From Leptolyngbya sp. SIO1E4 (GTDB lineage Bacteria > Cyanobacteriota > Cyanobacteriia > Phormidesmidales > Phormidesmidaceae): a stretch of DNA of 64,000 nucleotides. The stretch spans positions 496,001-560,000 of the forward strand of contig JAAHFU020000004.1 of assembly GCA_010672825.2 (NCBI GenBank), written 5' to 3'. Of this stretch, positions 1-64,000 are shown one piece after another. The position numbers and the translations under genes are program-made. Each line of letters opens with the position of its first letter. Within the stretch, counting starts at the first letter, position 1. The notes under the pieces are model-generated. The model saw nothing but the letters and a program-made list of their open reading frames with translations, did not search any database and had not been told where the DNA came from.

Positions 1-1389
1 GAGCGCCGTAATCTCGGTTAAGGCTCCCGGCGGCAGATTGCCCAGTTCACCGCCGCCAGCGCGCATTTGCGCGACGCGAATCCGTACTTCTCGCTCAGGA
101 ATCCGCCCGTTGACGCCGTCTCCAAACTGAATCAGCCCAGCTTCGCTGTCCAGGCTGTAGGCCGGGGTATCGCGTCCGACCAGCGCCAGATCTTCCACCT
201 GAATCCAGGGCTGATAGCCGCCGTTGGGGACTTCGATCTGAAGCTCCAGGGTGCTAGATTCCACCGAGGTTCCCGGTAGTTGAAAGGCTTGAGTGGGACT
301 GCCATCGCTGATGCCAATCACCAGACCGCGTCGAGTCTGCCGCTGGTCTATGGTGACAGCGTTGATACCCACCCAGCTTAAGGAAAGCTGGGTCAGCTCA
401 ACGGTGGGTCGTAGCCGCAGCCAGGTGACCAGTCGGGCGGCTAAATCAGGCTGATCGAGCCGGGGTGGGCGATCGCCCACCCCGGCATTTAACGCTGTGC
501 GAACGTCATTGCTGGGCGCGCCGATGCGAGAGGTGGCGGGCATTGCTAGCCGCACGATACCCGCCTGCCGGAGTCCTTGGGTGGTGTCTTCGAGGCGATC
601 CAGCTGCAAATACTCAGCCGCTCCGTCAAATTCTTGACCGGTGGTCATTTCCCACACGTGGGGAATTTGAGTGCGCACGGGCAGATTCGTTAGGCTTTCC
701 GGCAAGGCGATGGCCGGTGTGATGCCGACATTCAAAATCGGCTGACTGCCGTTGACTGGGTCACCCAGTGCCTGCCGTGCCACGGCCACCTGTTCTGGTT
801 TGGCCGCTAGCAGCGCCAGCCAGAGGGTGCCATCCACTGCCTGCTCCATCAGGTTGAGGCCCGCTGCAACGGGTTGCCCCTCAGCAAATACCGGGGTCGT
901 GACGTAGGGCATGGCGCTGCCGCTGATTTGATAGATCTGCTGGAGACCGTCTACGACGCCTGCTAGCTGGATGGCTTCAGCCTCACTCAGTCGTCGCTTG
1001 TAAAAGGCTGTCGCCGTCACCGGAAACACGGTCAGTTCGCTGCGCGTTTCAAACGGGGCCGGGCCTTTGATCTGAGCCAGCGATCGCAGCGTTGTCTTGC
1101 GCACCTCATCAGGGCTGGCCCAAAATACCTGTACGGTGCCGCTCGCCGGAATGGCAGGACGTAGCGGTATGCCTAGCAGTCGTAAGAACGCCAGTCGCTG
1201 CCGTTCGGGGATCAGATTGGCGCGATACAAAAGCGTGTCGGTGAGCCAGGCGAAGAGTTCAATCAGGGTGCGCCCTGGATCCCCCAGCCGAGGCGTCCAC
1301 TCGGGTGTATGAGCGGGGACCAGCGCCAGCAGTTCTTCAACTAAATCGTCAAAGCTGCGATCGTCCAGTTTTGGAATTTGAATCGGCAT
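1..1389 (-). CDS. CIS baseplate protein, Afp11/TIGR02243-like (3' end cut by window)
   Basis: The reading frame is open from an ATG at 1389 to the window edge, so 463 residues are visible and the C-terminus is missing. The N-terminus (MPIQIPKLDDRSFDDLVEE) and the early stretch with DPGRTLIELFAWLTD are typical of the putative baseplate assembly protein of contractile injection systems, equivalent to Afp11 or phage gpJ. In related particles this protein forms part of the baseplate wedge joining the hub to peripheral elements. The start lies 3 nt after the stop of the gp25-like gene, so the two are surely co-transcribed. Nothing looks broken in the visible part. The family call is from recognised sequence style and gene order, not from a search. 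Confidence 0.85.
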   Translation of the reverse strand, partial: MPIQIPKLDDRSFDDLVEELLALVPAHTPEWTPRLGDPGRTLIELFAWLTDTLLYRANLIPERQRLAFLRLLGIPLRPAIPASGTVQVFWASPDEVRKTTLRSLAQIKGPAPFETRSELTVFPVTATAFYKRRLSEAEAIQLAGVVDGLQQIYQISGSAMPYVTTPVFAEGQPVAAGLNLMEQAVDGTLWLALLAAKPEQVAVARQALGDPVNGSQPILNVGITPAIALPESLTNLPVRTQIPHVWEMTTGQEFDGAAEYLQLDRLEDTTQGLRQAGIVRLAMPATSRIGAPSNDVRTALNAGVGDRPPRLDQPDLAARLVTWLRLRPTVELTQLSLSWVGINAVTIDQRQTRRGLVIGISDGSPTQAFQLPGTSVESSTLELQIEVPNGGYQPWIQVEDLALVGRDTPAYSLDSEAGLIQFGDGVNGRIPEREVRIRVAQMRAGGGELGNLPPGALTEITAL

Positions 1390-1392
1390 CGC

Positions 1393-1779
1393 TTATCCCT
1401 CCAACTCCATCGTTAGCCCCAACTGCTGTGCCGCTCCCGTGCGCCGAATCTGGTAGCGAATATCCACCCGAATCTGGCTGGGGGCATCTGGCAGCTCGTC
1501 TACGGTCACCTGAGACAAAACAATGCGCGGTTCCCAACGCTGGATGGCTGCCATCACGGCATCGCGAATCCGACGGCGCGTCACCAGTGAGTTGGGTTCG
1601 TGCAGAAATTTTTGCAGCCCAGCTCCAAATTCAGGCCGCATCAGTTGTTCACCTGGGCGAGTGCTGAGGATGATTTGAATCGACTGAGCCACGCTTGCCT
1701 GCAAGTCGGGAAACTGCAAATGTCCCTGGCTGTCGGGCCGGGGGAGGAGGGGCCAGTTTTGGGAGAGGGGAGGGAGCAT
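1393..1779 (-). CDS. gp25-like baseplate wedge protein (GPW/gp25 family, Afp9-like)
   Basis: This 128-aa protein has the usual length and layout of the gp25 family: an N-terminal segment with SVAQSIQIILSTRPGEQLMRPEFG, then a middle RIRDAVMAAIQRWEPRI segment and a C-terminal beta strand. In phage T4 and in eCIS particles gp25 anchors the first sheath ring to the baseplate. The RPEFG-like turn followed by the helix and E-P-R-I motif is a family hallmark. It sits between the hydrophobic-tail protein and the Afp11-like gene. The ATG is preceded by a G-rich spacer with no clear ribosome binding site, so translation may be coupled or weak. Confidence 0.88.
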   Translation of the reverse strand: MLPPLSQNWPLLPRPDSQGHLQFPDLQASVAQSIQIILSTRPGEQLMRPEFGAGLQKFLHEPNSLVTRRRIRDAVMAAIQRWEPRIVLSQVTVDELPDAPSQIRVDIRYQIRRTGAAQQLGLTMELEG

Positions 1780-1793
1780 AGCGGTCGGTGGAG

Positions 1794-1834
1794 GGATGGG
1801 TGGATGGGGAGATGGGTGGATGGGTGGATGGGCG
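1794..1834. repeat. GGATGGGT-type short tandem repeat
   Basis: The gap between the hydrophobic-tail gene and the gp25 gene is filled with imperfect copies of an 8-base GGATGGGT unit. Similar GGATGG-rich spacers occur near 8740-8775 and 43436-43500, always at a gene junction. This resembles the short tandem repeats common in cyanobacterial intergenic DNA. No function is evident. Confidence 0.7.
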
Positions 1835-1840
1835 ATCGCG

Positions 1841-3370
1841 TTAACTGTCGTTGGGACGGGGAATGGGGATGCAGATTTTGATAAACAACAGCCATTGGAA
1901 GATGAAGTTCAGAAGCTGGAGGAAGATGTTCAGCACAATGAAGGCGCAGAGGGTGATGATGGGGATGTTGAAGCTGCAAATCCAGTCGATCGCGACGCCC
2001 CCCCCAGAGGGCTTTTTGCCGTCTAGCAGGTCTTGTAAGTTCATGCCGTTCAGGCTGTTGAATAGATTGGCGGGCACTGAGAAGGCAACGCTGGGCTTGA
2101 GGCGGCGCAGCTGGTCGGGGTTGAGCAGGTCGGGTAGGGTGACCTGTACGGGCGCTACGTTGGCGTTTTCGTACCAGGGGGCAATCGTGAAATCAGCGCT
2201 GGGTGGGCTCCACACGAGGCGGGGCGGGCAGCCGTCAGGTTGTTTAACCCGAATGAAGGCTTGCAGATAGTAGCGGCGGTTGTCGTCATCGAAGCGGCGA
2301 CGCTGAGGTTGGGCGGCTCCTAAGCGGCGATCAAGCACGGTTTTAACGGCCGCCGCGATCGCCCTTGCCTGATCCGGGGTGACTGCAGGCCAGCGATCGG
2401 GCAAGGTAACGCTGCCGGAGCCGCGATCCACGAGCACCTGGGCCGTATCTTTAAGAAAATCACCCGCCCGCCGTGTGCTCTCCCCAAACGGTAAGCGAAT
2501 CTGATTCAGCGCCTTGAAGAGGGGGGTACTTTTCCCCTCCCGAAAGGCTTCAAACTCGTTCTGCACCTGCCGCACGGCGGCAATGAAATCTTGCAGGAAG
2601 GGGTCATCGTCGCTAGCGTCGCGGGCGGTTAGGGTCTGCCCAGGTCGTGGCACGCGCTTGGTGCGATCAGCCGCTTTGAGGTAAGTGGGCAGGTGGTCTT
2701 GGATGAAGGCATCGTCAAACTGGATGGTTTCGGCTTGACTTAAATCGCCCCCCGAAATTGAGATGAGTCCGTACAGCAGCGTTTTTTGCGCCGCCTGGCA
2801 CACATCGCGGGGCGCGACAAACAGCGGCGTGATGGTTTCGCTCAGGGTATCCTCGACTGCTTGCAGCAGTGATAGTCGTCGGTTGATTTCGGCATTGCCT
2901 GCCTGCAGCAACGGGGGACGCTGGCTCATGTCGGGGTCTTGGGTCAGCCCCTGGAGGGAATCGGCAAACGGTAGCCAGCCGCGCACGTCGCTGCCCTGCT
3001 GCCGCCAGCCTTCGATTTTGCCACTGCGATCGCCGGTGCCATAGCGTCGTACCACCAGGCCAGCGCTGTCGATCTGTTTAGGATCAAGGCGGGGCTGAAT
3101 TTCTGGTGTGCCGTAGGGGTCACACACGGCCTCTAGCACAGCAACGTGGAAGGTTCGGTGAATGGGCTGAAACAGTTTCAGGTTGCCGTCGGCTGTCAGC
3201 GTGTCGGCGATGGTGGGGGCGATCGCCTCACGCCCGCGCTTGAGTTCGTCCCAAACTGTTGCCACAAAATTAGGATCGGTGCGCTGGAGCAGCAGTGGGC
3301 TGTCGCGCAGGGCACTCGGATTTGCGGGAAAGTCGCGCGGTCCTCGCAGGTGAATGGAATGGCTTACCAT
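1841..3370 (-). CDS. CIS-associated protein with C-terminal hydrophobic hairpin
   Basis: The ATG at 3370 overlaps the end of the spike gene by 7 bases and gives a 509-aa protein; longer frames upstream run into that gene and are less likely. The body is soluble-looking, with mixed helices and no domain I can name. The last ~45 residues hold two closely spaced hydrophobic stretches (IPIITLCAFIVLNIFLQLL, then NFIFQWLLFIKICIPIP). Proteins with this tail occur in eCIS clusters at this position. Position between spike and gp25 argues for a baseplate-associated part. The tail could bury in the particle or attach it to a membrane; thylakoid-anchored CISs are known in cyanobacteria, but the link to this protein is my inference. 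Confidence 0.7.
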   Translation of the reverse strand: MVSHSIHLRGPRDFPANPSALRDSPLLLQRTDPNFVATVWDELKRGREAIAPTIADTLTADGNLKLFQPIHRTFHVAVLEAVCDPYGTPEIQPRLDPKQIDSAGLVVRRYGTGDRSGKIEGWRQQGSDVRGWLPFADSLQGLTQDPDMSQRPPLLQAGNAEINRRLSLLQAVEDTLSETITPLFVAPRDVCQAAQKTLLYGLISISGGDLSQAETIQFDDAFIQDHLPTYLKAADRTKRVPRPGQTLTARDASDDDPFLQDFIAAVRQVQNEFEAFREGKSTPLFKALNQIRLPFGESTRRAGDFLKDTAQVLVDRGSGSVTLPDRWPAVTPDQARAIAAAVKTVLDRRLGAAQPQRRRFDDDNRRYYLQAFIRVKQPDGCPPRLVWSPPSADFTIAPWYENANVAPVQVTLPDLLNPDQLRRLKPSVAFSVPANLFNSLNGMNLQDLLDGKKPSGGGVAIDWICSFNIPIITLCAFIVLNIFLQLLNFIFQWLLFIKICIPIPRPNDS

Positions 3371-4062
3371 ATGTTCCCAACTCCTGGAGTATATTTGGCA
3401 GAAATCACTGAATTCGTGAAGAGGGTGTCGCACTGTACGGTGCCGGAAAAGTTGACCCAATTTGAAGTCACGTCGACGGTATCAGCCGTAATTTCGAGCA
3501 GACTCCCGGCGCGAACGGTCACTTTGATAGGCGTGTCGACGGTGACGCCATCGCTATCCACGGTGATGGTGGTATCGGCAGTCTGAAACTCAATCTTGCC
3601 GCCGCCTTCGTCGGTGAAGGTGCCACGTATGCCCTGGGGCGTGGTGAATGAAATGGTGGCGGTCGCTTCGCTTTCCTCGACGATCGCGATACGGGTACCG
3701 GCTTTGCCCACCAGCGTCCAGCGGTCCACGCTTTCACCGGGGAGTGTTTCTGGGGGGCGATCGCGCCCGTTCCACAAGCCGCCCACCACAATGGGAAAGC
3801 GGGAGTCGCCATTGACAAACGAAACCAGCACTTCATCCTCCACATCGGGAATCAGAAAAGCGCCTCGATTACTCCCGGCAAAGGGGACGGCGACTCTGGC
3901 CCAAATCGCAGCGTCCTGGTTGGGGGCCGCATCAAAACTGAGCAGCTTGACCTGCACCCGTCCCTGATTTTCAGGGTCGCTCACAGACACCACTTGAGCC
4001 AAGTAAGTGCCTGGAAAGCGCCCGGGTGTCGGAATTTCAAAAATATCGGTGGGTTCGTACAT
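3364..4062 (-). CDS. CIS spike protein, phage baseplate assembly protein V (gpV/Vgr OB-fold)
   Basis: The protein is 232 aa when started at the ATG at 4062, which shares one base with the stop of the preceding gene (TGATG), a usual coupling arrangement. An OB-fold region (residues ~10-95) carries YLAQVVSVSDPENQGRVQVK and the VEDEVLVSFVNGDSRFPIVVG block typical of gpV/gp5 and of the C-terminal half of VgrG. The remainder is rich in short Thr/Val beta strands (TVDSDGVTVDTPIKVTVRA) like the trimeric beta-helix needle. It would sit at the tip of the tube and puncture the target. Hub and spike are separate genes here, whereas Afp8 fuses them. Confidence 0.9.
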   Translation of the reverse strand: MYEPTDIFEIPTPGRFPGTYLAQVVSVSDPENQGRVQVKLLSFDAAPNQDAAIWARVAVPFAGSNRGAFLIPDVEDEVLVSFVNGDSRFPIVVGGLWNGRDRPPETLPGESVDRWTLVGKAGTRIAIVEESEATATISFTTPQGIRGTFTDEGGGKIEFQTADTTITVDSDGVTVDTPIKVTVRAGSLLEITADTVDVTSNWVNFSGTVQCDTLFTNSVISAKYTPGVGNIW

Positions 4063-5147
4063 CAGCGGCCTCCCCAAAATGCGCTTTCGGCTTCAAAGTC
4101 GGTCTGGTAACCCTCGTGCAAGTCGTAGCGGTGGCAGGCCCTCACCACGTAGTAGGTGTTTTCAAAGCGGGGGCCAAGGCCCGTCAGGGCAACGTGGGTA
4201 CCGACTCGCAGGGCTGGATTGCCCTCAGCACAGCCTTCGACAACCACAAAGCGGCGGGCGCGCTGCTCAAAGGCTGAGTTGGCTGCAGCCTGGGCCTCGT
4301 CATCGGTGCTCACGGCTAGATGGCTGATGTGATGGGGACGTTCAGCGATCGCCGTGCGCAAAATCTCAGCCCCGGTTTGACCGCTGCCAGGCCCCAGGAT
4401 TTCCCCGCGACTGGTTCCCAGCACCGAACTGCCCTGATCGGGATTCCAGCCGCCGACAGTCACTTCTGTCACCTGATGAGCCAGGTCTGCGACCACGCGC
4501 GCCCGTCTGAGCTGGCTGTGCAGCGCCAGTTCTAACTGGCCTCGTCGTACGTCGCTACGGGGCGAAACTTGTAGCGCTTTGCCCACCACTTGCACATCGG
4601 CGTCGTAGCGATGAAGCAATCGTCGCAAAAAGGCCAGGTCACTTTCGTTGAGCTGCACGCGCGTGCCCAGAGTATCGGTCAGGCCGGTGATGACAGGGGT
4701 CAGCCCCAGACGGCGGGCAATCTCGCTGGCAATGTCGCTGAGGGAAACGTTGGTGTAGGTTTGCGATCGCCGCGCCATGCGTCCCTGCTGTACCGCATCT
4801 TCTGCGAGCACCACCAGCTCCGGTGGCCCGGTTTCGGGAAAGTCAGCTTCGAAAGCGGTGATCAGCCCCCGAAAGATCTCCTGCGGGGCTGTCTCGTCTC
4901 CTGCATACACCGTAATTTCAGCCCCAAGGGTGAGACTTTCACTGGACTCAAAAGCCCAACCAGCACTCCCTTGTGGATTGCTGGCAACGTTGCTAAAGCG
5001 CAGCGTCAGCGCCGACAGACCGCCTTCTTGTTCGGTCATTTCCATCGCGAGCAGCAAACCGCTCACGATTTCCACAGCCTGTCCGTTCACCCGTAGCGTC
5101 GGGCGAGGGCTGTAGACCGCGAGGGAAGTAGTCGGTGCTTCGGGCAT
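4062..5147 (-). CDS. CIS hub protein, late control gene D (gpD/gp27-like)
   Basis: This 361-aa protein has the features of phage late control D proteins: an N-terminal barrel half (RPTLRVNGQAVEIVSGLLLAM), a central DIASEIARRLGLTP segment, and the ESDLAFLRRLLHRYDADV motif seen in VgrG N-terminal domains. It forms the trimeric hub that joins the spike to the tube. Its stop overlaps the start of the gpV gene by one base. A ~200-nt gap with a hairpin separates it from the 54-aa gene upstream. Length and motif order are normal for the family. Confidence 0.9.
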   Translation of the reverse strand: MPEAPTTSLAVYSPRPTLRVNGQAVEIVSGLLLAMEMTEQEGGLSALTLRFSNVASNPQGSAGWAFESSESLTLGAEITVYAGDETAPQEIFRGLITAFEADFPETGPPELVVLAEDAVQQGRMARRSQTYTNVSLSDIASEIARRLGLTPVITGLTDTLGTRVQLNESDLAFLRRLLHRYDADVQVVGKALQVSPRSDVRRGQLELALHSQLRRARVVADLAHQVTEVTVGGWNPDQGSSVLGTSRGEILGPGSGQTGAEILRTAIAERPHHISHLAVSTDDEAQAAANSAFEQRARRFVVVEGCAEGNPALRVGTHVALTGLGPRFENTYYVVRACHRYDLHEGYQTDFEAESAFWGGR

Positions 5148-5289
5148 AAGTAAACAGAGATAGAGGGTCAGATGATTTGCCCCGCCATAATGGGCCTGGC
5201 TGGCTGATCAGGGCGGAAAGTCAGACGTTGACTTCCGAGGGTTGATACCCGTTCTCGTTTCTAAAGCGACAGATCAGACCCCGCCCAGC

Positions 5290-5308
5290 CTCCCCTTGGC
5301 AAGGGGAA
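5290..5308. repeat. small CCCCTTG/CAAGGGG hairpin in CIS operon gap
   Basis: The arms TCCCCTTG and CAAGGGGA lie almost back to back in the ~200-nt gap between the hub gene and the 54-aa gene. This hairpin, with flanking pyrimidine-rich sequence, is a familiar dispersed cyanobacterial intergenic repeat. It could tune expression inside the operon, but has no T run and I do not call it a terminator. Confidence 0.6.
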
Positions 5309-5348
5309 GTGGAGTGGCGATGTGTAGCGCTGATTTGGAGCATTGGTA

Positions 5349-5513
5349 TTAATCGGCCTTTAGGCGTTTAAGGCGGCGAAGGTGTTTGGCGTGCATTTGC
5401 TGCATTTGTCGGTCGAGGGCGAAGGGGCTGGGAGGATTTGGCTCTGGCTGGGTGCCTGAAGGGGGCGATTCTGGGGTGACGGTTCCGGTCACTTGGTCAA
5501 ATACGATGGGCAT
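5349..5513 (-). CDS. 54-aa CIS operon protein of unknown function
   Basis: An ATG at 5513 opens a 54-codon frame ending in TAA at 5349. The protein starts MPIVFDQVTGTVTPE, has a proline-rich middle, and ends in a basic amphipathic helix (MQQMHAKHLRRLKRLKAD). It lies between the Afp7-like gene and the hub gene, exactly where Afp and PVC loci carry the small Afp6/Pvc6 gene. I infer positional equivalence but not homology. The upstream AAGGAGAAACC is a strong ribosome binding site, which argues that the gene is translated. Confidence 0.65.
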   Translation of the reverse strand: MPIVFDQVTGTVTPESPPSGTQPEPNPPSPFALDRQMQQMHAKHLRRLKRLKAD

Positions 5514-5538
5514 GGTTTCTCCTTATCGAGCATCTTTA

Positions 5539-6630
5539 TCAAGCATCAAACTGAAGTCGGGCAGTCAAATCAGCCTTGGCCCCCACATCGGTGCTGAGCC
5601 CCGTGTGGGCACTGGCGCTGGCTTTACCACCAACCTGCACCGCGCCATTGTTCGGGCTGGGCACGCTGGCCTGGGCGCTGGCTGAGAGACGCGCAATGTT
5701 GAGGGTATTGGAGGGGGCAGACGGCGATCGCAACCCGGCAAACGCCCCCCCACTGGCAGAAATGCCCGCAGAGGCGCTACCGCTAATGCCCGCTGAAGCA
5801 CCGAACCCGGCAGAGGCACCGAACCCGGCAGAGGCGCTACCGCTAATGCCCGCTGAAGCACCGAACCCGGCAGAGGCACCGAATCCCGCAGAGGCACCGA
5901 ACCCGGCAGATAACCCACTCCCACCGCCTGCGGCAACACCACCCCCACCGCCGACCGAGAAACCGCCGCTAGCTCCCCCAGTGGCAAACGCAGCGGGCGG
6001 GCTGAGTTCGACACGACCGCTGACCGTGAGAGCCCCCCCTGGAAAGCGCATGGATTCTAAACCGTTTGCTGCCGCGATCGCTCGACCGGCCCGAGCGTCC
6101 CCTGCTTTGGTTGCCAGACTGGTGGCATCTTCTTGAGACGGAGCCGCCGGAAAATCAAAGGCATCGGCATCTCCCTGAGTATCGACTGACGGCGCCTGCT
6201 GGCTGGGGGTGAAGACCTCGTCCTGCTGAGACATGGCGAGGCTGACCAGCGATCGCAGCGGAATACCGCCAGGGGCAAAAAAGTCCAGCGTTTCTTTGAA
6301 GGACTCCACCATGCCCTGAAAGGTGTAGGTGCCCCATTCAAACAGCACCACAGGCGGCACCTTGTCGCTACCGGGCTGCATAAATCTCGCGATCTGTTCG
6401 GTGGTGGCGCGGACGTCTTCGCCGGTATCGGTGGTGTCAAATACCAACTCCATCGTCAGCTTGCCCGTGCTCTTGCTCACAAACTGCTTCTTCGATGTCC
6501 CGGAGCCTTGCTCATCGAGGGTATTTTCAACCGAATATTGCAGCGACATCGGGTTGAAGTGAACGGGCAGTGCGGTGCCGTCAGGCTGCACGGTAAATTG
6601 GGCTTGTTCAATCAAAGTGGCATCAGGCAT
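5539..6630 (-). CDS. Afp7-like tube/baseplate adaptor with Gly-Ala-Ser repeat tail
   Basis: The protein is 363 aa from the ATG at 6630, which lies inside the end of the tube gene. The first ~150 residues (LIEQAQFTVQPDGT, HFNPMSLQYSVENTLDE, TGKLTMELVFDTTDTGEDVR, VLFEWGTYTFQGMVESF) match the N-terminal domain of Afp7/Pvc7-type proteins that connect tube and hub. These usually end in a LysM domain. Here no LysM motif is visible. From about residue 205 the chain becomes Gly, Ala and Ser rich, with 20-residue repeats containing GFGASAGFGASAGISGSASA. The tail ends in a short, more ordinary stretch. Whether the tail replaces LysM or is disordered is unknown. Confidence 0.82.
   Translation of the reverse strand: MPDATLIEQAQFTVQPDGTALPVHFNPMSLQYSVENTLDEQGSGTSKKQFVSKSTGKLTMELVFDTTDTGEDVRATTEQIARFMQPGSDKVPPVVLFEWGTYTFQGMVESFKETLDFFAPGGIPLRSLVSLAMSQQDEVFTPSQQAPSVDTQGDADAFDFPAAPSQEDATSLATKAGDARAGRAIAAANGLESMRFPGGALTVSGRVELSPPAAFATGGASGGFSVGGGGGVAAGGGSGLSAGFGASAGFGASAGFGASAGISGSASAGFGASAGFGASAGISGSASAGISASGGAFAGLRSPSAPSNTLNIARLSASAQASVPSPNNGAVQVGGKASASAHTGLSTDVGAKADLTARLQFDA
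5767..5886. repeat. two 60-bp near-identical tandem repeats inside the Afp7-like gene
   Basis: The 60-base blocks starting near 5767 and 5827 are identical over at least 50 bases, and a shorter 15-18 base subunit (coding GFGAS or AGISGS) recurs around them from about 5755 to 5920. The repeats keep the reading frame open, so they change tail length in steps of 20 residues. Confidence 0.9.
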
Positions 6631-7117
6631 AGAGACTCTCCTGCATGGGGGCAACTAGGGTCAATCCTTCGTGAGCCAGGTGCAGCTCTTCAATGCCGAC
6701 ATCGCTGCCCTTCCCGTTTAGGTCAGCCGCCTTGAACTTCACCGGCAGCGCCTTCTCTAGCTTCCAGGCCAGCACGCCGTCACCCGCTGTGTTAAACATC
6801 GTGACGATCGCCGCCAGTCGATAGGCATAGGCGCCGTTCGTCACCATTTCAAACCAGGCCCATAAGTGCTTCTCTGAGGTCATGCCCCGCTTCAAAATCA
6901 CGGTGCCAAAGGTTACAGGGCCGACCCGCTGAGCGGCTCCGTAGTTGCGACCGCCTTCTCGAATCACCTTCGGCTCCATCGTTGCTTCTAGACCCGTGCA
7001 CTCTGAGAATGCACCGCGACACAATGGCACCGGGGAGCCGCCCCCGGAACCGCTGAGGGGATCGGTTTGGAAGTCTACCTGGAAGCGAAAGATGTGGATG
7101 GGATAGGGGGTGGACAT
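6623..7117 (-). CDS. CIS inner tube protein 2 (T4 gp19-like, Afp5-like)
   Basis: The 164-aa protein belongs to the phage tail region family that includes T4 gp19 and Afp1/Afp5. Signs are the start YPIHIFRFQVDFQ, the central FSECTGLEATMEPKVIREGG segment, the VTFGTVILKRGMTSEKHLWAWFE block and the ending IEELHLAHEGLTLV. In known particles the second tube paralog is the tube initiator at the baseplate, which fits its place next to the Afp7-like gene. The stop overlaps the next ATG by 8 bases. Confidence 0.93.
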   Translation of the reverse strand: MSTPYPIHIFRFQVDFQTDPLSGSGGGSPVPLCRGAFSECTGLEATMEPKVIREGGRNYGAAQRVGPVTFGTVILKRGMTSEKHLWAWFEMVTNGAYAYRLAAIVTMFNTAGDGVLAWKLEKALPVKFKAADLNGKGSDVGIEELHLAHEGLTLVAPMQESLYA

Positions 7118-7126
7118 ATTGCTACC

Positions 7127-8731
7127 TCAGGTCACAACAGCAGGCACCAACTGCACCGTTGCCCCGCCATTGGTCAGAACTAGACGAACGGTGATGTAAT
7201 CAATGGGAACAGCCGGTGAGAACTGAACCTGGGCGATAATGCGGCCCTGATCAAGATCTTGCTGGGTGAATGTGGTGCGATCGCACCTCACCTGAAAGGC
7301 TTCATCTGGCGTGCTGCCCCGTAGAGCCCCCGCTCGATAAAGGCCTAGCAGCAAACTATTGAAGGCTTCACGGACTCTGGCCCACAGCAGTTCACTGGAG
7401 GGCTCAAACACCAGGTCATCTCCCAGACGACGAGCGGCCCGCAGCAGGCTGGCAACCAGGCGACCAACGCTAGCGGATCGATAGGCCAGATCAGGGCTCG
7501 TCGTTACGTCTGAGAGCAGGCGTAGTCCGATGGGGGTTGGTGCCATCAACGACACTCGATCAAGCAGGCGCTGGGGTTGGGTCAGGGAGGGAATCTCAGC
7601 TTCGGCTTCGACAGGAGCAATTACCGGAGACAGGGCGTATACGTTGCCCAAATCGGCATTTGCAGCACTGCGGAAGGTGCCCTGCTGCAGGGCATTACGA
7701 GCCAGGATGCCCACCAGAACCCCTTCAGGATTTTCGAGTTGCTGCGGCAGATTGAGCGAGGCGGGAGAGCTTATCCAGGGGTACACCAACTGCACAAAGG
7801 CACTGGATAACCCCAGTGATTCGTCCAGGGAATCGGTCAGTGCCGTCAGCCGCAACTCGTCATCACCGCGGCGAAAGCGCCCTTCTAGCAAAAACGGCAG
7901 CAGGTGACGCTCGGCTGGAGTGCCCGGTGCCGGTAGTGGAATGGCTGCAACGAGCTGTACTTCGCGTCGCCGCTGTTGGATAAAGCGGGCGACGACATTG
8001 AGGCCGTTGGCCCAGTCAGCATAGCCCACCGGGTCACACTGGGGGGCTGCGATTGCCCGCACCGGTCGGTCTGCCACGGGGGCAGGCACAGGTGCCGAAC
8101 AGTCGACAAACTGTTCAGGGAAGGCGGGTATCTGAATGTCTATTGGAGGGACGGCGCGATCGCGACTCACCACATCCGGCAGATCGGGCAGGCTGAGAAA
8201 AGAGACCTCGGGCAGTCCTAATAAATGCCCCACGCCATGCCAACTTGCTGGGTTGAAGGGATGGCTGCTGAGCTGCCCCTGGGCATCGCCAGGAATCAGC
8301 TGTTCCACTGCGGCTAAACGAGTGGAACGTGCCGCCGTTACAGGCCAGGGGTCACCCATTCGCACCACATAGCAGCGTTGGCCGCCTTGCGCAAAAAATG
8401 ATCGCACCGCCGTGCCCAAGTAGGTGTCGCTGTCCCCACTCCCGTTGGCGAGCGATCGCTGCTCCCAAGCAAACAGGTGGTCAAAGTCAGCCCAGCTATC
8501 AATCGGGACGGGCACATCTTCCAGCGTTGCGATCGCTGAAGGGCTGTCCTGAGCCGCTGCCAGGCGCGCGTAGTCAGTCCCAATCCACCCCTGATCCCGA
8601 AACCATTGCCGTAGACTCTCAGGCAAAGCGGTCTGCCGTCGCGCCACAAACCCAACGAAGCAAGCAATATCCACCCGATTGGGGTCGGGTGGAGGCGGGG
8701 GTTGGATGACGCTGAATCGGAGTCGGGACAT
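7127..8731 (-). CDS. CIS sheath protein 2 (divergent)
   Basis: Starting at the ATG at 8731 gives 534 aa; the frame is open further upstream but that part is unlike any sheath and overlaps the tube gene. The C-terminal ~120 residues show the phage sheath C-terminal domain: LLWARVREAFNSLLLGLYRAGALRG, STPDEAFQVRCD and TTFTQQDLDQGRIIAQVQFSPAVPIDYI. The N-terminal half is more divergent from sheath 1 (starts MSRLRFSVIQPPPPP, contains DSWADFDHLFAW). eCIS loci usually encode two or three sheath paralogs, one main and others capping the baseplate end. The upstream spacer is G-rich and lacks a clear strong ribosome site. Confidence 0.9.
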   Translation of the reverse strand: MSRLRFSVIQPPPPPDPNRVDIACFVGFVARRQTALPESLRQWFRDQGWIGTDYARLAAAQDSPSAIATLEDVPVPIDSWADFDHLFAWEQRSLANGSGDSDTYLGTAVRSFFAQGGQRCYVVRMGDPWPVTAARSTRLAAVEQLIPGDAQGQLSSHPFNPASWHGVGHLLGLPEVSFLSLPDLPDVVSRDRAVPPIDIQIPAFPEQFVDCSAPVPAPVADRPVRAIAAPQCDPVGYADWANGLNVVARFIQQRRREVQLVAAIPLPAPGTPAERHLLPFLLEGRFRRGDDELRLTALTDSLDESLGLSSAFVQLVYPWISSPASLNLPQQLENPEGVLVGILARNALQQGTFRSAANADLGNVYALSPVIAPVEAEAEIPSLTQPQRLLDRVSLMAPTPIGLRLLSDVTTSPDLAYRSASVGRLVASLLRAARRLGDDLVFEPSSELLWARVREAFNSLLLGLYRAGALRGSTPDEAFQVRCDRTTFTQQDLDQGRIIAQVQFSPAVPIDYITVRLVLTNGGATVQLVPAVVT

Positions 8732-8861
8732 GGTGGCAGGGGAAAGGGGGAGGGGTAGAGGAGTGGATGGGATGGGGGGCGATGCAGAATTTATCGGACT
8801 GATCGGGTCATCCCTGGATTCAGCAATGCCTGGCGTGCAACCCTGTTGCGCGTGGCACGGC

Positions 8862-9320
8862 CTAGCCCAGCATTTCAAAATCGATGCCTTCAGCCGAAAG
8901 CACAAGTTCTTCCATGGCGACATCGCCGCCACCTTTTGCGGCAAACACGGGTGCGGTGTATTTCATCGGCACAACGCCGCGCAGCTTCCAAACTTGGAGG
9001 GGTTCACCCGCTTCGTCACGCATGGTGATGGTGACTTCGCGCTGGGCTGTGGGGCCGTTGCGTCGGGTTTCGTCGAGCCAGTCCCAAAGGTCTTTTGAGC
9101 TGACGACACCCCGCTTGAGGGTGACATCGCCAACCTTGTGAATGCCGGGAATTTTGCGGACGCGGTTTTCTTTTTCATTGCCGTTGCGGTATTCGGCGAT
9201 GGTGATTTCAGCATTTAGACCCGACACATCAGAAAAGCCGCCGAGTGGGTCTTCTGGGCCAAGCGGCCCGTTGAGGTTCACCAAAAAATTAAACGCGCCA
9301 TAAGGGTGGGTGCGGGGCAT
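8862..9320 (-). CDS. CIS inner tube protein 1 (Afp1-like)
   Basis: This 152-aa tube protein begins MPRTHPYGAFNFLVNLNG and contains FSDVSGLNAEITIAEYRNGN and the block VGDVTLKRGVVSSKDLWDWLDE, which is the common core of Afp1-type tube proteins. The ending MEELVLSAEGIDFEML is also typical. It directly follows the main sheath gene, the usual order, and is probably the major tube subunit. An AAGGAG ribosome site sits just before the ATG. Confidence 0.94.
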   Translation of the reverse strand: MPRTHPYGAFNFLVNLNGPLGPEDPLGGFSDVSGLNAEITIAEYRNGNEKENRVRKIPGIHKVGDVTLKRGVVSSKDLWDWLDETRRNGPTAQREVTITMRDEAGEPLQVWKLRGVVPMKYTAPVFAAKGGGDVAMEELVLSAEGIDFEMLG

Positions 9321-9411
9321 GGGGTCTCCTTATTGAAGTGGACGTTCAAATCACAAATAGCGAAAGGGGCGTTGGCGTGATCGCGCCAACGACAGAACAG
9401 CTACAGAACAG

Positions 9412-11340
9412 CTACGCCCGCATGTCAGCGGTCTTTTGACCGATGCGGAAGATGACAAATTCAGCCGGTTTGAGTACGGCGACACCAATCAGGCAAATCA
9501 TGCGGCCATTGTCGAGGTCGTTTTGGGTCATGGTGCTGCGATCGCACCGCACAAAAAACGCCTCTTGTGGACTCGCCCCCAGCAACGCGCCGCCCGTCCA
9601 TTCGCTGTATAAAAAGGCCGAAATCGTATCGCGAACGTTTGTCCACAATGCCGGACCGTTGGGTTCAAATACTGCCCATTGGGTCCCTACATCGATGGAA
9701 CGCTCCAGATAGTTGAAGTAGCGCCGCACGTTGACGTATTTCCACTCGGGATCGGAGCTGACAGTGCGGGCTCCCCAGAGACGATAGCCCCGTCCAGGGA
9801 AAAACCGAATGCAGTTGATACCGAGGGGGTTTAACACGTCTTGCTGAGCTGAATTGATTTCGCGCTCCAGACGAATGGCACCGCGCACCACTTCGTTCGC
9901 GGGCGCTTTAAAGACGCCGCGTTCAACATCGGTGCGGGCATAAATACCGCAGACAAAGCCAGAGGGCGGCAGGGTTAGCTCTGCGGGAATGGTCGTCACA
10001 CCGGGGCGCGCCTGGGGGTTCGCCACCACCACCCAGGGATAGTAGAGGGCGGCTCGGTCAGAGTCGATCTGGCTCTTGAAACTGCGGACAGACGTCGGAC
10101 TTTGGGCGGGGGGCGCATCCAACACGGCAATTTGATAGGCGCGCCGCCGCGAGACAAAGGTGATGAGTTCCTGCTGAATGCCTGCAAACAGTGTTGCATC
10201 CTGTGGCTGAAAGGCGGAATAGCCAGGAGCCGCCACGATAGAGATGTCTTCCAGGCTTTCTAAGGATTGGAGAGCAGTGCGATAGTCGCCCGTGGAAGGA
10301 AAGCCGCCGTTGGTGCCGCCGCTGACGGCGATCGCCCCGCTGACGCGATTTTGCGTATCGGGGTCGGGGCTACCCAGCGTGCTATCGAGCAGGGCCTGAA
10401 GCTCAAAGCCGCTGACGTTCGCTAGGGTTGCCCCTTCACCAACGGTGGCTAGCGCAAACGGATTGGTCAGAGCGTCACTGCGCCGGGTTGGCTCTGCCGC
10501 CAGCACGCTGCCGATCCAGCGGGGATGACTGGGGTCAAGCCCTAAATCTTCAAAACTGATTTCGTTGCCAGATACATCGCGGGTAATCACGCTGAGGGTA
10601 ATGAGATTAAGCGCAGGCGCAGATGCTTCTGCTGCCGGAGCTTCGCCTTCTGTGGGCGTTTCGCCTTCTGTGGGCGTCTCACCTTCTGTGGGCGTTTCGC
10701 CTTCTGTGGGCGTTTCGCCTTCGGTTGGCGTCTCACCAGCGGTTCCTGTGAGCACGGCAGCGGTTAAGGCGTTGTCGCTGCTGTTTTCCCAGTCATTTAA
10801 GCTATCGGTGTCGTCGGTTTTTAAGTAATAGGTAGCAGACTCGCCTGACCCTACGCGCAATAGACTGCCCACGGGCGCGCTGCCGAGGGTTGCGTCACTT
10901 GCCGGGGTCGCGAGTTCAAGTAGGGTGAGGCTGCCGTTGCCGCCTTCACCCCGAAACCGAGCGGTGAATTGAATGGTGGGAGAGTCTGCCGCCGTCAGCG
11001 TAAAGCTGCTAGAGTTACCCGCTAAGGCGCTACTGGGCACCACCCGAGAGACGTATAGCCGCGCTCCGCCGTTGTCAAAATAGGCGCGCACTGCATGGGC
11101 TAAATAGTTGGGCGTTACTGTTGTGCCAGCGGCAGTGCTAAGGCTAACTGGGTCGAGGCCGCCATAGATGCGCTCAAAGTCACCAAAGCTAGTCAGCAGT
11201 TCGGGGGTGACCCCCTCGCCAGCTGGCCCTTTTAGGGTCAGCCCCACAAAGGCAGTCGTGCTAGTGCTAACGCCCTCAATCGATCGCGGGCGAAAGCTAG
11301 TCTCTTCAACATAGACACCAGGGGCTAAATATTCAGGCAT
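9412..11340 (-). CDS. CIS main sheath protein with Glu-Thr-Pro repeat insert
   Basis: This 642-aa protein is a full contractile sheath subunit. The N-terminus PEYLAPGVYVEETSFRPRSIEGVSTSTTAFVG is the standard sheath start, and the C-terminus has DVGTQWAVFEPNGPALWTNVRDTISAFL, GASPQEAFFVRCD and the LIGVAVLKPAEFVIFRIGQ ending. Between residues ~203 and 233 it carries five tandem GETPTE units followed by an Ala-rich stretch. This lies in a variable outer domain where sheath proteins often hold insertions, so it probably decorates the particle surface. The gene starts with a good AGGAG site 6-8 bases before the ATG. Confidence 0.95.
   Translation of the reverse strand: MPEYLAPGVYVEETSFRPRSIEGVSTSTTAFVGLTLKGPAGEGVTPELLTSFGDFERIYGGLDPVSLSTAAGTTVTPNYLAHAVRAYFDNGGARLYVSRVVPSSALAGNSSSFTLTAADSPTIQFTARFRGEGGNGSLTLLELATPASDATLGSAPVGSLLRVGSGESATYYLKTDDTDSLNDWENSSDNALTAAVLTGTAGETPTEGETPTEGETPTEGETPTEGETPTEGEAPAAEASAPALNLITLSVITRDVSGNEISFEDLGLDPSHPRWIGSVLAAEPTRRSDALTNPFALATVGEGATLANVSGFELQALLDSTLGSPDPDTQNRVSGAIAVSGGTNGGFPSTGDYRTALQSLESLEDISIVAAPGYSAFQPQDATLFAGIQQELITFVSRRRAYQIAVLDAPPAQSPTSVRSFKSQIDSDRAALYYPWVVVANPQARPGVTTIPAELTLPPSGFVCGIYARTDVERGVFKAPANEVVRGAIRLEREINSAQQDVLNPLGINCIRFFPGRGYRLWGARTVSSDPEWKYVNVRRYFNYLERSIDVGTQWAVFEPNGPALWTNVRDTISAFLYSEWTGGALLGASPQEAFFVRCDRSTMTQNDLDNGRMICLIGVAVLKPAEFVIFRIGQKTADMRA
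10643..10732. repeat. five 18-bp tandem repeats inside the sheath gene
   Basis: Five consecutive 18-base units of the type TCGCCTTCTGTGGGCGTT (plus strand) encode the repeated GETPTE peptide. The first four differ by at most two bases and the fifth is more diverged, which suggests recent unit gain. The period is a multiple of three, so copy changes keep the sheath in frame. Confidence 0.93.
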
Positions 11341-11394
11341 AAATCGTCTCCTTGTGGATGGTGGCCGGGGATAGGGGGTGAGGGAGTTGGCGGG

Positions 11395-12153
11395 TTATGG
11401 CGGTGGACTCAGGTCAAAAGCCAGAGAGATGGAACGCGATCGCCCCGCCGCCACAGAGAGCGGCAGGGTTCCGGTGAACAGGTCGCTTTGCCGGGCTAAC
11501 AGGTCATCCGGATCAGGAATTGTGGTGACCGCTGGGTCAAAAATTACGGTTGCTGTTGCCGTCACGGCATCGGGCAACAGGTCTGGCACCCCATCCTCTG
11601 AATCAGCGGAGACCAGCGTTTGGGGAATATTGGGTACAGCGATCAGGGCTTGCCCCCGACTATCCGCTTGAGCGAGTGCATTGAGAATCGGGTTGCTCTG
11701 CCGCGTCACCTGAATCAGCGCCCAGGGCAGCGGCTCACCGGCTAAATTGCTCACGCCAGCTCGGAAGATTGCCCAACCCGGTTGAGGACGAGTGAACGTC
11801 GGTGCAGGAAACAGCGGCAACCGCACCGGACGAAAAATGGAGGTGTCTGCCTCAGCCTCTAAAGACCGGGGAATCACGAGCCGCAGCAGTCGCGGCAGGT
11901 ATTGCCCGCTAGGGTCAGTCACCTGCAGCAGAATTTCCCTGTCAGGGGGGGGAACCAACGCAGCTGGGTCAAACTGGCGGGTGTAGGCTTCAAAACCAGG
12001 AGCCGTTGTCAACACATACAGACCTAAACGGTTGCGCACAAAGCGCATTCCCGGCCCTTGAATCTGTAGAGATTGCGGAATGGGTTCTCCCACAACTGCA
12101 TCCACACACTGAATCGCGGCAATCAGGCGACGATCTTGCAGTTCGATGATCAC
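11395..12153 (-). CDS. CIS-locus carboxypeptidase-regulatory-like protein
   Basis: The 252-aa protein is mostly beta strand. The first ~90 residues (RRLIAAIQCVDAVVGEPIP and following) resemble the beta-sandwich found in eCIS accessory proteins, and the middle (GVSNLAGEPLPWALIQVTRQ, QADSRGQALIAVP) has the pattern of carboxypeptidase regulatory-like or invasin-type folds. It lies between DUF4255 and the main sheath gene; its start overlaps the DUF4255 stop by 4 bases (ATGA). The role is unknown, and a cap- or surface-associated function is only a guess. Confidence 0.7.
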   Translation of the reverse strand: MIIELQDRRLIAAIQCVDAVVGEPIPQSLQIQGPGMRFVRNRLGLYVLTTAPGFEAYTRQFDPAALVPPPDREILLQVTDPSGQYLPRLLRLVIPRSLEAEADTSIFRPVRLPLFPAPTFTRPQPGWAIFRAGVSNLAGEPLPWALIQVTRQSNPILNALAQADSRGQALIAVPNIPQTLVSADSEDGVPDLLPDAVTATATVIFDPAVTTIPDPDDLLARQSDLFTGTLPLSVAAGRSRSISLAFDLSPPP

Positions 12154-12764
12154 GGCGTTACCCCCTGCGTTTGATAGCTGAGTCGTGTTGCAATCACGGG
12201 TGGGCCGCTGGCAACATCGGGGTCGGCATCCACCTGTACCACCCGTGCCACATAGGCGACGCTCAGGTGATACGACGGATCTAGGGCATCCCAGATGCGC
12301 ATCATGTCTTCGTGGCTCACTTCGGCTGGGATAAGCTGCACCAGCTCCTCAGCTTCCCAGGTGGGGTCAAGCAGTTGAAACAGCGATCGATCCAACACAG
12401 GCTGTTGCTGTAGCTGCCGCATGGTCCAAGCTAAAATGACGTGCTCAGCGTTGGCCGTCGGTGCCCACACGGTCAGCAAGTAGTGCAAATTCAGCGATAG
12501 TGGCACCTGAGACACCCCTGTTGGCACGTCTACACGGCGATGGTTGCGCAGGTGCTCATTGAGGGTTACCCGATAGAGAAACAGCGATAGCGTGTTGCCC
12601 TCAGCCTCTTCTATCTGCTCGAAATCACCGCTGGCAAACAACCTGAATTCACAAGTCGGCAGGTTCACATTTGGCGGTGGCGTTTGCTGCAAGGTGGCAT
12701 AAGCCTGCCCCAGATAAGTCGCTAAAGACTCTCCTACGGTGTAAACGGCCTGTAAATTTGCCAT
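12150..12764 (-). CDS. CIS tube terminator, DUF4255/Pvc16-like
   Basis: Starting at the ATG at 12764 (MANLQAVYTVGESLATYLG) gives 204 aa; an AGGGGA site lies 10 bases upstream. The protein contains the DUF4255 pattern: CEFRLFASGDFEQIEEAEGNTLSLFLYRVTLNEHLRN, then PLSLNLHYLLTVWAPTANAEHVILAWTMRQLQQQPVLD. This is the Afp16/Pvc16 family, whose Afp member ends tube elongation and caps the distal end. It is the first gene of the CIS operon here, whereas in Afp it is the last. Confidence 0.92.
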   Translation of the reverse strand: MANLQAVYTVGESLATYLGQAYATLQQTPPPNVNLPTCEFRLFASGDFEQIEEAEGNTLSLFLYRVTLNEHLRNHRRVDVPTGVSQVPLSLNLHYLLTVWAPTANAEHVILAWTMRQLQQQPVLDRSLFQLLDPTWEAEELVQLIPAEVSHEDMMRIWDALDPSYHLSVAYVARVVQVDADPDVASGPPVIATRLSYQTQGVTP

Positions 12765-13054
12765 TGCAACAAGTCCCCTAGAACCACTGGGCCGCACAAG
12801 ATTTCAGATGCGGCGGCGTTAGAGCATCGAACTGCCGTACTTGCCGTGATAACGGGTGTTGCCAATCCCTGACAAGTCACATGTTTCCAGTAGTGCGGGT
12901 GGGGTAACTCATTTGAGGGACTCCAAACAAGTGACCCAAAATGCACGACTTGTTTCAAAAAATGCTTCGTCATAAGCTTTGGCACAGTGAAAACTGTCGC
13001 GGCTCACCAGGTATCGCCTAAAAAAAGGCTCCCGAAGTGAGCTGGGAGTCCCGT
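12765..13054. promoter_or_regulatory. divergent intergenic region upstream of the CIS operon
   Basis: About 290 nt separate the first CIS gene from a divergent gene of unknown function, so the CIS promoter most likely lies here. I see no convincing -35/-10 pair. Near the right end a small hairpin (CTCCC ... GGGAG, 13031-13049) overlaps the ribosome binding site of the divergent gene and could affect its translation. Confidence 0.4.
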
Positions 13055-13855
13055 ATGAAGTCTCCACTTTCTCCGCCGCTGCTCAGGACGTGTGTGCTCG
13101 ATCCTGCATTAGTACTGTCTCCCTTCGGCATTCAACTGGTGAAACAGCTTGGGGATGTTTTGGCCCTTTGGATTGCGCGTGAGTTTTGGCCTTTCACCCA
13201 GCAAGAAGCGTTTTGGAAAACCCTAGATAAGACATCGAGCAGGCTACCACCGCCTGAAATACGGGCAGGGGCTAAGGCTTGGCGAACGCTACAAGACCAC
13301 ACCGCTCCGGCGGATTTGCCGCTTTACTGGTACGGCGATCGCCTATGGGAATCACATCTACCGATAGCTCACCCATCTAAGGCATTTCACCATTGGGAAA
13401 CCACGGCAGCCCGTCTAGAAACCTGTTTACCGATGCAGCGATGGGATGATCTTCTGCTCAGAGATACCTTAGCGTTAGCCGTAACGCTGCCAAGCGGTTT
13501 TGTGCTAACCCATCAGCCTCAGCCCCAGCAGCCGCCTGTGATCTGTGCCCTTTTGGAGTCTGCCAATGTCCCGTGTCATCAACTTGATGAGGGGAATCCC
13601 TTAGTACAGCTCCATCGCCAGACGCTCAATACGTATCTAACTCAGGTCGGGCTAGCGCCACTGCAGTGGCAGAATAAGCGCTTAGCCGCTCTGCAGCTCG
13701 GAGTGAGTGATTGGGTTGCCCTGCCATCACTCTTGACAAAACAAAACAATTCAATGTTCGGAATCCAGCCAGCCTATCCTGAAGAAGCTCTTCAAGAAGA
13801 CATTTCCTTAACAGAGCTGTGGCAAACAGTGACAGGATTTTGGTACCTTCTCTAA
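13055..13855 (+). CDS. protein of unknown function divergent from CIS operon
   Basis: I do not recognise this 266-aa protein. The ATG at 13055 is preferred over the GTG at 13037 because GGGAG lies 6-7 bases upstream of it. The sequence is soluble, without signal peptide or membrane segment, and rich in Trp and Leu (LPLYWYGDRLWESHLPIAHP, MQRWDDLLLRDTLALAVTLP). It is followed by a probable terminator. Divergence from the CIS operon suggests, but does not show, a related role. Confidence 0.65.
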   Translation: MKSPLSPPLLRTCVLDPALVLSPFGIQLVKQLGDVLALWIAREFWPFTQQEAFWKTLDKTSSRLPPPEIRAGAKAWRTLQDHTAPADLPLYWYGDRLWESHLPIAHPSKAFHHWETTAARLETCLPMQRWDDLLLRDTLALAVTLPSGFVLTHQPQPQQPPVICALLESANVPCHQLDEGNPLVQLHRQTLNTYLTQVGLAPLQWQNKRLAALQLGVSDWVALPSLLTKQNNSMFGIQPAYPEEALQEDISLTELWQTVTGFWYLL

Positions 13856-13951
13856 AAGTCGAGTATTCAACTTCTAAAGAGATCTCAATCAGAGGTGACT
13901 GACAAACCGTGCGACTATCACTGTGCGACTATTTATAGCGACTAAATCTTT

Positions 13952-13969
13952 AAGAGGTTGACCTCTTTT
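13952..13969 (+). terminator. probable terminator after the CIS-divergent gene
   Basis: A 6-bp stem (AAGAGG / CCTCTT) with a TTGA loop is followed by T residues, about 100 nt after the upstream stop codon. From here to 14557 I see no convincing gene apart from a doubtful 70-codon frame on the minus strand. Confidence 0.5.
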
Positions 13970-14252
13970 GTGTTTAAGAAAGCAATCATTTTTTTGAGAT
14001 AAGTAGAACGCCACCAATATCCATTGAACTTGTCATATTGTTGGCGCAGCTACAGACTATCTGAAAGCTGTACGGAATGGCATCTGAAAGATACGTTAGG
14101 CAACTTCGTTACTCAAAGATTTATTGGGGTTTCTTGCATGACTTACCTCTAAGTATTTGGGTCAAAAACGGGCGAGAAAATTTTGGTCAGTACAAATCGA
14201 TATATTCAAGCAGCGTGAAATACTTGAAATCACTTCTTAGAAATAAGATCCG

Positions 14253-14465
14253 TTAGCATCGAAGGATTGATTTCAGTCTTTTCTTGCCGAAGATCTGCAC
14301 TTTTATAAAAGGAGATAACCAGGCAGAGAGTAAACTTCCTTGATTGATTAATAGATTGGCACGAGTTAACGCTTCTTGAATTATGTACAAGTTTATTGAT
14401 GTAATATCTTGAATATAAATTTCATCTCTTTTCTTCAGGGTGCGCTCTATTGATTTTTTTGTCAT
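14253..14465 (-). CDS. possible 70-aa hypothetical protein
   Basis: The frame encodes a Lys-, Ile- and Leu-rich peptide (starts MTKKSIERTLKKRDEIYI, central IIQEALTRANLLINQG helix) and ends KKRLKSILRC. It is divergent from the LuxR-type gene, and a GGGAA precedes the ATG. There is no recognisable family. It is AT-rich like the surrounding non-coding DNA and may be chance. Confidence 0.25.
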   Translation of the reverse strand: MTKKSIERTLKKRDEIYIQDITSINLYIIQEALTRANLLINQGSLLSAWLSPFIKVQIFGKKRLKSILRC

Positions 14466-14557
14466 GTTCCCGTGTTTGTTCCGGCTTCAGATTCTTTCGT
14501 ATGGCTAAATAAGATAGCTGATAGACCAGGTTTTTTAGATTTTACGAGAATAAATCA

Positions 14558-15076
14558 ATGCCTCCCCTTAACCAGGCAGAGTCGGTCAGACAAGCTGCCA
14601 CCCTGTTAGAGAAGATTTCTCAAGAAGCTGTCATCAGTTCGTTTCAAATGTCAAATAGCTATTTTTTGATTCTTGCAATGTCGGAAGCGTTACAAGCATC
14701 AGAACAGACTGACCCAACGGACTTGATGAGCTGTGACTTCGTGGCTGGTTTATTCAAAAGCAATAATCAAAGTTACCTTATTATCGAGATCGATCACTCT
14801 ACTCACCAAGCTTATAGCGATACATTGACAGGGGCGATCGCTAACTTCAATCACCCCTACATGAAGCTAATTCAGTCTTTGACGGAGCGTGAACTGCAAA
14901 TTGCTGCCCTGGTCGCGCAAGGATTATCCAATAAAAAAGTCGCAACCCATCTCTGTATTAGTGAATGGACAGTTGCGACACATTTGCGCCGAATTTTTAT
15001 GAAGCTTCAGGTAGACAGCAGAGCAGCAATGGTTTACAAATGCGCAAGCTTAATACAGTTGTCTTGCATCCGTTGA
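14558..15076 (+). CDS. LuxR-type transcriptional regulator
   Basis: This 172-aa protein ends with a complete LuxR/NarL helix-turn-helix (residues ~108-165): LTERELQIAALVAQGLSNKKVATHL followed by CISEWTVATHLRRIFMKLQVDSRAAMV. The N-terminal ~100 residues match no receiver or autoinducer domain, and no phosphorylatable Asp pattern is visible, so the signal is unknown. Such short single-domain regulators are common in cyanobacteria. It lies between the CIS area and a lipoprotein gene, and control of either is conceivable but unproven. Confidence 0.88.
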   Translation: MPPLNQAESVRQAATLLEKISQEAVISSFQMSNSYFLILAMSEALQASEQTDPTDLMSCDFVAGLFKSNNQSYLIIEIDHSTHQAYSDTLTGAIANFNHPYMKLIQSLTERELQIAALVAQGLSNKKVATHLCISEWTVATHLRRIFMKLQVDSRAAMVYKCASLIQLSCIR

Positions 15077-15120
15077 AGCGACTTCACCTATGTGGCTTTG
15101 TTCAGTTAAGCCCAGTAACA

Positions 15121-15136
15121 CCCGGTCAAGACCGGG
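15121..15136. terminator. CCCGGTC/GACCGGG hairpin after the LuxR-type gene
   Basis: A near-perfect 16-base palindrome 45 nt after the regulator's stop could form a GC-rich stem. It has no T run, so intrinsic termination is uncertain. A second stem (ATCTTCC / GGAAGAT) lies at about 15158-15188. Confidence 0.45.
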
Positions 15137-15312
15137 TTAGGGTCTAGCAGCCATCTATCTTCCGTTAGCAAACCCGTGCTGGAAGATGGAGAATCGAAAA
15201 GAAGATGCTTTGATGTCTACACCACGACCAACACGCTGTTAATCATCGATGAGCAGAAAAAAAGATAGCAGGGAAAACTCTACTCAGAAATTTATACATC
15301 CCACTCATCTCA

Positions 15313-16452
15313 ATGAACAGACGTCTTCAGCTAAACCGCCAACCGCGAAAAAGCGTCAGTCAGCTAGTAATCAAGGGTCTATTTGTCACGATACTTGGCA
15401 CGATGGCAGTTGCCTGCTCTAAAGATGCTGCTAATTTAACTCAACAAGTCCCCCCAGAAGATGTAGAGATCACAACGGATACACAGACCACTCATTCAAC
15501 AGAAAAGCAGGCAGAAAATAAAGACCTTGATAAGGCGACGCCGGAGAGTGACACCGCCGGAGACGCCCAAAATCGTGAAGCAGACTCAGTAGAAGTGGGC
15601 GACGACGGCGAACCGAACGAGCCACTCACCGCCAACATAGAGCGGCTGAACTTACAGCCGGATACACCCTACGGAGACGTGCGATCGCTCGTGATGGCAG
15701 AAGGTTGGGTGCCTTACACTCAAGCAGAAGGCGCGACCCCTGATACGGCCACTATCGCCGTACAAGAAATGCACGCACTCGGCTTTGAGGAAGCACAGTC
15801 TTGCGCTGGCACCGGCCAAGGCTTTTGCCTGTTTGAATTCATCCATGTCAATCGAGCTGCTTTTCCAGAGACCAGGCTTGTTATCATCACGACCCCGTCC
15901 AGTGGCGAACTCTACGGTGAGTCCAAATTTTATAGCTGGCGCATCGATAATTACGAGCCGTCTGTTAACAGCGGGCCGAAGGGTGAAAACTCTAATTTCT
16001 CTTGGCTAGAAGCCAACGCCACCTATGAAAATCAAGACTTGAGTGAAGCACTATATGCAGATGTCCTAGAGGCAGAGCAGGACTGTGTGCTCGCCGAAGA
16101 ATGCGACAACGCTAGATATTTATTTAACGATGTGCTGTTGACCATTAGCGCTGGTGAATTTGGCTCTACAACAACGGCAATCATTCCACACGAATTGCTA
16201 TCTAGAACGCAGGCGTTAACCTACGCGCGAATGCTTGATACCAACCGCGAGATTGATTTTTCCAACGGCTCCATTTTCGATAACAACGAAGGTGAACTGA
16301 CAGATCCTGTGAGAATCACCGAAAGCTTTTTTGAAGCGGATCTACCCGCTGAAAATGCAGCTTACAATCGAGGATCAATTAAAGTAGTGAAACTGATTTC
16401 AAGTCCAGGCGAAGATATCGCTCGGATTGAGTTCGAGATAATAGTGCTATAG
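15313..16452 (+). CDS. secreted lipoprotein of unknown function
   Basis: The 379-aa protein has a basic N-terminus, a hydrophobic stretch (LVIKGLFVTILGTMAVAC) and a lipobox AVAC followed by Ser, so it should be lipid-anchored outside the cytoplasm. Residues ~36-110 form an acidic, Thr/Glu/Asp-rich linker. The folded part starts near NLQPDTPYGDVRSLVMAEGWVPY and has four cysteines, in two pairs (SCAGTGQGFC and DCVLAEEC), that could form disulfides. The family is not recognised. A hairpin follows the gene. Confidence 0.75.
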   Translation: MNRRLQLNRQPRKSVSQLVIKGLFVTILGTMAVACSKDAANLTQQVPPEDVEITTDTQTTHSTEKQAENKDLDKATPESDTAGDAQNREADSVEVGDDGEPNEPLTANIERLNLQPDTPYGDVRSLVMAEGWVPYTQAEGATPDTATIAVQEMHALGFEEAQSCAGTGQGFCLFEFIHVNRAAFPETRLVIITTPSSGELYGESKFYSWRIDNYEPSVNSGPKGENSNFSWLEANATYENQDLSEALYADVLEAEQDCVLAEECDNARYLFNDVLLTISAGEFGSTTTAIIPHELLSRTQALTYARMLDTNREIDFSNGSIFDNNEGELTDPVRITESFFEADLPAENAAYNRGSIKVVKLISSPGEDIARIEFEIIVL

Positions 16453-16502
16453 AACTGTTACGTTGATTACGGGCTCGCTTTTGCTGGCATCTACAATCAC
16501 GG

Positions 16503-16531
16503 GAGCTTGAGGTTTTCCCAACCTTAAGCTC
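16503..16531 (+). terminator. 12-bp stem hairpin after the lipoprotein gene
   Basis: The arms GAGCTTGAGGTT and AACCTTAAGCTC pair with one mismatch around a 5-nt loop, 50 nt after the stop codon. The T run is weak. The position suits a terminator. Confidence 0.55.
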
Positions 16532-16621
16532 TATGTCCTTGACAGGACACCCAACCTCTTTAACGCCCATCGTCTGCATAGTTAGGCATCGAACCTTTCC
16601 ACAAAGGAGATTGCTTCAGAA

Positions 16622-16664
16622 TGCCCGGTTTCTGATTAATGGTTGATGCGGTGGGCGCTGCTAT
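16622..16664. repeat. dispersed repeat, copy 1
   Basis: Contains the core TGATTAATGGTTGATGCGGT followed by GGGCGCTGC. The same core occurs at 22885-22925 (same orientation) and inverted at 50447-50492; a decayed form lies at 28848-28950. Every copy sits at the edge of an orphan gene group. Confidence 0.8.
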
Positions 16665-17206
16665 GACGAATAAACTTGGGCAAAAGTGAGTCCTGTCAAG
16701 GAGCTTCTTAAAACTTGGTTTCGACAAGAATCAGTAGAAAATATTTCAGTTCTACTGAATTGAGGAATCTTAAAAAGCATCGTGTCATTCAGATTTTCAG
16801 TGAAAAATGAATAACTTTGAATATTCATAATTCTGCCACTAGAGAAGTATTCTATTTCACTATTATCTTCATCTAAGCAGTCTATAAGATTCACAACATT
16901 CAATATATACATATCGATTTTGTCAACATTTTCTATGGAAAGCACTTCTACTTCACTCTCTAAAGCTTCGCCGAGATTTTCAAGTGCAAAGGAATCACAA
17001 ATTAAGATTCCTGGATCTATGTCAGTAAAGTTTGCAATAGGCTTATTGTTCTTAATTTTCATCCTAGGTATTTGCCAGGTGTCTGCAAGACGCTGGCCTT
17101 CGAAATCTGGCCACTCAGGCATAAACTCTAATATCTGATTGGATTCATCCACTAGGAATGCAGATGCGAATCTCCTTACATCAAATCTAACAGTCCAGAC
17201 TCTCAT
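16661..17206 (-). CDS. orphan immunity protein, Imm11/DUF1629-like
   Basis: This 181-aa protein follows the DUF1629 (Imm11) pattern closely: a conserved Trp-Pro N-terminal region, ILICDSFALENLGEALESEVEVLSIE, then MYILNVVNLIDCLDEDNSEIE, SSGRIMNIQSYSFF, a LFKIPQFSRTEIF strand and the GLTGLTFAQVY ending. Members of this family neutralise cognate polymorphic or RHS toxins in the cytoplasm. No toxin gene is adjacent, so it is an orphan here. The family call is from recalled motifs and needs a profile search. Confidence 0.75.
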   Translation of the reverse strand: MRVWTVRFDVRRFASAFLVDESNQILEFMPEWPDFEGQRLADTWQIPRMKIKNNKPIANFTDIDPGILICDSFALENLGEALESEVEVLSIENVDKIDMYILNVVNLIDCLDEDNSEIEYFSSGRIMNIQSYSFFTENLNDTMLFKIPQFSRTEIFSTDSCRNQVLRSSLTGLTFAQVYSS

Positions 17207-17319
17207 CTCTAAAACTTCTCCAGATTATTAATAAGGAAATCTGTTGGCTTCCAAATCCCTTGCGATACCTCAGATCGAGATAACGGTCGAGCTATTTGCT
17301 ATTCTTTCAGACCCCAATC

Positions 17320-17778
17320 CTATGAAGACGATTCATCTTGACTGCGACGCTCTACATATCCCTCAATACAGTTAGGTAGAATGATAGAACACATCACATG
17401 GAATAACATAAATAACCCGAATTCGATAACTTTAATGGCACTTTGGAAGAGTACTGACTGCTCATCTAATTTATAGATTAAAATAGATGGCCTTCCGTAG
17501 ATAATGGAAGAAGCAAGATAAAAAAGTAAGGATAATGGAATGGGGGAAGCCATTCTCCTAGTAAATAGACCAGGCAGTGTAAAAATCAATACTGAGACAA
17601 TATCTATTACTACTCCAGCAACCCACAAGTAACCAATTAAAAGAAAGGATTTAGAAAAAGAAAACTCCTTTAAAAGAGATAGCTGAACGAAAGATGAGAA
17701 CCATACAATAATTGTGAGAACCAACATTGTTTTTACAATAAGCTTCCGCAGATTAGGATTTCTGGGTCTTCGATTCAT
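17320..17778 (-). CDS. small membrane protein, possible immunity protein
   Basis: The 152-aa protein has about four hydrophobic segments (LIVKTMLVLTIIVWFSSFV, SFLLIGYLWVAGVVIDIVSV, PIPLSLLFYLASSIIYG, GLFMLFHVMCSIILPNC) and a polar C-terminus. The family is not recognised. Small AT-rich membrane proteins beside immunity-type genes are often immunity proteins against membrane-active toxins; this is inference from context. Confidence 0.55.
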   Translation of the reverse strand: MNRRPRNPNLRKLIVKTMLVLTIIVWFSSFVQLSLLKEFSFSKSFLLIGYLWVAGVVIDIVSVLIFTLPGLFTRRMASPIPLSLLFYLASSIIYGRPSILIYKLDEQSVLFQSAIKVIEFGLFMLFHVMCSIILPNCIEGYVERRSQDESSS

Positions 17779-17863
17779 GGTTTATATATTCTTTGTCCTA
17801 TTAGTCCCTTGAATGCTTCCAATCCTTGAGGACAACTAAGCTTATTGGCTGGTACAACTTAGT

Positions 17864-17917
17864 GATGTAAGGTGCTGATATTCTTAGAAAAATATCAGCA
17901 CCTTTATATTTACATCC
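17864..17917. terminator. strong 14-bp hairpin, REP-like or terminator
   Basis: Perfect 14-bp arms (AAGGTGCTGATATT at 17869-17882 and AATATCAGCACCTT at 17891-17904) enclose an 8-nt loop. Outer GATGTA / TACATC pairs extend it across a small bulge. It resembles two other GGTGC...GCACC inverted repeats at 19760 and 27557. It lies in a ~250-nt gap without a gene. Confidence 0.75.
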
Positions 17918-17967
17918 CTGTCATAACTTGGGTTTCTGGGTAAATGAATAAAGCACTATTTAGAGCC

Positions 17968-18035
17968 ATAGTGAGTAGGATGGGTAGTGCCAAAAAACTA
18001 TCAGGAAATCAAACAACTGGTTTCTCCAGCCTATT
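17968..18035. repeat. dispersed ~60-bp repeat, copy A
   Basis: The stretch with GGGTAGTGCC, then CTATCAGGAAATCAAA matches 26439-26508 over about 60 bases with scattered differences and small gaps. Both copies are beside orphan immunity-like genes. Confidence 0.6.
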
Positions 18036-18213
18036 TAGCCCCATCTAAGAGCCTTTTTAGCACCTTTCTTACCAAGCCAAATTCCTTGGATGATGGTCTC
18101 GTCGACGTAAAGGAAATGTTGTCAGCTTTGGCAAATAGAGGTGCACGGCGATAGGTGACCCAGGTCAAAAAAACAGGGTGTTTAGGAAAATAGATGCGGC
18201 AATAGTTGGGCAT
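18031..18213 (-). pseudogene. REP-associated tyrosine transposase (RAYT) N-terminal remnant
   Basis: The first ~35 residues (MPNYCRIYFPKHPVFLTWVTYRRAPLF with AKADN following) match the start of TnpA-REP/Y1 transposases of the IS200/IS605 superfamily. The rest of the domain, including the HUH pair and catalytic Tyr, is missing, and the tail is unrelated. A complete enzyme would be ~150-190 aa. RAYTs mobilise or maintain REP hairpins, and several hairpins lie nearby. Confidence 0.7.
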
Positions 18214-18305
18214 CGAGCATTTCTAAAAAGAGATGCTCTAGAATACTGGGCTTGTTGTTACTTTGTTCTTGATGCAAGAGGTGCATTCCGCTATGGTCAT
18301 GTTTG

Positions 18306-18884
18306 CTATAAGAGTCCTTCGTAAACAAAGTCATCAATAGTACCTTCCGGAAGAATAAGTTCTTGCAAAGAAGTATCACTATTAAAACTTCTGATTTCTA
18401 AATTAGCTCCTTTAAGATTGACTTGACTCATCTCGTAAATGAATAGTTCAGCATCAGTTAAATCTGCTTTACTTAGATCGACTTCTCTCATCTGAACTCT
18501 GAAAAACTTTGAATAAGATAACTCGGAGCTACTCATAGTTGTTTTCACGAAATTAACCCCTGCTAAAATAGAATACGCTAGATTTGACTCACGCAAATCA
18601 ACTTTAGATAAAAAACATTCATTGATTTCAATTCCTCTCAAGTCAGCTCGTTTAAAGTCTGAGTTACAAATATTTGTTCTATACATTTTCGCGTTCTTTA
18701 GGATTGCATCTCTAAAGCAAGCCCCTTTTAACTCTAAATTCTCCAAAACTCCATTAGATAATACAGCGCCACTAAAATCAATTTCATTAATGTTAAGGCC
18801 AACTAAAATTAGTTCATCAAATATAACTCCTCCAAAATCTCTCTCACCAGATGTGTATCTAGACATGAATTCATCTGTATCCAC
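18306..18884 (-). CDS. pentapeptide repeat protein
   Basis: The 192-aa protein shows the A(D/N)LXX-type periodicity through most of its length: SGAVLSN, LKGACFRDAILKNAKM, SDFKRADLRGIEI, KVDLRESNLAYSILAGVNF, EVDLSKADLTDAELF, QVNLKGANLEI. This predicts a right-handed quadrilateral beta-helix. The GTG start at 18884 is supported by AGAGGAT 6-7 bases upstream. Pentapeptide proteins have varied roles including toxin immunity; here context favours an immunity-like cargo gene. Confidence 0.85.
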   Translation of the reverse strand: MDTDEFMSRYTSGERDFGGVIFDELILVGLNINEIDFSGAVLSNGVLENLELKGACFRDAILKNAKMYRTNICNSDFKRADLRGIEINECFLSKVDLRESNLAYSILAGVNFVKTTMSSSELSYSKFFRVQMREVDLSKADLTDAELFIYEMSQVNLKGANLEIRSFNSDTSLQELILPEGTIDDFVYEGLL

Positions 18885-18955
18885 GGAAATATCCTCTTAA
18901 TTCTTCAAAGTGCGGGCACAGTTATTATCAATGAGGTACTTGGTAAAGAACAGCT

Positions 18956-19690
18956 TTAGGAAGGGTTTTCAAGAGGGGTTAATCCATTGAGCATACTAGG
19001 TAGTGCATTTAGAAAACGATCACATACGAGAGTAAGCACATCAGATGCCTCTGGAACATCTTCATCTGTAATCAGATCCCACTTTGTTGCAGCAATCCCT
19101 AATATGGCTAAATAATTTGACGCGAGCAAAGGAAGGTAGGGAATATCTTGGGAAAGAATAGGAATTACGTGCATGTAATGTAGCAAATTCTTTCTATCTA
19201 CAAACACAAATGTCTTTATCAACCAAGATCCAATAGTAAATCTAAATTCTAAATTTGAGCTGTCGATGCTGTACGGATCGCCAAATATGAGATGCAATGA
19301 TTTCTTGACAGCTTCTTTGATATTCTTAGCTTTAGCCTTTCCTTTATCTTCTTGTAGCTTTCGATAATTCCAACTTCTATTTTTATCTTCTTGAATTTTA
19401 CGAAAATAAGAGCCAGAAGGATTTTGGTCTTCTTCAAACAATTTTTCTCCAATTAGTTGACAAGCTTTTGGATAATTAGCTCTAACTCTAGATTGAAGGT
19501 ATGTTACTTTCTGATCATGTGGCAGACGATCCACAAAATCAACAAACTTTGTGACTCCATATCCTTTAATACGCCTAGCGATTGAGAAGTTACTCCTTAG
19601 TTCTTCCTGGACTTCTTCCAGTGCCCAATAATACTGCCTTAAAAGAAATTCGTCTCGTAGTTTTTGTTCCTGCAAGGTTATCTGACTCAT
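18956..19690 (-). CDS. hypothetical protein starting inside an RHS remnant
   Basis: I do not recognise this 244-aa protein. It is helical and charged, with a near-duplicated basic segment (YFRKIQEDKNRSWN and YRKLQEDKGKAKAK). The C-terminal half contains a long hydrophobic but soluble-looking region (YLPLLASNYLAILGIAATKWDLI). Its ATG overlaps, in another frame, an RHS-type peptide (TLYPDGTRTQ), which is where an immunity gene would lie after loss of its toxin. Immunity function is inferred only from that position. Confidence 0.6.
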   Translation of the reverse strand: MSQITLQEQKLRDEFLLRQYYWALEEVQEELRSNFSIARRIKGYGVTKFVDFVDRLPHDQKVTYLQSRVRANYPKACQLIGEKLFEEDQNPSGSYFRKIQEDKNRSWNYRKLQEDKGKAKAKNIKEAVKKSLHLIFGDPYSIDSSNLEFRFTIGSWLIKTFVFVDRKNLLHYMHVIPILSQDIPYLPLLASNYLAILGIAATKWDLITDEDVPEASDVLTLVCDRFLNALPSMLNGLTPLENPS

Positions 19691-19724
19691 CGATGATTTG
19701 GGTACGTGTGCCGTCGGGATAGAG
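19682..19724 (-). pseudogene. RHS/YD-repeat fragment
   Basis: One frame encodes TLYPDGTRTQIIDESD, a standard RHS/YD-repeat motif, immediately before and overlapping the start of the 244-aa gene. No longer RHS frame remains. It is one of at least four such scraps in this island. Confidence 0.6.
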
Positions 19725-19759
19725 AGTTTAAATTCGCTGGCCTAGTATCAATCAGGGAC

Positions 19760-19815
19760 GGTGCATTCCAACAATTTGATAGGCATGGAAATTATCAGTA
19801 GACAAGGAATGCACC
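19760..19815. repeat. inverted repeat GGTGCATTCC / GGAATGCACC
   Basis: Perfect 10-base arms are separated by 36 nt that hold a weaker inner pairing. The shape and GGTGC...GCACC ends resemble the inverted repeat at 27557-27613 and the hairpin at 17869-17904. Confidence 0.75.
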
Positions 19816-19855
19816 CTACACTTGCTACTTGAGCTCAAAACAGTATCTATGCTTG

Positions 19856-20479
19856 CTAGGTAATTCTTCCCAAGATAAACGTTGTAACGAAATGTCTTAT
19901 AAAAGAAAATCCCAAAAAATCAGCTATCGAGATAAATGCAGGGACTGATATTACTGGAAACAGAAGGATTTTAACCAAAGCCTCGGGAAAAGAGACGCTT
20001 CTAAATCTATTCCCTGTTATTTTAACTCCTTCTTTATATACAGTTTTAGGTTTATTAAGATCAATGTCTAAGGATCGAGAAAAAAGGTAACTTAGAAAAC
20101 CAGCTACAAACCATGCTATTCGGGTAGCAATGACATATCCATCTTTCCATCCGTCAATAATCACAAAATCAGGAAAATGTAGGTTTCCTAAAATGTGCAT
20201 AGATCCAATAAACAAAAATATGACTGTATATGTAAATATTGACAATATGTTTGATCTTAATTTCAATCTTTTACGTCGACTGTTGACATCTATTTCATGA
20301 TATTCAAGAATCAGTGAGATAAGATAAGCAAAAGAAAACATCGAAAAAAAGAAAAATGTTATGGAGTTATGATTCCATCCATTTATCTCAAAAACTACTA
20401 TGGTAAAAATCAATACTATAGTCGAAATCAAGAATGGGAAAAGAGATAGAGGAGTTGCTGGCTTTATTTTTCTGCTCAT
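19856..20479 (-). CDS. hypothetical membrane protein next to an RHS fragment
   Basis: The 207-aa protein has about five hydrophobic segments (LFPFLISTIVLIFTIVVFEI, ITFFFFSMFSFAYLISLIL, LSIFTYTVIFLFIGSMHIL, YVIATRIAWFVAGFLSYLF, ILLFPVISVPAFISIADFL). The family is not recognised. It begins 18 bases after the end of an RHS fragment on the same strand, the normal place of an RHS immunity gene. Confidence 0.6.
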   Translation of the reverse strand: MSRKIKPATPLSLFPFLISTIVLIFTIVVFEINGWNHNSITFFFFSMFSFAYLISLILEYHEIDVNSRRKRLKLRSNILSIFTYTVIFLFIGSMHILGNLHFPDFVIIDGWKDGYVIATRIAWFVAGFLSYLFSRSLDIDLNKPKTVYKEGVKITGNRFRSVSFPEALVKILLFPVISVPAFISIADFLGFSFIRHFVTTFILGRIT

Positions 20480-20496
20480 CTAAAAACTCCTGAAAA

Positions 20497-20772
20497 TTAG
20501 CCTTGAACTTTGAATACTAGGTGGCAAGCAATGAAAGCATGGGCCTCGATTTTCAAAAGGCAAGTGGTTTCAGTGACGCGACCTAAGTTATCGTAGGTGA
20601 CAGTCATCCGGGGACTATCAGTGAGTGTGTCGGGGGTGTCGTCGTAGATCGTTTCGGTGAGGTGACCGAGGGCATTGTAGCGATATTCAGTGCGGTTGCC
20701 CCGCTCATCAATTCTGGCTTTGACGCGACCATCTTGGGTGTATTGGGTGAAGATGTGGTTAAGTAGATGCCC
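20497..20772 (-). pseudogene. RHS/YD-repeat gene fragment cut by the IS630 element
   Basis: The frame reads HIFTQYTQDGRVKARIDERG, then EYRYNALGHLTETIYDD, then SPRMTVTYDNLGRVTETT, several successive YD repeats. It then continues into unrelated residues and stops at 20497. The 5' side ends at the IS630 boundary. It is clearly homologous to the plus-strand remnant at 27614-27897 (GRIKARIDERGNPTEYRYDA). It is a piece of a once much longer RHS toxin gene. Confidence 0.88.
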
Positions 20773-20791
20773 TTAAATAAACGTCGCCCTG

Positions 20792-21484
20792 CTAAGTGGT
20801 GAGAAAGTTGGGGTTGGCTTGACGTTTGGAAGCGAAATTAAACCGTTTGAGGACATAGCCAGCCTTCGCGCCTCTGCCATTCAATCCGGCAATGACGCCG
20901 ATGGCTAAGTCATAGGTATCTTCAAACATCTCTCCGCGCATCCCATGGGCTTTGAGTTGATGCCATTCGGTCTCAATCGGGTTCATCTCCGAGCAATAAG
21001 GGGGCAGCTGAAAGAACTCCAGTCCCTGAGCCTGCCAAATCGGGAGCCGCTGTCGAACCGCTTTGCTGGTATGGATTGAGGCATTATCTTGGACAATGAC
21101 TGTGGCGATACCTGTGCGCTGAAACAGGCGGTGGGCGCGAGTGGCTTGCCAATCCATGAAGCGGATATAGGTGGCACTGGTGAGACTACCCACGACTAAG
21201 CCGTAGCTCATCTGGCGTCCCGGTTCCCAAAGGCCCAGAATACTCAGTCGCCGGCTGCGTTTGCCGGTCTGCTCTTGGCGCTTCTGAGTGCCGACTAACG
21301 ACCAACTGTAGCTGACGGGACTCCAGCTATCGAAACCCGACTCATCAAGGTACTGCAACCGAATATAGCCATCTTGAGCCGCTTGCTCAAGCAGCTCTAA
21401 GTCTGCCTGTTTTCGGGCTCGCAGCACTGGGTCTTGGCGACGGCGATGGCTATGACGAGTGCGTTTCCACCGATATCGTTTTTT
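20792..21484 (-). CDS. IS630 transposase, DDE catalytic part (second frame)
   Basis: From the A7 run at 21479-21485 the second frame encodes RYRWKRTRHSH..., then the catalytic domain: QYLDESGFDSWSPVSYSW (first Asp), VIVQDNASIHTSKAVRQ (second Asp) and QLPPYCSEMNPIETEWHQLK (final Glu). All three acidic residues of the DDE triad are therefore present. It continues the helix-turn-helix frame only after a +1 (or -2) shift, or loss of one A. Confidence 0.85.
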   Translation of the reverse strand, partial: KKRYRWKRTRHSHRRRQDPVLRARKQADLELLEQAAQDGYIRLQYLDESGFDSWSPVSYSWSLVGTQKRQEQTGKRSRRLSILGLWEPGRQMSYGLVVGSLTSATYIRFMDWQATRAHRLFQRTGIATVIVQDNASIHTSKAVRQRLPIWQAQGLEFFQLPPYCSEMNPIETEWHQLKAHGMRGEMFEDTYDLAIGVIAGLNGRGAKAGYVLKRFNFASKRQANPNFLTT

Positions 21485-21884
21485 TGAGGAGGCGTCTCAG
21501 ATGGCTCCGGCTCAGGTGAATCCCATGGGCCTCAGCCAGATGTTCCACCAGTTGACGACTGTTGACGGTGCCTTCCTCAGTGGATATGTGCTGCCTCAAC
21601 GCCGTCATCACCGCGCTCGAACAGCGCGGCGGTCGACCGCCGCGGGGCTGATCCCATAACCCATACAACCCGTCCTGTTGCCACCGATGAATCGCCTTAC
21701 GGGCAGTGGCAACTTGCCAGCCCAGATATTCGGCAATCTGGTGTGGCGTCCATCCTCGATGGCTTAAGCGCAGGGCCTCTGCTCGATCTTTCGTCCGTTG
21801 AGGCACGCTCGATGCCGCGCGGAGCTCTTGCAGGGTGCGATCTTCCTCTCGGCTCAGTTCGGCTCGCAAGATTGGGGTTGACAT
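21450..21884 (-). CDS. IS630 transposase, N-terminal HTH part (first frame)
   Basis: The 144-aa product has two helix-turn-helix units typical of IS630: RAEALRLSHRGWTPHQIAEY with VATARKAIHRWQQDG, and then VNSRQLVEHLAEAHGIHLSR with HLRRLLKK. It passes the A7 run at 21479-21485 and stops 10 codons later. A shift there would join it to the catalytic part, giving ~363 aa, the normal family size. The element could use slippage, or this copy could be a frameshift mutant. Confidence 0.85.
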   Translation of the reverse strand: MSTPILRAELSREEDRTLQELRAASSVPQRTKDRAEALRLSHRGWTPHQIAEYLGWQVATARKAIHRWQQDGLYGLWDQPRGGRPPRCSSAVMTALRQHISTEEGTVNSRQLVEHLAEAHGIHLSRSHLRRLLKKTISVETHSS

Positions 21885-21969
21885 CGTTCAGATAACCTCA
21901 ATAAGAAGGCTCTTCAGCATACCTCCACTGCTACGTTTAATTCTGCTCCCCTACTTATTATCGCTATTC

Positions 21970-22548
21970 TTATGTATCAATAATGATACGCCCGTCTTTT
22001 ATCTCTATATTCTTAATCCTACTTGTGATTCTTTTGATAAACCTTTTTTCCTCAGAGTTTCTTTCTAGAATAGACATATAGTCAACGCCTCTTCTACATA
22101 ACTCAAAAGTTGAACCTTTGAGCTTCGAGGAACCGAGTAGGAATTCGATAAAGCCATCACTTCCTCCTGTAACCTTCAAACTTTCATCGAACAAACCACC
22201 TTTGGGTACCTGCATGCAACTTACTGAGCGTAAGGTATAGCCTTCATACCAATTGTTATTATTGTCCTTGTAGAAGGAAAGATCTCTGCTCATTTTTACG
22301 CTCAAGAATGGGAATATCCATATAGGTTGGATATCAAATATTTCTGTAATATAATCCACACTGATTTTGTAGTGGATAAAACCTAGCCAATTCTTCTCAA
22401 GAAATGAAAGACCCGAGAGGATGGCACTGTAAACAGCATGATATTCTTGGTTGAGCGCATCCAACTCATCGGAAGATATGCTGAGTGTAGGACCTTCCTC
22501 TCTTAAGACCCTTTTTTTGAAATTATTTATCTTATCTTGCACTTGCAC
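21970..22548 (-). CDS. hypothetical protein with a broken paralog nearby, probable immunity gene
   Basis: The 192-aa protein (GTG start) is not a family I recognise. Its C-terminal third (DGFIEFLLGSSKL, then FELCRRGVDYMSILERN and KRITSRIKNIE) is clearly repeated in a decayed copy at 26516-26738. It follows an RHS scrap (TTFHDGTST) on the same strand. Duplication with decay beside RHS scraps fits an immunity gene; function is inferred from that alone. Confidence 0.65.
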   Translation of the reverse strand: MQVQDKINNFKKRVLREEGPTLSISSDELDALNQEYHAVYSAILSGLSFLEKNWLGFIHYKISVDYITEIFDIQPIWIFPFLSVKMSRDLSFYKDNNNNWYEGYTLRSVSCMQVPKGGLFDESLKVTGGSDGFIEFLLGSSKLKGSTFELCRRGVDYMSILERNSEEKRFIKRITSRIKNIEIKDGRIIIDT

Positions 22549-22663
22549 TGTAATTTATGTACCCGTTTCTGGTTTTCACGGTTGTAGCCTAGTGACAAAG
22601 GTGGCAACACCTAAAGTATGTCTCATTCTTTCAAAAGCCTACAGTTCTATGGGCTTTTAATGT

Positions 22664-22722
22664 TATGTACGGATGTGCTGGTGCCGTCGTGGAAGGTAGT
22701 TTCAGCCAATGCGATCCAGCAT
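22664..22722 (-). pseudogene. RHS/YD-repeat fragment
   Basis: The minus strand encodes ALAETTFHDGTSTSVHN, an RHS-type repeat, about 115 nt upstream of the 192-aa gene. Nothing longer remains. The rest of the 22549-23060 gap holds dispersed repeat copy 2 and no gene. Confidence 0.6.
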
Positions 22723-22884
22723 CAATCGGGGTTGGAATAATACTTATTTTTTCTATGCGTCAGTAGTTGAGCGACTGGCCACAATTCACGCGGCTATCAT
22801 CTGTCGCCTAGCGCTACCGCCGAAGGCAATTAACAGAAATTTAGCGCCTAATTTCAAAAACGGTAAGTTAAGTTGACAGTCCCC

Positions 22885-22925
22885 CGGTTTGTGATTAATG
22901 GTTGATGCGGTGGGCGCTGCCTACC
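22885..22925. repeat. dispersed repeat, copy 2
   Basis: Shares TGATTAATGGTTGATGCGGT and the following GGGCGCTGC with 16622-16664. It lies between the RHS scrap and the end of the oxidoreductase gene. Confidence 0.8.
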
Positions 22926-23060
22926 CTACCCGCTGATGTGACTAAACTTGTTGAAGACTATGCCAAACTACTGCTTGCGATCGCGACCCTTTTGGCCCTC
23001 GTCTAAAGCAGACAACTAACAGCCTCTTCTGAACATAGTTCTATAATTCATGTTCTATGT

Positions 23061-25316
23061 TTATGGTTGATAAATTAAAACCGGAACCCGTTTATAGGCA
23101 GGTGTCTTGGAGCGTGGATCAATCTTGGCCTTCATGAGCACATTAGCCTCGGGGTAAAACATAAGTGCCGCCCCGCGTCGAATCGCTCCACAAATGATTT
23201 CGATATTCTCCAGTTTGTCAGCATCCCCCTGGACCGTAACCCGTTGATGCTCGGCCAGGCCAGCCTGAGCCACATCTTCAGGATTCATCAAGATGCAGTG
23301 GCGATGGGGCATCCCGCGATAGCGATCAGCCGTGCGATACACCACCGTATTATGCTGACCGTAACTTCGTCCGGTTAAGAGTGCTACGACCAGCCCTTGA
23401 ACTGGGTCAGCAACTCCAAAGTCTTGCGGCTGAGGTAGCGTCAGCGTAGGGAGTGTAGTTGCTTGCATTTGGGCTTTCCCAGAAGGGGTTGGAAAATGGG
23501 GCGTGGTGAAAATCCGACCTGCGATGGTGAATTCTTTGCCCGTTTCGTCAATGGTGCCGATCGCTTCATAGCCTGGAATTGTTTGTGCAATCAGCTGTCG
23601 GACATATTGAGTATCCTTCAGCTGACGCCAATCCACCGGAGTATCGCCATGTAAACGGTGGGCCAGCTTTGTGATGAAGTCCACTTCGGCAACCAGGTCA
23701 GCATTCTGCAAATGTGTCTTCCCTGGGTCATTCAGGCGAACAAAGTTATTGCCTGACTCTACCGTCGTTTTGTGGGGATTCTCAAAGCGGGCATAAACAG
23801 GCAAGATCAGCGTATTCTGCCGCGCCAACCCATGGAAATGGCCAAGGTTGGGTTTGGTGGCCAGGTAGATGATGGTGTCGATTTGGGCCAAGGCGTGTTT
23901 GGCCTGATGCAGGTCTGGATTAGCCGCGTAGAAATTGCCCCCTAAGCACAGGAGCGTATCGACTTTGCCGGCCTCAGCGGCTTCCATCAGCGATCGCGCG
24001 TCATACCCTGGAACGCGATTGAGCGATCGCCCCAAGAGCATTTCCAAGGCGGTGCGAATCTCATCTTTTAACTGGTTGGTCACACCCATGGAGCCAAAGC
24101 CTTGTACGTTGGAGTGGCCCCGAATCGGCATTAACCCCGCGCCAACTTTACCGGCATTCCCTGTCATCAAAGCCGTATTGGCAATCGCAAAGATATTTTC
24201 AACGCCATTGGCCTGTTGGGTAATGCCCATAGCCCAGGCAAACACGACACGTGACGCCTGACTAATTGTCGTTGCGGCGGCTTCAATCTCTGTTTGAGGA
24301 ATCCCGCAGGTTTCTACAATCTGATCCCATGTAGTCGCTTGGGCCTGTTGTACGACGGTTTCCCAATTTTCGGTATGGGCCTGCAAGAAAGGAATATCAA
24401 TGAGTTCCTGCTCAATCAAGGATTTTTGCATACCCACTAGCAGCGCTAGGTCACTGCCAGGAATAGGCTGAAGGAATATTGAAGCAATGTCTGAACCAGG
24501 CAGGAGGGATTTTAAGGGAAAGGCAGGAGAACCGAATTTGACGAGACCGACTTCGCGTACCGGGTTGATGACGATAACCGTGCCGTCGCGATCGCGGAGT
24601 TTAATCAGCTCATTCATCAAGCGTGGGTGATTCGCCGGAGCATTAGACCCAATCAGCACCACACAATCGGCTTGCCGCAAGCTCTCTAAACTGACCAGCG
24701 AAGTCCCAGTGCCAAAGACTGTTTTCAGCCCTACTGAAGAGGCGCGATGGCAGAGGTCAGAACAGTCTGCCAAATTGTTAGAGCCCATAGCCCGCAGCAT
24801 TAGCTGCAGCAAAAAAGCAGCCTCATTGGAAGACCGGCCAGAACTGTAGGATGCAACGCGATCAGGTGGCTGCCGAAAGGCTGTTTCAACTCGGTCATAC
24901 ACCTCATCCCAGCCAATCCGCTCATAGTGCGACTGCCCCGCCCGCAAAAGGAGGGGCACACTCAATCGCCCTAAGCGATCGGCCTGTTGGGATGTGAGCC
25001 GTTGAAGCTGTTTAAGGGTTTGCTGCTCAAAGAAATGGGCTTTAACCGCAGGCTGCAATTCTGACTTAATGGCCTCGACACTCTTGGCACAGCGTTGTAA
25101 GGGTTCTTCTAGCTCATTACTGAAGCCCCCTTTCTGCCCCCCTGCCCCCCACGCGCAGGATAGACAGGCACTTTTTTGAAAGAGTGTTTCCCAAATCTTG
25201 GGGCCTTGCGGCGTCAGCGTGTAATCAGCCCACTGTTGAATAACGGGTAGCCCCCCCCCGATATCAAGCCCGGAATGATCTGGGTTTGGAGTGTTGGTAG
25301 AGGCACGCTTATCCAT
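23061..25316 (-). CDS. YdeP/FdhF-like molybdopterin oxidoreductase alpha subunit
   Basis: The 751-aa protein is a molybdopterin-dependent oxidoreductase of the YdeP-type alpha-subunit family. Signs are KSACLSCAWGAGGQKGGFSN near the N-terminus, YSSGRSSNEAAFLLQLMLRA, NNLADCSDLCHRASSVGL, IRGHSNVQGFGSMGV, LPVYARFENPHKTTVESGNN, and the C-terminal cofactor-binding domain LLTGRSYGQHNTVVY. Only a CxxC pair is near the N-terminus, so no classic 4Fe-4S ligand set. Escherichia coli YdeP is linked to acid resistance, but the reaction is unknown. The ATG at 25316 has AGGGGA 10-12 bases upstream. It interrupts the immunity-like island and has normal cyanobacterial GC content and HIP1 sites. Confidence 0.88.
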   Translation of the reverse strand: MDKRASTNTPNPDHSGLDIGGGLPVIQQWADYTLTPQGPKIWETLFQKSACLSCAWGAGGQKGGFSNELEEPLQRCAKSVEAIKSELQPAVKAHFFEQQTLKQLQRLTSQQADRLGRLSVPLLLRAGQSHYERIGWDEVYDRVETAFRQPPDRVASYSSGRSSNEAAFLLQLMLRAMGSNNLADCSDLCHRASSVGLKTVFGTGTSLVSLESLRQADCVVLIGSNAPANHPRLMNELIKLRDRDGTVIVINPVREVGLVKFGSPAFPLKSLLPGSDIASIFLQPIPGSDLALLVGMQKSLIEQELIDIPFLQAHTENWETVVQQAQATTWDQIVETCGIPQTEIEAAATTISQASRVVFAWAMGITQQANGVENIFAIANTALMTGNAGKVGAGLMPIRGHSNVQGFGSMGVTNQLKDEIRTALEMLLGRSLNRVPGYDARSLMEAAEAGKVDTLLCLGGNFYAANPDLHQAKHALAQIDTIIYLATKPNLGHFHGLARQNTLILPVYARFENPHKTTVESGNNFVRLNDPGKTHLQNADLVAEVDFITKLAHRLHGDTPVDWRQLKDTQYVRQLIAQTIPGYEAIGTIDETGKEFTIAGRIFTTPHFPTPSGKAQMQATTLPTLTLPQPQDFGVADPVQGLVVALLTGRSYGQHNTVVYRTADRYRGMPHRHCILMNPEDVAQAGLAEHQRVTVQGDADKLENIEIICGAIRRGAALMFYPEANVLMKAKIDPRSKTPAYKRVPVLIYQP

Positions 25317-25773
25317 TTGGCACACTTCCCCTTAGGTATCTACTGTTTATACACATCTGGGTTTGGGCAATTAAGGACTCCAGTACGCTGCTGCACCAGA
25401 CAAGAACTTCTGGGTAAACAGTAGCCTGGAGGGACAGAGGGTTCAGTTCAGCGATCGCAATTCATCCTGACAACAGCTCCTATCTCCTGAAGAGACTGCA
25501 TTAACCCAGTGAGTCAATTGCAGTAAGGTTCTCTTTGAGTGTAAAAGTCGGCATCGTTGGACAGGGTTCTAGAGCGATTCCTTGTCATAAATCTTTCGGT
25601 TAGTGAACAAATGCACAAGCCTGTTGCTACCCCCTTAAGCGACTCGAAAACGTTCCCTATAAAGGCAAGCGTTACCGCACCTACGTCTTACATTTAATTG
25701 AGCCCTATTCCCTATTACTTATGAGGAGCCAGTGCGGTCAGCAATTTTCAACTGTAGTTTGCTGATGCTCGTA
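25317..25773. other. 457-nt gap without a recognisable gene
   Basis: This stretch upstream of the oxidoreductase should contain its promoter. A short plus-strand frame near 25629-25760 encodes a basic peptide (RLENVPYKGKRYRTYVLHL) that could be a gene scrap, but nothing supports it further. Confidence 0.3.
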
Positions 25774-26433
25774 TCAGTTAGCCAACCTCTTTAGCACAAA
25801 TGTTGAATTGATGCTGCCCTCATCTCTGGCAACATCTAAGGGTGTTCGTCCACTGTTCGTTTTTGCATTCAGCTGAGCCCCATTCTCAAGCAAGATTTCT
25901 ATATGATCAGCTTGGTCAGAATAGGCAGCAAGATGAAGTGGGGTTGCACCAGTAACAGCTCTAGCATCAACATCTGCGCCATTTTGTATGAGGAAAACAG
26001 TAATTGCAGTGTCACTGCGTGCTACAGACCAATGTAGAGGGGTCATGCCTTTGTCATCTACAACATAGACACTCCCTCCGTATTTGAGAAGTAAACTAAC
26101 AATTTCCAGCCTTTCACTTCCCACGGCTTGATGCAGAGGAGTACTTCCCACCACAGAAAACAAGTTAGGATCTGCACCATTTTGCAACAGTAATTCAACC
26201 ATAGAAATGCTGGAATCTGCTGCTGCTACATGAAGCAGGGTTCGCCCAAAATGGCTTTTGTTTGCGCTCATACCTAGGGAAAGACAGAAGTTAGCTAGCT
26301 CCACATTATTTGAGCGGACAGCAGACTTACAGATAGCAACTGGGGTTAAGTAGAGATATACCAACCATGCTCCAAAAAAGAACACCGGAAATGCAATTAT
26401 TGCCCGATTCTGTTTAGTTAATTTCATAATCAT
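25774..26433 (-). CDS. membrane-anchored ankyrin repeat protein
   Basis: The 219-aa protein starts with a signal anchor (AIIAFPVFFFGAWLVYLYL) and then has about five ankyrin repeats: GRTLLHVAAADSSISMVELL, GSTPLHQAVGSERLEIVSLL, GMTPLHWSVARSDTAITVFL, GATPLHLAAYSDQADHIEIL and GRTPLDVARDE. Orientation of the repeats relative to the membrane is uncertain. Ankyrin proteins occur as immunity proteins in polymorphic-toxin loci, which suits the surroundings; they also have many other roles. Confidence 0.85.
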   Translation of the reverse strand: MIMKLTKQNRAIIAFPVFFFGAWLVYLYLTPVAICKSAVRSNNVELANFCLSLGMSANKSHFGRTLLHVAAADSSISMVELLLQNGADPNLFSVVGSTPLHQAVGSERLEIVSLLLKYGGSVYVVDDKGMTPLHWSVARSDTAITVFLIQNGADVDARAVTGATPLHLAAYSDQADHIEILLENGAQLNAKTNSGRTPLDVARDEGSINSTFVLKRLAN

Positions 26434-26438
26434 AGCAA

Positions 26439-26508
26439 GTAGAGTGGGTAGTGCCCAGTAAAACTTATCGGGAAATCAAAATGTTTATTCTTCAGCATAT
26501 TTGACCAC
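26439..26508. repeat. dispersed ~60-bp repeat, copy B
   Basis: Matches 17968-18035 (GGGTAGTGCC, then TATCGGGAAATCAAA, and a shared tail). It lies between the ankyrin gene and the broken paralog. Confidence 0.6.
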
Positions 26509-26515
26509 ATTAATT

Positions 26516-26738
26516 TTAGACCTCTATGGTAATCTGCGATCTTTCAACACTGATACTCTTTAGTCTACTCGTAATCTTTTTAATATTCTCTATCTCTTCA
26601 TGATTCCTTTCTAGGACGGCCATATAGTCACAAGAACGCTTGCATAGCTCAAAATTTGAAACTCTAAACCTTTATGACCCAAATAAAAAACTAATTACGC
26701 CATCACTTTCACCATTAACTTTCCCGTTTGAGAAACAA
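26516..26738 (-). pseudogene. decayed paralog of the 192-aa gene at 21970
   Basis: The minus strand reads KVNGESDGVISFLFGS, then an in-frame TAA, then FRVSNFELCKRSCDYMAVLE and IKKITSRLKSISVERS, ending at a natural stop at 26516. This aligns with the C-terminal third of the intact gene at about half identity. The N-terminal two thirds are missing. Both the truncation and the internal stop make it a pseudogene. Confidence 0.85.
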
Positions 26739-26888
26739 TTGATTATGAGTTTGGTGCCGAAATAAACGGTGCCTTTTCTACCTATGCAGGCCGTCAGATC
26801 ATGGCATAGCACATACGAGGGAGACTAATTCCCAAGACAATTAAGCTTTCCTTACTCAAATCAAATACCCATCATGTAATGTCAAAGC

Positions 26889-27467
26889 TTACGATCGGAA
26901 GCGCTCTCGCCTCTTATGAAAGAAACGCTCAACCATTTCTATCAGTTGAGATACAATTAGACCAACATAGAGACTAATGGCGTATATCGTAGAGGTGTTT
27001 TCAATGTATGATCCTAAGCCTGATAAGTTCAATCTATGAAATGTTAGGATGTTCAACATATTAAGCAATTTCATTAGAAAGACAGACAAAAAGATAGGTG
27101 TAACAAAAGCAAGTACCATGTAACTTGAAAACTCTTTGGAACTAGAACCAACTGCATTGCCGAGGCCATCATAAATAATTGTTGTTTGATTGCCAAAAAA
27201 AGTGAAGGAGGTTTCTGATACGACTTGATTGGATGATTCGTCCTTATATTTCACCTGCATGGAACTGAACTTGAGAGGATGCTTTTTGGATATTGGAGTA
27301 TATTCTTCAAACCTGTAAAAGCGAACATTATTTCGTTTCTTTTGTTCCAATCCAGCATTTCTTTGACTCCAAAGAGACAAGATAAAGATTGTTCCAATTT
27401 GAAGAATTGAAATAAATACTATTAGCTGCCAAAAAGGTCTAGGATCGAGATACTTAAAGGTTCCCAT
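26889..27467 (-). CDS. hypothetical membrane protein
   Basis: The 192-aa protein has an N-terminal segment (WQLIVFISILQIGTIFILSL), a ~75-residue polar domain rich in beta strands, then two or three C-terminal segments (SSYMVLAFVTPIFLSVFLMK, TIYAISLYVGLIVSQLIEM) and a basic tail. The ribosome site GGAGGTAG is strong. No family recognised; context suggests an island cargo or immunity gene. Confidence 0.65.
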   Translation of the reverse strand: MGTFKYLDPRPFWQLIVFISILQIGTIFILSLWSQRNAGLEQKKRNNVRFYRFEEYTPISKKHPLKFSSMQVKYKDESSNQVVSETSFTFFGNQTTIIYDGLGNAVGSSSKEFSSYMVLAFVTPIFLSVFLMKLLNMLNILTFHRLNLSGLGSYIENTSTIYAISLYVGLIVSQLIEMVERFFHKRRERFRS

Positions 27468-27556
27468 AAGCTACTACCTCCGATACAGCATAAAACCGAT
27501 GCTGAATAGCTCAAACGATAAAGAGTGCATAAGCGATAGCATGAGTAAACAAGCGT

Positions 27557-27613
27557 AGGTGCGTTCCTTTATACATCAAAAATACAATATTCTCTTATCC
27601 CTAGAACGCACCT
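27557..27613. repeat. inverted repeat AGGTGCGTTC / GAACGCACCT
   Basis: Perfect 10-base arms are separated by 37 nt, nearly the same geometry as the inverted repeat at 19760-19815. It lies directly beside the plus-strand RHS remnant. Confidence 0.75.
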
Positions 27614-27897
27614 CCCCTAACCAATATTTTTACCCGCACTGAGTACACCAGGGATGGTCGTATCAAGGCCCGTATCGACGAGCGCGGTAACCCCACCGAA
27701 TATCGGTACGATGCGGTTGGTCACCTCACCGAAATGATCTACGCTGACGATACCCCCAACAACCTCAGCGATAAGCCCCGGATGACGGTTACTTACGATG
27801 CCGCTGGTCGTCGCATGGCTGAAACCGATGCCCTAGGCTACACCACCCGCTATCTCTACGAAGAGTTAGGCCGCGTTACTGAAACCCACTTCCTATG
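27614..27897 (+). pseudogene. RHS/YD-repeat gene fragment
   Basis: The frame reads NIFTRTEYTRDGRIKARID, then YRYDAVGHLTEMIYADD, then MTVTYDAAGRRMAETDALGY and YLYEELGRVTETH before a stop at 27895-27897. In the next frame the RHS pattern resumes briefly (SYDGTRN), so a frameshift lies near 27890. It is homologous to the minus-strand piece at 20497-20772 but in the opposite orientation. Confidence 0.88.
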
Positions 27898-28113
27898 ATG
27901 GCACCCGCAATTGTTAGCAACTTTAAACATCCTCGATTCATTAACGCTATTGACTCCTTGAAAGGATCTAATGCTCAATTACTCGTGTTTATGCCAACAA
28001 CAGAGATTGGGCTAAATCCTCTCCTTACTATTCCTACAGGAATAAGGCTAAAAGCTGGAGCATTCAAACCTAAAGCTCATTTGTATTTTGGCCATAAGGG
28101 TATGACCGGGTGA

Positions 28114-28284
28114 TTCATAGGAGTCGGATCATCTGATTCAAGCAGAGCGGAGATAAGGAGACCTCACCAATTTGTCAGAATGGATTGGCATCCACCTCAT
28201 ACAAATAGAAAAGGTTCTGAATTAAAGTACTGGAATACTGGAATAGGAAATTTCCATTTCCACATACCGTCGCAACGCAAATAA
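28114..28284 (+). pseudogene. probable C-terminal toxin fragment of an RHS protein
   Basis: An open stretch of 56 codons without its own start follows a TGA and ends in TAA 14 bases before the next ATG. It encodes RPHQFVRMDWHPPHTNRKGS, then ELKYWNTGIGNFHFHIP. This Trp/His-rich tail looks like the end of a polymorphic-toxin domain. It lies after an RHS remnant and just before a small gene, the classic core-toxin-immunity order. The specific toxin family is not recognised. Confidence 0.5.
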
Positions 28285-28298
28285 GTAGAAACTTAATC

Positions 28299-28805
28299 AT
28301 GCCCTTTTATAGAATGCCAACTTCAAATGAGATGGATGTCATTTCTATATATTTGAATGACCTAAGGCGCATATTTGCTGTCTGGAGCAGTAAATATGAA
28401 GATGAATATGATTTGTTGTGGTTTGCCTATTATGAGGGTTGTCAGGAGCAGATAATGGCTGACGCGGCCCCTTACGTTGTCGGAAACTCACTTGTTAAAA
28501 GCTTTGGTTTTCATTGGGTAATGGTTCAATCAGATAGCACCTGGCATCATGGCGTCTCAAACTCTATACTTCCTGAGCCAATAGACTTGCTTACACTAGA
28601 GGACGGCGATTGGTATCGACCAGAACCTAACGATGAGCCACCAGAGCCAGGTGAAGCAACACTAGATTCACGCGATGTCATTATTTTGGTCGTTAAGTGG
28701 AAGCAAATAAAAGGTTGCCAAGCTCCAATTCCAAAGGGTTCGTATTCACAACTCGAAGAACAGGTGGCGCACGCCCAGATTTTCGGAAACCCTGAGGCTA
28801 TCTAG
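28299..28805 (+). CDS. putative immunity protein next to RHS toxin remnant
   Basis: The 168-aa acidic protein starts MPFYRMPTSNEMDVISIYL and contains SKYEDEYDLLWFAYYEGCQ, then GFHWVMVQSDSTWHHGVS and a proline/acidic linker before the IILVVKWKQIKG strand. No family recognised. Size, acidity and position 14 nt behind a toxin-like tail are typical of immunity genes. Confidence 0.6.
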   Translation: MPFYRMPTSNEMDVISIYLNDLRRIFAVWSSKYEDEYDLLWFAYYEGCQEQIMADAAPYVVGNSLVKSFGFHWVMVQSDSTWHHGVSNSILPEPIDLLTLEDGDWYRPEPNDEPPEPGEATLDSRDVIILVVKWKQIKGCQAPIPKGSYSQLEEQVAHAQIFGNPEAI

Positions 28806-28847
28806 CTCTCTACTGCTTCACGAAAGAGCAGTGTTCACCACTTCAAA

Positions 28848-28950
28848 CGTTAATCACAAACCAGGTATTCTAAAGTTCCCTCTTTGGCAATGCCAACTAC
28901 CACCGCATCAACCCAACACAAATCACGCATTCTAAAGTCTCTCCTCTTGC
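28848..28950. repeat. decayed copies of the dispersed repeat
   Basis: Contains GTTAATCACAAACCAGGTATTCTAAAG, shown here only in part as TTAATCACAAACCAGG, and later ACCGCATCAACC with CAAATCACGCATTCTAAAG, matching in part the inverted copy at 50447-50492. It follows the putative immunity gene. Confidence 0.5.
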
Positions 28951-28975
28951 CCTAACTATCCAAGAAAATATCATT

Positions 28976-29185
28976 GTGAAACCTGTAATTCGTGAACTTT
29001 TTGAAAAGATTAAATCCGAAGATCAAAACATTGCTAGCAATGCTATAACAGATCTCTCATTTATTTTAGAAATGGACTCTTGGAATCTATCGAATAATGA
29101 AAAAATAGAGAAATATAGTTCGTTGGTATCCAGGAAAATAATTGAGGTTTTACCACGGTACCGGCAGTTCACTCCAATGGGCTGA
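28976..29185 (+). pseudogene. truncated helical-repeat protein, probably an immunity gene remnant
   Basis: A GTG start gives 69 codons: MKPVIRELFEKIKSEDQNIA, SNAITDLSFILEMDSW, then EKYSSLVSRKIIEVL. The pattern (LFEKI.S.D...A..AI..L) resembles HEAT-like immunity proteins. Around 29158 the sequence switches into a metallo-hydrolase frame, so the gene is cut at the island's right edge. Confidence 0.5.
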
Positions 29186-29628
29186 GTGGCGATTTTATTG
29201 ACGGTGAGCTGGGTGAGAGTTTATCTGCTGCTGGGTTGACCGCTTATGTTGGGCCGCCAACGGGATATGTCATTACCTTTTCGAACGGGCTGGTGGTTTA
29301 CCTCTCCGGTGATACGGGGGTAACGGCGGAACAAGAAACCGTGGTCGGCAATCAATATGGTGCTGAATTGGTTGTGATGAATATTGGGGATACCTTTACC
29401 ACGGGGCCAACAGAAGCTGCCTATGTCATCAATGAGCTGATTCGGCCGAATGCCGTGATCGCTTCCCATGCGAATGAGGCGGCGACCCTCAATGGCGAAG
29501 TTCAGCCGGATACCAGGACAGCCACTTTTATCGAAGCGACTCAGACCCATGTTTATGTTCCACTCAGTGGGCAAACGCTCTCGTTTAACACCGATGGTGT
29601 CTGCACAGATGGCTGTACCGACCAGTGA
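29158..29628 (+). pseudogene. MBL-fold metallo-hydrolase lacking its N-terminal half
   Basis: The open frame from about 29149 reads VPAVHSNGLSG, then PPTGYVITFSNGLVVYLSGD, then GAELVVMNIGDTFTTGPTEA and IASHANEAATLNGEVQ. This is the C-terminal part of an UlaG/YtkL-like metallo-beta-lactamase fold hydrolase (SGDTG and the later SHxNE metal ligands). The N-terminal part with the HxHxDH motif is absent, and a stop lies just upstream. The only in-frame starts are internal. The missing half was probably lost when the island formed. Confidence 0.75.
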
Positions 29629-29746
29629 TAAACTACATCCACCATTGGTCGCACCGTATCTCGCAGGGGAACACCTTCTGATGTTGCAATCAGCTGCATA
29701 TTCGCAGATGTAGCGAAAGGCAACAGTCAGAATAAATCTTGTCACA

Positions 29747-31048
29747 TTACCGAAAAGCATTAAGGATAGACGGGCGCACGCCAAGGTTCCGAACGACCAG
29801 AACGTAGAGCCAAACATTCCACATGGCCATTGAAAACGCCGTGGCTAATGCAGCCCCGATAATGCCTAAGAAATGAATCCCTATCAAGTTCAAAATCACA
29901 TTGATGAGGGCAATTGTTCCCATCACCCGAGCTGCCTGAGTTTGATGCCCGGTCATCATCATGAGATATCCGACCGAGCCAGCCCCTACATTTACGAGCT
30001 GCCCTAGAATCAAAATGATTAATGCCCCTTTTGCAGCGACAAATTCGGTCCCAAATAGGTGAAGAACAGGCTCGGCAAAGCTGATTAATCCGATCGCAGT
30101 GGCTAAGGCTGGATAAAACATCCACCGCGCAATTGTAGAGACCAACTGCTGCAGACCCTGGCGATCGCCCTCGGCATACAGCGAGGCAATTAACGGTGCC
30201 GCGATCGCATTAACCGCCAGCAAAATAAAGGGAACCCATGATGAGGTTTTGAGGGCTGCGCTGTAGATACCAACCTGTTTGGCATTCAACAAAACACCAA
30301 TCATCAGCGTGTCAGTTTCACGCAGAACCATGTGCGCACCACTAGACAGAATTAGTGGTAAGGCAACACTCCACCACTGAGTGCGCTCATAAGCTGGTCG
30401 AGCATTGCGGATTTGGACGTCTAAATTTTGCTGAAACAGCAGCCATTGCAGCACCAGAGCGAGCAGTGCAGAGAGTAAAGTGAGTGCGATCGCGATCGCA
30501 CTGGTGAGATCTTGTTGCCGTTGCCAGACAGCCGCCATGGCTATTAGCAACAGTGGCTGCATCATCAGAGAAGGTGCATAGGCTAATACAATCTGCTGAA
30601 AGGCTCGGACAATTTCCCGTTGCAGATTTACCAACGCAACAATTGGAATGTTCCAAATTCCGATAATGAGCGGCAGGGTATATGCCCCTAAAGGATGAGC
30701 AGCATTCAACCTCAACAAAATTACAGTGCCGCAGAATGAGGCAATAAGGCCGACTACTAAAGTCTGTCGCCAACTGCTCCCAATAATTCCTTGCAGGTGC
30801 GCCCAGTCTTGCTGGGTTTTGTATGCTGAAATGAATCGCAGCACCGCAGTCGGTAATCCGAGACCGGCTATGAAAGCCCAAAAAATGCTGATCGTATTTG
30901 CATAATCATAGAGGCCATACTCAGCGGTGCCCATCCAACGAGCGAGCAACACTTGAGAGCCATACAAAGCCCCCGCACTGACAACTTGTATCGTTAATGC
31001 CGCCCCTGCACCGCGCAAGAGTTTGGCGAACAAACCCGGTTGCTGCAA
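29747..31048 (-). CDS. polysaccharide flippase (Wzx/MATE-like)
   Basis: The 433-aa protein has about 12 hydrophobic segments in the MOP-exporter pattern. The start (GAGAALTIQVVSAGALYGSQ, LLARWMGTAEYGLYDYA) is typical of Wzx O-antigen or polysaccharide flippases, and WWSVALPLILSSGAHMVLRE begins the second half. It would move lipid-linked glycans across the inner membrane. A TTG start at 31048 has GGAG upstream. No glycosyltransferase is adjacent. Confidence 0.85.
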   Translation of the reverse strand: MQQPGLFAKLLRGAGAALTIQVVSAGALYGSQVLLARWMGTAEYGLYDYANTISIFWAFIAGLGLPTAVLRFISAYKTQQDWAHLQGIIGSSWRQTLVVGLIASFCGTVILLRLNAAHPLGAYTLPLIIGIWNIPIVALVNLQREIVRAFQQIVLAYAPSLMMQPLLLIAMAAVWQRQQDLTSAIAIALTLLSALLALVLQWLLFQQNLDVQIRNARPAYERTQWWSVALPLILSSGAHMVLRETDTLMIGVLLNAKQVGIYSAALKTSSWVPFILLAVNAIAAPLIASLYAEGDRQGLQQLVSTIARWMFYPALATAIGLISFAEPVLHLFGTEFVAAKGALIILILGQLVNVGAGSVGYLMMMTGHQTQAARVMGTIALINVILNLIGIHFLGIIGAALATAFSMAMWNVWLYVLVVRNLGVRPSILNAFR

Positions 31049-31211
31049 CCTCTACTCCCTGAATAGCCGCTAGGCACCATCATAGTCAGGGGAATCGTCT
31101 ATCTTTCCACACATCGCCTTTGTCCAGATCGTCTTCTGATGCACGTGACTTCAGACATCGGTACTGCAGTCTAGCGTTAGAGCAGTGTTAGAGAAGGCCA
31201 CATATCACAGG

Positions 31212-31574
31212 CTAGATTTGATGCTTTTCGGCCCAATTTTTAAGCTCCTCTAGAAAACTCAACGCCGTCTTGCCAAACTCGGTGATTTCGTAAGTGACGG
31301 CAATTGGGCGATCGCTTACGACCTCTCGCCTGATTAAGCCCGCTTCCTCCATTTCGCGGAGTCGCTGCACCACCATCTTCTTGCTGGCTCCTCCCAACTG
31401 CCGTGCTAAATCGTTAAAGCGCACTGGGCCATCTTTTAGATGCCAGAGAATCGACCCCTTCCATTTGCCACCCAAAACTCTCATGCCCCGTTCAATCGGA
31501 CAAGGTTCCAGGCAAGGCTCGGAGACATACTTACGGCCTTGAGCATCGGTAGTGATTTCTAAAGAAGTGCCCAT
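31212..31574 (-). CDS. HxlR-family transcriptional regulator
   Basis: The 120-aa protein has the family's winged helix: CPIERGMRVLGGKWKGSILW, HLKDGPVRFNDLARQLGGAS, KKMVVQRLREMEEAGLIRRE and VTYEITEFGKTAL. The two N-terminal cysteines (CLEPCP) are at the position used for thiol or quinone sensing in YodB/HypR-type relatives. It is divergent from the GST and quinone-reductase genes, which suggests it represses them and responds to electrophiles. Confidence 0.92.
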   Translation of the reverse strand: MGTSLEITTDAQGRKYVSEPCLEPCPIERGMRVLGGKWKGSILWHLKDGPVRFNDLARQLGGASKKMVVQRLREMEEAGLIRREVVSDRPIAVTYEITEFGKTALSFLEELKNWAEKHQI

Positions 31575-31585
31575 GGAATACGTGG

Positions 31586-31598
31586 TTACTAAAAGTAA
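31586..31598. promoter_or_regulatory. putative HxlR operator TTACT-AAA-AGTAA
   Basis: A perfect 5-bp inverted repeat with a 3-nt centre sits 12 bp before the HxlR start codon, in the divergent region with the GST gene. TACT...AGTA palindromes are known operators for HxlR/YodB-type regulators. Confidence 0.55.
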
Positions 31599-31734
31599 AC
31601 TGGTTGACTCTGGTTACTCGCCTGATTATGTTAAGTCACGGCAGCCGCAAATGTCCTAAATTCCAGCTCCTGCTGGGTCATTTGCGGCTGGGCATACCGT
31701 TTAAGTTTTGAGTCACCACAGCTAGAAAATCCTT

Positions 31735-32433
31735 ATGTCTATTGCCGATATCCATCTCTACACGGCCTCCACGATGAATGGCTGGAAGCCTATTATTTTT
31801 CTCGAAGAAGCTGAGATTGAATACGAACTGACCTATATCGACTTTGGCAAAAAAGAACAGAAGTCGGAGTGGTATGAGCGGCTCAATCCCAATGGTCGTA
31901 TTCCTACGATTGTCGATCGCGGTAACGATGATTTTGTGGTTTTTGAGTCAGGAGCAATTCTTTGGTATTTGGCTGAGAAGTACCAGAAGTTTCTTCCCGC
32001 TGGCGCAAAGGCACGCTCGAAAACGCTGCAATGGTTGATGTTTCAAATGGCTGGCATTGGCCCTATGATGGGCCAGGCCATGTACTTCCAGCGCATTGCA
32101 GCCCCCAAGGGTAACGAAGATCGCTATGCGATTAATCGCTATGTGACCGAGTCCAGACGACTGTTGGAGGTGCTAGATAAACAACTCGCAGGCAAACCGT
32201 ATTTGCTGGGTGATGACTTCACCATTGTGGATATTGCGACGTATCCCTGGGCACGGTCTTACCCCTGGGCCAAGGTTTCGATAGAGGGTTTGGACAGCTT
32301 AAAAGCCTGGTTTGATCGCATGGATGCTCGTCCTGCTACCCAAAAGGCCGTCACTATTCCGAAACCTTTTCCTGCATTCTTCGGTAAAGGAGACGAAGCC
32401 ACCTCAGAAGCTGAAAATGCTGCTCGTTTTTAA
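31735..32433 (+). CDS. glutathione S-transferase family protein
   Basis: The 232-aa protein has the thioredoxin-fold N-terminal domain (residues ~5-85: STMNGWKPIIFLEEAEIEYE, ERLNPNGRIPTIVDR, ESGAILWYLAEKY) and the helical C-terminal domain ending with YLLGDDFTIVDIATYPWARS. This is close to YghU/Ure2-like GSTs. It likely conjugates or reduces electrophiles or peroxides. It is followed after 59 nt by an MdaB-like gene, probably in one operon. Confidence 0.92.
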   Translation: MSIADIHLYTASTMNGWKPIIFLEEAEIEYELTYIDFGKKEQKSEWYERLNPNGRIPTIVDRGNDDFVVFESGAILWYLAEKYQKFLPAGAKARSKTLQWLMFQMAGIGPMMGQAMYFQRIAAPKGNEDRYAINRYVTESRRLLEVLDKQLAGKPYLLGDDFTIVDIATYPWARSYPWAKVSIEGLDSLKAWFDRMDARPATQKAVTIPKPFPAFFGKGDEATSEAENAARF

Positions 32434-32492
32434 TGGCCTGAAGCTGCAGCCTTGCTCTACTCAAACAACTCAACCTTAAAGAGAATTCTACT

Positions 32493-33095
32493 GTGAAGAA
32501 CGTTTTTATCATCAATGCCCATGAAGCCTATCCTTTCTCCGAGGGAAAGCTCAATGCCACGTTGGTCGAGAAAGCCAAAACTAATCTGACCCAGAAAGGC
32601 TATGACGTCAGAATCACAACGATGAAAGAGGATTACGACGTCGAACAAGAGTTGGAAAAACATCAATGGGCTGATGCGTTGATTCTGCAAAGCCCCGTGA
32701 ATTGGATGGAAGTGCCTTGGAGCTTTAAGCGTTATATGGACACCGTTTACTCTGCCGGTATGAACGGACAGCTTTGTCAGGGCGACGGCAGAAGTCGCCC
32801 TGACCCTAGCCAGCAATATGGCACTGGGGGCACGCTAACGAATATCCAATACATGCTCTCCCTAACTTTGAATGCCCCTAAACAAGCCTTTGATGATCCA
32901 AATCAATGGTTTTTTGAAGGTAAGGGGTTAGACGATTTATTTTGGCCAATGCATTTGAACTTTAAGTTCTTTGGCATGCAACCAATGGCAACTTTTGCCT
33001 GTTTTGACGTGATGAAAAACCCCGATATCGAGAACGATTTTATTCGATTTGAAACTCATCTAAATCGGCACTTTAAGCCGCTGCCGTCAACCTAA
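32493..33095 (+). CDS. mdaB: MdaB-like NAD(P)H quinone reductase
   Basis: The 200-aa flavodoxin-fold protein begins (GTG start) [20 protein letters not shown], contains [23 protein letters not shown] and ends with the [14 protein letters not shown] region, all characteristic of MdaB (modulator of drug activity B). It reduces quinones by two electrons with FAD and NADPH. Pairing with a GST and a HxlR regulator points to quinone or electrophile detoxification. Confidence 0.88.
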
Positions 33096-33168
33096 CCTAA
33101 TAGTTGTACGAGACAGTCAGGTTCATAGTCGCACTATGCTGATTCAAAAGCCAAAGGCAGGGTCAGTT

Positions 33169-33798
33169 TTAATCTCTGGAATCGGCGATCGCGAGTCTCA
33201 GCCCTAGCCCTACAAACAAACTGCCCGTAACCCAGCGCTGCACAGCGGCTAATCGAGGACGACGGCGGAGGGTTTGCCCCGCAGCGGCGACCAAGGCTGC
33301 AATGAGCGCTAGCCACAAGCTAGAAGTAGCGGCCACAATCACGCCTAGCTGGAGCGTCTGCAAGGCCAGACCAGCCGCCGGATCGATGAATTGGGGAATA
33401 AAGGCGAGAAAAAACAACGCGGCCTTAGGGTTGAGTAGATTCGTCAAAATTGCTTGCAAAAAGACTTTCAAAAGGCTGGCTCGTGAGGCCGTGGGCAGGG
33501 TGAAACTGCGATCGCGGCTGAGAATAGCCTGGATGCCAAGGTAGATCAGATAGGCGGCCCCTGCGTATTTGACGATATTGAAGGCCAGGGCCGAAGTCAT
33601 AAGCAGTGCCGAAAGGCCAACCGCAGCAGCGGTGGTGTGGCCCAGGTTGCCGACAAAAATACCCAGGGCGGAAACCATACCCGCCAGTCGTCCCTGCTCC
33701 AAACTACGGCCCAATACGTAAAACGTATCAGGGCCAGGAGTAACGGTAATGACAGCGACGGCGGCCAGAAAAAGAGAGAAGCTAGTGGGATCGGTCAT
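33169..33798 (-). CDS. LysE/RhtB family amino-acid exporter
   Basis: The 209-aa protein has about six membrane segments and the family start SLFLAAVAVITVTPGPDTFYVLGRS, with the PGPD motif, followed by GMVSALGIFVGNLGHTTAAA and NLLNPKAALFFLAFIPQFID. It likely exports an amino acid or related solute. It stands alone and convergent with the quinone reductase gene. Substrate cannot be told from sequence. Confidence 0.92.
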   Translation of the reverse strand: MTDPTSFSLFLAAVAVITVTPGPDTFYVLGRSLEQGRLAGMVSALGIFVGNLGHTTAAAVGLSALLMTSALAFNIVKYAGAAYLIYLGIQAILSRDRSFTLPTASRASLLKVFLQAILTNLLNPKAALFFLAFIPQFIDPAAGLALQTLQLGVIVAATSSLWLALIAALVAAAGQTLRRRPRLAAVQRWVTGSLFVGLGLRLAIADSRD

Positions 33799-33936
33799 AG
33801 CGAAGTGTAGAGAAAATCTGCTTGCTAGCCTAGCGCTCTACTACGTAGCACTGCGGTAGCAACAGAGTCCTTTGTTAAAGGCAATTTTGCTGCCAAGGAA
33901 ACGTACCCGACAAGCGCTGCATCTAAAACTCTACAG

Positions 33937-35016
33937 CTAATGTCGGCAGGCTTCTACAGTCTGCCCGCTTTCACCCGCCACTGTTTGGTACTCAAACTCC
34001 CAGCAAGCTTCTGAAGTCTGGCGATATAGAATTGCGCTCGTTGCTCCAGGCGTGGTTAAAGAATTGAAAGCCAACCGATACTCGCCGTTTTCATTTTCCT
34101 CAAAATCCGTGATCAGCGTTGAGACAGGCTCACCATAGCTGCCCCCAAACGGGCTGGGTGTGCGCTGTGCCAGTGCATCAAAGGAGCCCAGTTCTATTTG
34201 CAGTCCAGGGTCAAAAGATCCGTGATGGCACCCCACAACATAAGGCGGGGTTTTGGTGGTGAAATGCACAAACCCGCCCTCTGGTAACTGGAGCGCATTA
34301 CATTCATCCAGGGCTTCAGCGGGTAGGTAACTCAGATCGCTGTATCGACCCCGTCCATAATAGTCGTCCCCTCCTTCACCGAAATAGACGGGAGTGCCGT
34401 CCAGGCCAAAGGCAATCGGGAGTTCAGGATTATGCTCATCCATCAAACAAACTGGTGCGTAATGGTAGTGATAGTCTTCGCCTTGCCCGGCATGGCCGCC
34501 ACACTGGTCTAATTCGCCCTGAACAACGGTGTCATTACGCTGCTCGTAGTTCTCTAGCGACGTTGAAACATCCGGTCGGCGCTCGTAATGAAAAATGGGC
34601 ACCCCATCAACTGCCACCGCGATGGGGCCACGCGCGCTGGCTTCAATAGGTTCATCTAGCCAGGACGGGGAAAGGGGAATCCGCCAATCGTAATCGTAGG
34701 GAATCGGAACTCGTTGGATCCAGGTTGTGATGCCGACCATCGGGCGATCTTCGCGACTCCCAGACGTCAAATCAGGAAGACCTGTCGCGGTCACCTCAAG
34801 GAAGTCAGCCGTACAATTAACGGTCTCGGGATCGAGGTGTAGCTCAAAAGCCGCTTCATAGGGTGGGCAGTCTGTTGTAGTTGGCGAACGTTGCGCCAAA
34901 TTGATTGGCAAACTTTGCCCCACACTAGTGCAGCCCCAGATCAGAAGCACCATGGCGATCGTCAGCTTGGCTGCCCGCAAAGCCCGACGGATCTGTTTAT
35001 TGTGTTGCACTGGCAT
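33937..35016 (-). CDS. YHYH-domain secreted lipoprotein
   Basis: Starting at the ATG at 35016, which has AGGAG upstream, the 359-aa protein has a hydrophobic leader (LTIAMVLLIWGC) with a lipobox-like LIWGC. The YHYH domain (PF14240-type) spans roughly residues 100-270: EDYHYHYAPVCLM, FGLDGTPVYFGEGGDD, DECNALQLPEGGFVHFTT. The function of the YHYH family is unknown, but the His/Tyr motif may bind metal. The start lies within the 3' end of the CDF gene (20-base overlap), so the two are coupled. Confidence 0.85.
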   Translation of the reverse strand: MPVQHNKQIRRALRAAKLTIAMVLLIWGCTSVGQSLPINLAQRSPTTTDCPPYEAAFELHLDPETVNCTADFLEVTATGLPDLTSGSREDRPMVGITTWIQRVPIPYDYDWRIPLSPSWLDEPIEASARGPIAVAVDGVPIFHYERRPDVSTSLENYEQRNDTVVQGELDQCGGHAGQGEDYHYHYAPVCLMDEHNPELPIAFGLDGTPVYFGEGGDDYYGRGRYSDLSYLPAEALDECNALQLPEGGFVHFTTKTPPYVVGCHHGSFDPGLQIELGSFDALAQRTPSPFGGSYGEPVSTLITDFEENENGEYRLAFNSLTTPGATSAILYRQTSEACWEFEYQTVAGESGQTVEACRH

Positions 35017-36031
35017 TATCAATCTCCTGAGTACCAGGTACGGCTCTAACCACGGTTAAACCGAGATAAGGCACATGGGCTTTCAGTTGTTCTTCTACGG
35101 TATTCGTAATCGCTTGAGTTTCCTGCAGAGAAAGGTTAGGCGGTAGCCTCATGTCCATCGCCACATGGAGCCGATGCCCTAGCCAGCGAGTTCGCAGATT
35201 GGCGATACGGCCAACGCCACGCTCCGCGATCGCTTCAGCTTCAATTTCAGGCACATGACTGATGGCATGGTGGAGCGCGTCTAGTACCTCTGGTTCCACG
35301 CCATCGAGCAAGCGACTCAGAATCGTCTGTCCCGATTCCCAAACAATTTTGAGCAACACGGCTGCGATCGCTAAACCAATCACCGGATCAGCCCAGGAAT
35401 AGCCCAAACTAACACCTGCGGCACTGAGTAATACCGCCAGACTGACCAACCCATCTGCCATCGCGTGGTAGCCATCGGCTATCAGGGCCGCACTGTTGAT
35501 TTCCCGCCCTACCCGAACGCGGAAAACCGCCACAATTTCGTTACCGATGAAGCCGACGAAGCCAGCGATGGCTAAGGCTCCCAAATGATGCAGGGGCTGA
35601 GGATGGTAAAAGCGCTCTACAGACTCATAGGCAGTAATGATTGCACTCAACAAGATGATCGCCACAATCACGACCCCTGCCAAGTCTTCCAATCGAGCAA
35701 AGCCATAGGAAAATCTGGGTGTGGGCTTGCGTCGGGAGACTAGGAACGTCACACCCAAAGGCACGGCGGTCATGGCATCCCCGACGTTATGAATCATATC
35801 GGCCAGGAGAGCAACACTACCCGAAAGCCAAAATATCGCCGCCTGCATAATGGCCGTGAGCAGCAAGCCCACTAAAGACCATTTCACAGCCCAGATTCCT
35901 CGGGCAGAACTCGCGATTTCCGGGTCGATGACCCCGTGGGTATGGGTACAGTCGCCATGATGATGGGGGTGAGGCTCCACCTTGAGTCTGGTGAGTTGAG
36001 GCACATCAATAGAACTAAAAAGTTGTGTCAT
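34997..36031 (-). CDS. cation diffusion facilitator (zinc/cobalt-type exporter)
   Basis: The 344-aa protein has a His-rich N-terminus (HPHHHGDCTHTHG), about six membrane segments and both CDF metal-site patterns: LADMIHNVGDAMTA in TM2 and DGYHAMADGLVSLAV in TM5. The cytoplasmic C-terminal domain runs from ~250 (VLDALHHAISHVPEIE, LGHRLHVAMDMRLPP). It should export Zn, Co or similar divalent cations by proton antiport. It is translationally coupled to a YHYH lipoprotein. Confidence 0.93.
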   Translation of the reverse strand: MTQLFSSIDVPQLTRLKVEPHPHHHGDCTHTHGVIDPEIASSARGIWAVKWSLVGLLLTAIMQAAIFWLSGSVALLADMIHNVGDAMTAVPLGVTFLVSRRKPTPRFSYGFARLEDLAGVVIVAIILLSAIITAYESVERFYHPQPLHHLGALAIAGFVGFIGNEIVAVFRVRVGREINSAALIADGYHAMADGLVSLAVLLSAAGVSLGYSWADPVIGLAIAAVLLKIVWESGQTILSRLLDGVEPEVLDALHHAISHVPEIEAEAIAERGVGRIANLRTRWLGHRLHVAMDMRLPPNLSLQETQAITNTVEEQLKAHVPYLGLTVVRAVPGTQEIDNASATQ

Positions 36032-36131
36032 AGTACTTGTTGAAACAGGACATTCATCTAGGCGCTGTCATCCGGTAGCGGTCAAGTCATTATGTGGGGA
36101 GCGTTTCAGCCTGTCCGAGTAGGATCCCCCT

Positions 36132-37418
36132 TTATCGGTTGGGGCTCGGTGGCAGCGCCTCCCTCAAATCAGCTTCGTCAATACCTAACTCCCTGGCTAC
36201 TTCAAAGAGATCGGCCTGGCGTCCCCCAGCCGCTTGGATGGCCTGACTGAGCGCTGCTTCAGAGACGCCAAGTTGCGCTGCGGCCTCAGAAAAATCGGGT
36301 GCCGTATTCCCTTGAGGTGGACCGCCATCCTCAGACGGCCCACCAGAGGGTGGTGGGCCTGGCCGTGCCGACGGATCGGGCGTTCCCTTTACGCAGCGCT
36401 GCACGAAGGGGTAAGCGTCGGTCACGTAGTAGTGATAAATGCCTTGCGGGAATTCCGGCGTCACCGCAAAACGGCCATTACATTCGTCAAGGTCACCAGA
36501 CCCTTCAACATATTCATAGTCTTGGGAAAACGTACCCATGGGTATGAGGTCGACACTGGGACGATCCGGATCTGGCGTGGCTTTCAATTGATAGCTAGGT
36601 TCCATCGCCTGCAAGGCACTTGTGCTAGATTCGGGAGCGCTGTAGCCATACCGCGCATAGAGCGGAAACCCATCTACCGCCCAACCAATGAGCTGCATCG
36701 ATTCGCCAGCCAAATTCTGTTCCGATAGCATGCCTTCGGGCATACCGTGATAGTGATAGACCCCACCCCGCTGCACATGGGCGTGATTAGCATCTTCACC
36801 AAAGTCAAAGGTCGATTGGCCTAGCGCTTCCATTGTCCATTCCCCAGTGCTACCAGGTCTCAAACTGCACTCAGACACATCGGTGATATTGGAGGCACAC
36901 CGCCCACCCGTCCCAGGATTAAACTTCACCCCGTTCAGTGCATAGGCCGGGTTTATACTCCGCTGACCAGCGCCCGTATGCGCAACAGAATTCAGCGGCA
37001 TCGCGACATTAACTTCGTGGGCCGTAATGGGGTTACGCTCTCCCACGAACTGTGCATCCGTTTGATGATTCGGCACCCCATTGGCAACCAGCTGCCGCTG
37101 CCCATCAGCACAAGACCACTGGGCCTCACTTTGCAGACTCAATTGCTCGTTCAGCACATTGGTGCTGGCATCGCACAGGACGCCCGATGTGTCGGCCTCG
37201 GTGGATGCAATGGGTTCCCCTAAGTCACCTTCTGGCCGATCGCCCCCCGGCCTGCCTCCGGGGAAACCGCCTTCGGGTGGGCCACTTTCGGGCCTGCTTT
37301 GGGCCACTTCTTGAGTCAGGCTTTCGTGACCCTGCTGGGCCATCGGACTATGTAATCCGAATGCCAGCACCGCGATCGCAACGCCCAATGCAAGAGCGAT
37401 TAGTCCTACTTTTTTCAT
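36132..37418 (-). CDS. YHYH-domain secreted protein with C-terminal LGVSE repeats
   Basis: The ATG at 37418 opens with a signal peptide (KKVGLIALALGVAIAVLAFGL), giving 428 aa. A Gly/Pro/Glu-rich linker follows, then a YHYH domain with GGVYHYHGMPEGML, AVDGFPLYARYGYS and DECNGRFAVTPEFPQGIYHY. The last ~55 residues are two helical repeats (FSEAAAQLGVSEAALSQAI, LFEVARELGIDEADLREAL) also found four times in the protein at 38961. It is upstream of the CDF/YHYH pair on the same strand. Confidence 0.85.
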   Translation of the reverse strand: MKKVGLIALALGVAIAVLAFGLHSPMAQQGHESLTQEVAQSRPESGPPEGGFPGGRPGGDRPEGDLGEPIASTEADTSGVLCDASTNVLNEQLSLQSEAQWSCADGQRQLVANGVPNHQTDAQFVGERNPITAHEVNVAMPLNSVAHTGAGQRSINPAYALNGVKFNPGTGGRCASNITDVSECSLRPGSTGEWTMEALGQSTFDFGEDANHAHVQRGGVYHYHGMPEGMLSEQNLAGESMQLIGWAVDGFPLYARYGYSAPESSTSALQAMEPSYQLKATPDPDRPSVDLIPMGTFSQDYEYVEGSGDLDECNGRFAVTPEFPQGIYHYYVTDAYPFVQRCVKGTPDPSARPGPPPSGGPSEDGGPPQGNTAPDFSEAAAQLGVSEAALSQAIQAAGGRQADLFEVARELGIDEADLREALPPSPNR

Positions 37419-38152
37419 GGATATAGCTCCAGTCAAAGAAAACGCTAAATAGCGCAAATAAGCTTGTGTTTCATGAGTGATTTCCAGCCAAATTGTTAGC
37501 TATTTACACCGCTGCAAAGAGATTACTCAACTGTTTTTCTGGCCAGCGCTAAATTGTCCAAAACTAGATTAGAGGACCAGATAAACTGAGCATTAGCGCC
37601 GATAAAAACGTCGGAAAAATTGGTGTAGCTAGGTTTATTATTGACGCCAACCATTGCATTGGAATAGGTTATAGCCTGGGGTCAATCAGCGTCATTAAAA
37701 CTATCGGAAAACCAGTTTTTAGGAACTGGATAGTGCAGTGAATAGCAAGATTCATCACAGTTTGGATTTTCTGCATTAGCATCAGAAGAATCGTGCACAT
37801 TACCGACTTCTCTGACACTATCTGGTTTTAAGTACGTCGCCACAAATATCACTCATACTTTTCAGATCGCAGTGAAGCGAAGCGAAATCGAGATATCTCG
37901 GTGCATTGCGTGAGATTGAGATTTCTCCTTTCGGTCGAAATGACATCTTTGAAATACTTACGGCAACCTACTTGTCGACATGACCACCTTCCAGGTGTCT
38001 GCAACATGGCCCAAACGTTTTCTGCATCACTTAGGGGAGTTAGGTCCCGACTTTAACCAGGAAATGTCAGTGGAGGCAGAAGGCAAGAGCACTGGATTCT
38101 GTCTCCTGATTCCTTAATTAGCTGGAGTTTGCCGACTTAAACAGCCGCAGTT
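37419..38152. other. 734-nt gap with dispersed repeat sequence
   Basis: The 37868-37950 part (AGCGAAGCGAAATCGAGATA and GTCGAAATGAC) looks like a dispersed inverted repeat common in cyanobacterial genomes. A 45-codon plus-strand frame at 37980-38117 (starts MTTFQVSATWPKRFLHHLG) is possible but unsupported. The left part should contain the promoter of the YHYH gene. Confidence 0.4.
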
Positions 38153-38350
38153 TTAATTAATCACCCAGTAACCATGGTTACGCCAATATTGTTCTTGCAG
38201 GGCTGTGTCTAATTGGGCCGTTGTAATGTAGCCCTCGCGAACAAACAATCGGCCCAATGGCTTTATTTGCTGAGCCTGTAGGTGCAACGTCTCTTCTAGC
38301 TCTGAAACAGAAATGGCTCCTTGCTGGACTAGAATTTGTCCTAGTTTCAT
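38153..38350 (-). CDS. small MshEN/T2SSE-N-like domain protein
   Basis: The ATG at 38350 has GAGGGTG upstream and gives 65 aa: KLGQILVQQGAISVSELEET and LGRLFVREGYITTAQLDTAL with ALQEQ. This is the two-unit motif of MshEN-type domains found at the N-terminus of type II secretion and pilus ATPases, some of which bind cyclic-di-GMP. Here it stands alone. The frame extends upstream to 38512, but that part has no recognisable content. Confidence 0.7.
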   Translation of the reverse strand: MKLGQILVQQGAISVSELEETLHLQAQQIKPLGRLFVREGYITTAQLDTALQEQYWRNHGYWVIN

Positions 38351-38614
38351 GATTACACCCTCATGGCTGACAGGGATTGGTAATTTAACCTGTGTGATGA
38401 TCGCTGTCGGAGTGAGCCAATGGGCATCGGCTATCAGTGTCATCGTGATCATTCGGTCGTGATCACCATCAAAGGCTAGTGGTTTTATCTGTGGCGCGCT
38501 GTCGATGCCCATTGGCCGGTCCTTGAATTGTGATGCGGCGCTACCGTGACGCTCACCTGTGACTTTGTGCCTAATTCCAAAAGTGGTGAGTTAGGCCGAC
38601 AATCCTTTTGGGGT

Positions 38615-38893
38615 CTAAATTCGGATCTCAATGTCCAGGGAAACGTCGGAGGGTTCTGGTCTGTTGCTTTGGCGATTCTCGGTTTGTCTAACGGGTGGTT
38701 TAGGTGCTGGTTCCGGTACTGGCTGCGGTGGTACTGGTGGCCGCTGCACTCGTTGAGCGGTCACAACATGACGCGGTCTTTCTGCTTCGTCACGGGCTTG
38801 GGCGCTGGTAGCTGCAGTTGCGATAAAACCTGTGCAAGCAACACCGACTAATGTTGCGGACAAAAAGGCTCTGGCTGTTTGATTGAGTTTCAT
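38615..38893 (-). CDS. secreted Pro-rich small protein
   Basis: The 92-aa protein has a signal peptide (FLSATLVGVACTGFIATAAT then SAQA) and a mature part rich in Pro, Arg and Gln (RPPVPPQPVPEPAPKPPVRQ). An AGGAGT site lies before the ATG. No family recognised. It belongs to the group of secreted proteins next to the metal-type two-component system. Confidence 0.65.
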   Translation of the reverse strand: MKLNQTARAFLSATLVGVACTGFIATAATSAQARDEAERPRHVVTAQRVQRPPVPPQPVPEPAPKPPVRQTENRQSNRPEPSDVSLDIEIRI

Positions 38894-38960
38894 TTTTCAA
38901 CTCCTAAAGTTTGAAGTGTGATGTTTTGAACTTCTTTGCCAAGGGTTTAACCTGTAGTGC

Positions 38961-39539
38961 TTACTCAGGGCGATCGCCCTGTGGCGTAGGAATTCCTAAG
39001 GCGTCGATTAGCTGCACTTCGCTGACCCCTAGTTGACTGGCCGCACTAGCAATGTCTAGCTGGAGACGTTGCCTATCAGGGCTGTTGGCCGGAATCCCCA
39101 GGGCCGTTCTGAGGTCTGTTTCGGTCACCTCCAACTCAGCCGCCGCCGTCGCTAAATCGGGTCGCCCTCCCCGCATGGTCTGCCCGTCAGAGTCAGGCGA
39201 AACACCCAGAGCCGCCTGCAAATCCGCTTCGCTGACGCCTAGCTGGTTTGCCGCCGCCGCCAGGTCAGGTCGGGGACGCTCGGGCGGGGCTTCCGGCAAG
39301 CCTAGAGCGCCTTTTAGCTCCGCTTCGCTCGTGCCGAGCGTGGCGGCTGCCGCTGCAAAGTCAATGTGGTGGTGGCGGTGGCCCGGAGACCCCTCTGCGG
39401 GTTGAGGCGATGCTTGGGCAATCGCTGCAGACCGGGCTGAATCAGGCTGCTGGGTACTGCTGAGACCGGCGTGGCCCAGTAGGCCTAGCGTCGCTACTGA
39501 AGCAAATACGGCCGCGTAGTGTGATCGGCTGAATTTCAT
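38961..39539 (-). CDS. secreted His-containing protein with four LGVSE helical repeats
   Basis: The 192-aa protein has a signal peptide (YAAVFASVATLGLLGHAGL) and a HRHHH cluster before four repeats of about 40 residues: FAAAAATLGTSEAELKGALG, LAAAANQLGVSEADLQAALG, LATAAAELEVTETDLRTALG and IASAASQLGVSEVQLIDALG, separated by Pro-rich linkers. The repeats are amphipathic helix pairs of unknown function. Divergent from the two-component system, it is a good candidate for a target of that system. Confidence 0.8.
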   Translation of the reverse strand: MKFSRSHYAAVFASVATLGLLGHAGLSSTQQPDSARSAAIAQASPQPAEGSPGHRHHHIDFAAAAATLGTSEAELKGALGLPEAPPERPRPDLAAAANQLGVSEADLQAALGVSPDSDGQTMRGGRPDLATAAAELEVTETDLRTALGIPANSPDRQRLQLDIASAASQLGVSEVQLIDALGIPTPQGDRPE

Positions 39540-39724
39540 GGTGAGTTATCTCCAAGTCAGGTTAGTTAAGGGGTTAAGCCCGAACTGTTTCTATTAAGCA
39601 GGTCAAAAATTACAGCACGGCCCTGCTTTGAATTACAGTTTTGTAATCCGGATACGGTTGAGCTTTTGGTGCCTAAGCTTTGTAATTTAAGAAAGTCGCT
39701 AGGGCCTGAGCCACCGATTGAGCG

Positions 39725-40408
39725 ATGCGCGTTTTGTTTGTAGAAGACGAACCCAAAATTGCTAACTTTGTTCGAACTGGCCTAGCAGAGCAGGGATTTG
39801 TCGTGGATTACTGTGAAAACGGCAACGAGGCGCTAGCGCTAGCGTTAGATCAAGATTACGACGTGTTAGTGCTCGACATTATGGTGCCGGGAAAAGACGG
39901 ACTAGCGATTCTTAAACAGCTACGACAGTCTGGACGGAGCACGCCCGTAATTTTGGTGACGGCCCGCGGTGAGCTAGACGACCGACTAACGGGGCTCAAC
40001 CTGGGGGCCGATGACTACATCACCAAACCCTTTTTTGTCGAAGAGTTGGTGGCTCGCATCCACGCGGTAGTGCGGCGTAGCGTGGGTGAACGACAGAATC
40101 TGCTGACAGTGGCAGATCTAAAGCTAGACCGGATTACCCGCGAGGTGAGCTGTCAGGGACACACGATAGAGCTGACCACGCGCGAGTTTAACTTGCTGGA
40201 ATATCTAATGCGATCGCCCGGTCGCGTTTTCACCCGGACTCAAATTCTAGAGCACGTATGGGGCTATGACTTCAACCCTGGCACCAACGTGGTAGACGTG
40301 TGCATTCAGCGGCTGCGTAAGAAAATTGACGGCGCGGGTGAGCCTAGCCACATTGAGAATGTGCGCGGTGTCGGCTATCGGTTTCGGGCGTCTGAGGCAG
40401 CGCCGTGA
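39725..40408 (+). CDS. OmpR/PhoB-family response regulator
   Basis: The 227-aa protein has a receiver domain with the acidic pocket (VEDEP) and phospho-acceptor Asp51 (LVLDIMVPGKDG), Thr/Lys switch residues (VTARG, ITKPF), then a winged-helix domain from ~130 ending with the VGYRF motif. It is close to the QseB/CopR/CusR group that answers to metals or envelope stress. It overlaps the kinase gene by 4 bases (GTGA). Confidence 0.95.
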   Translation: MRVLFVEDEPKIANFVRTGLAEQGFVVDYCENGNEALALALDQDYDVLVLDIMVPGKDGLAILKQLRQSGRSTPVILVTARGELDDRLTGLNLGADDYITKPFFVEELVARIHAVVRRSVGERQNLLTVADLKLDRITREVSCQGHTIELTTREFNLLEYLMRSPGRVFTRTQILEHVWGYDFNPGTNVVDVCIQRLRKKIDGAGEPSHIENVRGVGYRFRASEAAP

Positions 40409-41838
40409 AACGATCTTTTCGGCTGCGTCTGGCCCTGCTGTCTACGGTGCTGGCCGGTGCGGCCCTGGTTGGGTTCAGTGGCTTGGCTTGGCGACTGATA
40501 TACACCGCTAAAATTAACCAATTGGACACTCGCTTAGAGAGTGAGATTGAGCGTTTTGCGAGGCCGCTGCCCGCTACCGATAGCTCGCGCAACCGGGAAA
40601 CCGATCTGGCACGTGATCTGGAGACCGAACCGGGTAATGCGATCGCACTACAAATTCTCGATGCCCAGGGCGATCGCTTTTACCAGTCAGAGAGCTGGGA
40701 TTCTGCGTTCAATCGGCCTAATTTGTATCCACCCCGTCCGACGCTATCACCCTCACAAGACTCACCCCCAACCGGCGACGGTATCCGTCGCCCCCCGCCA
40801 CCCCCCAACCGGCGACTGCGCCTGATGACGTTACGCACAGCTGATGTCAGTTGGCGAGTGGGGGCGGCTAGCTTTCCTACTCATCAAGTGGCGATCGCCA
40901 TCAGTCTGCAGGGGCTCCGCCAAGACATGGCTGTTATCCGCAACACCTTCTTCATTACCATTCCCTCTGTCTTGCTGCTGGTGGCGATCGGGGCCTGGGC
41001 GCTGTCGGGCAGTGCCCTCTGTTCGGTCCGTCAGCTCACAGCGACGATGCAGCAGGTCACCGCCACTGACCTCAACCAGCGCGTTTCTTTGACCGATGTG
41101 GACATTGAATTTACCGCCCTAATCGAGGTGTTTAACCGGATGCTAGCGCGGCTAGAGCGCAGCTTTATGCAGGCTTCTCGCTTCAGTGCCGACGCTGCCC
41201 ACGAACTCAAAACGCCCCTTGCCGTTCTGCAAGGCGAACTCGAACAGGGTTTGCAGCAGGCCGAAACGGGGTCCCCGCTGCAGCAAACCTTGAGTAGTTT
41301 CCTCGAAGAAGTCCGTCGCCTCAGCGGCATTGTCCGTAAACTACTGCTACTCGCGCAGGCTGATGCTGGCCAGATGAACCTGAACAAAGAGTCGATTAAC
41401 CTTTCGGCACTGCTCACCGTCTTGGTGGAGGATTTGGACCTGCTTGCCGATGACCTTTCGATTCAAGCTGACATTGCTCCCCATCTTGGTGTTCAAGGCG
41501 ATCCAGATTTAATGGCTCAGGTACTGCAAAACCTCACCAGCAACGCAGTCAAATATAACCTTTCCAATGGATGGGTTCGTATCGAGGCCAGACAGCGGCC
41601 GGGGCAAGTTCAAATTACCGTCGCGAATGCCTCTTACCCATTGGCAACAGCCGAGCGCGATCGCATCTTTGATCGCTTTTACCGAGGCGACCCCGCCCGC
41701 ACTCGTAAAGTAGATGGCCTCGGTCTAGGACTCAGCCTTTCCCAAGAGATTGTTCGGGCTCATCAAGGCACGCTGATTCTAGCTGATACGTGTGGCCATC
41801 AAACCGTTTTTATCCTATGTCTGCCCACTGTTGTATGA
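40405..41838 (+). CDS. sensor histidine kinase, heavy-metal-sensor type
   Basis: The 477-aa kinase (GTG start) has two membrane segments (LALLSTVLAGAALVGFSGLA and TFFITIPSVLLLVAIGAWAL) around a ~150-residue periplasmic domain, a HAMP linker, a HisKA domain with phospho-acceptor His266 (DAAHELKTPLAVLQGELE), and an HATPase domain (NLTSNAVKYN, GLGLGLSLSQEIV). The periplasmic part has a Pro-rich strip (RPPPPPNRR). With the adjacent regulator it probably senses a metal or envelope signal. Confidence 0.93.
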   Translation: MKRSFRLRLALLSTVLAGAALVGFSGLAWRLIYTAKINQLDTRLESEIERFARPLPATDSSRNRETDLARDLETEPGNAIALQILDAQGDRFYQSESWDSAFNRPNLYPPRPTLSPSQDSPPTGDGIRRPPPPPNRRLRLMTLRTADVSWRVGAASFPTHQVAIAISLQGLRQDMAVIRNTFFITIPSVLLLVAIGAWALSGSALCSVRQLTATMQQVTATDLNQRVSLTDVDIEFTALIEVFNRMLARLERSFMQASRFSADAAHELKTPLAVLQGELEQGLQQAETGSPLQQTLSSFLEEVRRLSGIVRKLLLLAQADAGQMNLNKESINLSALLTVLVEDLDLLADDLSIQADIAPHLGVQGDPDLMAQVLQNLTSNAVKYNLSNGWVRIEARQRPGQVQITVANASYPLATAERDRIFDRFYRGDPARTRKVDGLGLGLSLSQEIVRAHQGTLILADTCGHQTVFILCLPTVV

Positions 41839-41887
41839 AGCAATCAGCTTTCTACAGCATCATTGCTATTCTCAGTGTGATGGGTGT

Positions 41888-43477
41888 TCAGCGTTCGTAA
41901 AAGCGCTCGTTCGATAAAAGCCTCGACAGCGTTTCCCGGGTTCCCAGCGCGTAAAGCTTTTGGAGATGATGGGTGACAGCCGTTACGAACGCTGGAGAAT
42001 TAGACAAGTCGCCAAAGATGGTGTCGATGGTGAGTAACGGCGTCGGATCGTCTTTGCCAATGAGCGCTTTTTCGGTGAGCGGTAACGCCATAGGGTCGTC
42101 AATCGGCAGCCGGTGCCCTTGCTCATCCATACCGTTGAGGTAACGAAACCAGAGCGCGATCGCAAAACTCAAGTAGGTCACCGACCCACCCTGCGCCAGC
42201 TTATCCCGCAGGCTCCCAAGGATGAACTTAGGCAGCTTGTCCGAGCCGTTCAGGCACAGCCGTGAGAGCTGATCGCGCACCTTGGGGTTGCCAAACCGCT
42301 CAATCAGCGTTTGTTTGTAGCTGTCAAGCTGAATGCCCGGAAGCGGCGGCAGCGTTGGTGACACCTCATCCATTAGCTGTTCAACAGCCTGACGTATCAG
42401 CGGGTCATCCATCGCCTCGGAACTGTAGGTGTAGCCGAGCAGTGACCCCAGGTAGCCAAGCAGCGAATGGCTGGCGTTCAGCAGCCGCAGCTTCATCATT
42501 TCGTAGGGCTTCACGTCGTCGGTCATCTGCACGCCAACGGATTCCCAATCGGGTCTGCCCGCACAGAATTGGTCCTCAATCACCCATTGCATAAACGGTT
42601 CTGCTACCACGGGCCAATCGTCATCAACCCCAAAGCGATCGCGCACCATCTGAATATCTGCAGGCGTCGTGGACGGGGTAATGCGATCCACCATGCTGTT
42701 CGGAAAGGCTACGTTTTCCTGAATCCACCGACCCAGGTCAGCATTTTGCTGTTTGGCGAAGGCCGTCAGCATTTTTCTGACTAGATCGCCGTTGCCCTGC
42801 AGGTTGTCACAGGAGAGCACGGTGAAGGGCGGAATTCCCTGCTGTCGCCGCCGATTGAGTGCAGCGGTGAGAAACCCGTAAATCCCTAGCGGCTGGTTGG
42901 GATGCTGCAAGTCATGCTGAATTGTGGGATGTTCGGCATCAAATTCGCCCGTCCCTTCGACGACGTAGTAGCCGCCTTCGGTAATCGTGAGCGTGACAAT
43001 CCGGCAGTGTGGGTTGGCGATCACATCAATGACGGCCTGTGGATCGTCTGGTGCAAACAGATATTGGGTAATCGCGCCGATAATGCGGGCTGTATCTTGG
43101 GCGGGCGATCGCTCTACCAGCGTGTAAAGGTAGTCTTGAGCCTGCAGAATATCCCGCATTTTCACGTCGTATGGCAGCAGGCCCACCCCACAGATGCCCC
43201 AATGGCTTTTGCCTGGTTCATGGGTTGAGGGCTGCGATCGCGCGATTTCCTGCTCTATATAGTTGTCTATATAGAGGGCCTGATGGGCCCGATGAAATCC
43301 GCCCACGCCGATGTGGACGATGCCATTGGTCACGGCCTCGCGATCATAGTGAGGCATACGAACGGATTCTAACGGTTGGCTGAGCGATGTTTCATTCAGT
43401 GGGATGGCTTGTTTTGTTTTGGGACTGTTGGGCTTCGGATGGCTGGATGGGTTGGATAGGGCGTGGCTGCCGTTCAT
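41888..43477 (-). CDS. mannitol 2-dehydrogenase family polyol dehydrogenase
   Basis: The protein resembles long-chain mannitol dehydrogenases: NGIVHIGVGGFHRAHQALYI binds NAD near the N-terminus, VLSCDNLQGNGDLVRKML and SMVDRITPSTTP follow, and KLRLLNASHS has the K-x4-N-x2-H catalytic set. It oxidises mannitol to fructose, or sorbitol or arabinitol to the ketose. The family start should lie near PLNETSLSQPL, but there is no ATG/GTG/TTG there. The nearest ATG, at 43477, overlaps the ABC ATPase gene by 86 bases and adds a Ser/Pro/Asn-rich leader. The start is therefore uncertain. Confidence 0.88.
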   Translation of the reverse strand: MNGSHALSNPSSHPKPNSPKTKQAIPLNETSLSQPLESVRMPHYDREAVTNGIVHIGVGGFHRAHQALYIDNYIEQEIARSQPSTHEPGKSHWGICGVGLLPYDVKMRDILQAQDYLYTLVERSPAQDTARIIGAITQYLFAPDDPQAVIDVIANPHCRIVTLTITEGGYYVVEGTGEFDAEHPTIQHDLQHPNQPLGIYGFLTAALNRRRQQGIPPFTVLSCDNLQGNGDLVRKMLTAFAKQQNADLGRWIQENVAFPNSMVDRITPSTTPADIQMVRDRFGVDDDWPVVAEPFMQWVIEDQFCAGRPDWESVGVQMTDDVKPYEMMKLRLLNASHSLLGYLGSLLGYTYSSEAMDDPLIRQAVEQLMDEVSPTLPPLPGIQLDSYKQTLIERFGNPKVRDQLSRLCLNGSDKLPKFILGSLRDKLAQGGSVTYLSFAIALWFRYLNGMDEQGHRLPIDDPMALPLTEKALIGKDDPTPLLTIDTIFGDLSNSPAFVTAVTHHLQKLYALGTRETLSRLLSNERFYER

Positions 43478-44603
43478 GGGATGGATGAGGAATGGAGGGG
43501 CGGGTGAGGTGATGGCGCTCAGCTTTGGGAATTGCGATGCCGTCAGCATCAAACAGGTGGCATTGGTTGCCATCGATGTAAATCGGCACATGATCGCGAA
43601 CCGCGACCGAGCTATCGCCGTCGGCTTGGAGAATCAACGTATCGCCACCCGCCACTTTGACATAGATATAGGTCACGTCACCCAGGTGCTCAATCACCAG
43701 AACTTCGCCCATGAGGGTGGCACGCTCCGCGTCAATGCAAATATGCTCGGGGCGAATGCCAAGGGTAGCGCGATCGCCCACCATTAAGGTCTTTGGCTGT
43801 ACGGGCACGGTTACGGTGGCATCGCCAGGCAATCGGAGCGTTGTGCCAGAGTCTTGCACGCTTGTGGTCATCACCGGCAAGAAGTTCATTTTCGGTGAGC
43901 CGATAAACCCAGCGACGAACTGATTGCGCGGATGGTGGTACAGCTCCATAGGTGCGCCAATCTGCTCAACCAGGCCGTCTTTCAACACCACAATTTTGCT
44001 GGCGAGAGTCATGGCCTCAACCTGGTCATGGGTGACATAGATCATGGTCGACTCCAGGCTATTGTGGAGGCTGGCTAGCTCTAGGCGCATCTGGCCTCGT
44101 AGGGCCGCATCCAGGTTCGACAGGGGCTCGTCAAATAAGAACACTTTGGGCTGGCGAACTAGGGCCCGACCGATGGCTACCCGCTGCCGTTGGCCACCGG
44201 AGAGTGCTCTTGGCTTGCGATGCAACAGCTTTTCTAGCCGTAAAATTCGACCGACTTCCTGGGCTCGTTCATATCGTTGCGCTTTGGGAACCCCGGCCAG
44301 TCGCAAGCTAAACGCCATGTTTTCGGCGACTGTCATATGAGGGTAAAGCGCATAGGTTTGAAAGACCATCGCGAGTCCCCGCTGATCGGGGGGGACATCA
44401 TTCATGCGATCGCCATCAATCATCAATTCGCCAGCGGTGATGTCTTCGAGGCCAGCAATCATGCGCAGGAGGGTAGATTTGCCGCAGCCTGATGGCCCCA
44501 CAAACACTACAAACTCATGATCTTGAATCTCCAGGTCGATGCCTTTGACGACTTCAACGTTGGTATAGGTTTTGTGAATGTCTCTGAGGGTGACTGTTGA
44601 CAT
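43392..44603 (-). CDS. ABC transporter ATPase, MalK/UgpC/SmoK-type
   Basis: The 403-aa ATPase has Walker A (GPSGCGKST), signature (LSGGQRQRVAIGRAL), Walker B (VFLFDEPLSNLDA) and the switch His (YVTHDQVEAMTL). The C-terminal TOBE/regulatory domain is present (GIRPEHICIDAERATLMGEV). The final ~35 residues are a Pro/Ser/Gln-rich tail overlapping the dehydrogenase gene. It powers the polyol importer encoded upstream. Confidence 0.95.
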   Translation of the reverse strand: MSTVTLRDIHKTYTNVEVVKGIDLEIQDHEFVVFVGPSGCGKSTLLRMIAGLEDITAGELMIDGDRMNDVPPDQRGLAMVFQTYALYPHMTVAENMAFSLRLAGVPKAQRYERAQEVGRILRLEKLLHRKPRALSGGQRQRVAIGRALVRQPKVFLFDEPLSNLDAALRGQMRLELASLHNSLESTMIYVTHDQVEAMTLASKIVVLKDGLVEQIGAPMELYHHPRNQFVAGFIGSPKMNFLPVMTTSVQDSGTTLRLPGDATVTVPVQPKTLMVGDRATLGIRPEHICIDAERATLMGEVLVIEHLGDVTYIYVKVAGGDTLILQADGDSSVAVRDHVPIYIDGNQCHLFDADGIAIPKAERHHLTRPSIPHPSHERQPRPIQPIQPSEAQQSQNKTSHPTE

Positions 44604-44763
44604 AATTAACTCGACTTTCTGAATGAATAAATAAACGGGCGTGGCATAACAAGGGGATGATTCTCTGCTGAGGGGAAATCATGTTGACGTTACGGAAGAA
44701 GATTGATGACACGTCTGGTGAAGGCGGTAAGGCGAAGAGGCTGGTTTACTATCAAGGGGTTAC

Positions 44764-44819
44764 CTGAGGGCATTTCGCTGCCCTCAGACTCTGTCGACCA
44801 GGGCGTTCCGCCGCCCTGG
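44764..44819. repeat. two tandem GC-rich hairpins inside the polyol operon
   Basis: CTGAGGGCA / TGCCCTCAG (9 bp, 6-nt loop, 44764-44787) is followed after 10 nt by CCAGGGCG / CGCCCTGG (8 bp, 6-nt loop, 44798-44819). They lie in the 351-nt gap between the permease and ATPase genes, which has no gene. They may be REP-like elements or RNA processing or attenuation sites. Confidence 0.85.
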
Positions 44820-44954
44820 ACCCCGCGGAAGGGAGGGGTTGATGAGGTATATTTCAGGGTTTGGTTCAGGCCAAGGTTGGTTGAGTCTTTGTAGGTTCCT
44901 GTGCAGTTTGAATCATGCAATTGAGGCCATAAGTGCATTTTTCCTTTGAACGAG

Positions 44955-45782
44955 TTATTTGACGGCTCCAAAGGTTAGACCTCGGACTAGCTGTTTTTGG
45001 CTGAACCAGCCAAAGAGCAGAATGGGGGCGATCGCCATGGTGGAAGCGGCTGATAGCTTGGCCCAAAACAACCCTTGAGGGCTAGAGAAGGAGGCAATAA
45101 AGGCTGTTAGCGGCGCGGCGTCGAAGGTGGTGAGGTTCAGGCTCCAAAAGGCTTCATTCCAAGACAAAATGATTGAAAGCAGGGCCGTGGAGGCAATTCC
45201 GGGAAGCGCTAGCGGTAGTAGGACGTACACCACTTCTTGGTAGGTGGTCGCGCCGTCCATGCGATCGGCTTCCAGAATCGCATTAGGCACTTCTTTGAAG
45301 AAGCTATAGATCATCCAAACCACAATCGGTAAGTTGATTAGGGTGTAGATGATGACCAAGCCAATGCGCGTGTCCAGCAAGCCTGATTCCCGGCCCAAAA
45401 TATAGATGGGCACTAACACCCCCACTGAAGGCAGCATTTTAGTCGAAAGCATCCACAGCAGGGTGCCTTTCGTACGCTTGGTGGGGAAAAAGGCCATCGC
45501 ATAGGCGGCTGGAACTGCCAGCAGCAGGGCCAAAACCGTTGACCCAATGGAGACAACGATGCTATTCAGCGCGTAGTTAAAATAGGCCGCGCGTTCTTGC
45601 ACATCAATATAGTTTTCCAGCGTCGGCGTGAAGAACAGCTGTGGCGGTGTCGCCACGGCCGCGACTTCTGTTTTGAAGCTGGTGACAAACATCCAGAAGA
45701 TCGGGAAGAACAGAATACCAGCAACGAGCCACGCCAGCAGGCCCATCAGCCAGGGTTTAGAGGTGCGTTGGTTGGGTGCCAT
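44955..45782 (-). CDS. ABC transporter permease, MalG/SmoG-like
   Basis: The 275-aa permease has six membrane segments and the binding-protein-dependent transport signature (EADRMDGATTYQEVVYVLLPLALPG). The start WLMGLLAWLVAGILFFPIFWMF and FNYALNSIVVSIGSTVLALL fit MalG-like polyol permeases. It pairs with the MalF-like protein encoded 15 nt upstream. Confidence 0.95.
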   Translation of the reverse strand: MAPNQRTSKPWLMGLLAWLVAGILFFPIFWMFVTSFKTEVAAVATPPQLFFTPTLENYIDVQERAAYFNYALNSIVVSIGSTVLALLLAVPAAYAMAFFPTKRTKGTLLWMLSTKMLPSVGVLVPIYILGRESGLLDTRIGLVIIYTLINLPIVVWMIYSFFKEVPNAILEADRMDGATTYQEVVYVLLPLALPGIASTALLSIILSWNEAFWSLNLTTFDAAPLTAFIASFSSPQGLFWAKLSAASTMAIAPILLFGWFSQKQLVRGLTFGAVK

Positions 45783-45797
45783 ATTAAGCGTCCAAAA

Positions 45798-46721
45798 TTA
45801 AGTATCAAGGTTGCGAGCAACGCTGCGGATCAAGAAAATGGCCACCAGATTCGCCAGGACAACCGCAATTAAGCCGCCCGCTGAGGCACCGCCCACGTCA
45901 AACTCTAGTAGCGCTTTCAAATAGATGTAGTAAGGCAGGTTAGTCGTGGCGAGCCCTGGCCCACCGCCCGTGGTCACGAAAATTTCAGCGAAGATCGTCA
46001 GAAAGAAGATGGTTTCAATCATGGCGACGACCGCGATCGCCCGACTTAAGTGAGGCAGTATCACAAATCGAAACAGGGCAACCGGTTTGGCGCCATCCAT
46101 CCGGGCTGCTTCGAGCTGAGACGTATCGAGAGACTGGATGGCCGTCAGCAAAATGAGCAAGGCAAACGGCAGCCACTGCCACGACACAATAATGATGATC
46201 GCCACCAATGGCAAATCGGCGAACCAGTCAATAGCCCCCAACCCCAGACCACGAGTGATTTGGGCGAACAGTCCGTTCACCGGATGCATCAACATGTTTT
46301 TCCAAATCAGGGCGCTCACCGTTGGCATCACAAAAAAGGGAGAAATTGCCAACACACGGGCCATCCCCCGACCTGGAAACGTTTGGTTAAATAGCACCGC
46401 GAGCAGAGTGCCTAGGCCAATGGTGATGAACAGCACGGCGGCCACCAACACCAAGGTGATGCCAATGGCCACCCACAGCGCTGGATCGGTGAGAATAAAG
46501 GCAAAGTTCGCAAAGCCAACAAACGCCCGATTTTCAGGAATCAACAGGTTGTATCGCTGGAACGCAAACCAAACGGCCATCGCCAGCGGCACCACCATCC
46601 ATAAGACCAACCCAATTACGGAGGGTGCAACCAGGGCTAAAGCGGGGATTCGTTTGAAGGAACGTGGCCGAGCGACGGATGGTGGCCCTTGCGAGGGCCG
46701 ATTGGCAACTGAAGATGTCAT
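45798..46721 (-). CDS. ABC transporter permease, MalF/SmoF-like
   Basis: The 307-aa permease has six membrane segments (PALALVAPSVIGLVLWMVVP first) and the EAA motif (EAARMDGAKPVALFRFVILPHL). It is the first permease of the polyol importer. It is separated by 12 nt from the binding-protein gene and 15 nt from the second permease gene. Confidence 0.95.
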   Translation of the reverse strand: MTSSVANRPSQGPPSVARPRSFKRIPALALVAPSVIGLVLWMVVPLAMAVWFAFQRYNLLIPENRAFVGFANFAFILTDPALWVAIGITLVLVAAVLFITIGLGTLLAVLFNQTFPGRGMARVLAISPFFVMPTVSALIWKNMLMHPVNGLFAQITRGLGLGAIDWFADLPLVAIIIIVSWQWLPFALLILLTAIQSLDTSQLEAARMDGAKPVALFRFVILPHLSRAIAVVAMIETIFFLTIFAEIFVTTGGGPGLATTNLPYYIYLKALLEFDVGGASAGGLIAVVLANLVAIFLIRSVARNLDT

Positions 46722-46733
46722 GTGTCCTCTCTC

Positions 46734-48083
46734 CTACTCGATGTACCCGGTGTGGCGCATAAACCGCTCGGCCACGGCCTGCGATTGTTCAATCGCTTGA
46801 TCAACCGAGACGTTATCGGCCAGGGCGGCGGCCATGCGCTGACCCACCTGGGTGCCGATCGCCTGAAATTCGGGAATGTCTACGTACTGGATGCCTTTAT
46901 AAGGCGTAGGCGAGGCCGCAGGGTTCTCAATATCAGCGGCCTCAATGGACGCCAGCACGGTTTTGGCAAAGGGAGCAACCGCCTGGTATTCAGGATTTTC
47001 GTAGGTGGAGGTCCGGGTACCGGGGGGCACCGCAACCCAGCCCTGTTCTGCGGCCACGAGCTGAATGTATTCCTTAGAGGTGGCCCAGGTGATAAAGCGC
47101 TGGGCGGCTTCGGGCGATCGCGAGGTTTCTGGAATCGCTAGAGCCCACGACCACAGCCAATTGGAGCCATTGGGGTAAGATGCAACGGGCGCACTGGCAA
47201 AACCCACGGTATCCGCCACTTGCGACACCTCTGGATTAGACAATAGCCCTGCCGCGACAGTGGCATCAATCCACATGCCACATTTTCCGGTTGAGAACAG
47301 TGCCAGGTTTTCATTAAAGCCGTTAGAACTGGCCCCTGGAGGACCATAGTTGTGCATCACATCCACATAAAAACTGACCGCTTCTTGCCATTCCGGTGTA
47401 TTGAGCTGGGGGACCCAATCCATATCAAACCACTGCCCACCGTGGGTATTGGCCAGCGTCGTTAAGAACGCCATGTTCTCACCCCAGCCTGGTTTGCCAC
47501 GCAAACACATCCCGTAAACACCGTTCGTGGGGTCGTTAACCTGACTGGCCCAGTCTGCCACCTGCTCGTAAGTTGGGTTTTCTGGCACGGTAATACCAGC
47601 TTGCTCAAACAGGTCACGACGGTAATACAGCATGGAACTTTCGGCATAGAACGGCAGCGCGTAGAGGGTGCCGTTGTGCGAAAGCCCGGTGCGGACAGGG
47701 TCAATTAAATCGTCCACATCGTAGTCAGCGGGTAGTTGATCCAGAGGTTTCAGCCAGCCCCTTTTAGCCCAAATCGGTGTTTCGTAAGACCCAATCGTTA
47801 AGACATCGAACTGACCCCCCCGACTAGCCACGTCAGTGGTGGTGCGTTGACGCAAAATGTTTTCTTCGAGGACAACCCACCGCAGTTCAATATCGGGATT
47901 GTCAGCTTCAAACTGACGCGAAAGGTCTTGCATCACCACCATGTCACCGTTGTTGACTGTGGCAATCGTCAGTCGGGTGCTGCCCGTTGCCTGTGGCTGA
48001 GCACCGCAGGCATGCAGCAACTGTATCAGGATGACGCCCGCCAAGAATGCTGCTATCACCCTGGCGAAGCGAAATATACGCAC
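46734..48083 (-). CDS. polyol/sugar ABC transporter binding lipoprotein, SmoE-like
   Basis: The 449-aa protein starts at a GTG with GGAG upstream. It has a lipoprotein leader (VIAAFLAGVILIQLLHAC) and the cluster-1 binding-protein fold: RLTIATVNNGDMVVMQDLSRQF, DVLTIGSYETPIWAKRG, YALPFYAESSMLYYRRDLFE and FSTGKCGMWIDATVAAG. These match mannitol/sorbitol binding proteins. The linked mannitol dehydrogenase supports a polyol substrate. It is the first gene of the minus-strand polyol operon. Confidence 0.93.
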   Translation of the reverse strand: MRIFRFARVIAAFLAGVILIQLLHACGAQPQATGSTRLTIATVNNGDMVVMQDLSRQFEADNPDIELRWVVLEENILRQRTTTDVASRGGQFDVLTIGSYETPIWAKRGWLKPLDQLPADYDVDDLIDPVRTGLSHNGTLYALPFYAESSMLYYRRDLFEQAGITVPENPTYEQVADWASQVNDPTNGVYGMCLRGKPGWGENMAFLTTLANTHGGQWFDMDWVPQLNTPEWQEAVSFYVDVMHNYGPPGASSNGFNENLALFSTGKCGMWIDATVAAGLLSNPEVSQVADTVGFASAPVASYPNGSNWLWSWALAIPETSRSPEAAQRFITWATSKEYIQLVAAEQGWVAVPPGTRTSTYENPEYQAVAPFAKTVLASIEAADIENPAASPTPYKGIQYVDIPEFQAIGTQVGQRMAAALADNVSVDQAIEQSQAVAERFMRHTGYIE

Positions 48084-48121
48084 CGCTCAGCTCCTTCTTA
48101 TTTCAAAAAATCTTCTATCTC

Positions 48122-48183
48122 AAGCTCATAAGCCAATACTTGATTTATGAGCTTATGCTTATTAGTTGAGCAAAAGCTCATAA
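48122..48183. promoter_or_regulatory. three AAGCTCATAA boxes upstream of the polyol operon
   Basis: The 10-base box occurs at 48122-48131 and 48174-48183 and inverted at 48145-48154 (TTATGAGCTT), 40-100 nt before the binding-protein start. The centre spacings are 23 and 29 nt. They lie in the 405-nt divergent gap with the fructokinase/SorC genes and are good candidates for the SorC-type regulator's binding sites. No other gene is seen in the gap. Confidence 0.6.
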
Positions 48184-48488
48184 AACAAATAATATAGATA
48201 CCTAGCTTGAATATGAGAATACCTATAACAATTTGAAACAATTCCAGATGAATGCTTATGGGTGAGCATGTTCAAATCCTGTCAGTATCAGAGCATCTGA
48301 TTCATGCTCCGCTGCAGTTTTAAAGCCAGAGGTTAAAAATTGGGCAGTAAGCTATATATTGAGCATATATTCAATATGGTGATGACTTTTTCGGCATCCC
48401 TGCGCTTCCAGTGGGTGATTGATCGACCTTTCTCGACCCACCCGCTAGATGACCTCATCGCAGACTTGAATAACCCGAGGACAATGGA

Positions 48489-49409
48489 ATGGCACTTTTA
48501 GGCGGTATAGAAGCTGGCGGGACAAAGTTTGTGTGTGCTGTGGGAACTGACCCCGACGACCTCCGGGCAGAGATCCGCATCCCGACGACGACCCCCGAAG
48601 AAACCATTCCTCAGGTAATCGAGTTCTTTCGGCAACAGATAAAACAAACAGGCGATTTAGCCGCCATCGGCATCGGTGCGTTTGGGCCAGTCGATGTTTG
48701 TGCCAGTTCTCCTAAATTTGGCTGGTTTTTAAACACGCCAAAGCCGGGTTGGCAGCAGGTTGATTTTGCGGGTGTCATTCAGCGTGAGCTGAGGGTCCCA
48801 ATTGGCTTCGATACTGACGTCAATGCGGCCGCCTTAGGGGAACATCAATGGGGCAATGCGGTAGGCTTAAAGACCTTTATCTATTTGACGGTTGGCACGG
48901 GGATTGGCGGTGGCGGTATGGTAGGGGGTCAGCTGATGCACGGGCTGCTTCACCCGGAAATGGGTCATATTTTGATTCCCCATGATTTGTCGGTTGATCC
49001 GTTCGTCGGATCTTGCCCATTTCATCAAGACTGTTTAGAGGGGTTAGCCTCTGGATTTGCCATGGAAAAACGGTGGCAGCAAAAAGCGGCCTCTCTGCCT
49101 GCTGACCACCCTGCTTGGCCTTTAGAAGCTCACTACTTGGCAACTGGATTGATCACCTTTATTCTCACCCTCTCGCCTGAGCGGATTATCCTGGGCGGTG
49201 GCGTGATGGAGCAACCGCAGCTTTTCCAACTCATTCGTTCTCAAGTGCGCGAACGACTCAACGCCTACCTGGATGTGCCCCAAATTATGACCGATATCGA
49301 GGATTATATTGTGCCGCCGAAGCTAGGCAACAAGGCTGGCATTATGGGGGCTTTTGCCCTTGCTCAGCAGGTCATAAACGAGAATTTTGGTGGCGTGGAA
49401 ACCATTTAA
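48489..49409 (+). CDS. ROK-family fructokinase
   Basis: The 306-aa kinase begins [19 protein letters not shown], has the ROK signature and the catalytic region [16 protein letters not shown], the glycine-rich [13 protein letters not shown], and the zinc motif [14 protein letters not shown] preceded by HPEMGHI. This is the pattern of bacterial fructokinases of the Mak/ScrK ROK group. It would phosphorylate the fructose produced by mannitol dehydrogenase, closing the pathway to fructose-6-phosphate. Confidence 0.93.
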
Positions 49410-49419
49410 AGTAAAAAAT

Positions 49420-50421
49420 ATGGGAGACTCTCACTCTAATCGGCGTGATACGACTATTCGCCACTCACGTGAACGCAAACTCGATTTGGCCGCCCGCGCC
49501 GCCTGGCTGTACTACATTGCAGGCAATACTCAAGAAGCGATCGCAACCAAGCTAGAGGTATCCCGCCAGGCAGCCCAGCGGTTAGTGGCGTTGGCGGTGA
49601 GTGAAAAGCTGATTACCTTCCGGCTCAATCATCCGCTCAGTCACTGTATTGAACTGGCTGAAGCTTTGAGGGATAAGTTTACCCTGTCTACCTGTGAGGT
49701 GGTTCCTGACAGTGCGGATAATTTGCGCACGGGGCTGGGGATTGGTGCTGCCAACTATCTAGAAACCTATTTAGTCGCGAAAGCACCCACCATCGTGGCG
49801 TTTTCTTCGGGTCGGACGCTGCGGGCCATGGTGGAGCAGATCCCGTCGATGGATCAGCCCCAACACAAGATTGTTTCAATTGTGGGTAACATGTCGCACT
49901 ATGGCCGAGTGGGGGGGCATGAAGTCGTCATCCATCTGTGCGATCGCACTGGCGCCGCGGCCTATCCGGTACCTACGCCGGTTGTTGCGACCAGTGTTGA
50001 AGAGCGCAAGCTGCTGCAAACACAGCGATCGTTTATTGCCGTCAAATCTTTGGCTGAGCAAGCTAAAGTCACCTTTGTTGGCATTGGTGAAATTGGGTGG
50101 AATGCGCCTCTCCACGAAAGTGGTTTTATTAACGATCAAGAAATCACCGAACTTATCGAGCTGGGTGCGATCGGAGAAATTGCCGGATGGGCTTACGACC
50201 AACAGGGCGTGTTGCTTCAAGCCGGGACCAATCAACGGCTTGCTGGAGTGCCGCTGGAACAGCCCGTTGAGCGCCTGACGATTGGCGTCGCCGGTGGATT
50301 ACACAAAGCGGAGGCAATTCTAGCGGCACTCAATGGCCAGCTCATCAACGGGCTGATCACGGATGAATCCGTGGCTGAAGCAATTCTGCAGACCGCAAAA
50401 GCAACGAAACGCCATGGGTAA
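49420..50421 (+). CDS. SorC/DeoR-type sugar-responsive transcriptional regulator
   Basis: Taking the ATG at 49420, which avoids overlap with the kinase gene, gives 333 aa. The N-terminal helix-turn-helix (AAWLYYIAGNTQEAIATKLEV, SRQAAQRLVALAVSEKLITF) is followed by the sugar-phosphate-binding domain (GLGIGAANYLETYLVAKAPT, VAFSSGRTLRAMVEQIP, GIGEIGWNAPLHESGFI, GWAYDQQGVLL). It ends GVAGGLHKAEAILAALNG. It likely represses the polyol genes and is relieved by a phosphorylated sugar. Confidence 0.93.
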   Translation: MGDSHSNRRDTTIRHSRERKLDLAARAAWLYYIAGNTQEAIATKLEVSRQAAQRLVALAVSEKLITFRLNHPLSHCIELAEALRDKFTLSTCEVVPDSADNLRTGLGIGAANYLETYLVAKAPTIVAFSSGRTLRAMVEQIPSMDQPQHKIVSIVGNMSHYGRVGGHEVVIHLCDRTGAAAYPVPTPVVATSVEERKLLQTQRSFIAVKSLAEQAKVTFVGIGEIGWNAPLHESGFINDQEITELIELGAIGEIAGWAYDQQGVLLQAGTNQRLAGVPLEQPVERLTIGVAGGLHKAEAILAALNGQLINGLITDESVAEAILQTAKATKRHG

Positions 50422-50446
50422 TGACTGAATTTGAGTGGCGAGTAAG

Positions 50447-50492
50447 GTGGGCGCTGCTCACCGCATCAACTATTAATCACAAACCAGGCATA
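50447..50492. repeat. dispersed repeat, inverted copy 3
   Basis: GGGCGCTGCTCACCGCATCAAC then TTAATCACAAACCAGG, here broken for length, is the reverse complement of the cores at 16622 and 22885. It lies just downstream of the SorC-type gene, at the left edge of a short AT-rich insert. Confidence 0.75.
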
Positions 50493-50550
50493 TTGATTGA
50501 GGGTATCTGTTTAATGCAACCCAAGCATGGAACTTAAAATAGATTGGATT

Positions 50551-50898
50551 TTAGTCAAAGCTATTTTGAGGTATAGAGCCTTTGGTGAAGTCAAATCGAA
50601 TAATCCTTGCATTAGAGGTCGTCAGATAAACCTGAATATATATGGATTTATTTTGCAGGTTTATGCACCATTCGCATAGGTATAAATCTTCTAAGATTTC
50701 AATTTTTCTAGGCTTATATCCTTTGACTTCACCATAAATACGTATTAACGAATCCCATACTCTTTGCATTGAGATAAGATACTCCTTGTCAGGACAATTT
50801 TGAAATCTATTCCCTGCCCGAGTGAGTTTCCCTTCAATAAGATCTTCTATTATTTTCTCTACTTGACTGTCAATAATTTTATTCTCCATTGTCTGCAT
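50551..50898 (-). CDS. small hypothetical protein, possible immunity gene
   Basis: The 115-aa AT-rich gene encodes a charged soluble protein (KIIEDLIEGKLTRAGNRFQN, YGEVKGYKPRKIEILEDLYL, CEWCINLQNKSIYIQVYL). No family recognised. It lies between the SorC-type gene and its broken copy and resembles the orphan genes of the 16.6-29 kb island in base composition. Confidence 0.55.
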   Translation of the reverse strand: MQTMENKIIDSQVEKIIEDLIEGKLTRAGNRFQNCPDKEYLISMQRVWDSLIRIYGEVKGYKPRKIEILEDLYLCEWCINLQNKSIYIQVYLTTSNARIIRFDFTKGSIPQNSFD

Positions 50899-50913
50899 TT
50901 CTTATTTAAATCA

Positions 50914-51666
50914 ATGATCAGCACTGGTTTCTTAAGAGGTCGTTTGAAAAGAGCAGGTAGACTAGGCAGCCACATTCAAGCGACCTTAACTATACTCTGG
51001 TCAAGCATGGCCTTGTTCATTGTCCTCACCTGTAAAGGAAATATTTCAATGCAGGACTTCGTACGCTTCTCTGGTGGAGCCATCATTGGTAGGCTGCGTA
51101 TCTCTTTGCCAACAACTTTATTGGCTAACAGTCAAGGAATTACCCTGGATTTCTTCCTAGGGAAGTATATCTTTTATAGTGATGTAATCACTTCAATTGA
51201 AGTCAAAGGGACTTCAAAAATAGCCATTCATCATACTATGCACCAGTATCCCGAGAGAATAATCTTTATTTCCTCTAATTCAGAGAGAAAAGCTCGGCAA
51301 ATAAGGCGTTTATTACCTCATCTTTATACGCAGAAGAATCCTGCAATCTCCTCTCCGAGAAAAGGATGGCCAGTACGTTGGCAATTTGTGTCGTTTTCTC
51401 TAGCATGGTGGAACAGTCCATTTTTGATTGCTTCTCAATATCCAGAAATAAATGAAACTTTTCCCTTATCCGTCATAACTTCTATATTGACTTTTGTGGG
51501 CACTCTGCTAGTAATGAGATTCCCAAGTCTACAGTATTTTGTGGTAACACCAGGGAGGCATATTGGCGAAGTAAAACATGTGATTATCCTTGTATCTTTT
51601 CTGACTGGCATCATCTCTTTGTCTATGGTGATAGGGTTTATTGCTCAAGTTATACAACAGTCTTAA
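50914..51666 (+). CDS. hypothetical membrane protein
   Basis: The ATG at 50914 gives 250 aa. Hydrophobic segments appear near the N-terminus (IQATLTILWSSMALFIVLTC) and in the C-terminal third (VITSILTFVGTLLVMRF, HVIILVSFLTGIISLSMVIGF), with a ~120-residue polar middle (LGKYIFYSDVITSIEVKG, ERIIFISSNSERKARQIRRL) that resembles a PH-like beta domain. No family recognised. Confidence 0.55.
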   Translation: MISTGFLRGRLKRAGRLGSHIQATLTILWSSMALFIVLTCKGNISMQDFVRFSGGAIIGRLRISLPTTLLANSQGITLDFFLGKYIFYSDVITSIEVKGTSKIAIHHTMHQYPERIIFISSNSERKARQIRRLLPHLYTQKNPAISSPRKGWPVRWQFVSFSLAWWNSPFLIASQYPEINETFPLSVITSILTFVGTLLVMRFPSLQYFVVTPGRHIGEVKHVIILVSFLTGIISLSMVIGFIAQVIQQS

Positions 51667-51691
51667 CGATAGAGATTTGAGTTTCGTTCAA

Positions 51692-52314
51692 TATTTAGTC
51701 GCGAAAGGAGCGACCATCGTGGCGTTTTCTTCGGATCGGACACTGCGAGCCATGTTGGAGCAGCTCCCATCGATGGATCAGCCCCAACATAAGATTGTTT
51801 CAATCGTGGGTAACATGTCGCACTATGGCCGAGTGGGGGGCATGAAGTCGTCATCCATCTGTGCGATCCGGCCTATCCGGTACCTACGCCGGTTGTCGCG
51901 ACCAGTGTTGAAGAGCGCCAGCTGCTGCAAACACAGCGATCGTTTATTGCTGTCAAATCTTTGGCCGAGCAGGCTAAGGTCACCTTTGTTGGCATCGGTG
52001 AAATTGGGTGGAATGCGCCTCTCCACGAAAGTGGTTTTATTAACGATCAAGAAATCACTGAACTTATCGAACTGGGTGCGATCGGAGAAATTGCCGGATG
52101 GGCTTACGACCAACAGGGCGTGTTGCTTCAAGCCGGGACCAATCAACGGCTGGCTGGAGTGCCACTGGAACAGCCCGTTGAGCGCCTGACGATTGGCGTC
52201 GCCGGTGGATTACACAAAGCGGAGGCAATTCTAGCGGCACTCAATGGCCAGCTAATTAACGGGCTGATCACGGATGAATCCGTGGCTGAAGCGATTCTTC
52301 AGATAAACGGCTGA
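51692..52314 (+). pseudogene. broken partial duplicate of the SorC-type regulator gene
   Basis: This segment repeats bases 49768-50392 of the regulator gene at over 90% identity, covering the C-terminal two thirds. It has no HTH part, a 12-base deletion (loss of about RTGA), and six instead of seven G's near 51834, which shifts the frame after GNMSHYGRVGG. The C-terminal part stays open (AEQAKVTFVGIGEIGWN to ILQING). The last bases overlap the 3' end of the NrsS-like kinase gene. Confidence 0.92.
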
Positions 52315-53675
52315 GCAAGGGGGAGATGAATTTTGAATAAGCTGCCTTGACCTACTTCACTCTCAACGGTGAGCTGCCCATGGTGGCGATGGGCAATGAC
52401 CCGAGCAATGGCCAATCCTAAGCCTGTGCCGCCAGTTTTGCGAGAGCGATCGCTGTTGACTCGGTAGAAACGTTCAAAAATGCGGCTTTGCTCACTGACT
52501 GGAATACCGATGCCCGTATCTTTGACAGTGATGATAGCGCTGCGATCATGGGCTCCCAAGCTCACGAGCACGGATCCGCCAGAAGGCGTATGCTGAATGG
52601 CATTGGCCATCAAGTTAGAAACGAGTCGATAGAGCTGGGATTCATGCCCCGAGAAGTCTATCGCTGTCTCCGGCACCTGGCTGCTGAGGTGGATATCCGA
52701 GGTGGCGGCTAATTCAGCAAACTCCTCAGTAAGATCCGCAACAATATCATTCAGACAGCAGGGTTGGGGCGGCTTGGATGAAGTATCTTGCTCCAAGCTC
52801 GTAAGTAACAGTAAATCAGCCACTAATTGACTCAAGCGACGTCCCTGTCGTTCAACAGTTTGGAGCATAGAAGGCACCTGCTCCTGTTGTGCGTGGGATA
52901 AGCGGAGCATCGCTTCTACCGTTGCGAGTAGGCTAGCGAGGGGCGATCTCAACTCATGGGCGGCATTGGCAGTGAACTGCTGCTGCCGCTGATAGGACTG
53001 ATAAATCGGCTGCATCGCCAGACCCGAGAGCCACCAACTCGAAATGGCAATCAATCCCAACGCCAGAGGCAGCCCTCCAATCAGAATCCATCGCAGCCGC
53101 CGAAGTTCGGCATCAAAGGTAGCAAGGGTGCGCCCCACCTGCAGGTAGCCCCAGGAGGGATGCTCGTGCAGTTCTTCACCGGGAGCATGGGCGTGGGCGC
53201 TATGAATGATGGTGGTGAACTGGCGGTAGCGGTTGCCGTCTTCAGTCTGAAGGGTTTGCCAGGTAGTGAGATTGAGGCTGGCTGGCTGCGGTTCTGGCTG
53301 GTTAGGCGAAAAGGCCAACAGGTTGCCTTGATTGTCGAATAGGCGAATGTAGTAGGTGGAGCGATCGCTAATCCCTGTTGTATGACGTTGAATCAGGGAT
53401 GGATTTGGCTCACAGGGCTGCTCTACTAAGCAAAGGTCGGGAAAAATCTGCTGCAACACGGAGGTTGGATCTTCTGAAGGAGGCAGCATTGGTTCCAGAC
53501 TGTCGTGCAGTGTTCCGGCAATGGACTCAATTTCTCGCTCCAGTGCTCCCCAGTTGGCCTGAATCAGTGCACGGGCCATCCCCAAACCTAACAGGCTCAA
53601 AATGCCGCCCATCACTAAGGCATACCAACCTGCTAAGCGCATACGGCTGCGGCGAAAAAGTTTTTGGCTATTCAT
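52299..53675 (-). CDS. nrsS: sensor histidine kinase, NrsS/RppB-like
   Basis: The 458-aa kinase has two membrane segments (LAGWYALVMGGILSLLGLGM, WILIGGLPLALGLIAISSWW) around a ~150-residue periplasmic domain containing HSAHAHAPGEELHEHP, a possible metal site. HisKA carries phospho-acceptor His240 (NAAHELRSPLASLLATVE), and the HATPase domain has NLMANAIQHTP, DTGIGIP and GGTGLGLAIARVIAHRH. It overlaps the regulator gene by 4 bases. Cyanobacterial NrsS senses nickel. The stop codon lies in the junction with the duplicated SorC segment. Confidence 0.88.
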   Translation of the reverse strand: MNSQKLFRRSRMRLAGWYALVMGGILSLLGLGMARALIQANWGALEREIESIAGTLHDSLEPMLPPSEDPTSVLQQIFPDLCLVEQPCEPNPSLIQRHTTGISDRSTYYIRLFDNQGNLLAFSPNQPEPQPASLNLTTWQTLQTEDGNRYRQFTTIIHSAHAHAPGEELHEHPSWGYLQVGRTLATFDAELRRLRWILIGGLPLALGLIAISSWWLSGLAMQPIYQSYQRQQQFTANAAHELRSPLASLLATVEAMLRLSHAQQEQVPSMLQTVERQGRRLSQLVADLLLLTSLEQDTSSKPPQPCCLNDIVADLTEEFAELAATSDIHLSSQVPETAIDFSGHESQLYRLVSNLMANAIQHTPSGGSVLVSLGAHDRSAIITVKDTGIGIPVSEQSRIFERFYRVNSDRSRKTGGTGLGLAIARVIAHRHHGQLTVESEVGQGSLFKIHLPLAQPFI

Positions 53676-54367
53676 GGCGATGTCTTGAAACGATATCCCT
53701 GTCCGGCGACGGTCTCAATGGGGCAGTTGCAACCATAGCGGGCAAACTTGCGACGTAGCAGGCGAATCTGAGCCGCCACCACATTGCTCACGGGTTCTTC
53801 GTCCAAGTCCCACAGTTGGGAGCGGAGCTTGCTACCAGGAATGATGCGATCGCAGTTTTCCATCAGGTAAGCCAACACCTGAAACTCTTTCAAGGTGAGG
53901 GGAATCTCTAGGGTAGGCTGATCGGGCAGCTCAACCTGTAGCTGAGTATTAGCGTCATCCAGAGTGAAGGCCCCTACGGTCAACTGTTTGGGTTTTAATT
54001 GGGGCGATCGCCGCTGCAAGGCTCGCAGTCGCGCCAGCAACTCCTCCATCACAAAGGGTTTGACCAGATAATCATCGGCTCCCGCATCCAGGCCAGTGAT
54101 GCGATTGTCCGGTTGTCCCAAAGCGGTCAGCATCAGCACCGGCAGGGGGTTTTGGCGCGATCGTAGTCGCTGGCATAATTCCAGCCCTGATATCTCCGGC
54201 AGCAGCCAGTCAAAGATAGCCACGGTGTAGTCTGTCCACTGACTCTCCAGGCAGTGCCATGCCTGAGCCCCATCAGTGACCCAGTCCACCACATACTTTT
54301 CACCGATGAGCACTTGCTTGATGGCTAGCCCCAAGTCTTCTTCGTCTTCTACTAACAGGACGCGCAT
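53672..54367 (-). CDS. nrsR: OmpR-family response regulator, NrsR/RppA-like
   Basis: The 231-aa regulator has a receiver with VEDEED, phospho-acceptor Asp53 (VAIFDWLLPEISG) and the LKPF-type switch Lys (DDYLVKPFVMEE), then a winged helix with FQVLAYLMENCDRIIPGSKL and the GQGYRF ending. It is divergent from the adaptor/RND genes, the same arrangement as the nickel-responsive nrs system of Synechocystis. It likely activates the efflux operon. Confidence 0.9.
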   Translation of the reverse strand: MRVLLVEDEEDLGLAIKQVLIGEKYVVDWVTDGAQAWHCLESQWTDYTVAIFDWLLPEISGLELCQRLRSRQNPLPVLMLTALGQPDNRITGLDAGADDYLVKPFVMEELLARLRALQRRSPQLKPKQLTVGAFTLDDANTQLQVELPDQPTLEIPLTLKEFQVLAYLMENCDRIIPGSKLRSQLWDLDEEPVSNVVAAQIRLLRRKFARYGCNCPIETVAGQGYRFKTSP

Positions 54368-54489
54368 TCCACTCTGAGCGTCAACTACGAAGCTGATTCT
54401 ACCGAAGTCACCAACATTTCATCTGAATTTCACCTGCTCTGTGACACCCTTTGGGCAACTGTGTTTTGTAGGAACTGTGAGGAGGTACG

Positions 54490-55140
54490 ATGAAACGCTT
54501 GCCATTGTTGAGTTCTGTCCTGGCTATTAGCCTTGCGATGGGTACCCCCGCCGCCCTGGCCCATGTTGGTCATGGCGATGAGTTTCAGGCTGAAGGGGGG
54601 GTGAACCGGGTTGAGGTTAATGCTGAAACGGATGCACTGCTGGGAATTCAAGTTAGCCCCATTGAGGCGGCGACCGATGGCAGTGGTGTGGTGCTGATTC
54701 CTGTTTCGGCACTTGTAGATGACAATGATCGGCAACTGGTGTTTGTGGAATACGAGAACTTCTACGAGCCAGTCGATGTTGTGACAGGGACGACTCAAGG
54801 TGAGTTGATTGAAATCCTGGAAGGTTTATCCGTAGGCGAGCAACTGGTGACTCAGGGGAGTCTGTCACTCTATGCGGAATCGCGCAAAACCCAAACCACT
54901 GAAGCTGCTTCTGAGACTCCTGAAACAGCGTCTAGCGAGGCCGAAACGGCGGCTTCTACCTCAGAGGCAGTCCAAGAGCCAATGGCTGAATCGAGTGAAA
55001 CGGTTGAAACCTCCCCAGAAACCGCTGAGGCATCGGGTGGTTTTCCGGTGGGCCTCGTAGCGGCTATCGGTACTGGCGCAGCTGTGGTGATTGGGGCAGG
55101 GGTTGTTTTGAGCAGTGGCAACAAGAAGGGAAATTTATAA
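54490..55140 (+). CDS. short periplasmic adaptor-like protein of the RND efflux operon
   Basis: The 216-aa protein has a signal peptide (LSSVLAISLAMGTPAALA) and the mature start HVGHGDEFQAEGG, then a C-terminal-adaptor-like domain (VVLIPVSALVDDNDRQLVFV, GLSVGEQLVTQGSLSLYAE). An Ala/Glu/Ser/Thr-rich linker leads to a C-terminal membrane segment (GLVAAIGTGAAVVIGAGVVL). Full membrane fusion proteins are ~400 aa and contain barrel-sandwich and hairpin domains, which are missing here. It lies 5 nt before the RND gene. Confidence 0.75.
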   Translation: MKRLPLLSSVLAISLAMGTPAALAHVGHGDEFQAEGGVNRVEVNAETDALLGIQVSPIEAATDGSGVVLIPVSALVDDNDRQLVFVEYENFYEPVDVVTGTTQGELIEILEGLSVGEQLVTQGSLSLYAESRKTQTTEAASETPETASSEAETAASTSEAVQEPMAESSETVETSPETAEASGGFPVGLVAAIGTGAAVVIGAGVVLSSGNKKGNL

Positions 55141-55145
55141 GTTAA

Positions 55146-58100
55146 ATGCTGAACGCGCTTCTGAATCAGATTCTTAAAAATTCCATTACTCAACGGTGGT
55201 TGATTGTGGCGGCTGCAATCGTGGTCACGATTTGGGGCATCTTCAGCGTCACCCAAATGCCGCTGGACGTGTTTCCACCCTTCGCCCCACCCCAGGTAGA
55301 TATTCAGGTTGAAGCCGTGGGACTCGCCCCGGAAGAGGTGGAAACCCAGATTACTGTGCCCATCGAAAGTTCGGTGAATGGCCTGCCCGGAGTGACGACG
55401 GTGCGATCGTCCTCCAAAGTGGGTCTGTCGATGGTCAGCGTCGTGTTCGCTCAGGATGCTGACATCTACCAGGCCCGACAGGCCGTGACCGAGCGACTGC
55501 AACAGGTCACCAGTCAACTCCCCGAAAATGCCCACCCGCCAGAGATCTCACCGCTGGTGTCGCCGTTGGGCACCATCTTGCAATATGCCTTCACCGTGGA
55601 TGGGCAGGGGCAGACTTCCCTAATGGATCTGCGCCGTCTGGTGGACGTCACCCTGAAAAACCAGATTCTTTCGGTGCCGGGCGTGTCTCAAGTCACCCTT
55701 TACGGCGGCGACGAACGGCAAGAACAAGTGCTGGTGGACCCTGAGCGGTTGCAAGACCTCGATGTTTCCCTCAATGAAGTGACGGCAGCAGCAGCCGGAG
55801 CGAATGCCAACGCCCCAGGCGGTTTCCTGATTGGGGGTGGTCAAGAACTGCTGGTGCGTGGCCTGGGGCAGATGCAGTCCATTGAGGATTTGCAGCGATC
55901 GGTGGTGAAAGTGCAGGACGGTCAGCCCATTCTGCTGCGGGATGTGGCGACGGTGCAGACCGGAGCCGCCCTGAAGCGAGGTGATGCTAGCCTGAATGGT
56001 CAGCCAGCCGTGGTGCTGATGATTAACAAGCAGCCGGAAGTGGATACGCCCACCGTCACCGATGCTGTGGAAGCTGTGATTGCCGATTTGCGGGTCACCT
56101 TCCCAGCCGATGTGCAGGTGACCCGCACCTTCCGGCAGGCCAACTTCATTGATTCTGCCATTCGCAATGTCAGCGGCTCCTTGCTCCAGGGTGTGGTGAT
56201 TGTGTCGGTCATCTTGCTGCTGTTTTTGATGAACTGGCGCACGGCGATCATTACCCTTAGCGCCATTCCCCTGTCGCTGCTGATTGGCCTGCTGTTCATG
56301 AAAGCCTTTGGTCTGGGCATCAACACCATGACCTTGGGAGGGCTAGTGGTTGCTATCGGGTCTGTGGTGGATGATGCGATTGTGGATATGGAAAACTGCT
56401 ATCGCGGTCTGCGGACGAATCAGGCCCAAGGCAAACCGAAGCATCCTTTCCAGGTCGTGTATGACACCTCATTACAGGTGCGACTGGCGGTGATTTTTTC
56501 CACGGTAATTATTGTCGTGGTGTTCGCCCCTATATTTAGCCTGACCGGAGTAGAAGGCCGTATTTTTGCCCCGATGGGACTGGCTTATTTGTTCTCGATT
56601 CTGGCCTCAACTCTAGTGGCGATGACCCTGTCCCCCGCCCTCTGTGCGATTCTGCTGGCAAATCAAAATTTGCCTCAAGAAGGCACCTTCGTATCGCGGT
56701 TAGCGGAGCGGATTTATCGTCCACTGCTGGGGCTGTCCATGCGGGCACCGCAGCTCATACTCAGTTTGGCTTTGGTGGCTCTGGTGGCTTCAGCGGCAGT
56801 TGTCCCCTCACTGGGTCGGGTCTTTCTGCCGGAGTTTCAGGAGAAATCCCTGGTGAACTCGATGGTGTTGTTTCCCGGCATTTCCCTGGACATCACCAGA
56901 GGCGCAGGCAATGCCCTAGCCAACTCCCTCAAGGACAATCCCCTGTATGAGTGGGTGCAGGTGCGGGCTGGACGTTCCCCTGGCGATGCTGATGGGGCCG
57001 GCGTCAACATGGCCCACGTTGATATCGAACTCAGCGACGAAGCGTTAAAAGACCGAGAAGCCAGTGTCCAGAAACTGCGATCAGCCTTCCTAGAACTTCC
57101 AGGAGTGGCTCCCAATATAGGGGGATTCATTTCCCACCGTATGGATGAGGTGCTGTCGGGGGTGCGGAGTGCGGTCGCCATCAAAATCTTCGGTCCCGAC
57201 CTGGCAGAACTGCGAAGCATTGGTGAGCAGGTGCGCGATACCATCGAACCCATCGAGGGTGTGGTGGATTTGCAACTGGAACCCCAACTCCCCATCCGTC
57301 AGGTGCAGATTCAGTACGACCGGGAAGCGGCAGCGGGCTACGGCCTGACAATGGCTCAGATCTCCGAGATCGTGGAAACGGCTCTGAATGGTCGCATCGT
57401 CTCCCAGGTACCGGAAGATCAGCAGTTGGTGGACATTATCGTGGCGTTGCCAGAGGCAGCCCGCAATAGCCTGGATGCCATTAGCGCTATTCCGATTACC
57501 ACACCCACTGGTGAGTTGATTACTTTGGGAAATGTTGCCGATGTTGGTTATGGCATGGGGGCCAACGTGGTCAATCGGGAAGATGTGTCCCGCCTGATTG
57601 TGGTGTCGGCAAACGTGGCTGAGCGAGATTTGGGCAGCGTCGTCGGTGACATTCAGACTCAGATTCGGGAGACTGTGCAATTACCTAATGGCTACTTCAT
57701 TCAGTATGGGGGACAGTTTGAGGCCGAGCAAAACGCCACCAATAATCTGCTGGTGTACAGCATCCTGGCGGCGATCGCGATCGCGGTGCTGATGTTTTTC
57801 TCTGTCAAATCCTTGCCTGCGACCGTGGCGATCATGATTAACCTGCCCTTGGCCTTGGTGGGCGGTATTGTCTCCATTCTGTTGACTGGTGGCGTGATGT
57901 CGGTAGCCTCCCTCATCGGCTTCATCACCCTGTTTGGAGTGGCTGTCCGCAATGGGCTGCTGTTGGTGGATAACTACAACACCAAGTTTGTTGAGGGCTT
58001 GCCGCTGAAGAAAGCGGTGTTCCACGGTTCTCTGGAACGGGTGAATGCCATTCTTATGACGGCTCTTACCTCGGCTCTGGGGATGCTGCCATTGGCGATC

Positions 58101-58313
58101 TCCAGCGGTGCGGGCAACGAAATCCTACAGCCCCTGGCGATCGTGGTGTTAGGGGGGTTATTCACCTCCACAGCGCTCACGCTGTTGGTGATTCCAGCCC
58201 TCTATGCCAAGTTTGGTCGGTGGTTCATGCTGAAGCCCCCTCGAACTGACGTGGAGGTTGCATTGACAGCGAATGGGGCACCCAGGTCTACCACATTTAC
58301 AGGCCATAACTGA
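55146..58313 (+). CDS. RND heavy-metal efflux pump (CzcA/NrsA-type)
   Basis: The 1055-aa pump has the RND layout: TM1 (WLIVAAAIVVTIWGIFSVTQ), periplasmic loop 1, TM2-6 with VVAIGSVVDDAIVDMENCYR, a second loop, and TM8-12 with FFSVKSLPATVAIMINLPL and GVAVRNGLLLVDNYN. The acidic residues in the TM4 motif (VVDDAIVDMEN) fit the heavy-metal subgroup. It would pump Ni, Co or Zn out of the periplasm by proton antiport. Substrate is inferred from the NrsRS-like and CoaR-like neighbours. Confidence 0.93.
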   Translation: MLNALLNQILKNSITQRWLIVAAAIVVTIWGIFSVTQMPLDVFPPFAPPQVDIQVEAVGLAPEEVETQITVPIESSVNGLPGVTTVRSSSKVGLSMVSVVFAQDADIYQARQAVTERLQQVTSQLPENAHPPEISPLVSPLGTILQYAFTVDGQGQTSLMDLRRLVDVTLKNQILSVPGVSQVTLYGGDERQEQVLVDPERLQDLDVSLNEVTAAAAGANANAPGGFLIGGGQELLVRGLGQMQSIEDLQRSVVKVQDGQPILLRDVATVQTGAALKRGDASLNGQPAVVLMINKQPEVDTPTVTDAVEAVIADLRVTFPADVQVTRTFRQANFIDSAIRNVSGSLLQGVVIVSVILLLFLMNWRTAIITLSAIPLSLLIGLLFMKAFGLGINTMTLGGLVVAIGSVVDDAIVDMENCYRGLRTNQAQGKPKHPFQVVYDTSLQVRLAVIFSTVIIVVVFAPIFSLTGVEGRIFAPMGLAYLFSILASTLVAMTLSPALCAILLANQNLPQEGTFVSRLAERIYRPLLGLSMRAPQLILSLALVALVASAAVVPSLGRVFLPEFQEKSLVNSMVLFPGISLDITRGAGNALANSLKDNPLYEWVQVRAGRSPGDADGAGVNMAHVDIELSDEALKDREASVQKLRSAFLELPGVAPNIGGFISHRMDEVLSGVRSAVAIKIFGPDLAELRSIGEQVRDTIEPIEGVVDLQLEPQLPIRQVQIQYDREAAAGYGLTMAQISEIVETALNGRIVSQVPEDQQLVDIIVALPEAARNSLDAISAIPITTPTGELITLGNVADVGYGMGANVVNREDVSRLIVVSANVAERDLGSVVGDIQTQIRETVQLPNGYFIQYGGQFEAEQNATNNLLVYSILAAIAIAVLMFFSVKSLPATVAIMINLPLALVGGIVSILLTGGVMSVASLIGFITLFGVAVRNGLLLVDNYNTKFVEGLPLKKAVFHGSLERVNAILMTALTSALGMLPLAISSGAGNEILQPLAIVVLGGLFTSTALTLLVIPALYAKFGRWFMLKPPRTDVEVALTANGAPRSTTFTGHN

Positions 58314-58334
58314 GCGCAAAACTGGACTCGGGGC

Positions 58335-58363
58335 GCGGTTTGTTGACAAGCGATGCAAACCGC
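58335..58363. terminator. bidirectional terminator candidate between RND and TetR genes
   Basis: GCGGTTTG and CAAACCGC form an 8-bp stem with a 13-nt loop between two convergent genes. A clear T run is absent on either side. Confidence 0.5.
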
Positions 58364-58445
58364 TCCTCGTCAGCCTATCAATCACTTAATCTGCCACCTG
58401 CCCTTGAGGCGCAGACGAGATAGCCAGTGAGTCTGTAACAAAGCT

Positions 58446-59039
58446 CTATGGATTGATCGGTTGAGGCTCCAAGCCCTGCCACAGGACGCTGATCGCCTCC
58501 GAAATGGCATGTTCGGTGTCAGCAGAACGACGTGCCTCGATAGTCTCAGACAAGGCCAAATTGTGTAAATGTGAGAGTAAAACGGAGGCTGCCACTGACC
58601 TTCTATCGGGTTGAATTCGCGCTAAGTCCGCTTCAGCATTCAGGTATGCGTTCAGTTCCTGTTCTATTTGCATCACAGGCAGGGTGTGTCGTTGCAAAAA
58701 AGTTTGCATATCGAAGGATGGATGACTTATCAGAGCTAGAAAAACGGGCATCACCTCCCGAAAGTAGGCCACAATCTGTAAACTGATTGCCTCTAAATTT
58801 GTCGTGACCTGTTTCTGCCCAGGCTGAACACCAAACATTGCCTGGAAGTGCATTTGGGGCGGTACCATGGCAGCAAAGAACAGCTCTTCCTTCGTACCAA
58901 ATCGCTGAAAGATAACAGTTTCAGAGATTCCAACTCGCTTAGCGAGAGTTCGTGTAGAAGCTTTTGCACTTTCCTGGAGAAATAGCGATCGCGCAGCCGC
59001 CAGAATTTCATCATCTGTAATCGTTTTATTCCGAGGCAT
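58446..59039 (-). CDS. TetR-family regulator
   Basis: The 197-aa protein has a TetR helix-turn-helix (ILAAARSLFLQESAKASTRT, LAKRVGISETVIFQRFGTKE) and a helical ligand domain with a typical C-terminal half. The upstream Coq4-like gene is 63 nt away on the same strand, so the two may form an operon. The twin palindromes at 59575-59652 are the natural operator for this regulator. The inducing signal is unknown. Confidence 0.92.
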   Translation of the reverse strand: MPRNKTITDDEILAAARSLFLQESAKASTRTLAKRVGISETVIFQRFGTKEELFFAAMVPPQMHFQAMFGVQPGQKQVTTNLEAISLQIVAYFREVMPVFLALISHPSFDMQTFLQRHTLPVMQIEQELNAYLNAEADLARIQPDRRSVAASVLLSHLHNLALSETIEARRSADTEHAISEAISVLWQGLEPQPINP

Positions 59040-59102
59040 TTAAGGTATCTAGGCTCACAAGATCTTGTGTCTAATCCAGGAATGGTTTAGATGTACTTGA
59101 AT

Positions 59103-59546
59103 TTACAAGGTAATGCCGTGCTCTTGGCGAATTTCGGTTAGCGACTGGCTTTTCAACCGAGAAAGCTCTTCCATGGCAACTCTTTTTTTCATGCGTAAGC
59201 TCTTGAAGAGAATGCCGATGATGCGTGGCAAACTGGCCAACCAGATACTCATTAGCTTGACATGTCCAATGCCAGATACAGCACGCCCATGTTCTTGGGT
59301 GGCAACAGCACGGTGCATTTCGCTCAGGTTAGCGGTTGTGGCAAAGAGCATCCAGACATGGGCGGCGATTTCATCTTGAACAGACGTGCCACAACCAAAC
59401 AGGACATGTACCGCATCATGCTGATCAGTCAGCTGCTCAAGGTCAGTAGAGGTTCTACTGGTAAAATCTTCAGTCTCTGATGCCCGCATTTTCCGGATTG
59501 CTTCACCCAGTGTCATCGAGGCATCGGAGTGGATGTGTTCTCTCAT
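59103..59546 (-). CDS. Coq4-like protein
   Basis: The ATG at 59546 gives 147 aa; a TTG five codons upstream is an alternative. The motif HDAVH followed after 11 residues by Glu (HDAVHVLFGCGTSVQDE) is the HDxxHx11E metal site of Coq4, the quinone-biosynthesis factor. AAHVWMLFATTANLSEMHRA and a C-terminal basic helix follow. Coq4 acts in ubiquinone synthesis, a quinone cyanobacteria do not make, so its role here is unclear. It is placed upstream of tetR and downstream of the twin palindromes. Confidence 0.8.
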   Translation of the reverse strand: MREHIHSDASMTLGEAIRKMRASETEDFTSRTSTDLEQLTDQHDAVHVLFGCGTSVQDEIAAHVWMLFATTANLSEMHRAVATQEHGRAVSGIGHVKLMSIWLASLPRIIGILFKSLRMKKRVAMEELSRLKSQSLTEIRQEHGITL

Positions 59547-59574
59547 AACAATGTTCTTCAAGCGTATGCAAAGA

Positions 59575-59652
59575 ATATATAAGCAAGTGCTTGCTTATAT
59601 ATGAATATAATCATGCTCCATATTTTATTTATAAGCAAGTGCTTGCTTATAA
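59575..59652. promoter_or_regulatory. twin palindromic operators, probably for the TetR regulator
   Basis: Two near-identical palindromes share the core TAAGCAAG-TG-CTTGCTTA: arms of 13 bp at 59575-59602 and of 11 bp at 59629-59652. Their centres are 52 bp apart. They lie between the Coq4-like/TetR genes and the divergent MFS exporter and would allow control of both directions. Confidence 0.85.
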
Positions 59653-59766
59653 TCTTTTGAATAGAAATACCTAAGCCTTGTAGTTTGTCCCAGATGCCCC
59701 CCGGGGGGATATACATTGAAGCTATAACCAAGCCTGTGTCGCTATTCTGAAAACCCTTTAAGAACG

Positions 59767-61128
59767 ATGTTTTCAATGCCGCGCTTATTCCAATGCCTGA
59801 GAAATCCTATCTTTGCTCGTCTCTACTTAGCGCAGACGATTAACCTGATTGGTGATGCCTTCACCTGGTTAGGCTTGGCGCTATTAGCTTTTGAGCTAGC
59901 GGGGGAGAAAGCCGGAGTCATTTTGTCTGGGGCACTCACCCTGCGAGTCACTGCCTATGTCGTACTGTCGCCACTGGCAGGCGTGATCGCCGACCGCGTT
60001 AACCGCAAACGCATCATGGCCGTGACCCATTTGGCACGAATGGTCATCGTGTGTCTATTGCCCTTCGTCACTCAGCCCTGGCAAATTTACGCGATTGTAT
60101 TTGCCCTTAATGTGTGCTCTGCCTTTTTTAAGCCGACGTATACGGCCACGATTCCCTTAGTGGCCACTCAAGATGAATATCCCATTGCGATCGCCCTTTC
60201 AAGTGCTACCTACCAGCTCCTAGGGGTTTTAGGGCCTGGTCTCGCTGGAGGTGTTGCCGCCTTTATCGGTACCCGACAGGTGTTTTTCTTGGATAGCATC
60301 ACGTTTCTGATGGCGGCTATTTTGGTACTTACTCTGCCGCCGCAACGGATGATGGTTCCCACTCAGCAGGAGACTAAAACTGTTCGTCGCACATGGCAGG
60401 ATGCTCGTACCGGAACAACCTGTCTGTTCAGTGACCCCTTAATTCGGTATGCCTTGGGAATGCAACTTGTCGCCGCGATCGCAGGGGCCGCTATCCTGGT
60501 CAATACAGTGGGTTATGTCCAAGGCACCCTTCAACTTGGCAAGCTTGAATATGGCTGGGCCATGGCCGCTTTTGGCATTGGTGCAACCCTGGCATCCCTC
60601 GGTTTGGGTACTTTAGTCAACCAGAAGCGCAAACAGACAGCGTTCATCAGCCTCGGGGCGGCTCTGATTACACTGGCTCTCTTGCCTGCCAATTGGGTCA
60701 GCTTAGGTGGGTTACTACTGTTGTGGTCAGTGGCCGGTGTAGGACAGACCTTTGTCAATGTTCCGACGCAGACATTAATCGCTGATCGGGTTGCCGTTGA
60801 GGCCCAAGGGCGAGTTTATGGTGCCCACTTTGCATGGAGTCATCTGTGGTGGGCCTTCTCCTATCCCCTAGCAGGATGGCTGGGAAGCCATTTACCGACG
60901 TCTGCTTTTTGGGGTAGCAGCCTGATTGGTGCTGTGATTCTGGGTGTGGCTCATCTAGTTTTCCAAGCCAAACAACAGTCTGGTTTGAAAAGTGGACTGT
61001 GGCATGAGCACGAACATACCCACGATGAACAGCATCAGCACCAGCATGGTTATTGGCTAGGTCTAGCTGGAATGAACTCCCATAGCCACTTACACTTCCA
61101 TCACGCCCAACAGTCAGAATGCTCTTGA
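59767..61128 (+). CDS. MFS nickel/cobalt exporter, NreB/NrsD-like, with His-rich tail
   Basis: The 453-aa transporter has about 12 membrane segments and the motif-A region GVIADRVNRKRIMAVTHLAR after TM2, as in NreB-type exporters (start RNPIFARLYLAQTINLIGDA). The C-terminal ~45 residues contain many His (WHEHEHTHDEQHQHQHGYW, SHSHLHFHHAQQSECS), a known trait of NreB/NrsD nickel exporters. It should export Ni and perhaps Co. The start ATG follows the operator region by ~115 nt. Confidence 0.9.
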   Translation: MFSMPRLFQCLRNPIFARLYLAQTINLIGDAFTWLGLALLAFELAGEKAGVILSGALTLRVTAYVVLSPLAGVIADRVNRKRIMAVTHLARMVIVCLLPFVTQPWQIYAIVFALNVCSAFFKPTYTATIPLVATQDEYPIAIALSSATYQLLGVLGPGLAGGVAAFIGTRQVFFLDSITFLMAAILVLTLPPQRMMVPTQQETKTVRRTWQDARTGTTCLFSDPLIRYALGMQLVAAIAGAAILVNTVGYVQGTLQLGKLEYGWAMAAFGIGATLASLGLGTLVNQKRKQTAFISLGAALITLALLPANWVSLGGLLLLWSVAGVGQTFVNVPTQTLIADRVAVEAQGRVYGAHFAWSHLWWAFSYPLAGWLGSHLPTSAFWGSSLIGAVILGVAHLVFQAKQQSGLKSGLWHEHEHTHDEQHQHQHGYWLGLAGMNSHSHLHFHHAQQSECS

Positions 61129-61280
61129 GCAGGTGGATGGAAGCAGAGCGGTTCTGTCGCAATAATGCAGGAGTAGTAAATTGATAGACCTGCTCCCACA
61201 AACAGCCAAGGGCTGAGGGTGGGGATGATAGCGATGGCAACTTGTCTGAGGGGGCGGGATCATAGCGATGTGTGACCCTG

Positions 61281-62378
61281 CTAACCGCCCAGATAGCAAT
61301 GACAATCAGGCTTTTCAATAAGAGATGCAGCAAGGCGATTTAAGGTGACTGCGGCCAATAGCCCACCTCCCAATGTGCCCTCCACCGTGAGGTAGGGGAT
61401 AGGGAGCTGCATCAGTTGACGCTTGGCGGCAGGGGCATGACTAAAGCCGATCGGCAAACCAATGATCAGTGCAGGCTGACGATGGTGTTGGGAAATCGCC
61501 TCGCAGAGTTTTATCAATACCGAAGGTGCATAGCCCACAACCCAAATGTTGCCGTCGATGAGCTGGCAGAGTCGTTCCTGGAAATCGGTTTCTTGCCAGA
61601 AAGCTTGCTCTGCATGGGTCACGCTACTGATGTGGGGATCTGCGAGCAATGTGGTCCATTGGCAACCTAGATGGGTGAGCCGGGTCTGATCCAGCGTGTT
61701 GGTCACTGCTGGCACATCACCGATAACGGTGCAGCCCCTTTGAAGAGACTCACGGGCTGCTTTGATAGCATCTTGACTAAAGCGGACAAACGCTGCCAAG
61801 CTCACATCACCGCAGGCCAAAACTAGATGGGACAAGACATCGACCTCAATTTCGGGGCGTTGAGACAGATCGGGAAGCAAGTGCTGGAGAGCTTCGTGAA
61901 AGTTTTCGGGATGGTCGGATGCGGCCGCATCAAGATGATGCCAAAGGTCGGCGCTGAGGAACTGGGCGCTTTGAGTTTCGGCATCCAGGAGCCGAAGTTG
62001 AGCGATCGCGTCTGCCTGAATTGACTGACAGCCCTGATCGCGTCCCAGTAGACTTTCCAACGCGGTTGCCGTTTGCCGCAATTTGATGAGTCGCTGCAAG
62101 ATGGTTTGATACTGCTGCTGAAGCTGGGGTAACAGCGAATCCGTCCCATTGGATTGGGCCTGCTCAGTCAACATCTGTTTGATATGGGAGAGCTGAAATC
62201 CTTGCTGCTTCAGCGCCGCAATGCGCTTTAATCGCTGCACATCGGTATCGCTATACAGTCGATAGTTACCATGGGAGCGCTCCGGCTGCGGCAGTAGCCC
62301 AATCTGATGGTAGTGCCGCACCATACGAGGCGTCATGCCATGGCCAACGGTCTGAGTCAGTTCTTTGATGGTAAGCAT
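61281..62378 (-). CDS. coaR: CoaR, cobalt-responsive MerR-type regulator with precorrin-isomerase domain
   Basis: From the ATG at 62378 the protein is 365 aa. A MerR helix-turn-helix (MTPRMVRHYHQIGLLPQPER, NYRLYSDTDVQRLKRIAALK) and coiled coil are followed from ~residue 165 by a CbiC precorrin-8X methylmutase-like domain (DPHISSVTHAEQAFWQETDF, LIIGLPIGFSHAPAAKRQ). It ends DCHCYLGG; the Cys-His-Cys motif (C359-H360-C361) is the cobalt site known in CoaR. CoaR activates coaT when cobalt is high. The gene is divergent from coaT with overlapping promoter DNA. Confidence 0.95.
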   Translation of the reverse strand: MLTIKELTQTVGHGMTPRMVRHYHQIGLLPQPERSHGNYRLYSDTDVQRLKRIAALKQQGFQLSHIKQMLTEQAQSNGTDSLLPQLQQQYQTILQRLIKLRQTATALESLLGRDQGCQSIQADAIAQLRLLDAETQSAQFLSADLWHHLDAAASDHPENFHEALQHLLPDLSQRPEIEVDVLSHLVLACGDVSLAAFVRFSQDAIKAARESLQRGCTVIGDVPAVTNTLDQTRLTHLGCQWTTLLADPHISSVTHAEQAFWQETDFQERLCQLIDGNIWVVGYAPSVLIKLCEAISQHHRQPALIIGLPIGFSHAPAAKRQLMQLPIPYLTVEGTLGGGLLAAVTLNRLAASLIEKPDCHCYLGG

Positions 62379-62380
62379 AG

Positions 62381-62414
62381 CCTTGACTTTAACATCAATG
62401 TCAAGGTTTATTCT
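62381..62414 (+). promoter_or_regulatory. coaT promoter with 20-bp spacer and CoaR operator
   Basis: The inverted repeat CCTTGAC / GTCAAGG (62381-62387 and 62400-62406) contains a TTGACT -35 box (62383-62388). A TATTCT -10-like box (62409-62414) follows after a 20-bp spacer. Long spacers are the rule for MerR-activated promoters, and 20 bp matches what is known for coaT. Confidence 0.8.
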
Positions 62415-62445
62415 GGTGCCCCTGACACAATGAACTTCGGTTGGC

Positions 62446-63354
62446 ATGGCTCACAGCTTTCCCATTCCTTGGCAGCAGCGATTTCAGCATTGGCTGCAGA
62501 CATATCCAGAGGCGATCGCAGCCGTTACCTGTGGACTCCTGACCCTGTTGGGCTGGTTCGCGCTGGTTGGCACTTGGATTGGCATAGGTATTTGGATCTT
62601 ATTAGCGGCTTACGTCATCGGCGGGTTCGATAATGCCCGAGAAGGCGTGACGACCCTGTGGCAAGAGCACGAACTGGATGTTGACTTACTGATGATCGTG
62701 GCGGCATTGGGGGCGGCCATCCTCGGTCTATGGCAGCGACAGTATTACCTGCTGGTAGATGGAGCCGTGCTGATTTTAATCTTTGCCATTAGTGGAGCGC
62801 TGGAAAGTATTGCCATGTATCGGACGGAGCGAAATATCCGCAGTTTGATGCAGCTTGCGCCAGATCGAGCCCGGGTGATGGTGCAGGGCCAGGAGCAGAT
62901 GGTGGCAACGCAGCAGTTGCGAGTAGGTGATCGCATCTTGATTAAACCGGGGGAACTCGTTCCGACCGATGGCCTGATTCAGGAAGGTCACAGCGCTGTG
63001 AATCAAGCGCCCCTCACGGGGGAATCGATTCCGGTAGAGAAGGCGATCGGTGATGAAGTGTTTGCAGGCACCATTAACGGTAATGGTGCTTTGACCGTGG
63101 AGTTGCATAAGCCGCCAGAGAGCAGCCTGATTCAGCGAGTGATTCGGCTGGTGGAGCAGGCTAAAACCTCCGCTCCGCCGTCCCAACAGTTTTTGGAAAC
63201 CTTTGAGCGGGGCTATGCCAAGGTCGTTGTGGGGGCGGGGCTCCTGCTAGCACTCCTGCCGCCGCTGCTGTTGCAGTGGAGTTGGGAAACAACTATCTAC
63301 CGGGCACTGATTTTTCTGGTGGTAGCTTCGCCCTGCACTGAGGATTCCGCCTAA
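62446..63354 (+). CDS. coaT: CoaT cobalt P-type ATPase, truncated at the SPC motif
   Basis: The 302-aa product has the N-terminal membrane segments (AAVTCGLLTLLGWFALVGTW, LLMIVAALGAAILGL) and the actuator domain with TGES (NQAPLTGESIPVEKAIGD), then TM segments up to VVASPC. After Cys297 it reads TEDSA and stops. A normal CoaT (~640 aa) continues with the second half of the transport site, the DKTGT phosphorylation domain and two more TMs, all missing here. The truncated product cannot be an active pump. The cut falls exactly at the SPC codons. Confidence 0.9.
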   Translation: MAHSFPIPWQQRFQHWLQTYPEAIAAVTCGLLTLLGWFALVGTWIGIGIWILLAAYVIGGFDNAREGVTTLWQEHELDVDLLMIVAALGAAILGLWQRQYYLLVDGAVLILIFAISGALESIAMYRTERNIRSLMQLAPDRARVMVQGQEQMVATQQLRVGDRILIKPGELVPTDGLIQEGHSAVNQAPLTGESIPVEKAIGDEVFAGTINGNGALTVELHKPPESSLIQRVIRLVEQAKTSAPPSQQFLETFERGYAKVVVGAGLLLALLPPLLLQWSWETTIYRALIFLVVASPCTEDSA

Positions 63355-63374
63355 ACATCTACTTCCTTCACTTA

Positions 63375-63420
63375 TTTGGCAAACTTCGGCGCGCACGAAT
63401 TTACTAAGCAGTTTGCCAAA
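63375..63420. repeat. 11-bp inverted repeat after truncated coaT
   Basis: TTTGGCAAACT and AGTTTGCCAAA are separated by 24 nt in the gap between coaT and the metal permease gene. It may be the scar of the event that truncated coaT, or a regulator site for the permease gene. Confidence 0.75.
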
Positions 63421-63470
63421 ATCCTTAAAACGCGTTCGTTATCGCCATACTTGTTACCTTCCTTGCCATC

Positions 63471-64000
63471 ATGACCATTGCAGCTGAAATTACCCGCGTG
63501 ATTGAACTGTTTCAACTGCCCTTTATGCAGCGAGCACTGATGGGGGGTGTGTTGACTGGCCTCATGGGAGGACTACTGGGCAGCTTTACTATCCTGCGGC
63601 AATTATCGTTTTTTAGCGAAGCCCTAGGAGAATCAGCCCTGCTAGGCATCGGCATTGGATTGCTACTGGGTTTGGAAGAATCCTGGATATTATTTCCTTT
63701 TGCGGTCGTGTTTGCTCTCTGTATTGCCTACTTTTTAGAGCGTACTAACCTCTGGACAGATACTCTATTGAACATTGTGTGCTCATCTTCTCTAGCTCTG
63801 GGCATCATTCTGCTCAGCTTTCAAGATGGGTATCAGGGGGGCATTGACAGCCTACTATTTGGCGATATTCTGGCAGTCCGAACCACCGACCTGATTGCTA
63901 GCAGCATACTTTTCGTGGTGTGCGCCGGGTTTATTGCTTTAACTCTGCGATCGCAGATTCTCCTCACCCTACACGAACCAATGGCAATAGCCAGGGGTGT
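63471..64000 (+). CDS. ABC-3 family metal permease (ZnuB/MntB-like), 3' end cut by window
   Basis: The frame is open from the ATG at 63471 to the window edge (176 codons). It encodes LMGGVLTGLMGGLLGSFTIL, LSFFSEALGESALLGIGIGL, SSSLALGIILLSFQDGYQGG and LLFGDILAVRTTDLIASSIL, the pattern of zinc/manganese ABC-3 permeases. No ATPase or binding-protein gene is visible upstream; they may be further right, or may have been lost with the coaT 3' end. Confidence 0.88.
   Translation, partial: MTIAAEITRVIELFQLPFMQRALMGGVLTGLMGGLLGSFTILRQLSFFSEALGESALLGIGIGLLLGLEESWILFPFAVVFALCIAYFLERTNLWTDTLLNIVCSSSLALGIILLSFQDGYQGGIDSLLFGDILAVRTTDLIASSILFVVCAGFIALTLRSQILLTLHEPMAIARG

Follow-up and report, generated by a model that had tools for sequence, protein, structure and literature searches.

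YHYH genes flanking a cation exporter meet a separately conserved two-component system in Leptolyngbya sp. SIO1E4: a possible periplasmic metal-handling unit

Gene organization of the locus

The locus occupies positions 33,937 to 41,838 of the window, the whole 64,000-nucleotide stretch of Leptolyngbya sp. SIO1E4 DNA that was analysed. On the minus strand, YHYH1 (36132..37418), whose product is a secreted member of the YHYH family bearing two repeats at its C-terminus, is followed by the gene for a CDF-family cation exporter (34997..36031) and by YHYH2 (33937..35016), which encodes a secreted, possibly lipidated YHYH protein. REP (38961..39539, minus strand) encodes a secreted protein of four ~20-residue repeats and is divergent from a plus-strand two-component system (TCS) comprising an OmpR-family response regulator (RR, 39725..40408) and a sensor histidine kinase (HK, 40405..41838). 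All genes named in an earlier sequence-only reading lie where it placed them. Two further minus-strand genes, missing from that reading, encode a small Pro-rich secreted protein (38615..38893) and a small protein with an MshE-N-like c-di-GMP-binding domain (38153..38512; NF053729, 52.2 bits, cut-off 38), the latter probably starting at ATG 38350.

For YHYH2, we prefer the start at ATG 35016, which stands behind AGGAG, over the TTG 35022 given by the ORF tool. From this start, 20 nt of YHYH2 are shared with the CDF gene, which stops at 34997, and the overlap together with the AGGAG makes the translational coupling proposed for these two genes plausible. For YHYH1, the ORF tool gave TTG 37457, but ATG 37418, with GGAG in front of it, is the more likely start.

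YHYH proteins and the CDF exporter

Both YHYH proteins belong to PF14240 (YHYH1 211 bits, with a 53-member alignment; YHYH2 53 bits; curated cut-off 25 bits), the YHYH2 match being restricted to profile positions 2-109. They are the only YHYH places found in the 8.2-Mb genome. Residues D222, H227, H235 and H237 (YHYH1 numbering) were identical in 17/17 aligned YHYH members, one of which is a truncated frame, and D262 was kept in 16 of the 17; YHYH2 also keeps the YHYH His and Asp residues. YHYH2 had been called a lipoprotein. Its lipidation is uncertain, because the candidate lipobox reads LIWGC and so has Trp at position -2. The YHYH1 model reached only a moderate mean pLDDT of 71, and Foldseek returned no PDB match for the predicted fold at E <= 0.001, so that the predicted metal site cannot be seen in it; we do not take this as a sign of a new fold.

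The YHYH family is widespread: sequence searches found it in bacteria and phages, and PF14240 transcripts have been reported from diatoms. Among phages, 458 records match YHYH1; the annotations of the 20 listed call them structural, baseplate or hypothetical proteins. In cyanobacteria, YHYH is rare (6/386 genomes).

The CDF protein scored 189 bits against TIGR01297 (cut-off 82) and 136 bits against PF01545 (cut-off 26.6). Its N-terminus is His-rich (PHPHHHGDCTHTHG), and HxxxD occurs at residues 81 and 189, which we take to suggest a Zn-type site. A CDF gene adjoining YHYH was seen only in the window and in one relative (G394), where the YHYH1-CDF-YHYH2 order recurs; this was the sole relative found with all three genes. 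A further genome (G386) encodes a CDF homologue with 68% identity, with no YHYH on the 15-kb stretch analysed, and in the relatives L130 and L133 YHYH2 seems to be shortened or split. In L018, L070 and L128, the three relatives that combine a close YHYH1 with available upstream DNA, the small Pro-rich gene also lies upstream of YHYH1, and in L018 DNA matching the MshE-N-like gene also lies upstream of YHYH1. An HlyD-MacB-ABC exporter adjoins a YHYH gene in G394 and in CS-180. It is not part of the cluster in the window, since the five MacB matches in the genome of the window are 30-43% identical and lie elsewhere.

A repeat shared by REP and YHYH1

The ~20-residue repeat reported as common to YHYH1 and REP is real, by both pattern and genome search. 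YHYH1 carries two copies at its C-terminus (AAAQLGVSEAALSQAI and VARELGIDEADLREAL; 36147..36300, minus strand) and REP carries four, three fitting the strict pattern and the fourth, AAAELEVTETDLRTAL, being read by eye. When the genome of the window was searched with REP at E <= 0.001, only REP itself and the YHYH1 C-terminus (E 6e-5) were recovered. A fusion of YHYH with an LGVSE-type repeat recurs in four Rhodobacterales plasmid proteins (Loktanella, Limimaricola, Pseudooceanicola and Marinovum, the last annotated as two frames) and is thus no oddity of this genome. REP itself had no match among plasmids, and no LTXXQ-family match in Pfam at E up to 0.1.

The description of REP as His-rich was overstated. 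Of its 192 residues, 6 are His, and 4 of these fall within one HRHHH stretch. In 22 relatives, the REP proteins, some of them truncated at contig ends, contain 1-7 His in 128-326 residues, and their longest His/Arg run is at most 4 and mostly 1-2. Because the HRHHH stretch is not kept and His is scarce across these relatives, we set aside a metal-binding role of REP as unsupported.

Two conserved units rather than one module

REP is paired with the TCS, always on opposite strands, in the window and in 17 of 20 assessable relatives, and in these relatives no YHYH lies beside the unit. The count is based on 22 other REP genomes, of which G423 and G435 were set aside because contig ends lie beside REP; G410, G426 and G416 (the last after reading its flank) were scored as lacking the TCS. 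YHYH occurs in 7 and REP in 23 of the 63 genomes of the family. Both are present in only two, no more than expected by chance (Fisher p = 1), and in one of these (G424) they are on different contigs. The co-occurrence test suggested in the earlier reading thus gave a mixed result: REP goes with the TCS and not with YHYH, and REP was rejected as a general part of a YHYH module. Since REP and YHYH are independent, REP and the TCS are paired, and YHYH1-CDF-YHYH2 was found in only one relative, we read the region as two conserved units that have come together in this lineage; the proposal that the whole cluster is one module does not hold.

In CpxP-CpxRA and ZraP-ZraSR, the gene for a secreted accessory protein diverges from the TCS genes and shares their promoter region. 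The REP-TCS unit has this same arrangement. REP differs from CpxP and ZraP in its four LGVSE repeats and in lacking an LTXXQ match, and its accessory role is putative.

The TCS had been described as of heavy-metal type. The CusRS/CopRS heavy-metal families are indeed the best-scoring ones for both proteins, but the scores fall below the curated cut-offs (RR, nearest the CusR/CzcR group, 254 bits against TIGR01387, cut-off 279; HK, nearest the heavy-metal group, 258 bits against TIGR01386, cut-off 293). HK residues 1-185 contain one His, and there is no His-rich sensor.

A palindrome, TTACANNNNTGTAA (39633..39646), between REP and RR is a candidate response-regulator box, and the box T[TG]ACANNNNTGTAA resembles the CusR box. 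The genome of the window has a single copy of its 16-base form TTACANNNNTGTAATT. A strict intergenic cut contained the box in 15 of 18 cases; in the other three (L134, L139, L154) it appeared in a wider cut, the called RR frame overlapping it. With up to one mismatch allowed, the window contains five sites against 1.0 expected. One of these is a weak, one-mismatch match upstream of YHYH1 (37504..37517), which may be due to chance. As it is not kept in L018, L070 and L128, it was not used as evidence.

In CS-180, an identical 14-base box heads an operon that includes YHYH1 and the HlyD-MacB-ABC exporter and lies next to the orthologous TCS (RR 97%, HK 86% identity). This genome lacks REP at that place, and the small gene of the YHYH1 operon directly follows a copy of the REP promoter region. 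Judged from the sequence of this one relative, it is plausible that the TCS acts as a shared regulator of the YHYH1 operon. A general linkage of YHYH loci to TCSs was rejected, as the enrichment is weak and not significant (within 2 kb, 13/80 loci vs 3/50 control genes, p = 0.10; within 2.5 kb, 17/80 loci vs 3/29 controls, p = 0.27). Of five TCSs near YHYH loci that were scanned, four resemble BaeSR, below the BaeSR cut-offs, and the fifth, in Leucothrix beside a YHYH gene without an Ang-like partner, passes the heavy-metal cut-offs.

An anglerase-like partner of YHYH1 homologues

We scanned the loci of the best 80 of 552 confirmed YHYH1 relatives, which carry 35 organism labels and represent the nearest YHYH1 subfamily, not all YHYH proteins. 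At 69 of these 80 loci, a gene for a secreted anglerase-like (Ang-like) domain lies directly downstream of YHYH, on the same strand and within 300 bp. The domain stands alone or is fused to a HupE/UreJ-2 permease: 45 partners, one of them truncated at a contig end, are in frames of up to 330 aa, and 24 are in longer frames scored as HupE/UreJ-2 fusions, with PF13795 confirmed on two. In 44/45 partners, the first residue after the predicted cleavage alanine is His, cleavage being predicted by eye. A position-blind profile check of 20 of the 80 genomes gave 21 Ang-domain hits, defined as starting within the first 16 profile positions; a YHYH hit lies next to 20 of these. Three further hits, which begin at profile positions 59, 80 and 92, include a portion of the Ang domain and have no YHYH next to them; the remaining hits cover mainly the permease.

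The model of one partner (pLDDT 91.6) matched Cu-bound Ang-1 (9GCE) with Z 11.1, Zn-bound ZrgA with Z 10.9 and PA4063 with Z 10.0, the next, unrelated entry reaching Z 6.0. In a search of a solved-structure library with the partner alignment, the best 60 of 285 matches were mainly EF-hand proteins and did not include 9GCE. ZrgA belongs to an ABC zinc-uptake system. The predicted fold of the partner domain is that of this Vibrio cholerae Zn-binding protein (8F1B/8EZW) and of PA4063, at ~10% identity.

The partner shares its predicted fold and the His after the signal peptide with the Ang-1/HupE-UreJ-2 anglerases (PF13795; 9GCE; PMC12537917), and the 24 of 69 partners in longer, permease-scored frames resemble HupE-UreJ-2. 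In contrast to anglerases, the YHYH-linked partners are mostly standalone and have an EF-hand-like loop. RbAng-1a is reported to bind Cu2+ (Kd 74 nM) and Ni2+ (220 nM) (PMC12537917). The main text of that paper does not mention YHYH, and in the literature searched we met no paper that connects YHYH with HupE or anglerases.

The window differs from the anglerase system. No Ang domain lies beside YHYH1, where the CDF gene follows instead, and no match to PF13795 (HupE/UreJ-2) was found in the genome. The three cyanobacterial loci among the 80 (L018, L019, L070) likewise all lack the partner, as do eight other loci, one of them at a contig end.

Interpretation and alternatives

Metal handling, as proposed earlier for the cluster, is supported for the YHYH proteins because the gene kept next to YHYH1 homologues encodes a domain whose predicted fold matches Zn- and Cu-binding periplasmic proteins of solved structure; REP is the weakest part of that proposal. 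On balance, we favour the explanation that a periplasmic transition-metal module, YHYH1-CDF-YHYH2, meets here with a REP-RR-HK unit, a TCS with a divergent secreted accessory protein. The CDF pump would export metal from the cytosol, probably Zn2+ and possibly Co2+ or Cd2+. YHYH1 and YHYH2 may then bind the exported metal in the periplasm or envelope through D222, H227, H235, H237 and D262 (YHYH1 numbering), so as to buffer it, hand it over or export it onward. Outside cyanobacteria, YHYH and the anglerase-like metal-binding domain, sometimes on a HupE/UreJ-2 permease, would fill the same role in most of the closest relatives. As YHYH appears to work with an Ang-like partner elsewhere and with a CDF exporter here, the transporter partner could change while YHYH stays, and the best reading of YHYH proteins is that they are periplasmic transition-metal proteins with changeable transporters. 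The TCS box at the REP promoter reaches into the YHYH unit in at least one relative.

It is rather unlikely, in our view, that YHYH proteins are envelope metal-dependent hydrolases whose CDF or Ang-HupE neighbours supply or regulate a periplasmic metal cofactor. The idea has a source in a review of jumbo phages, which predicts YHYH to be a Zn-binding, tail-associated metal-dependent hydrolase on the basis of a conserved His triad and Asp (PMC7824862). These residues are conserved in the YHYH proteins of the window too, and the phage proteins belong to the same family by the curated cut-off. The annotations of the 20 listed among the 458 phage matches and the nearby MshE-N-like c-di-GMP domain protein, which would suit an envelope function, also fit a hydrolase. 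Those of the window are free secreted proteins with a transporter neighbour, not baseplate components. Against a hydrolase, a near-constant partner with a metal-binding fold, often on a permease, suits handling as well as metallation, and in the texts available to our literature search, a tested activity or function was found for no YHYH protein.

We also consider it unlikely that the genes are juxtaposed by chance or transiently, with REP-TCS being a non-metal envelope-stress unit, YHYH1 and YHYH2 separate acquisitions and CDF an ordinary exporter. The independence of REP and YHYH across the family, the rarity of YHYH in cyanobacteria, the CDF homologue without YHYH in G386 and the seemingly shortened or split YHYH2 in L130 and L133 all point in that direction. 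However, YHYH1-CDF-YHYH2 is kept in G394, and the pairing of the small gene with YHYH1 in all three informative relatives. In addition, YHYH1 of CS-180 is found together with the TCS and its box, with the REP promoter copy on the small gene and REP missing. Very unlikely is a role of YHYH as a carbohydrate- or surface-binding adhesive domain, with the repeats and neighbours serving surface attachment. The observation that YHYH2-like genes adjoin PEBP-annotated secreted proteins in two Rhodobacterales plasmids would fit such a role, but the role leaves the pairing with a metal-binding-fold domain at 69/80 loci unexplained.

Beyond the favoured two-unit explanation, we tentatively suggest that YHYH proteins work with anglerase-like domains as a two-component periplasmic system for metal capture and relay that is widespread but has gone unrecognised. 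The anglerase domain would take up metal by its N-terminal His and pass it to or from the His cluster of YHYH. The membrane partner would be modular: HupE/UreJ-2, none or, in this cyanobacterial lineage, CDF with a second YHYH.

The division of the locus into two units guides which genes experimenters should test together. For the YHYH family, a near-constant neighbour with a metal-binding fold provides a specific and cheap hypothesis, namely that YHYH proteins handle metals outside the cell membrane. As the commonest Ang-1 neighbours are reported to be of unknown function in the anglerase paper (Nat Commun, October 2025; PMC12537917), the two families may partly account for one another.

Gene arrangement in the window

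The cluster is transcribed from the minus strand in the order REP, a secreted four-repeat protein (38961-39539), a small Pro-rich secreted protein (38615-38893), a small protein with an MshE-N-like c-di-GMP-binding domain (38153-38512), YHYH1 (36132-37457), the cation exporter CDF (34997-36031) and YHYH2 (33937-35022). The genes for a response regulator (RR) and then a histidine kinase (HK) run in the opposite direction from 39725. The window lies on contig C4 of an 8.2-Mb genome that its nearest relatives, Nodosilinea and Oscillatoria records, mark as cyanobacterial. No YHYH place other than YHYH1 and YHYH2 was found in this genome. YHYH occurred in 7 of the 63 genomes of the window's family, and was rare in the phylum sample (6/386, this genome included). 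Free YHYH proteins are rare in cyanobacteria themselves. A total of 458 phage records matched YHYH1, nearly all of them cyanophages by name; the 20 listed were annotated as structural, baseplate or hypothetical.

YHYH1 homologues and their downstream partner

Relatives of YHYH1 were collected by a search of genome contigs, and the best 80 of 552 confirmed, which represent the nearest YHYH subfamily, were compared. The probe, a partner encoded next to YHYH on a Deinococcus plasmid, had homologues in 65 loci, that plasmid counted. Using a profile (Ang) built from 45 partner homologues, with open reading frames called by a simple longest-frame rule, we detected an Ang gene directly downstream of YHYH, on the same strand and within 300 bp, in 69 of these best 80 loci. 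The records carrying the pair were titled Alpha-, Beta-, Gamma- and Deltaproteobacteria, Archangium, Deinococcales and Gemmatimonadetes. The profile detected no Ang gene directly downstream in the other 11 loci, which included all three cyanobacteria. One of the 11 (L094) is at a contig end, in two (L025 and L030) the next gene resembles a divergent Ang member by eye, and in Leucothrix an Ang-YHYH pair lies elsewhere in the genome (G464:C12).

Because the profile had been trained on YHYH neighbours, a position-blind search was run in 20 of the 80 genomes, and adjacency to YHYH was compared from the two result tables. There were 21 hits with a start within profile positions 1-16; 20 of them adjoined a YHYH hit, and the remaining one was a second copy in a Deinococcales genome (G451). 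Three further hits, starting at profile positions 59-92, lay away from YHYH, and the rest mostly covered the permease part. YHYH1 belongs with an anglerase-like partner.

Two-component systems (TCSs) were not significantly enriched near the 80 nearest-subfamily loci. On plasmids of Rhodobacterales, YHYH proteins outside this subfamily and more distant from it had other neighbours, PEBP-annotated proteins in two cases. A secreted domain labelled 'PEBP family protein' in plasmid records, with no Pfam match (L011 6074-9495, L014 6214-7840, L128 7628-8650), adjoins YHYH in two Rhodobacterales plasmids and in the cyanobacterium G394, and is a second candidate partner of YHYH.

The partner is a secreted domain of ~150 residues. 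In 44 of 45 members a His comes straight after the alanine of the predicted cleavage site, and all 45 keep the first Asp of an EF-hand-like loop. Its frame was at most 330 residues in 45 loci (one cut by a contig end) and longer in 24, which were scored as fusions to a HupE/UreJ-2 permease, Pfam-checked on two (L012 and L020). The predicted structure of one member (pLDDT 91.6) resembled Cu-bound Ang-1 (9GCE; Z 11.1, rmsd 3.9, 139 aligned), Zn-bound ZrgA (Z 10.9) and PA4063 (Z 10.0), well above the next entry (6.0), suggesting a shared fold. The anglerase paper (PMC12537917) reports binding of Cu2+ (74 nM) and Ni2+ (220 nM) by Ang-1, and neighbours of unknown function as the commonest beside it. 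The term YHYH is absent from the main text of that paper; the literature searched yielded no other paper on anglerase, and none on YHYH together with HupE.

Conserved residues of YHYH proteins

D222, H227, H235, H237 and C326 (YHYH1 numbering) were identical across 17 aligned members, among them the two from the window and one truncated frame, and D262 was nearly so. These residues agree with the Zn site predicted in phage YHYH domains from a His triad and an Asp (PMC7824862). The YHYH1 model was of moderate quality and gave no match in the PDB.

REP pairs with the two-component system

REP was present in 23 of the 63 genomes of the window's family. A homologous RR-HK pair (>250 bits to the window's) was divergent from REP in 17 of the 22 other REP genomes, or 17/20 when G423 and G435, with a contig end beside REP, were left out; G410, G426 and G416 carried REP without the pair. 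REP belongs with the TCS. In position and orientation the arrangement resembles cpxP-cpxRA and zraP-zraSR. The shared REP-RR promoter region contained T[TG]ACANNNNTGTAA in 15 of 18 loci under a strict cut, the window counted, and in the remaining three with a wider cut. In the window this box forms a perfect 14-base palindrome at 39633-39646; a 16-base form of it has a single occurrence genome-wide.

In two TCS-less genomes, REP adjoins a membrane protein (…RQASM(R/K)…LSLCxWLPMAPAxAYDNP; L149 267-1142, L140 8015-8869) whose relatives sit just past HK at other REP loci, an arrangement that would fit loss of the TCS.

The sequence-only reading had joined REP and YHYH in one possible module. No YHYH gene was found in any of the 22 REP stretches, and G424, the sole one of these genomes with YHYH, carries it on another contig, so that this grouping did not hold as a general rule; the description of REP as His-rich was overstated, and its relatives are not His-rich. 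The repeat reported for both proteins was recovered: the AA.LGVSEA.L..AL unit is present in four copies in REP (one divergent, by eye) and two in YHYH1, and REP as a query matched only itself and the YHYH1 tail across the genome. Because YHYH proteins with the same tail occur on plasmids of Loktanella, Limimaricola, Marinovum and Pseudooceanicola, the fusion is old or was made repeatedly, and is no local accident.

Cyanobacterial arrangements

In the window, CDF occupies the partner's place after YHYH1, with YHYH2 next; HupE/UreJ-2 had no match in this genome. In G394 (L128) the order is small gene, PEBP-like gene, YHYH1, CDF and YHYH2, followed by an opposed regulator-kinase pair, another YHYH and an HlyD-MacB-ABC exporter. 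Nodosilinea (L018) has YHYH1 and a shorter YHYH2 with no CDF between them, and a CDF homologue (68%) on another contig. The G442 YHYH2 homologue is split across two frames (L133 9255-10221) and may be decaying.

In Oscillatoria CS-180 (L070), HlyD-MacB-ABC comes after YHYH1, and beyond it lies a convergent TCS, the closest homologues of the window's (97% and 86% identity). The 14-base box occurs twice there, before RR and before small-FHA-YHYH1. At the second box, REP is absent and the small gene directly abuts a copy of the REP promoter region: the match runs to window 39530, then 3 bases, then resumes at window 38903. We read this junction as a duplication with REP loss. Of all the evidence, it speaks most strongly for the YHYH1 operon being open to control by the TCS.

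Other features in and beside the window

A second TCS (HK 52299-53675, RR 53672-54367) is divergent from a secreted AHVGHG... protein (54490) without a Pfam match and an AcrB/CusA-type RND pump (55146-58313). The region 52299-58313, 11 kb from the YHYH/REP cluster, is possibly another metal-efflux unit. An MFS transporter (59767-61128) has a long His-rich C-terminal tail (HEHEHTHDEQHQHQHG...). Within 61281-63998, a MerR-CbiC fusion regulator (61281-62447), like the cobalt sensor CoaR, and a short P-type ATPase frame (62446-63354; Pfam, E1-E2 domain only) are divergently oriented, with an ABC-3 family permease (63471) after the ATPase frame. Genes at 1-12797 resemble, by eye, a contractile injection system (sheath, tube, spike and baseplate-like). 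Past the window, L158 10694-12494 (G000:C4 ~568.7-570.5 kb) encodes several small peptides that look like precursors, with PFFARYLE in the leader and a KxPSD-type tail, resembling microviridin-type graspetides; frames that weakly match ABC transporters and HlyD lie some kilobases away.

Metal handling or metal enzyme

We consider it somewhat more likely than not that the YHYH proteins, working with a transporter, handle a transition metal in the periplasm. The CDF motif, which suggests a Zn-type site, and ZrgA put Zn2+ first among the candidates; Cu2+ or Ni2+ come next because of Ang-1 and the CusR-like REP-promoter box. The chief alternative makes YHYH a metal enzyme loaded by the transporter or by metal-binding partners. 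The conserved pairing of YHYH with an anglerase-like protein holds whether YHYH is a metal handler or a metal enzyme.
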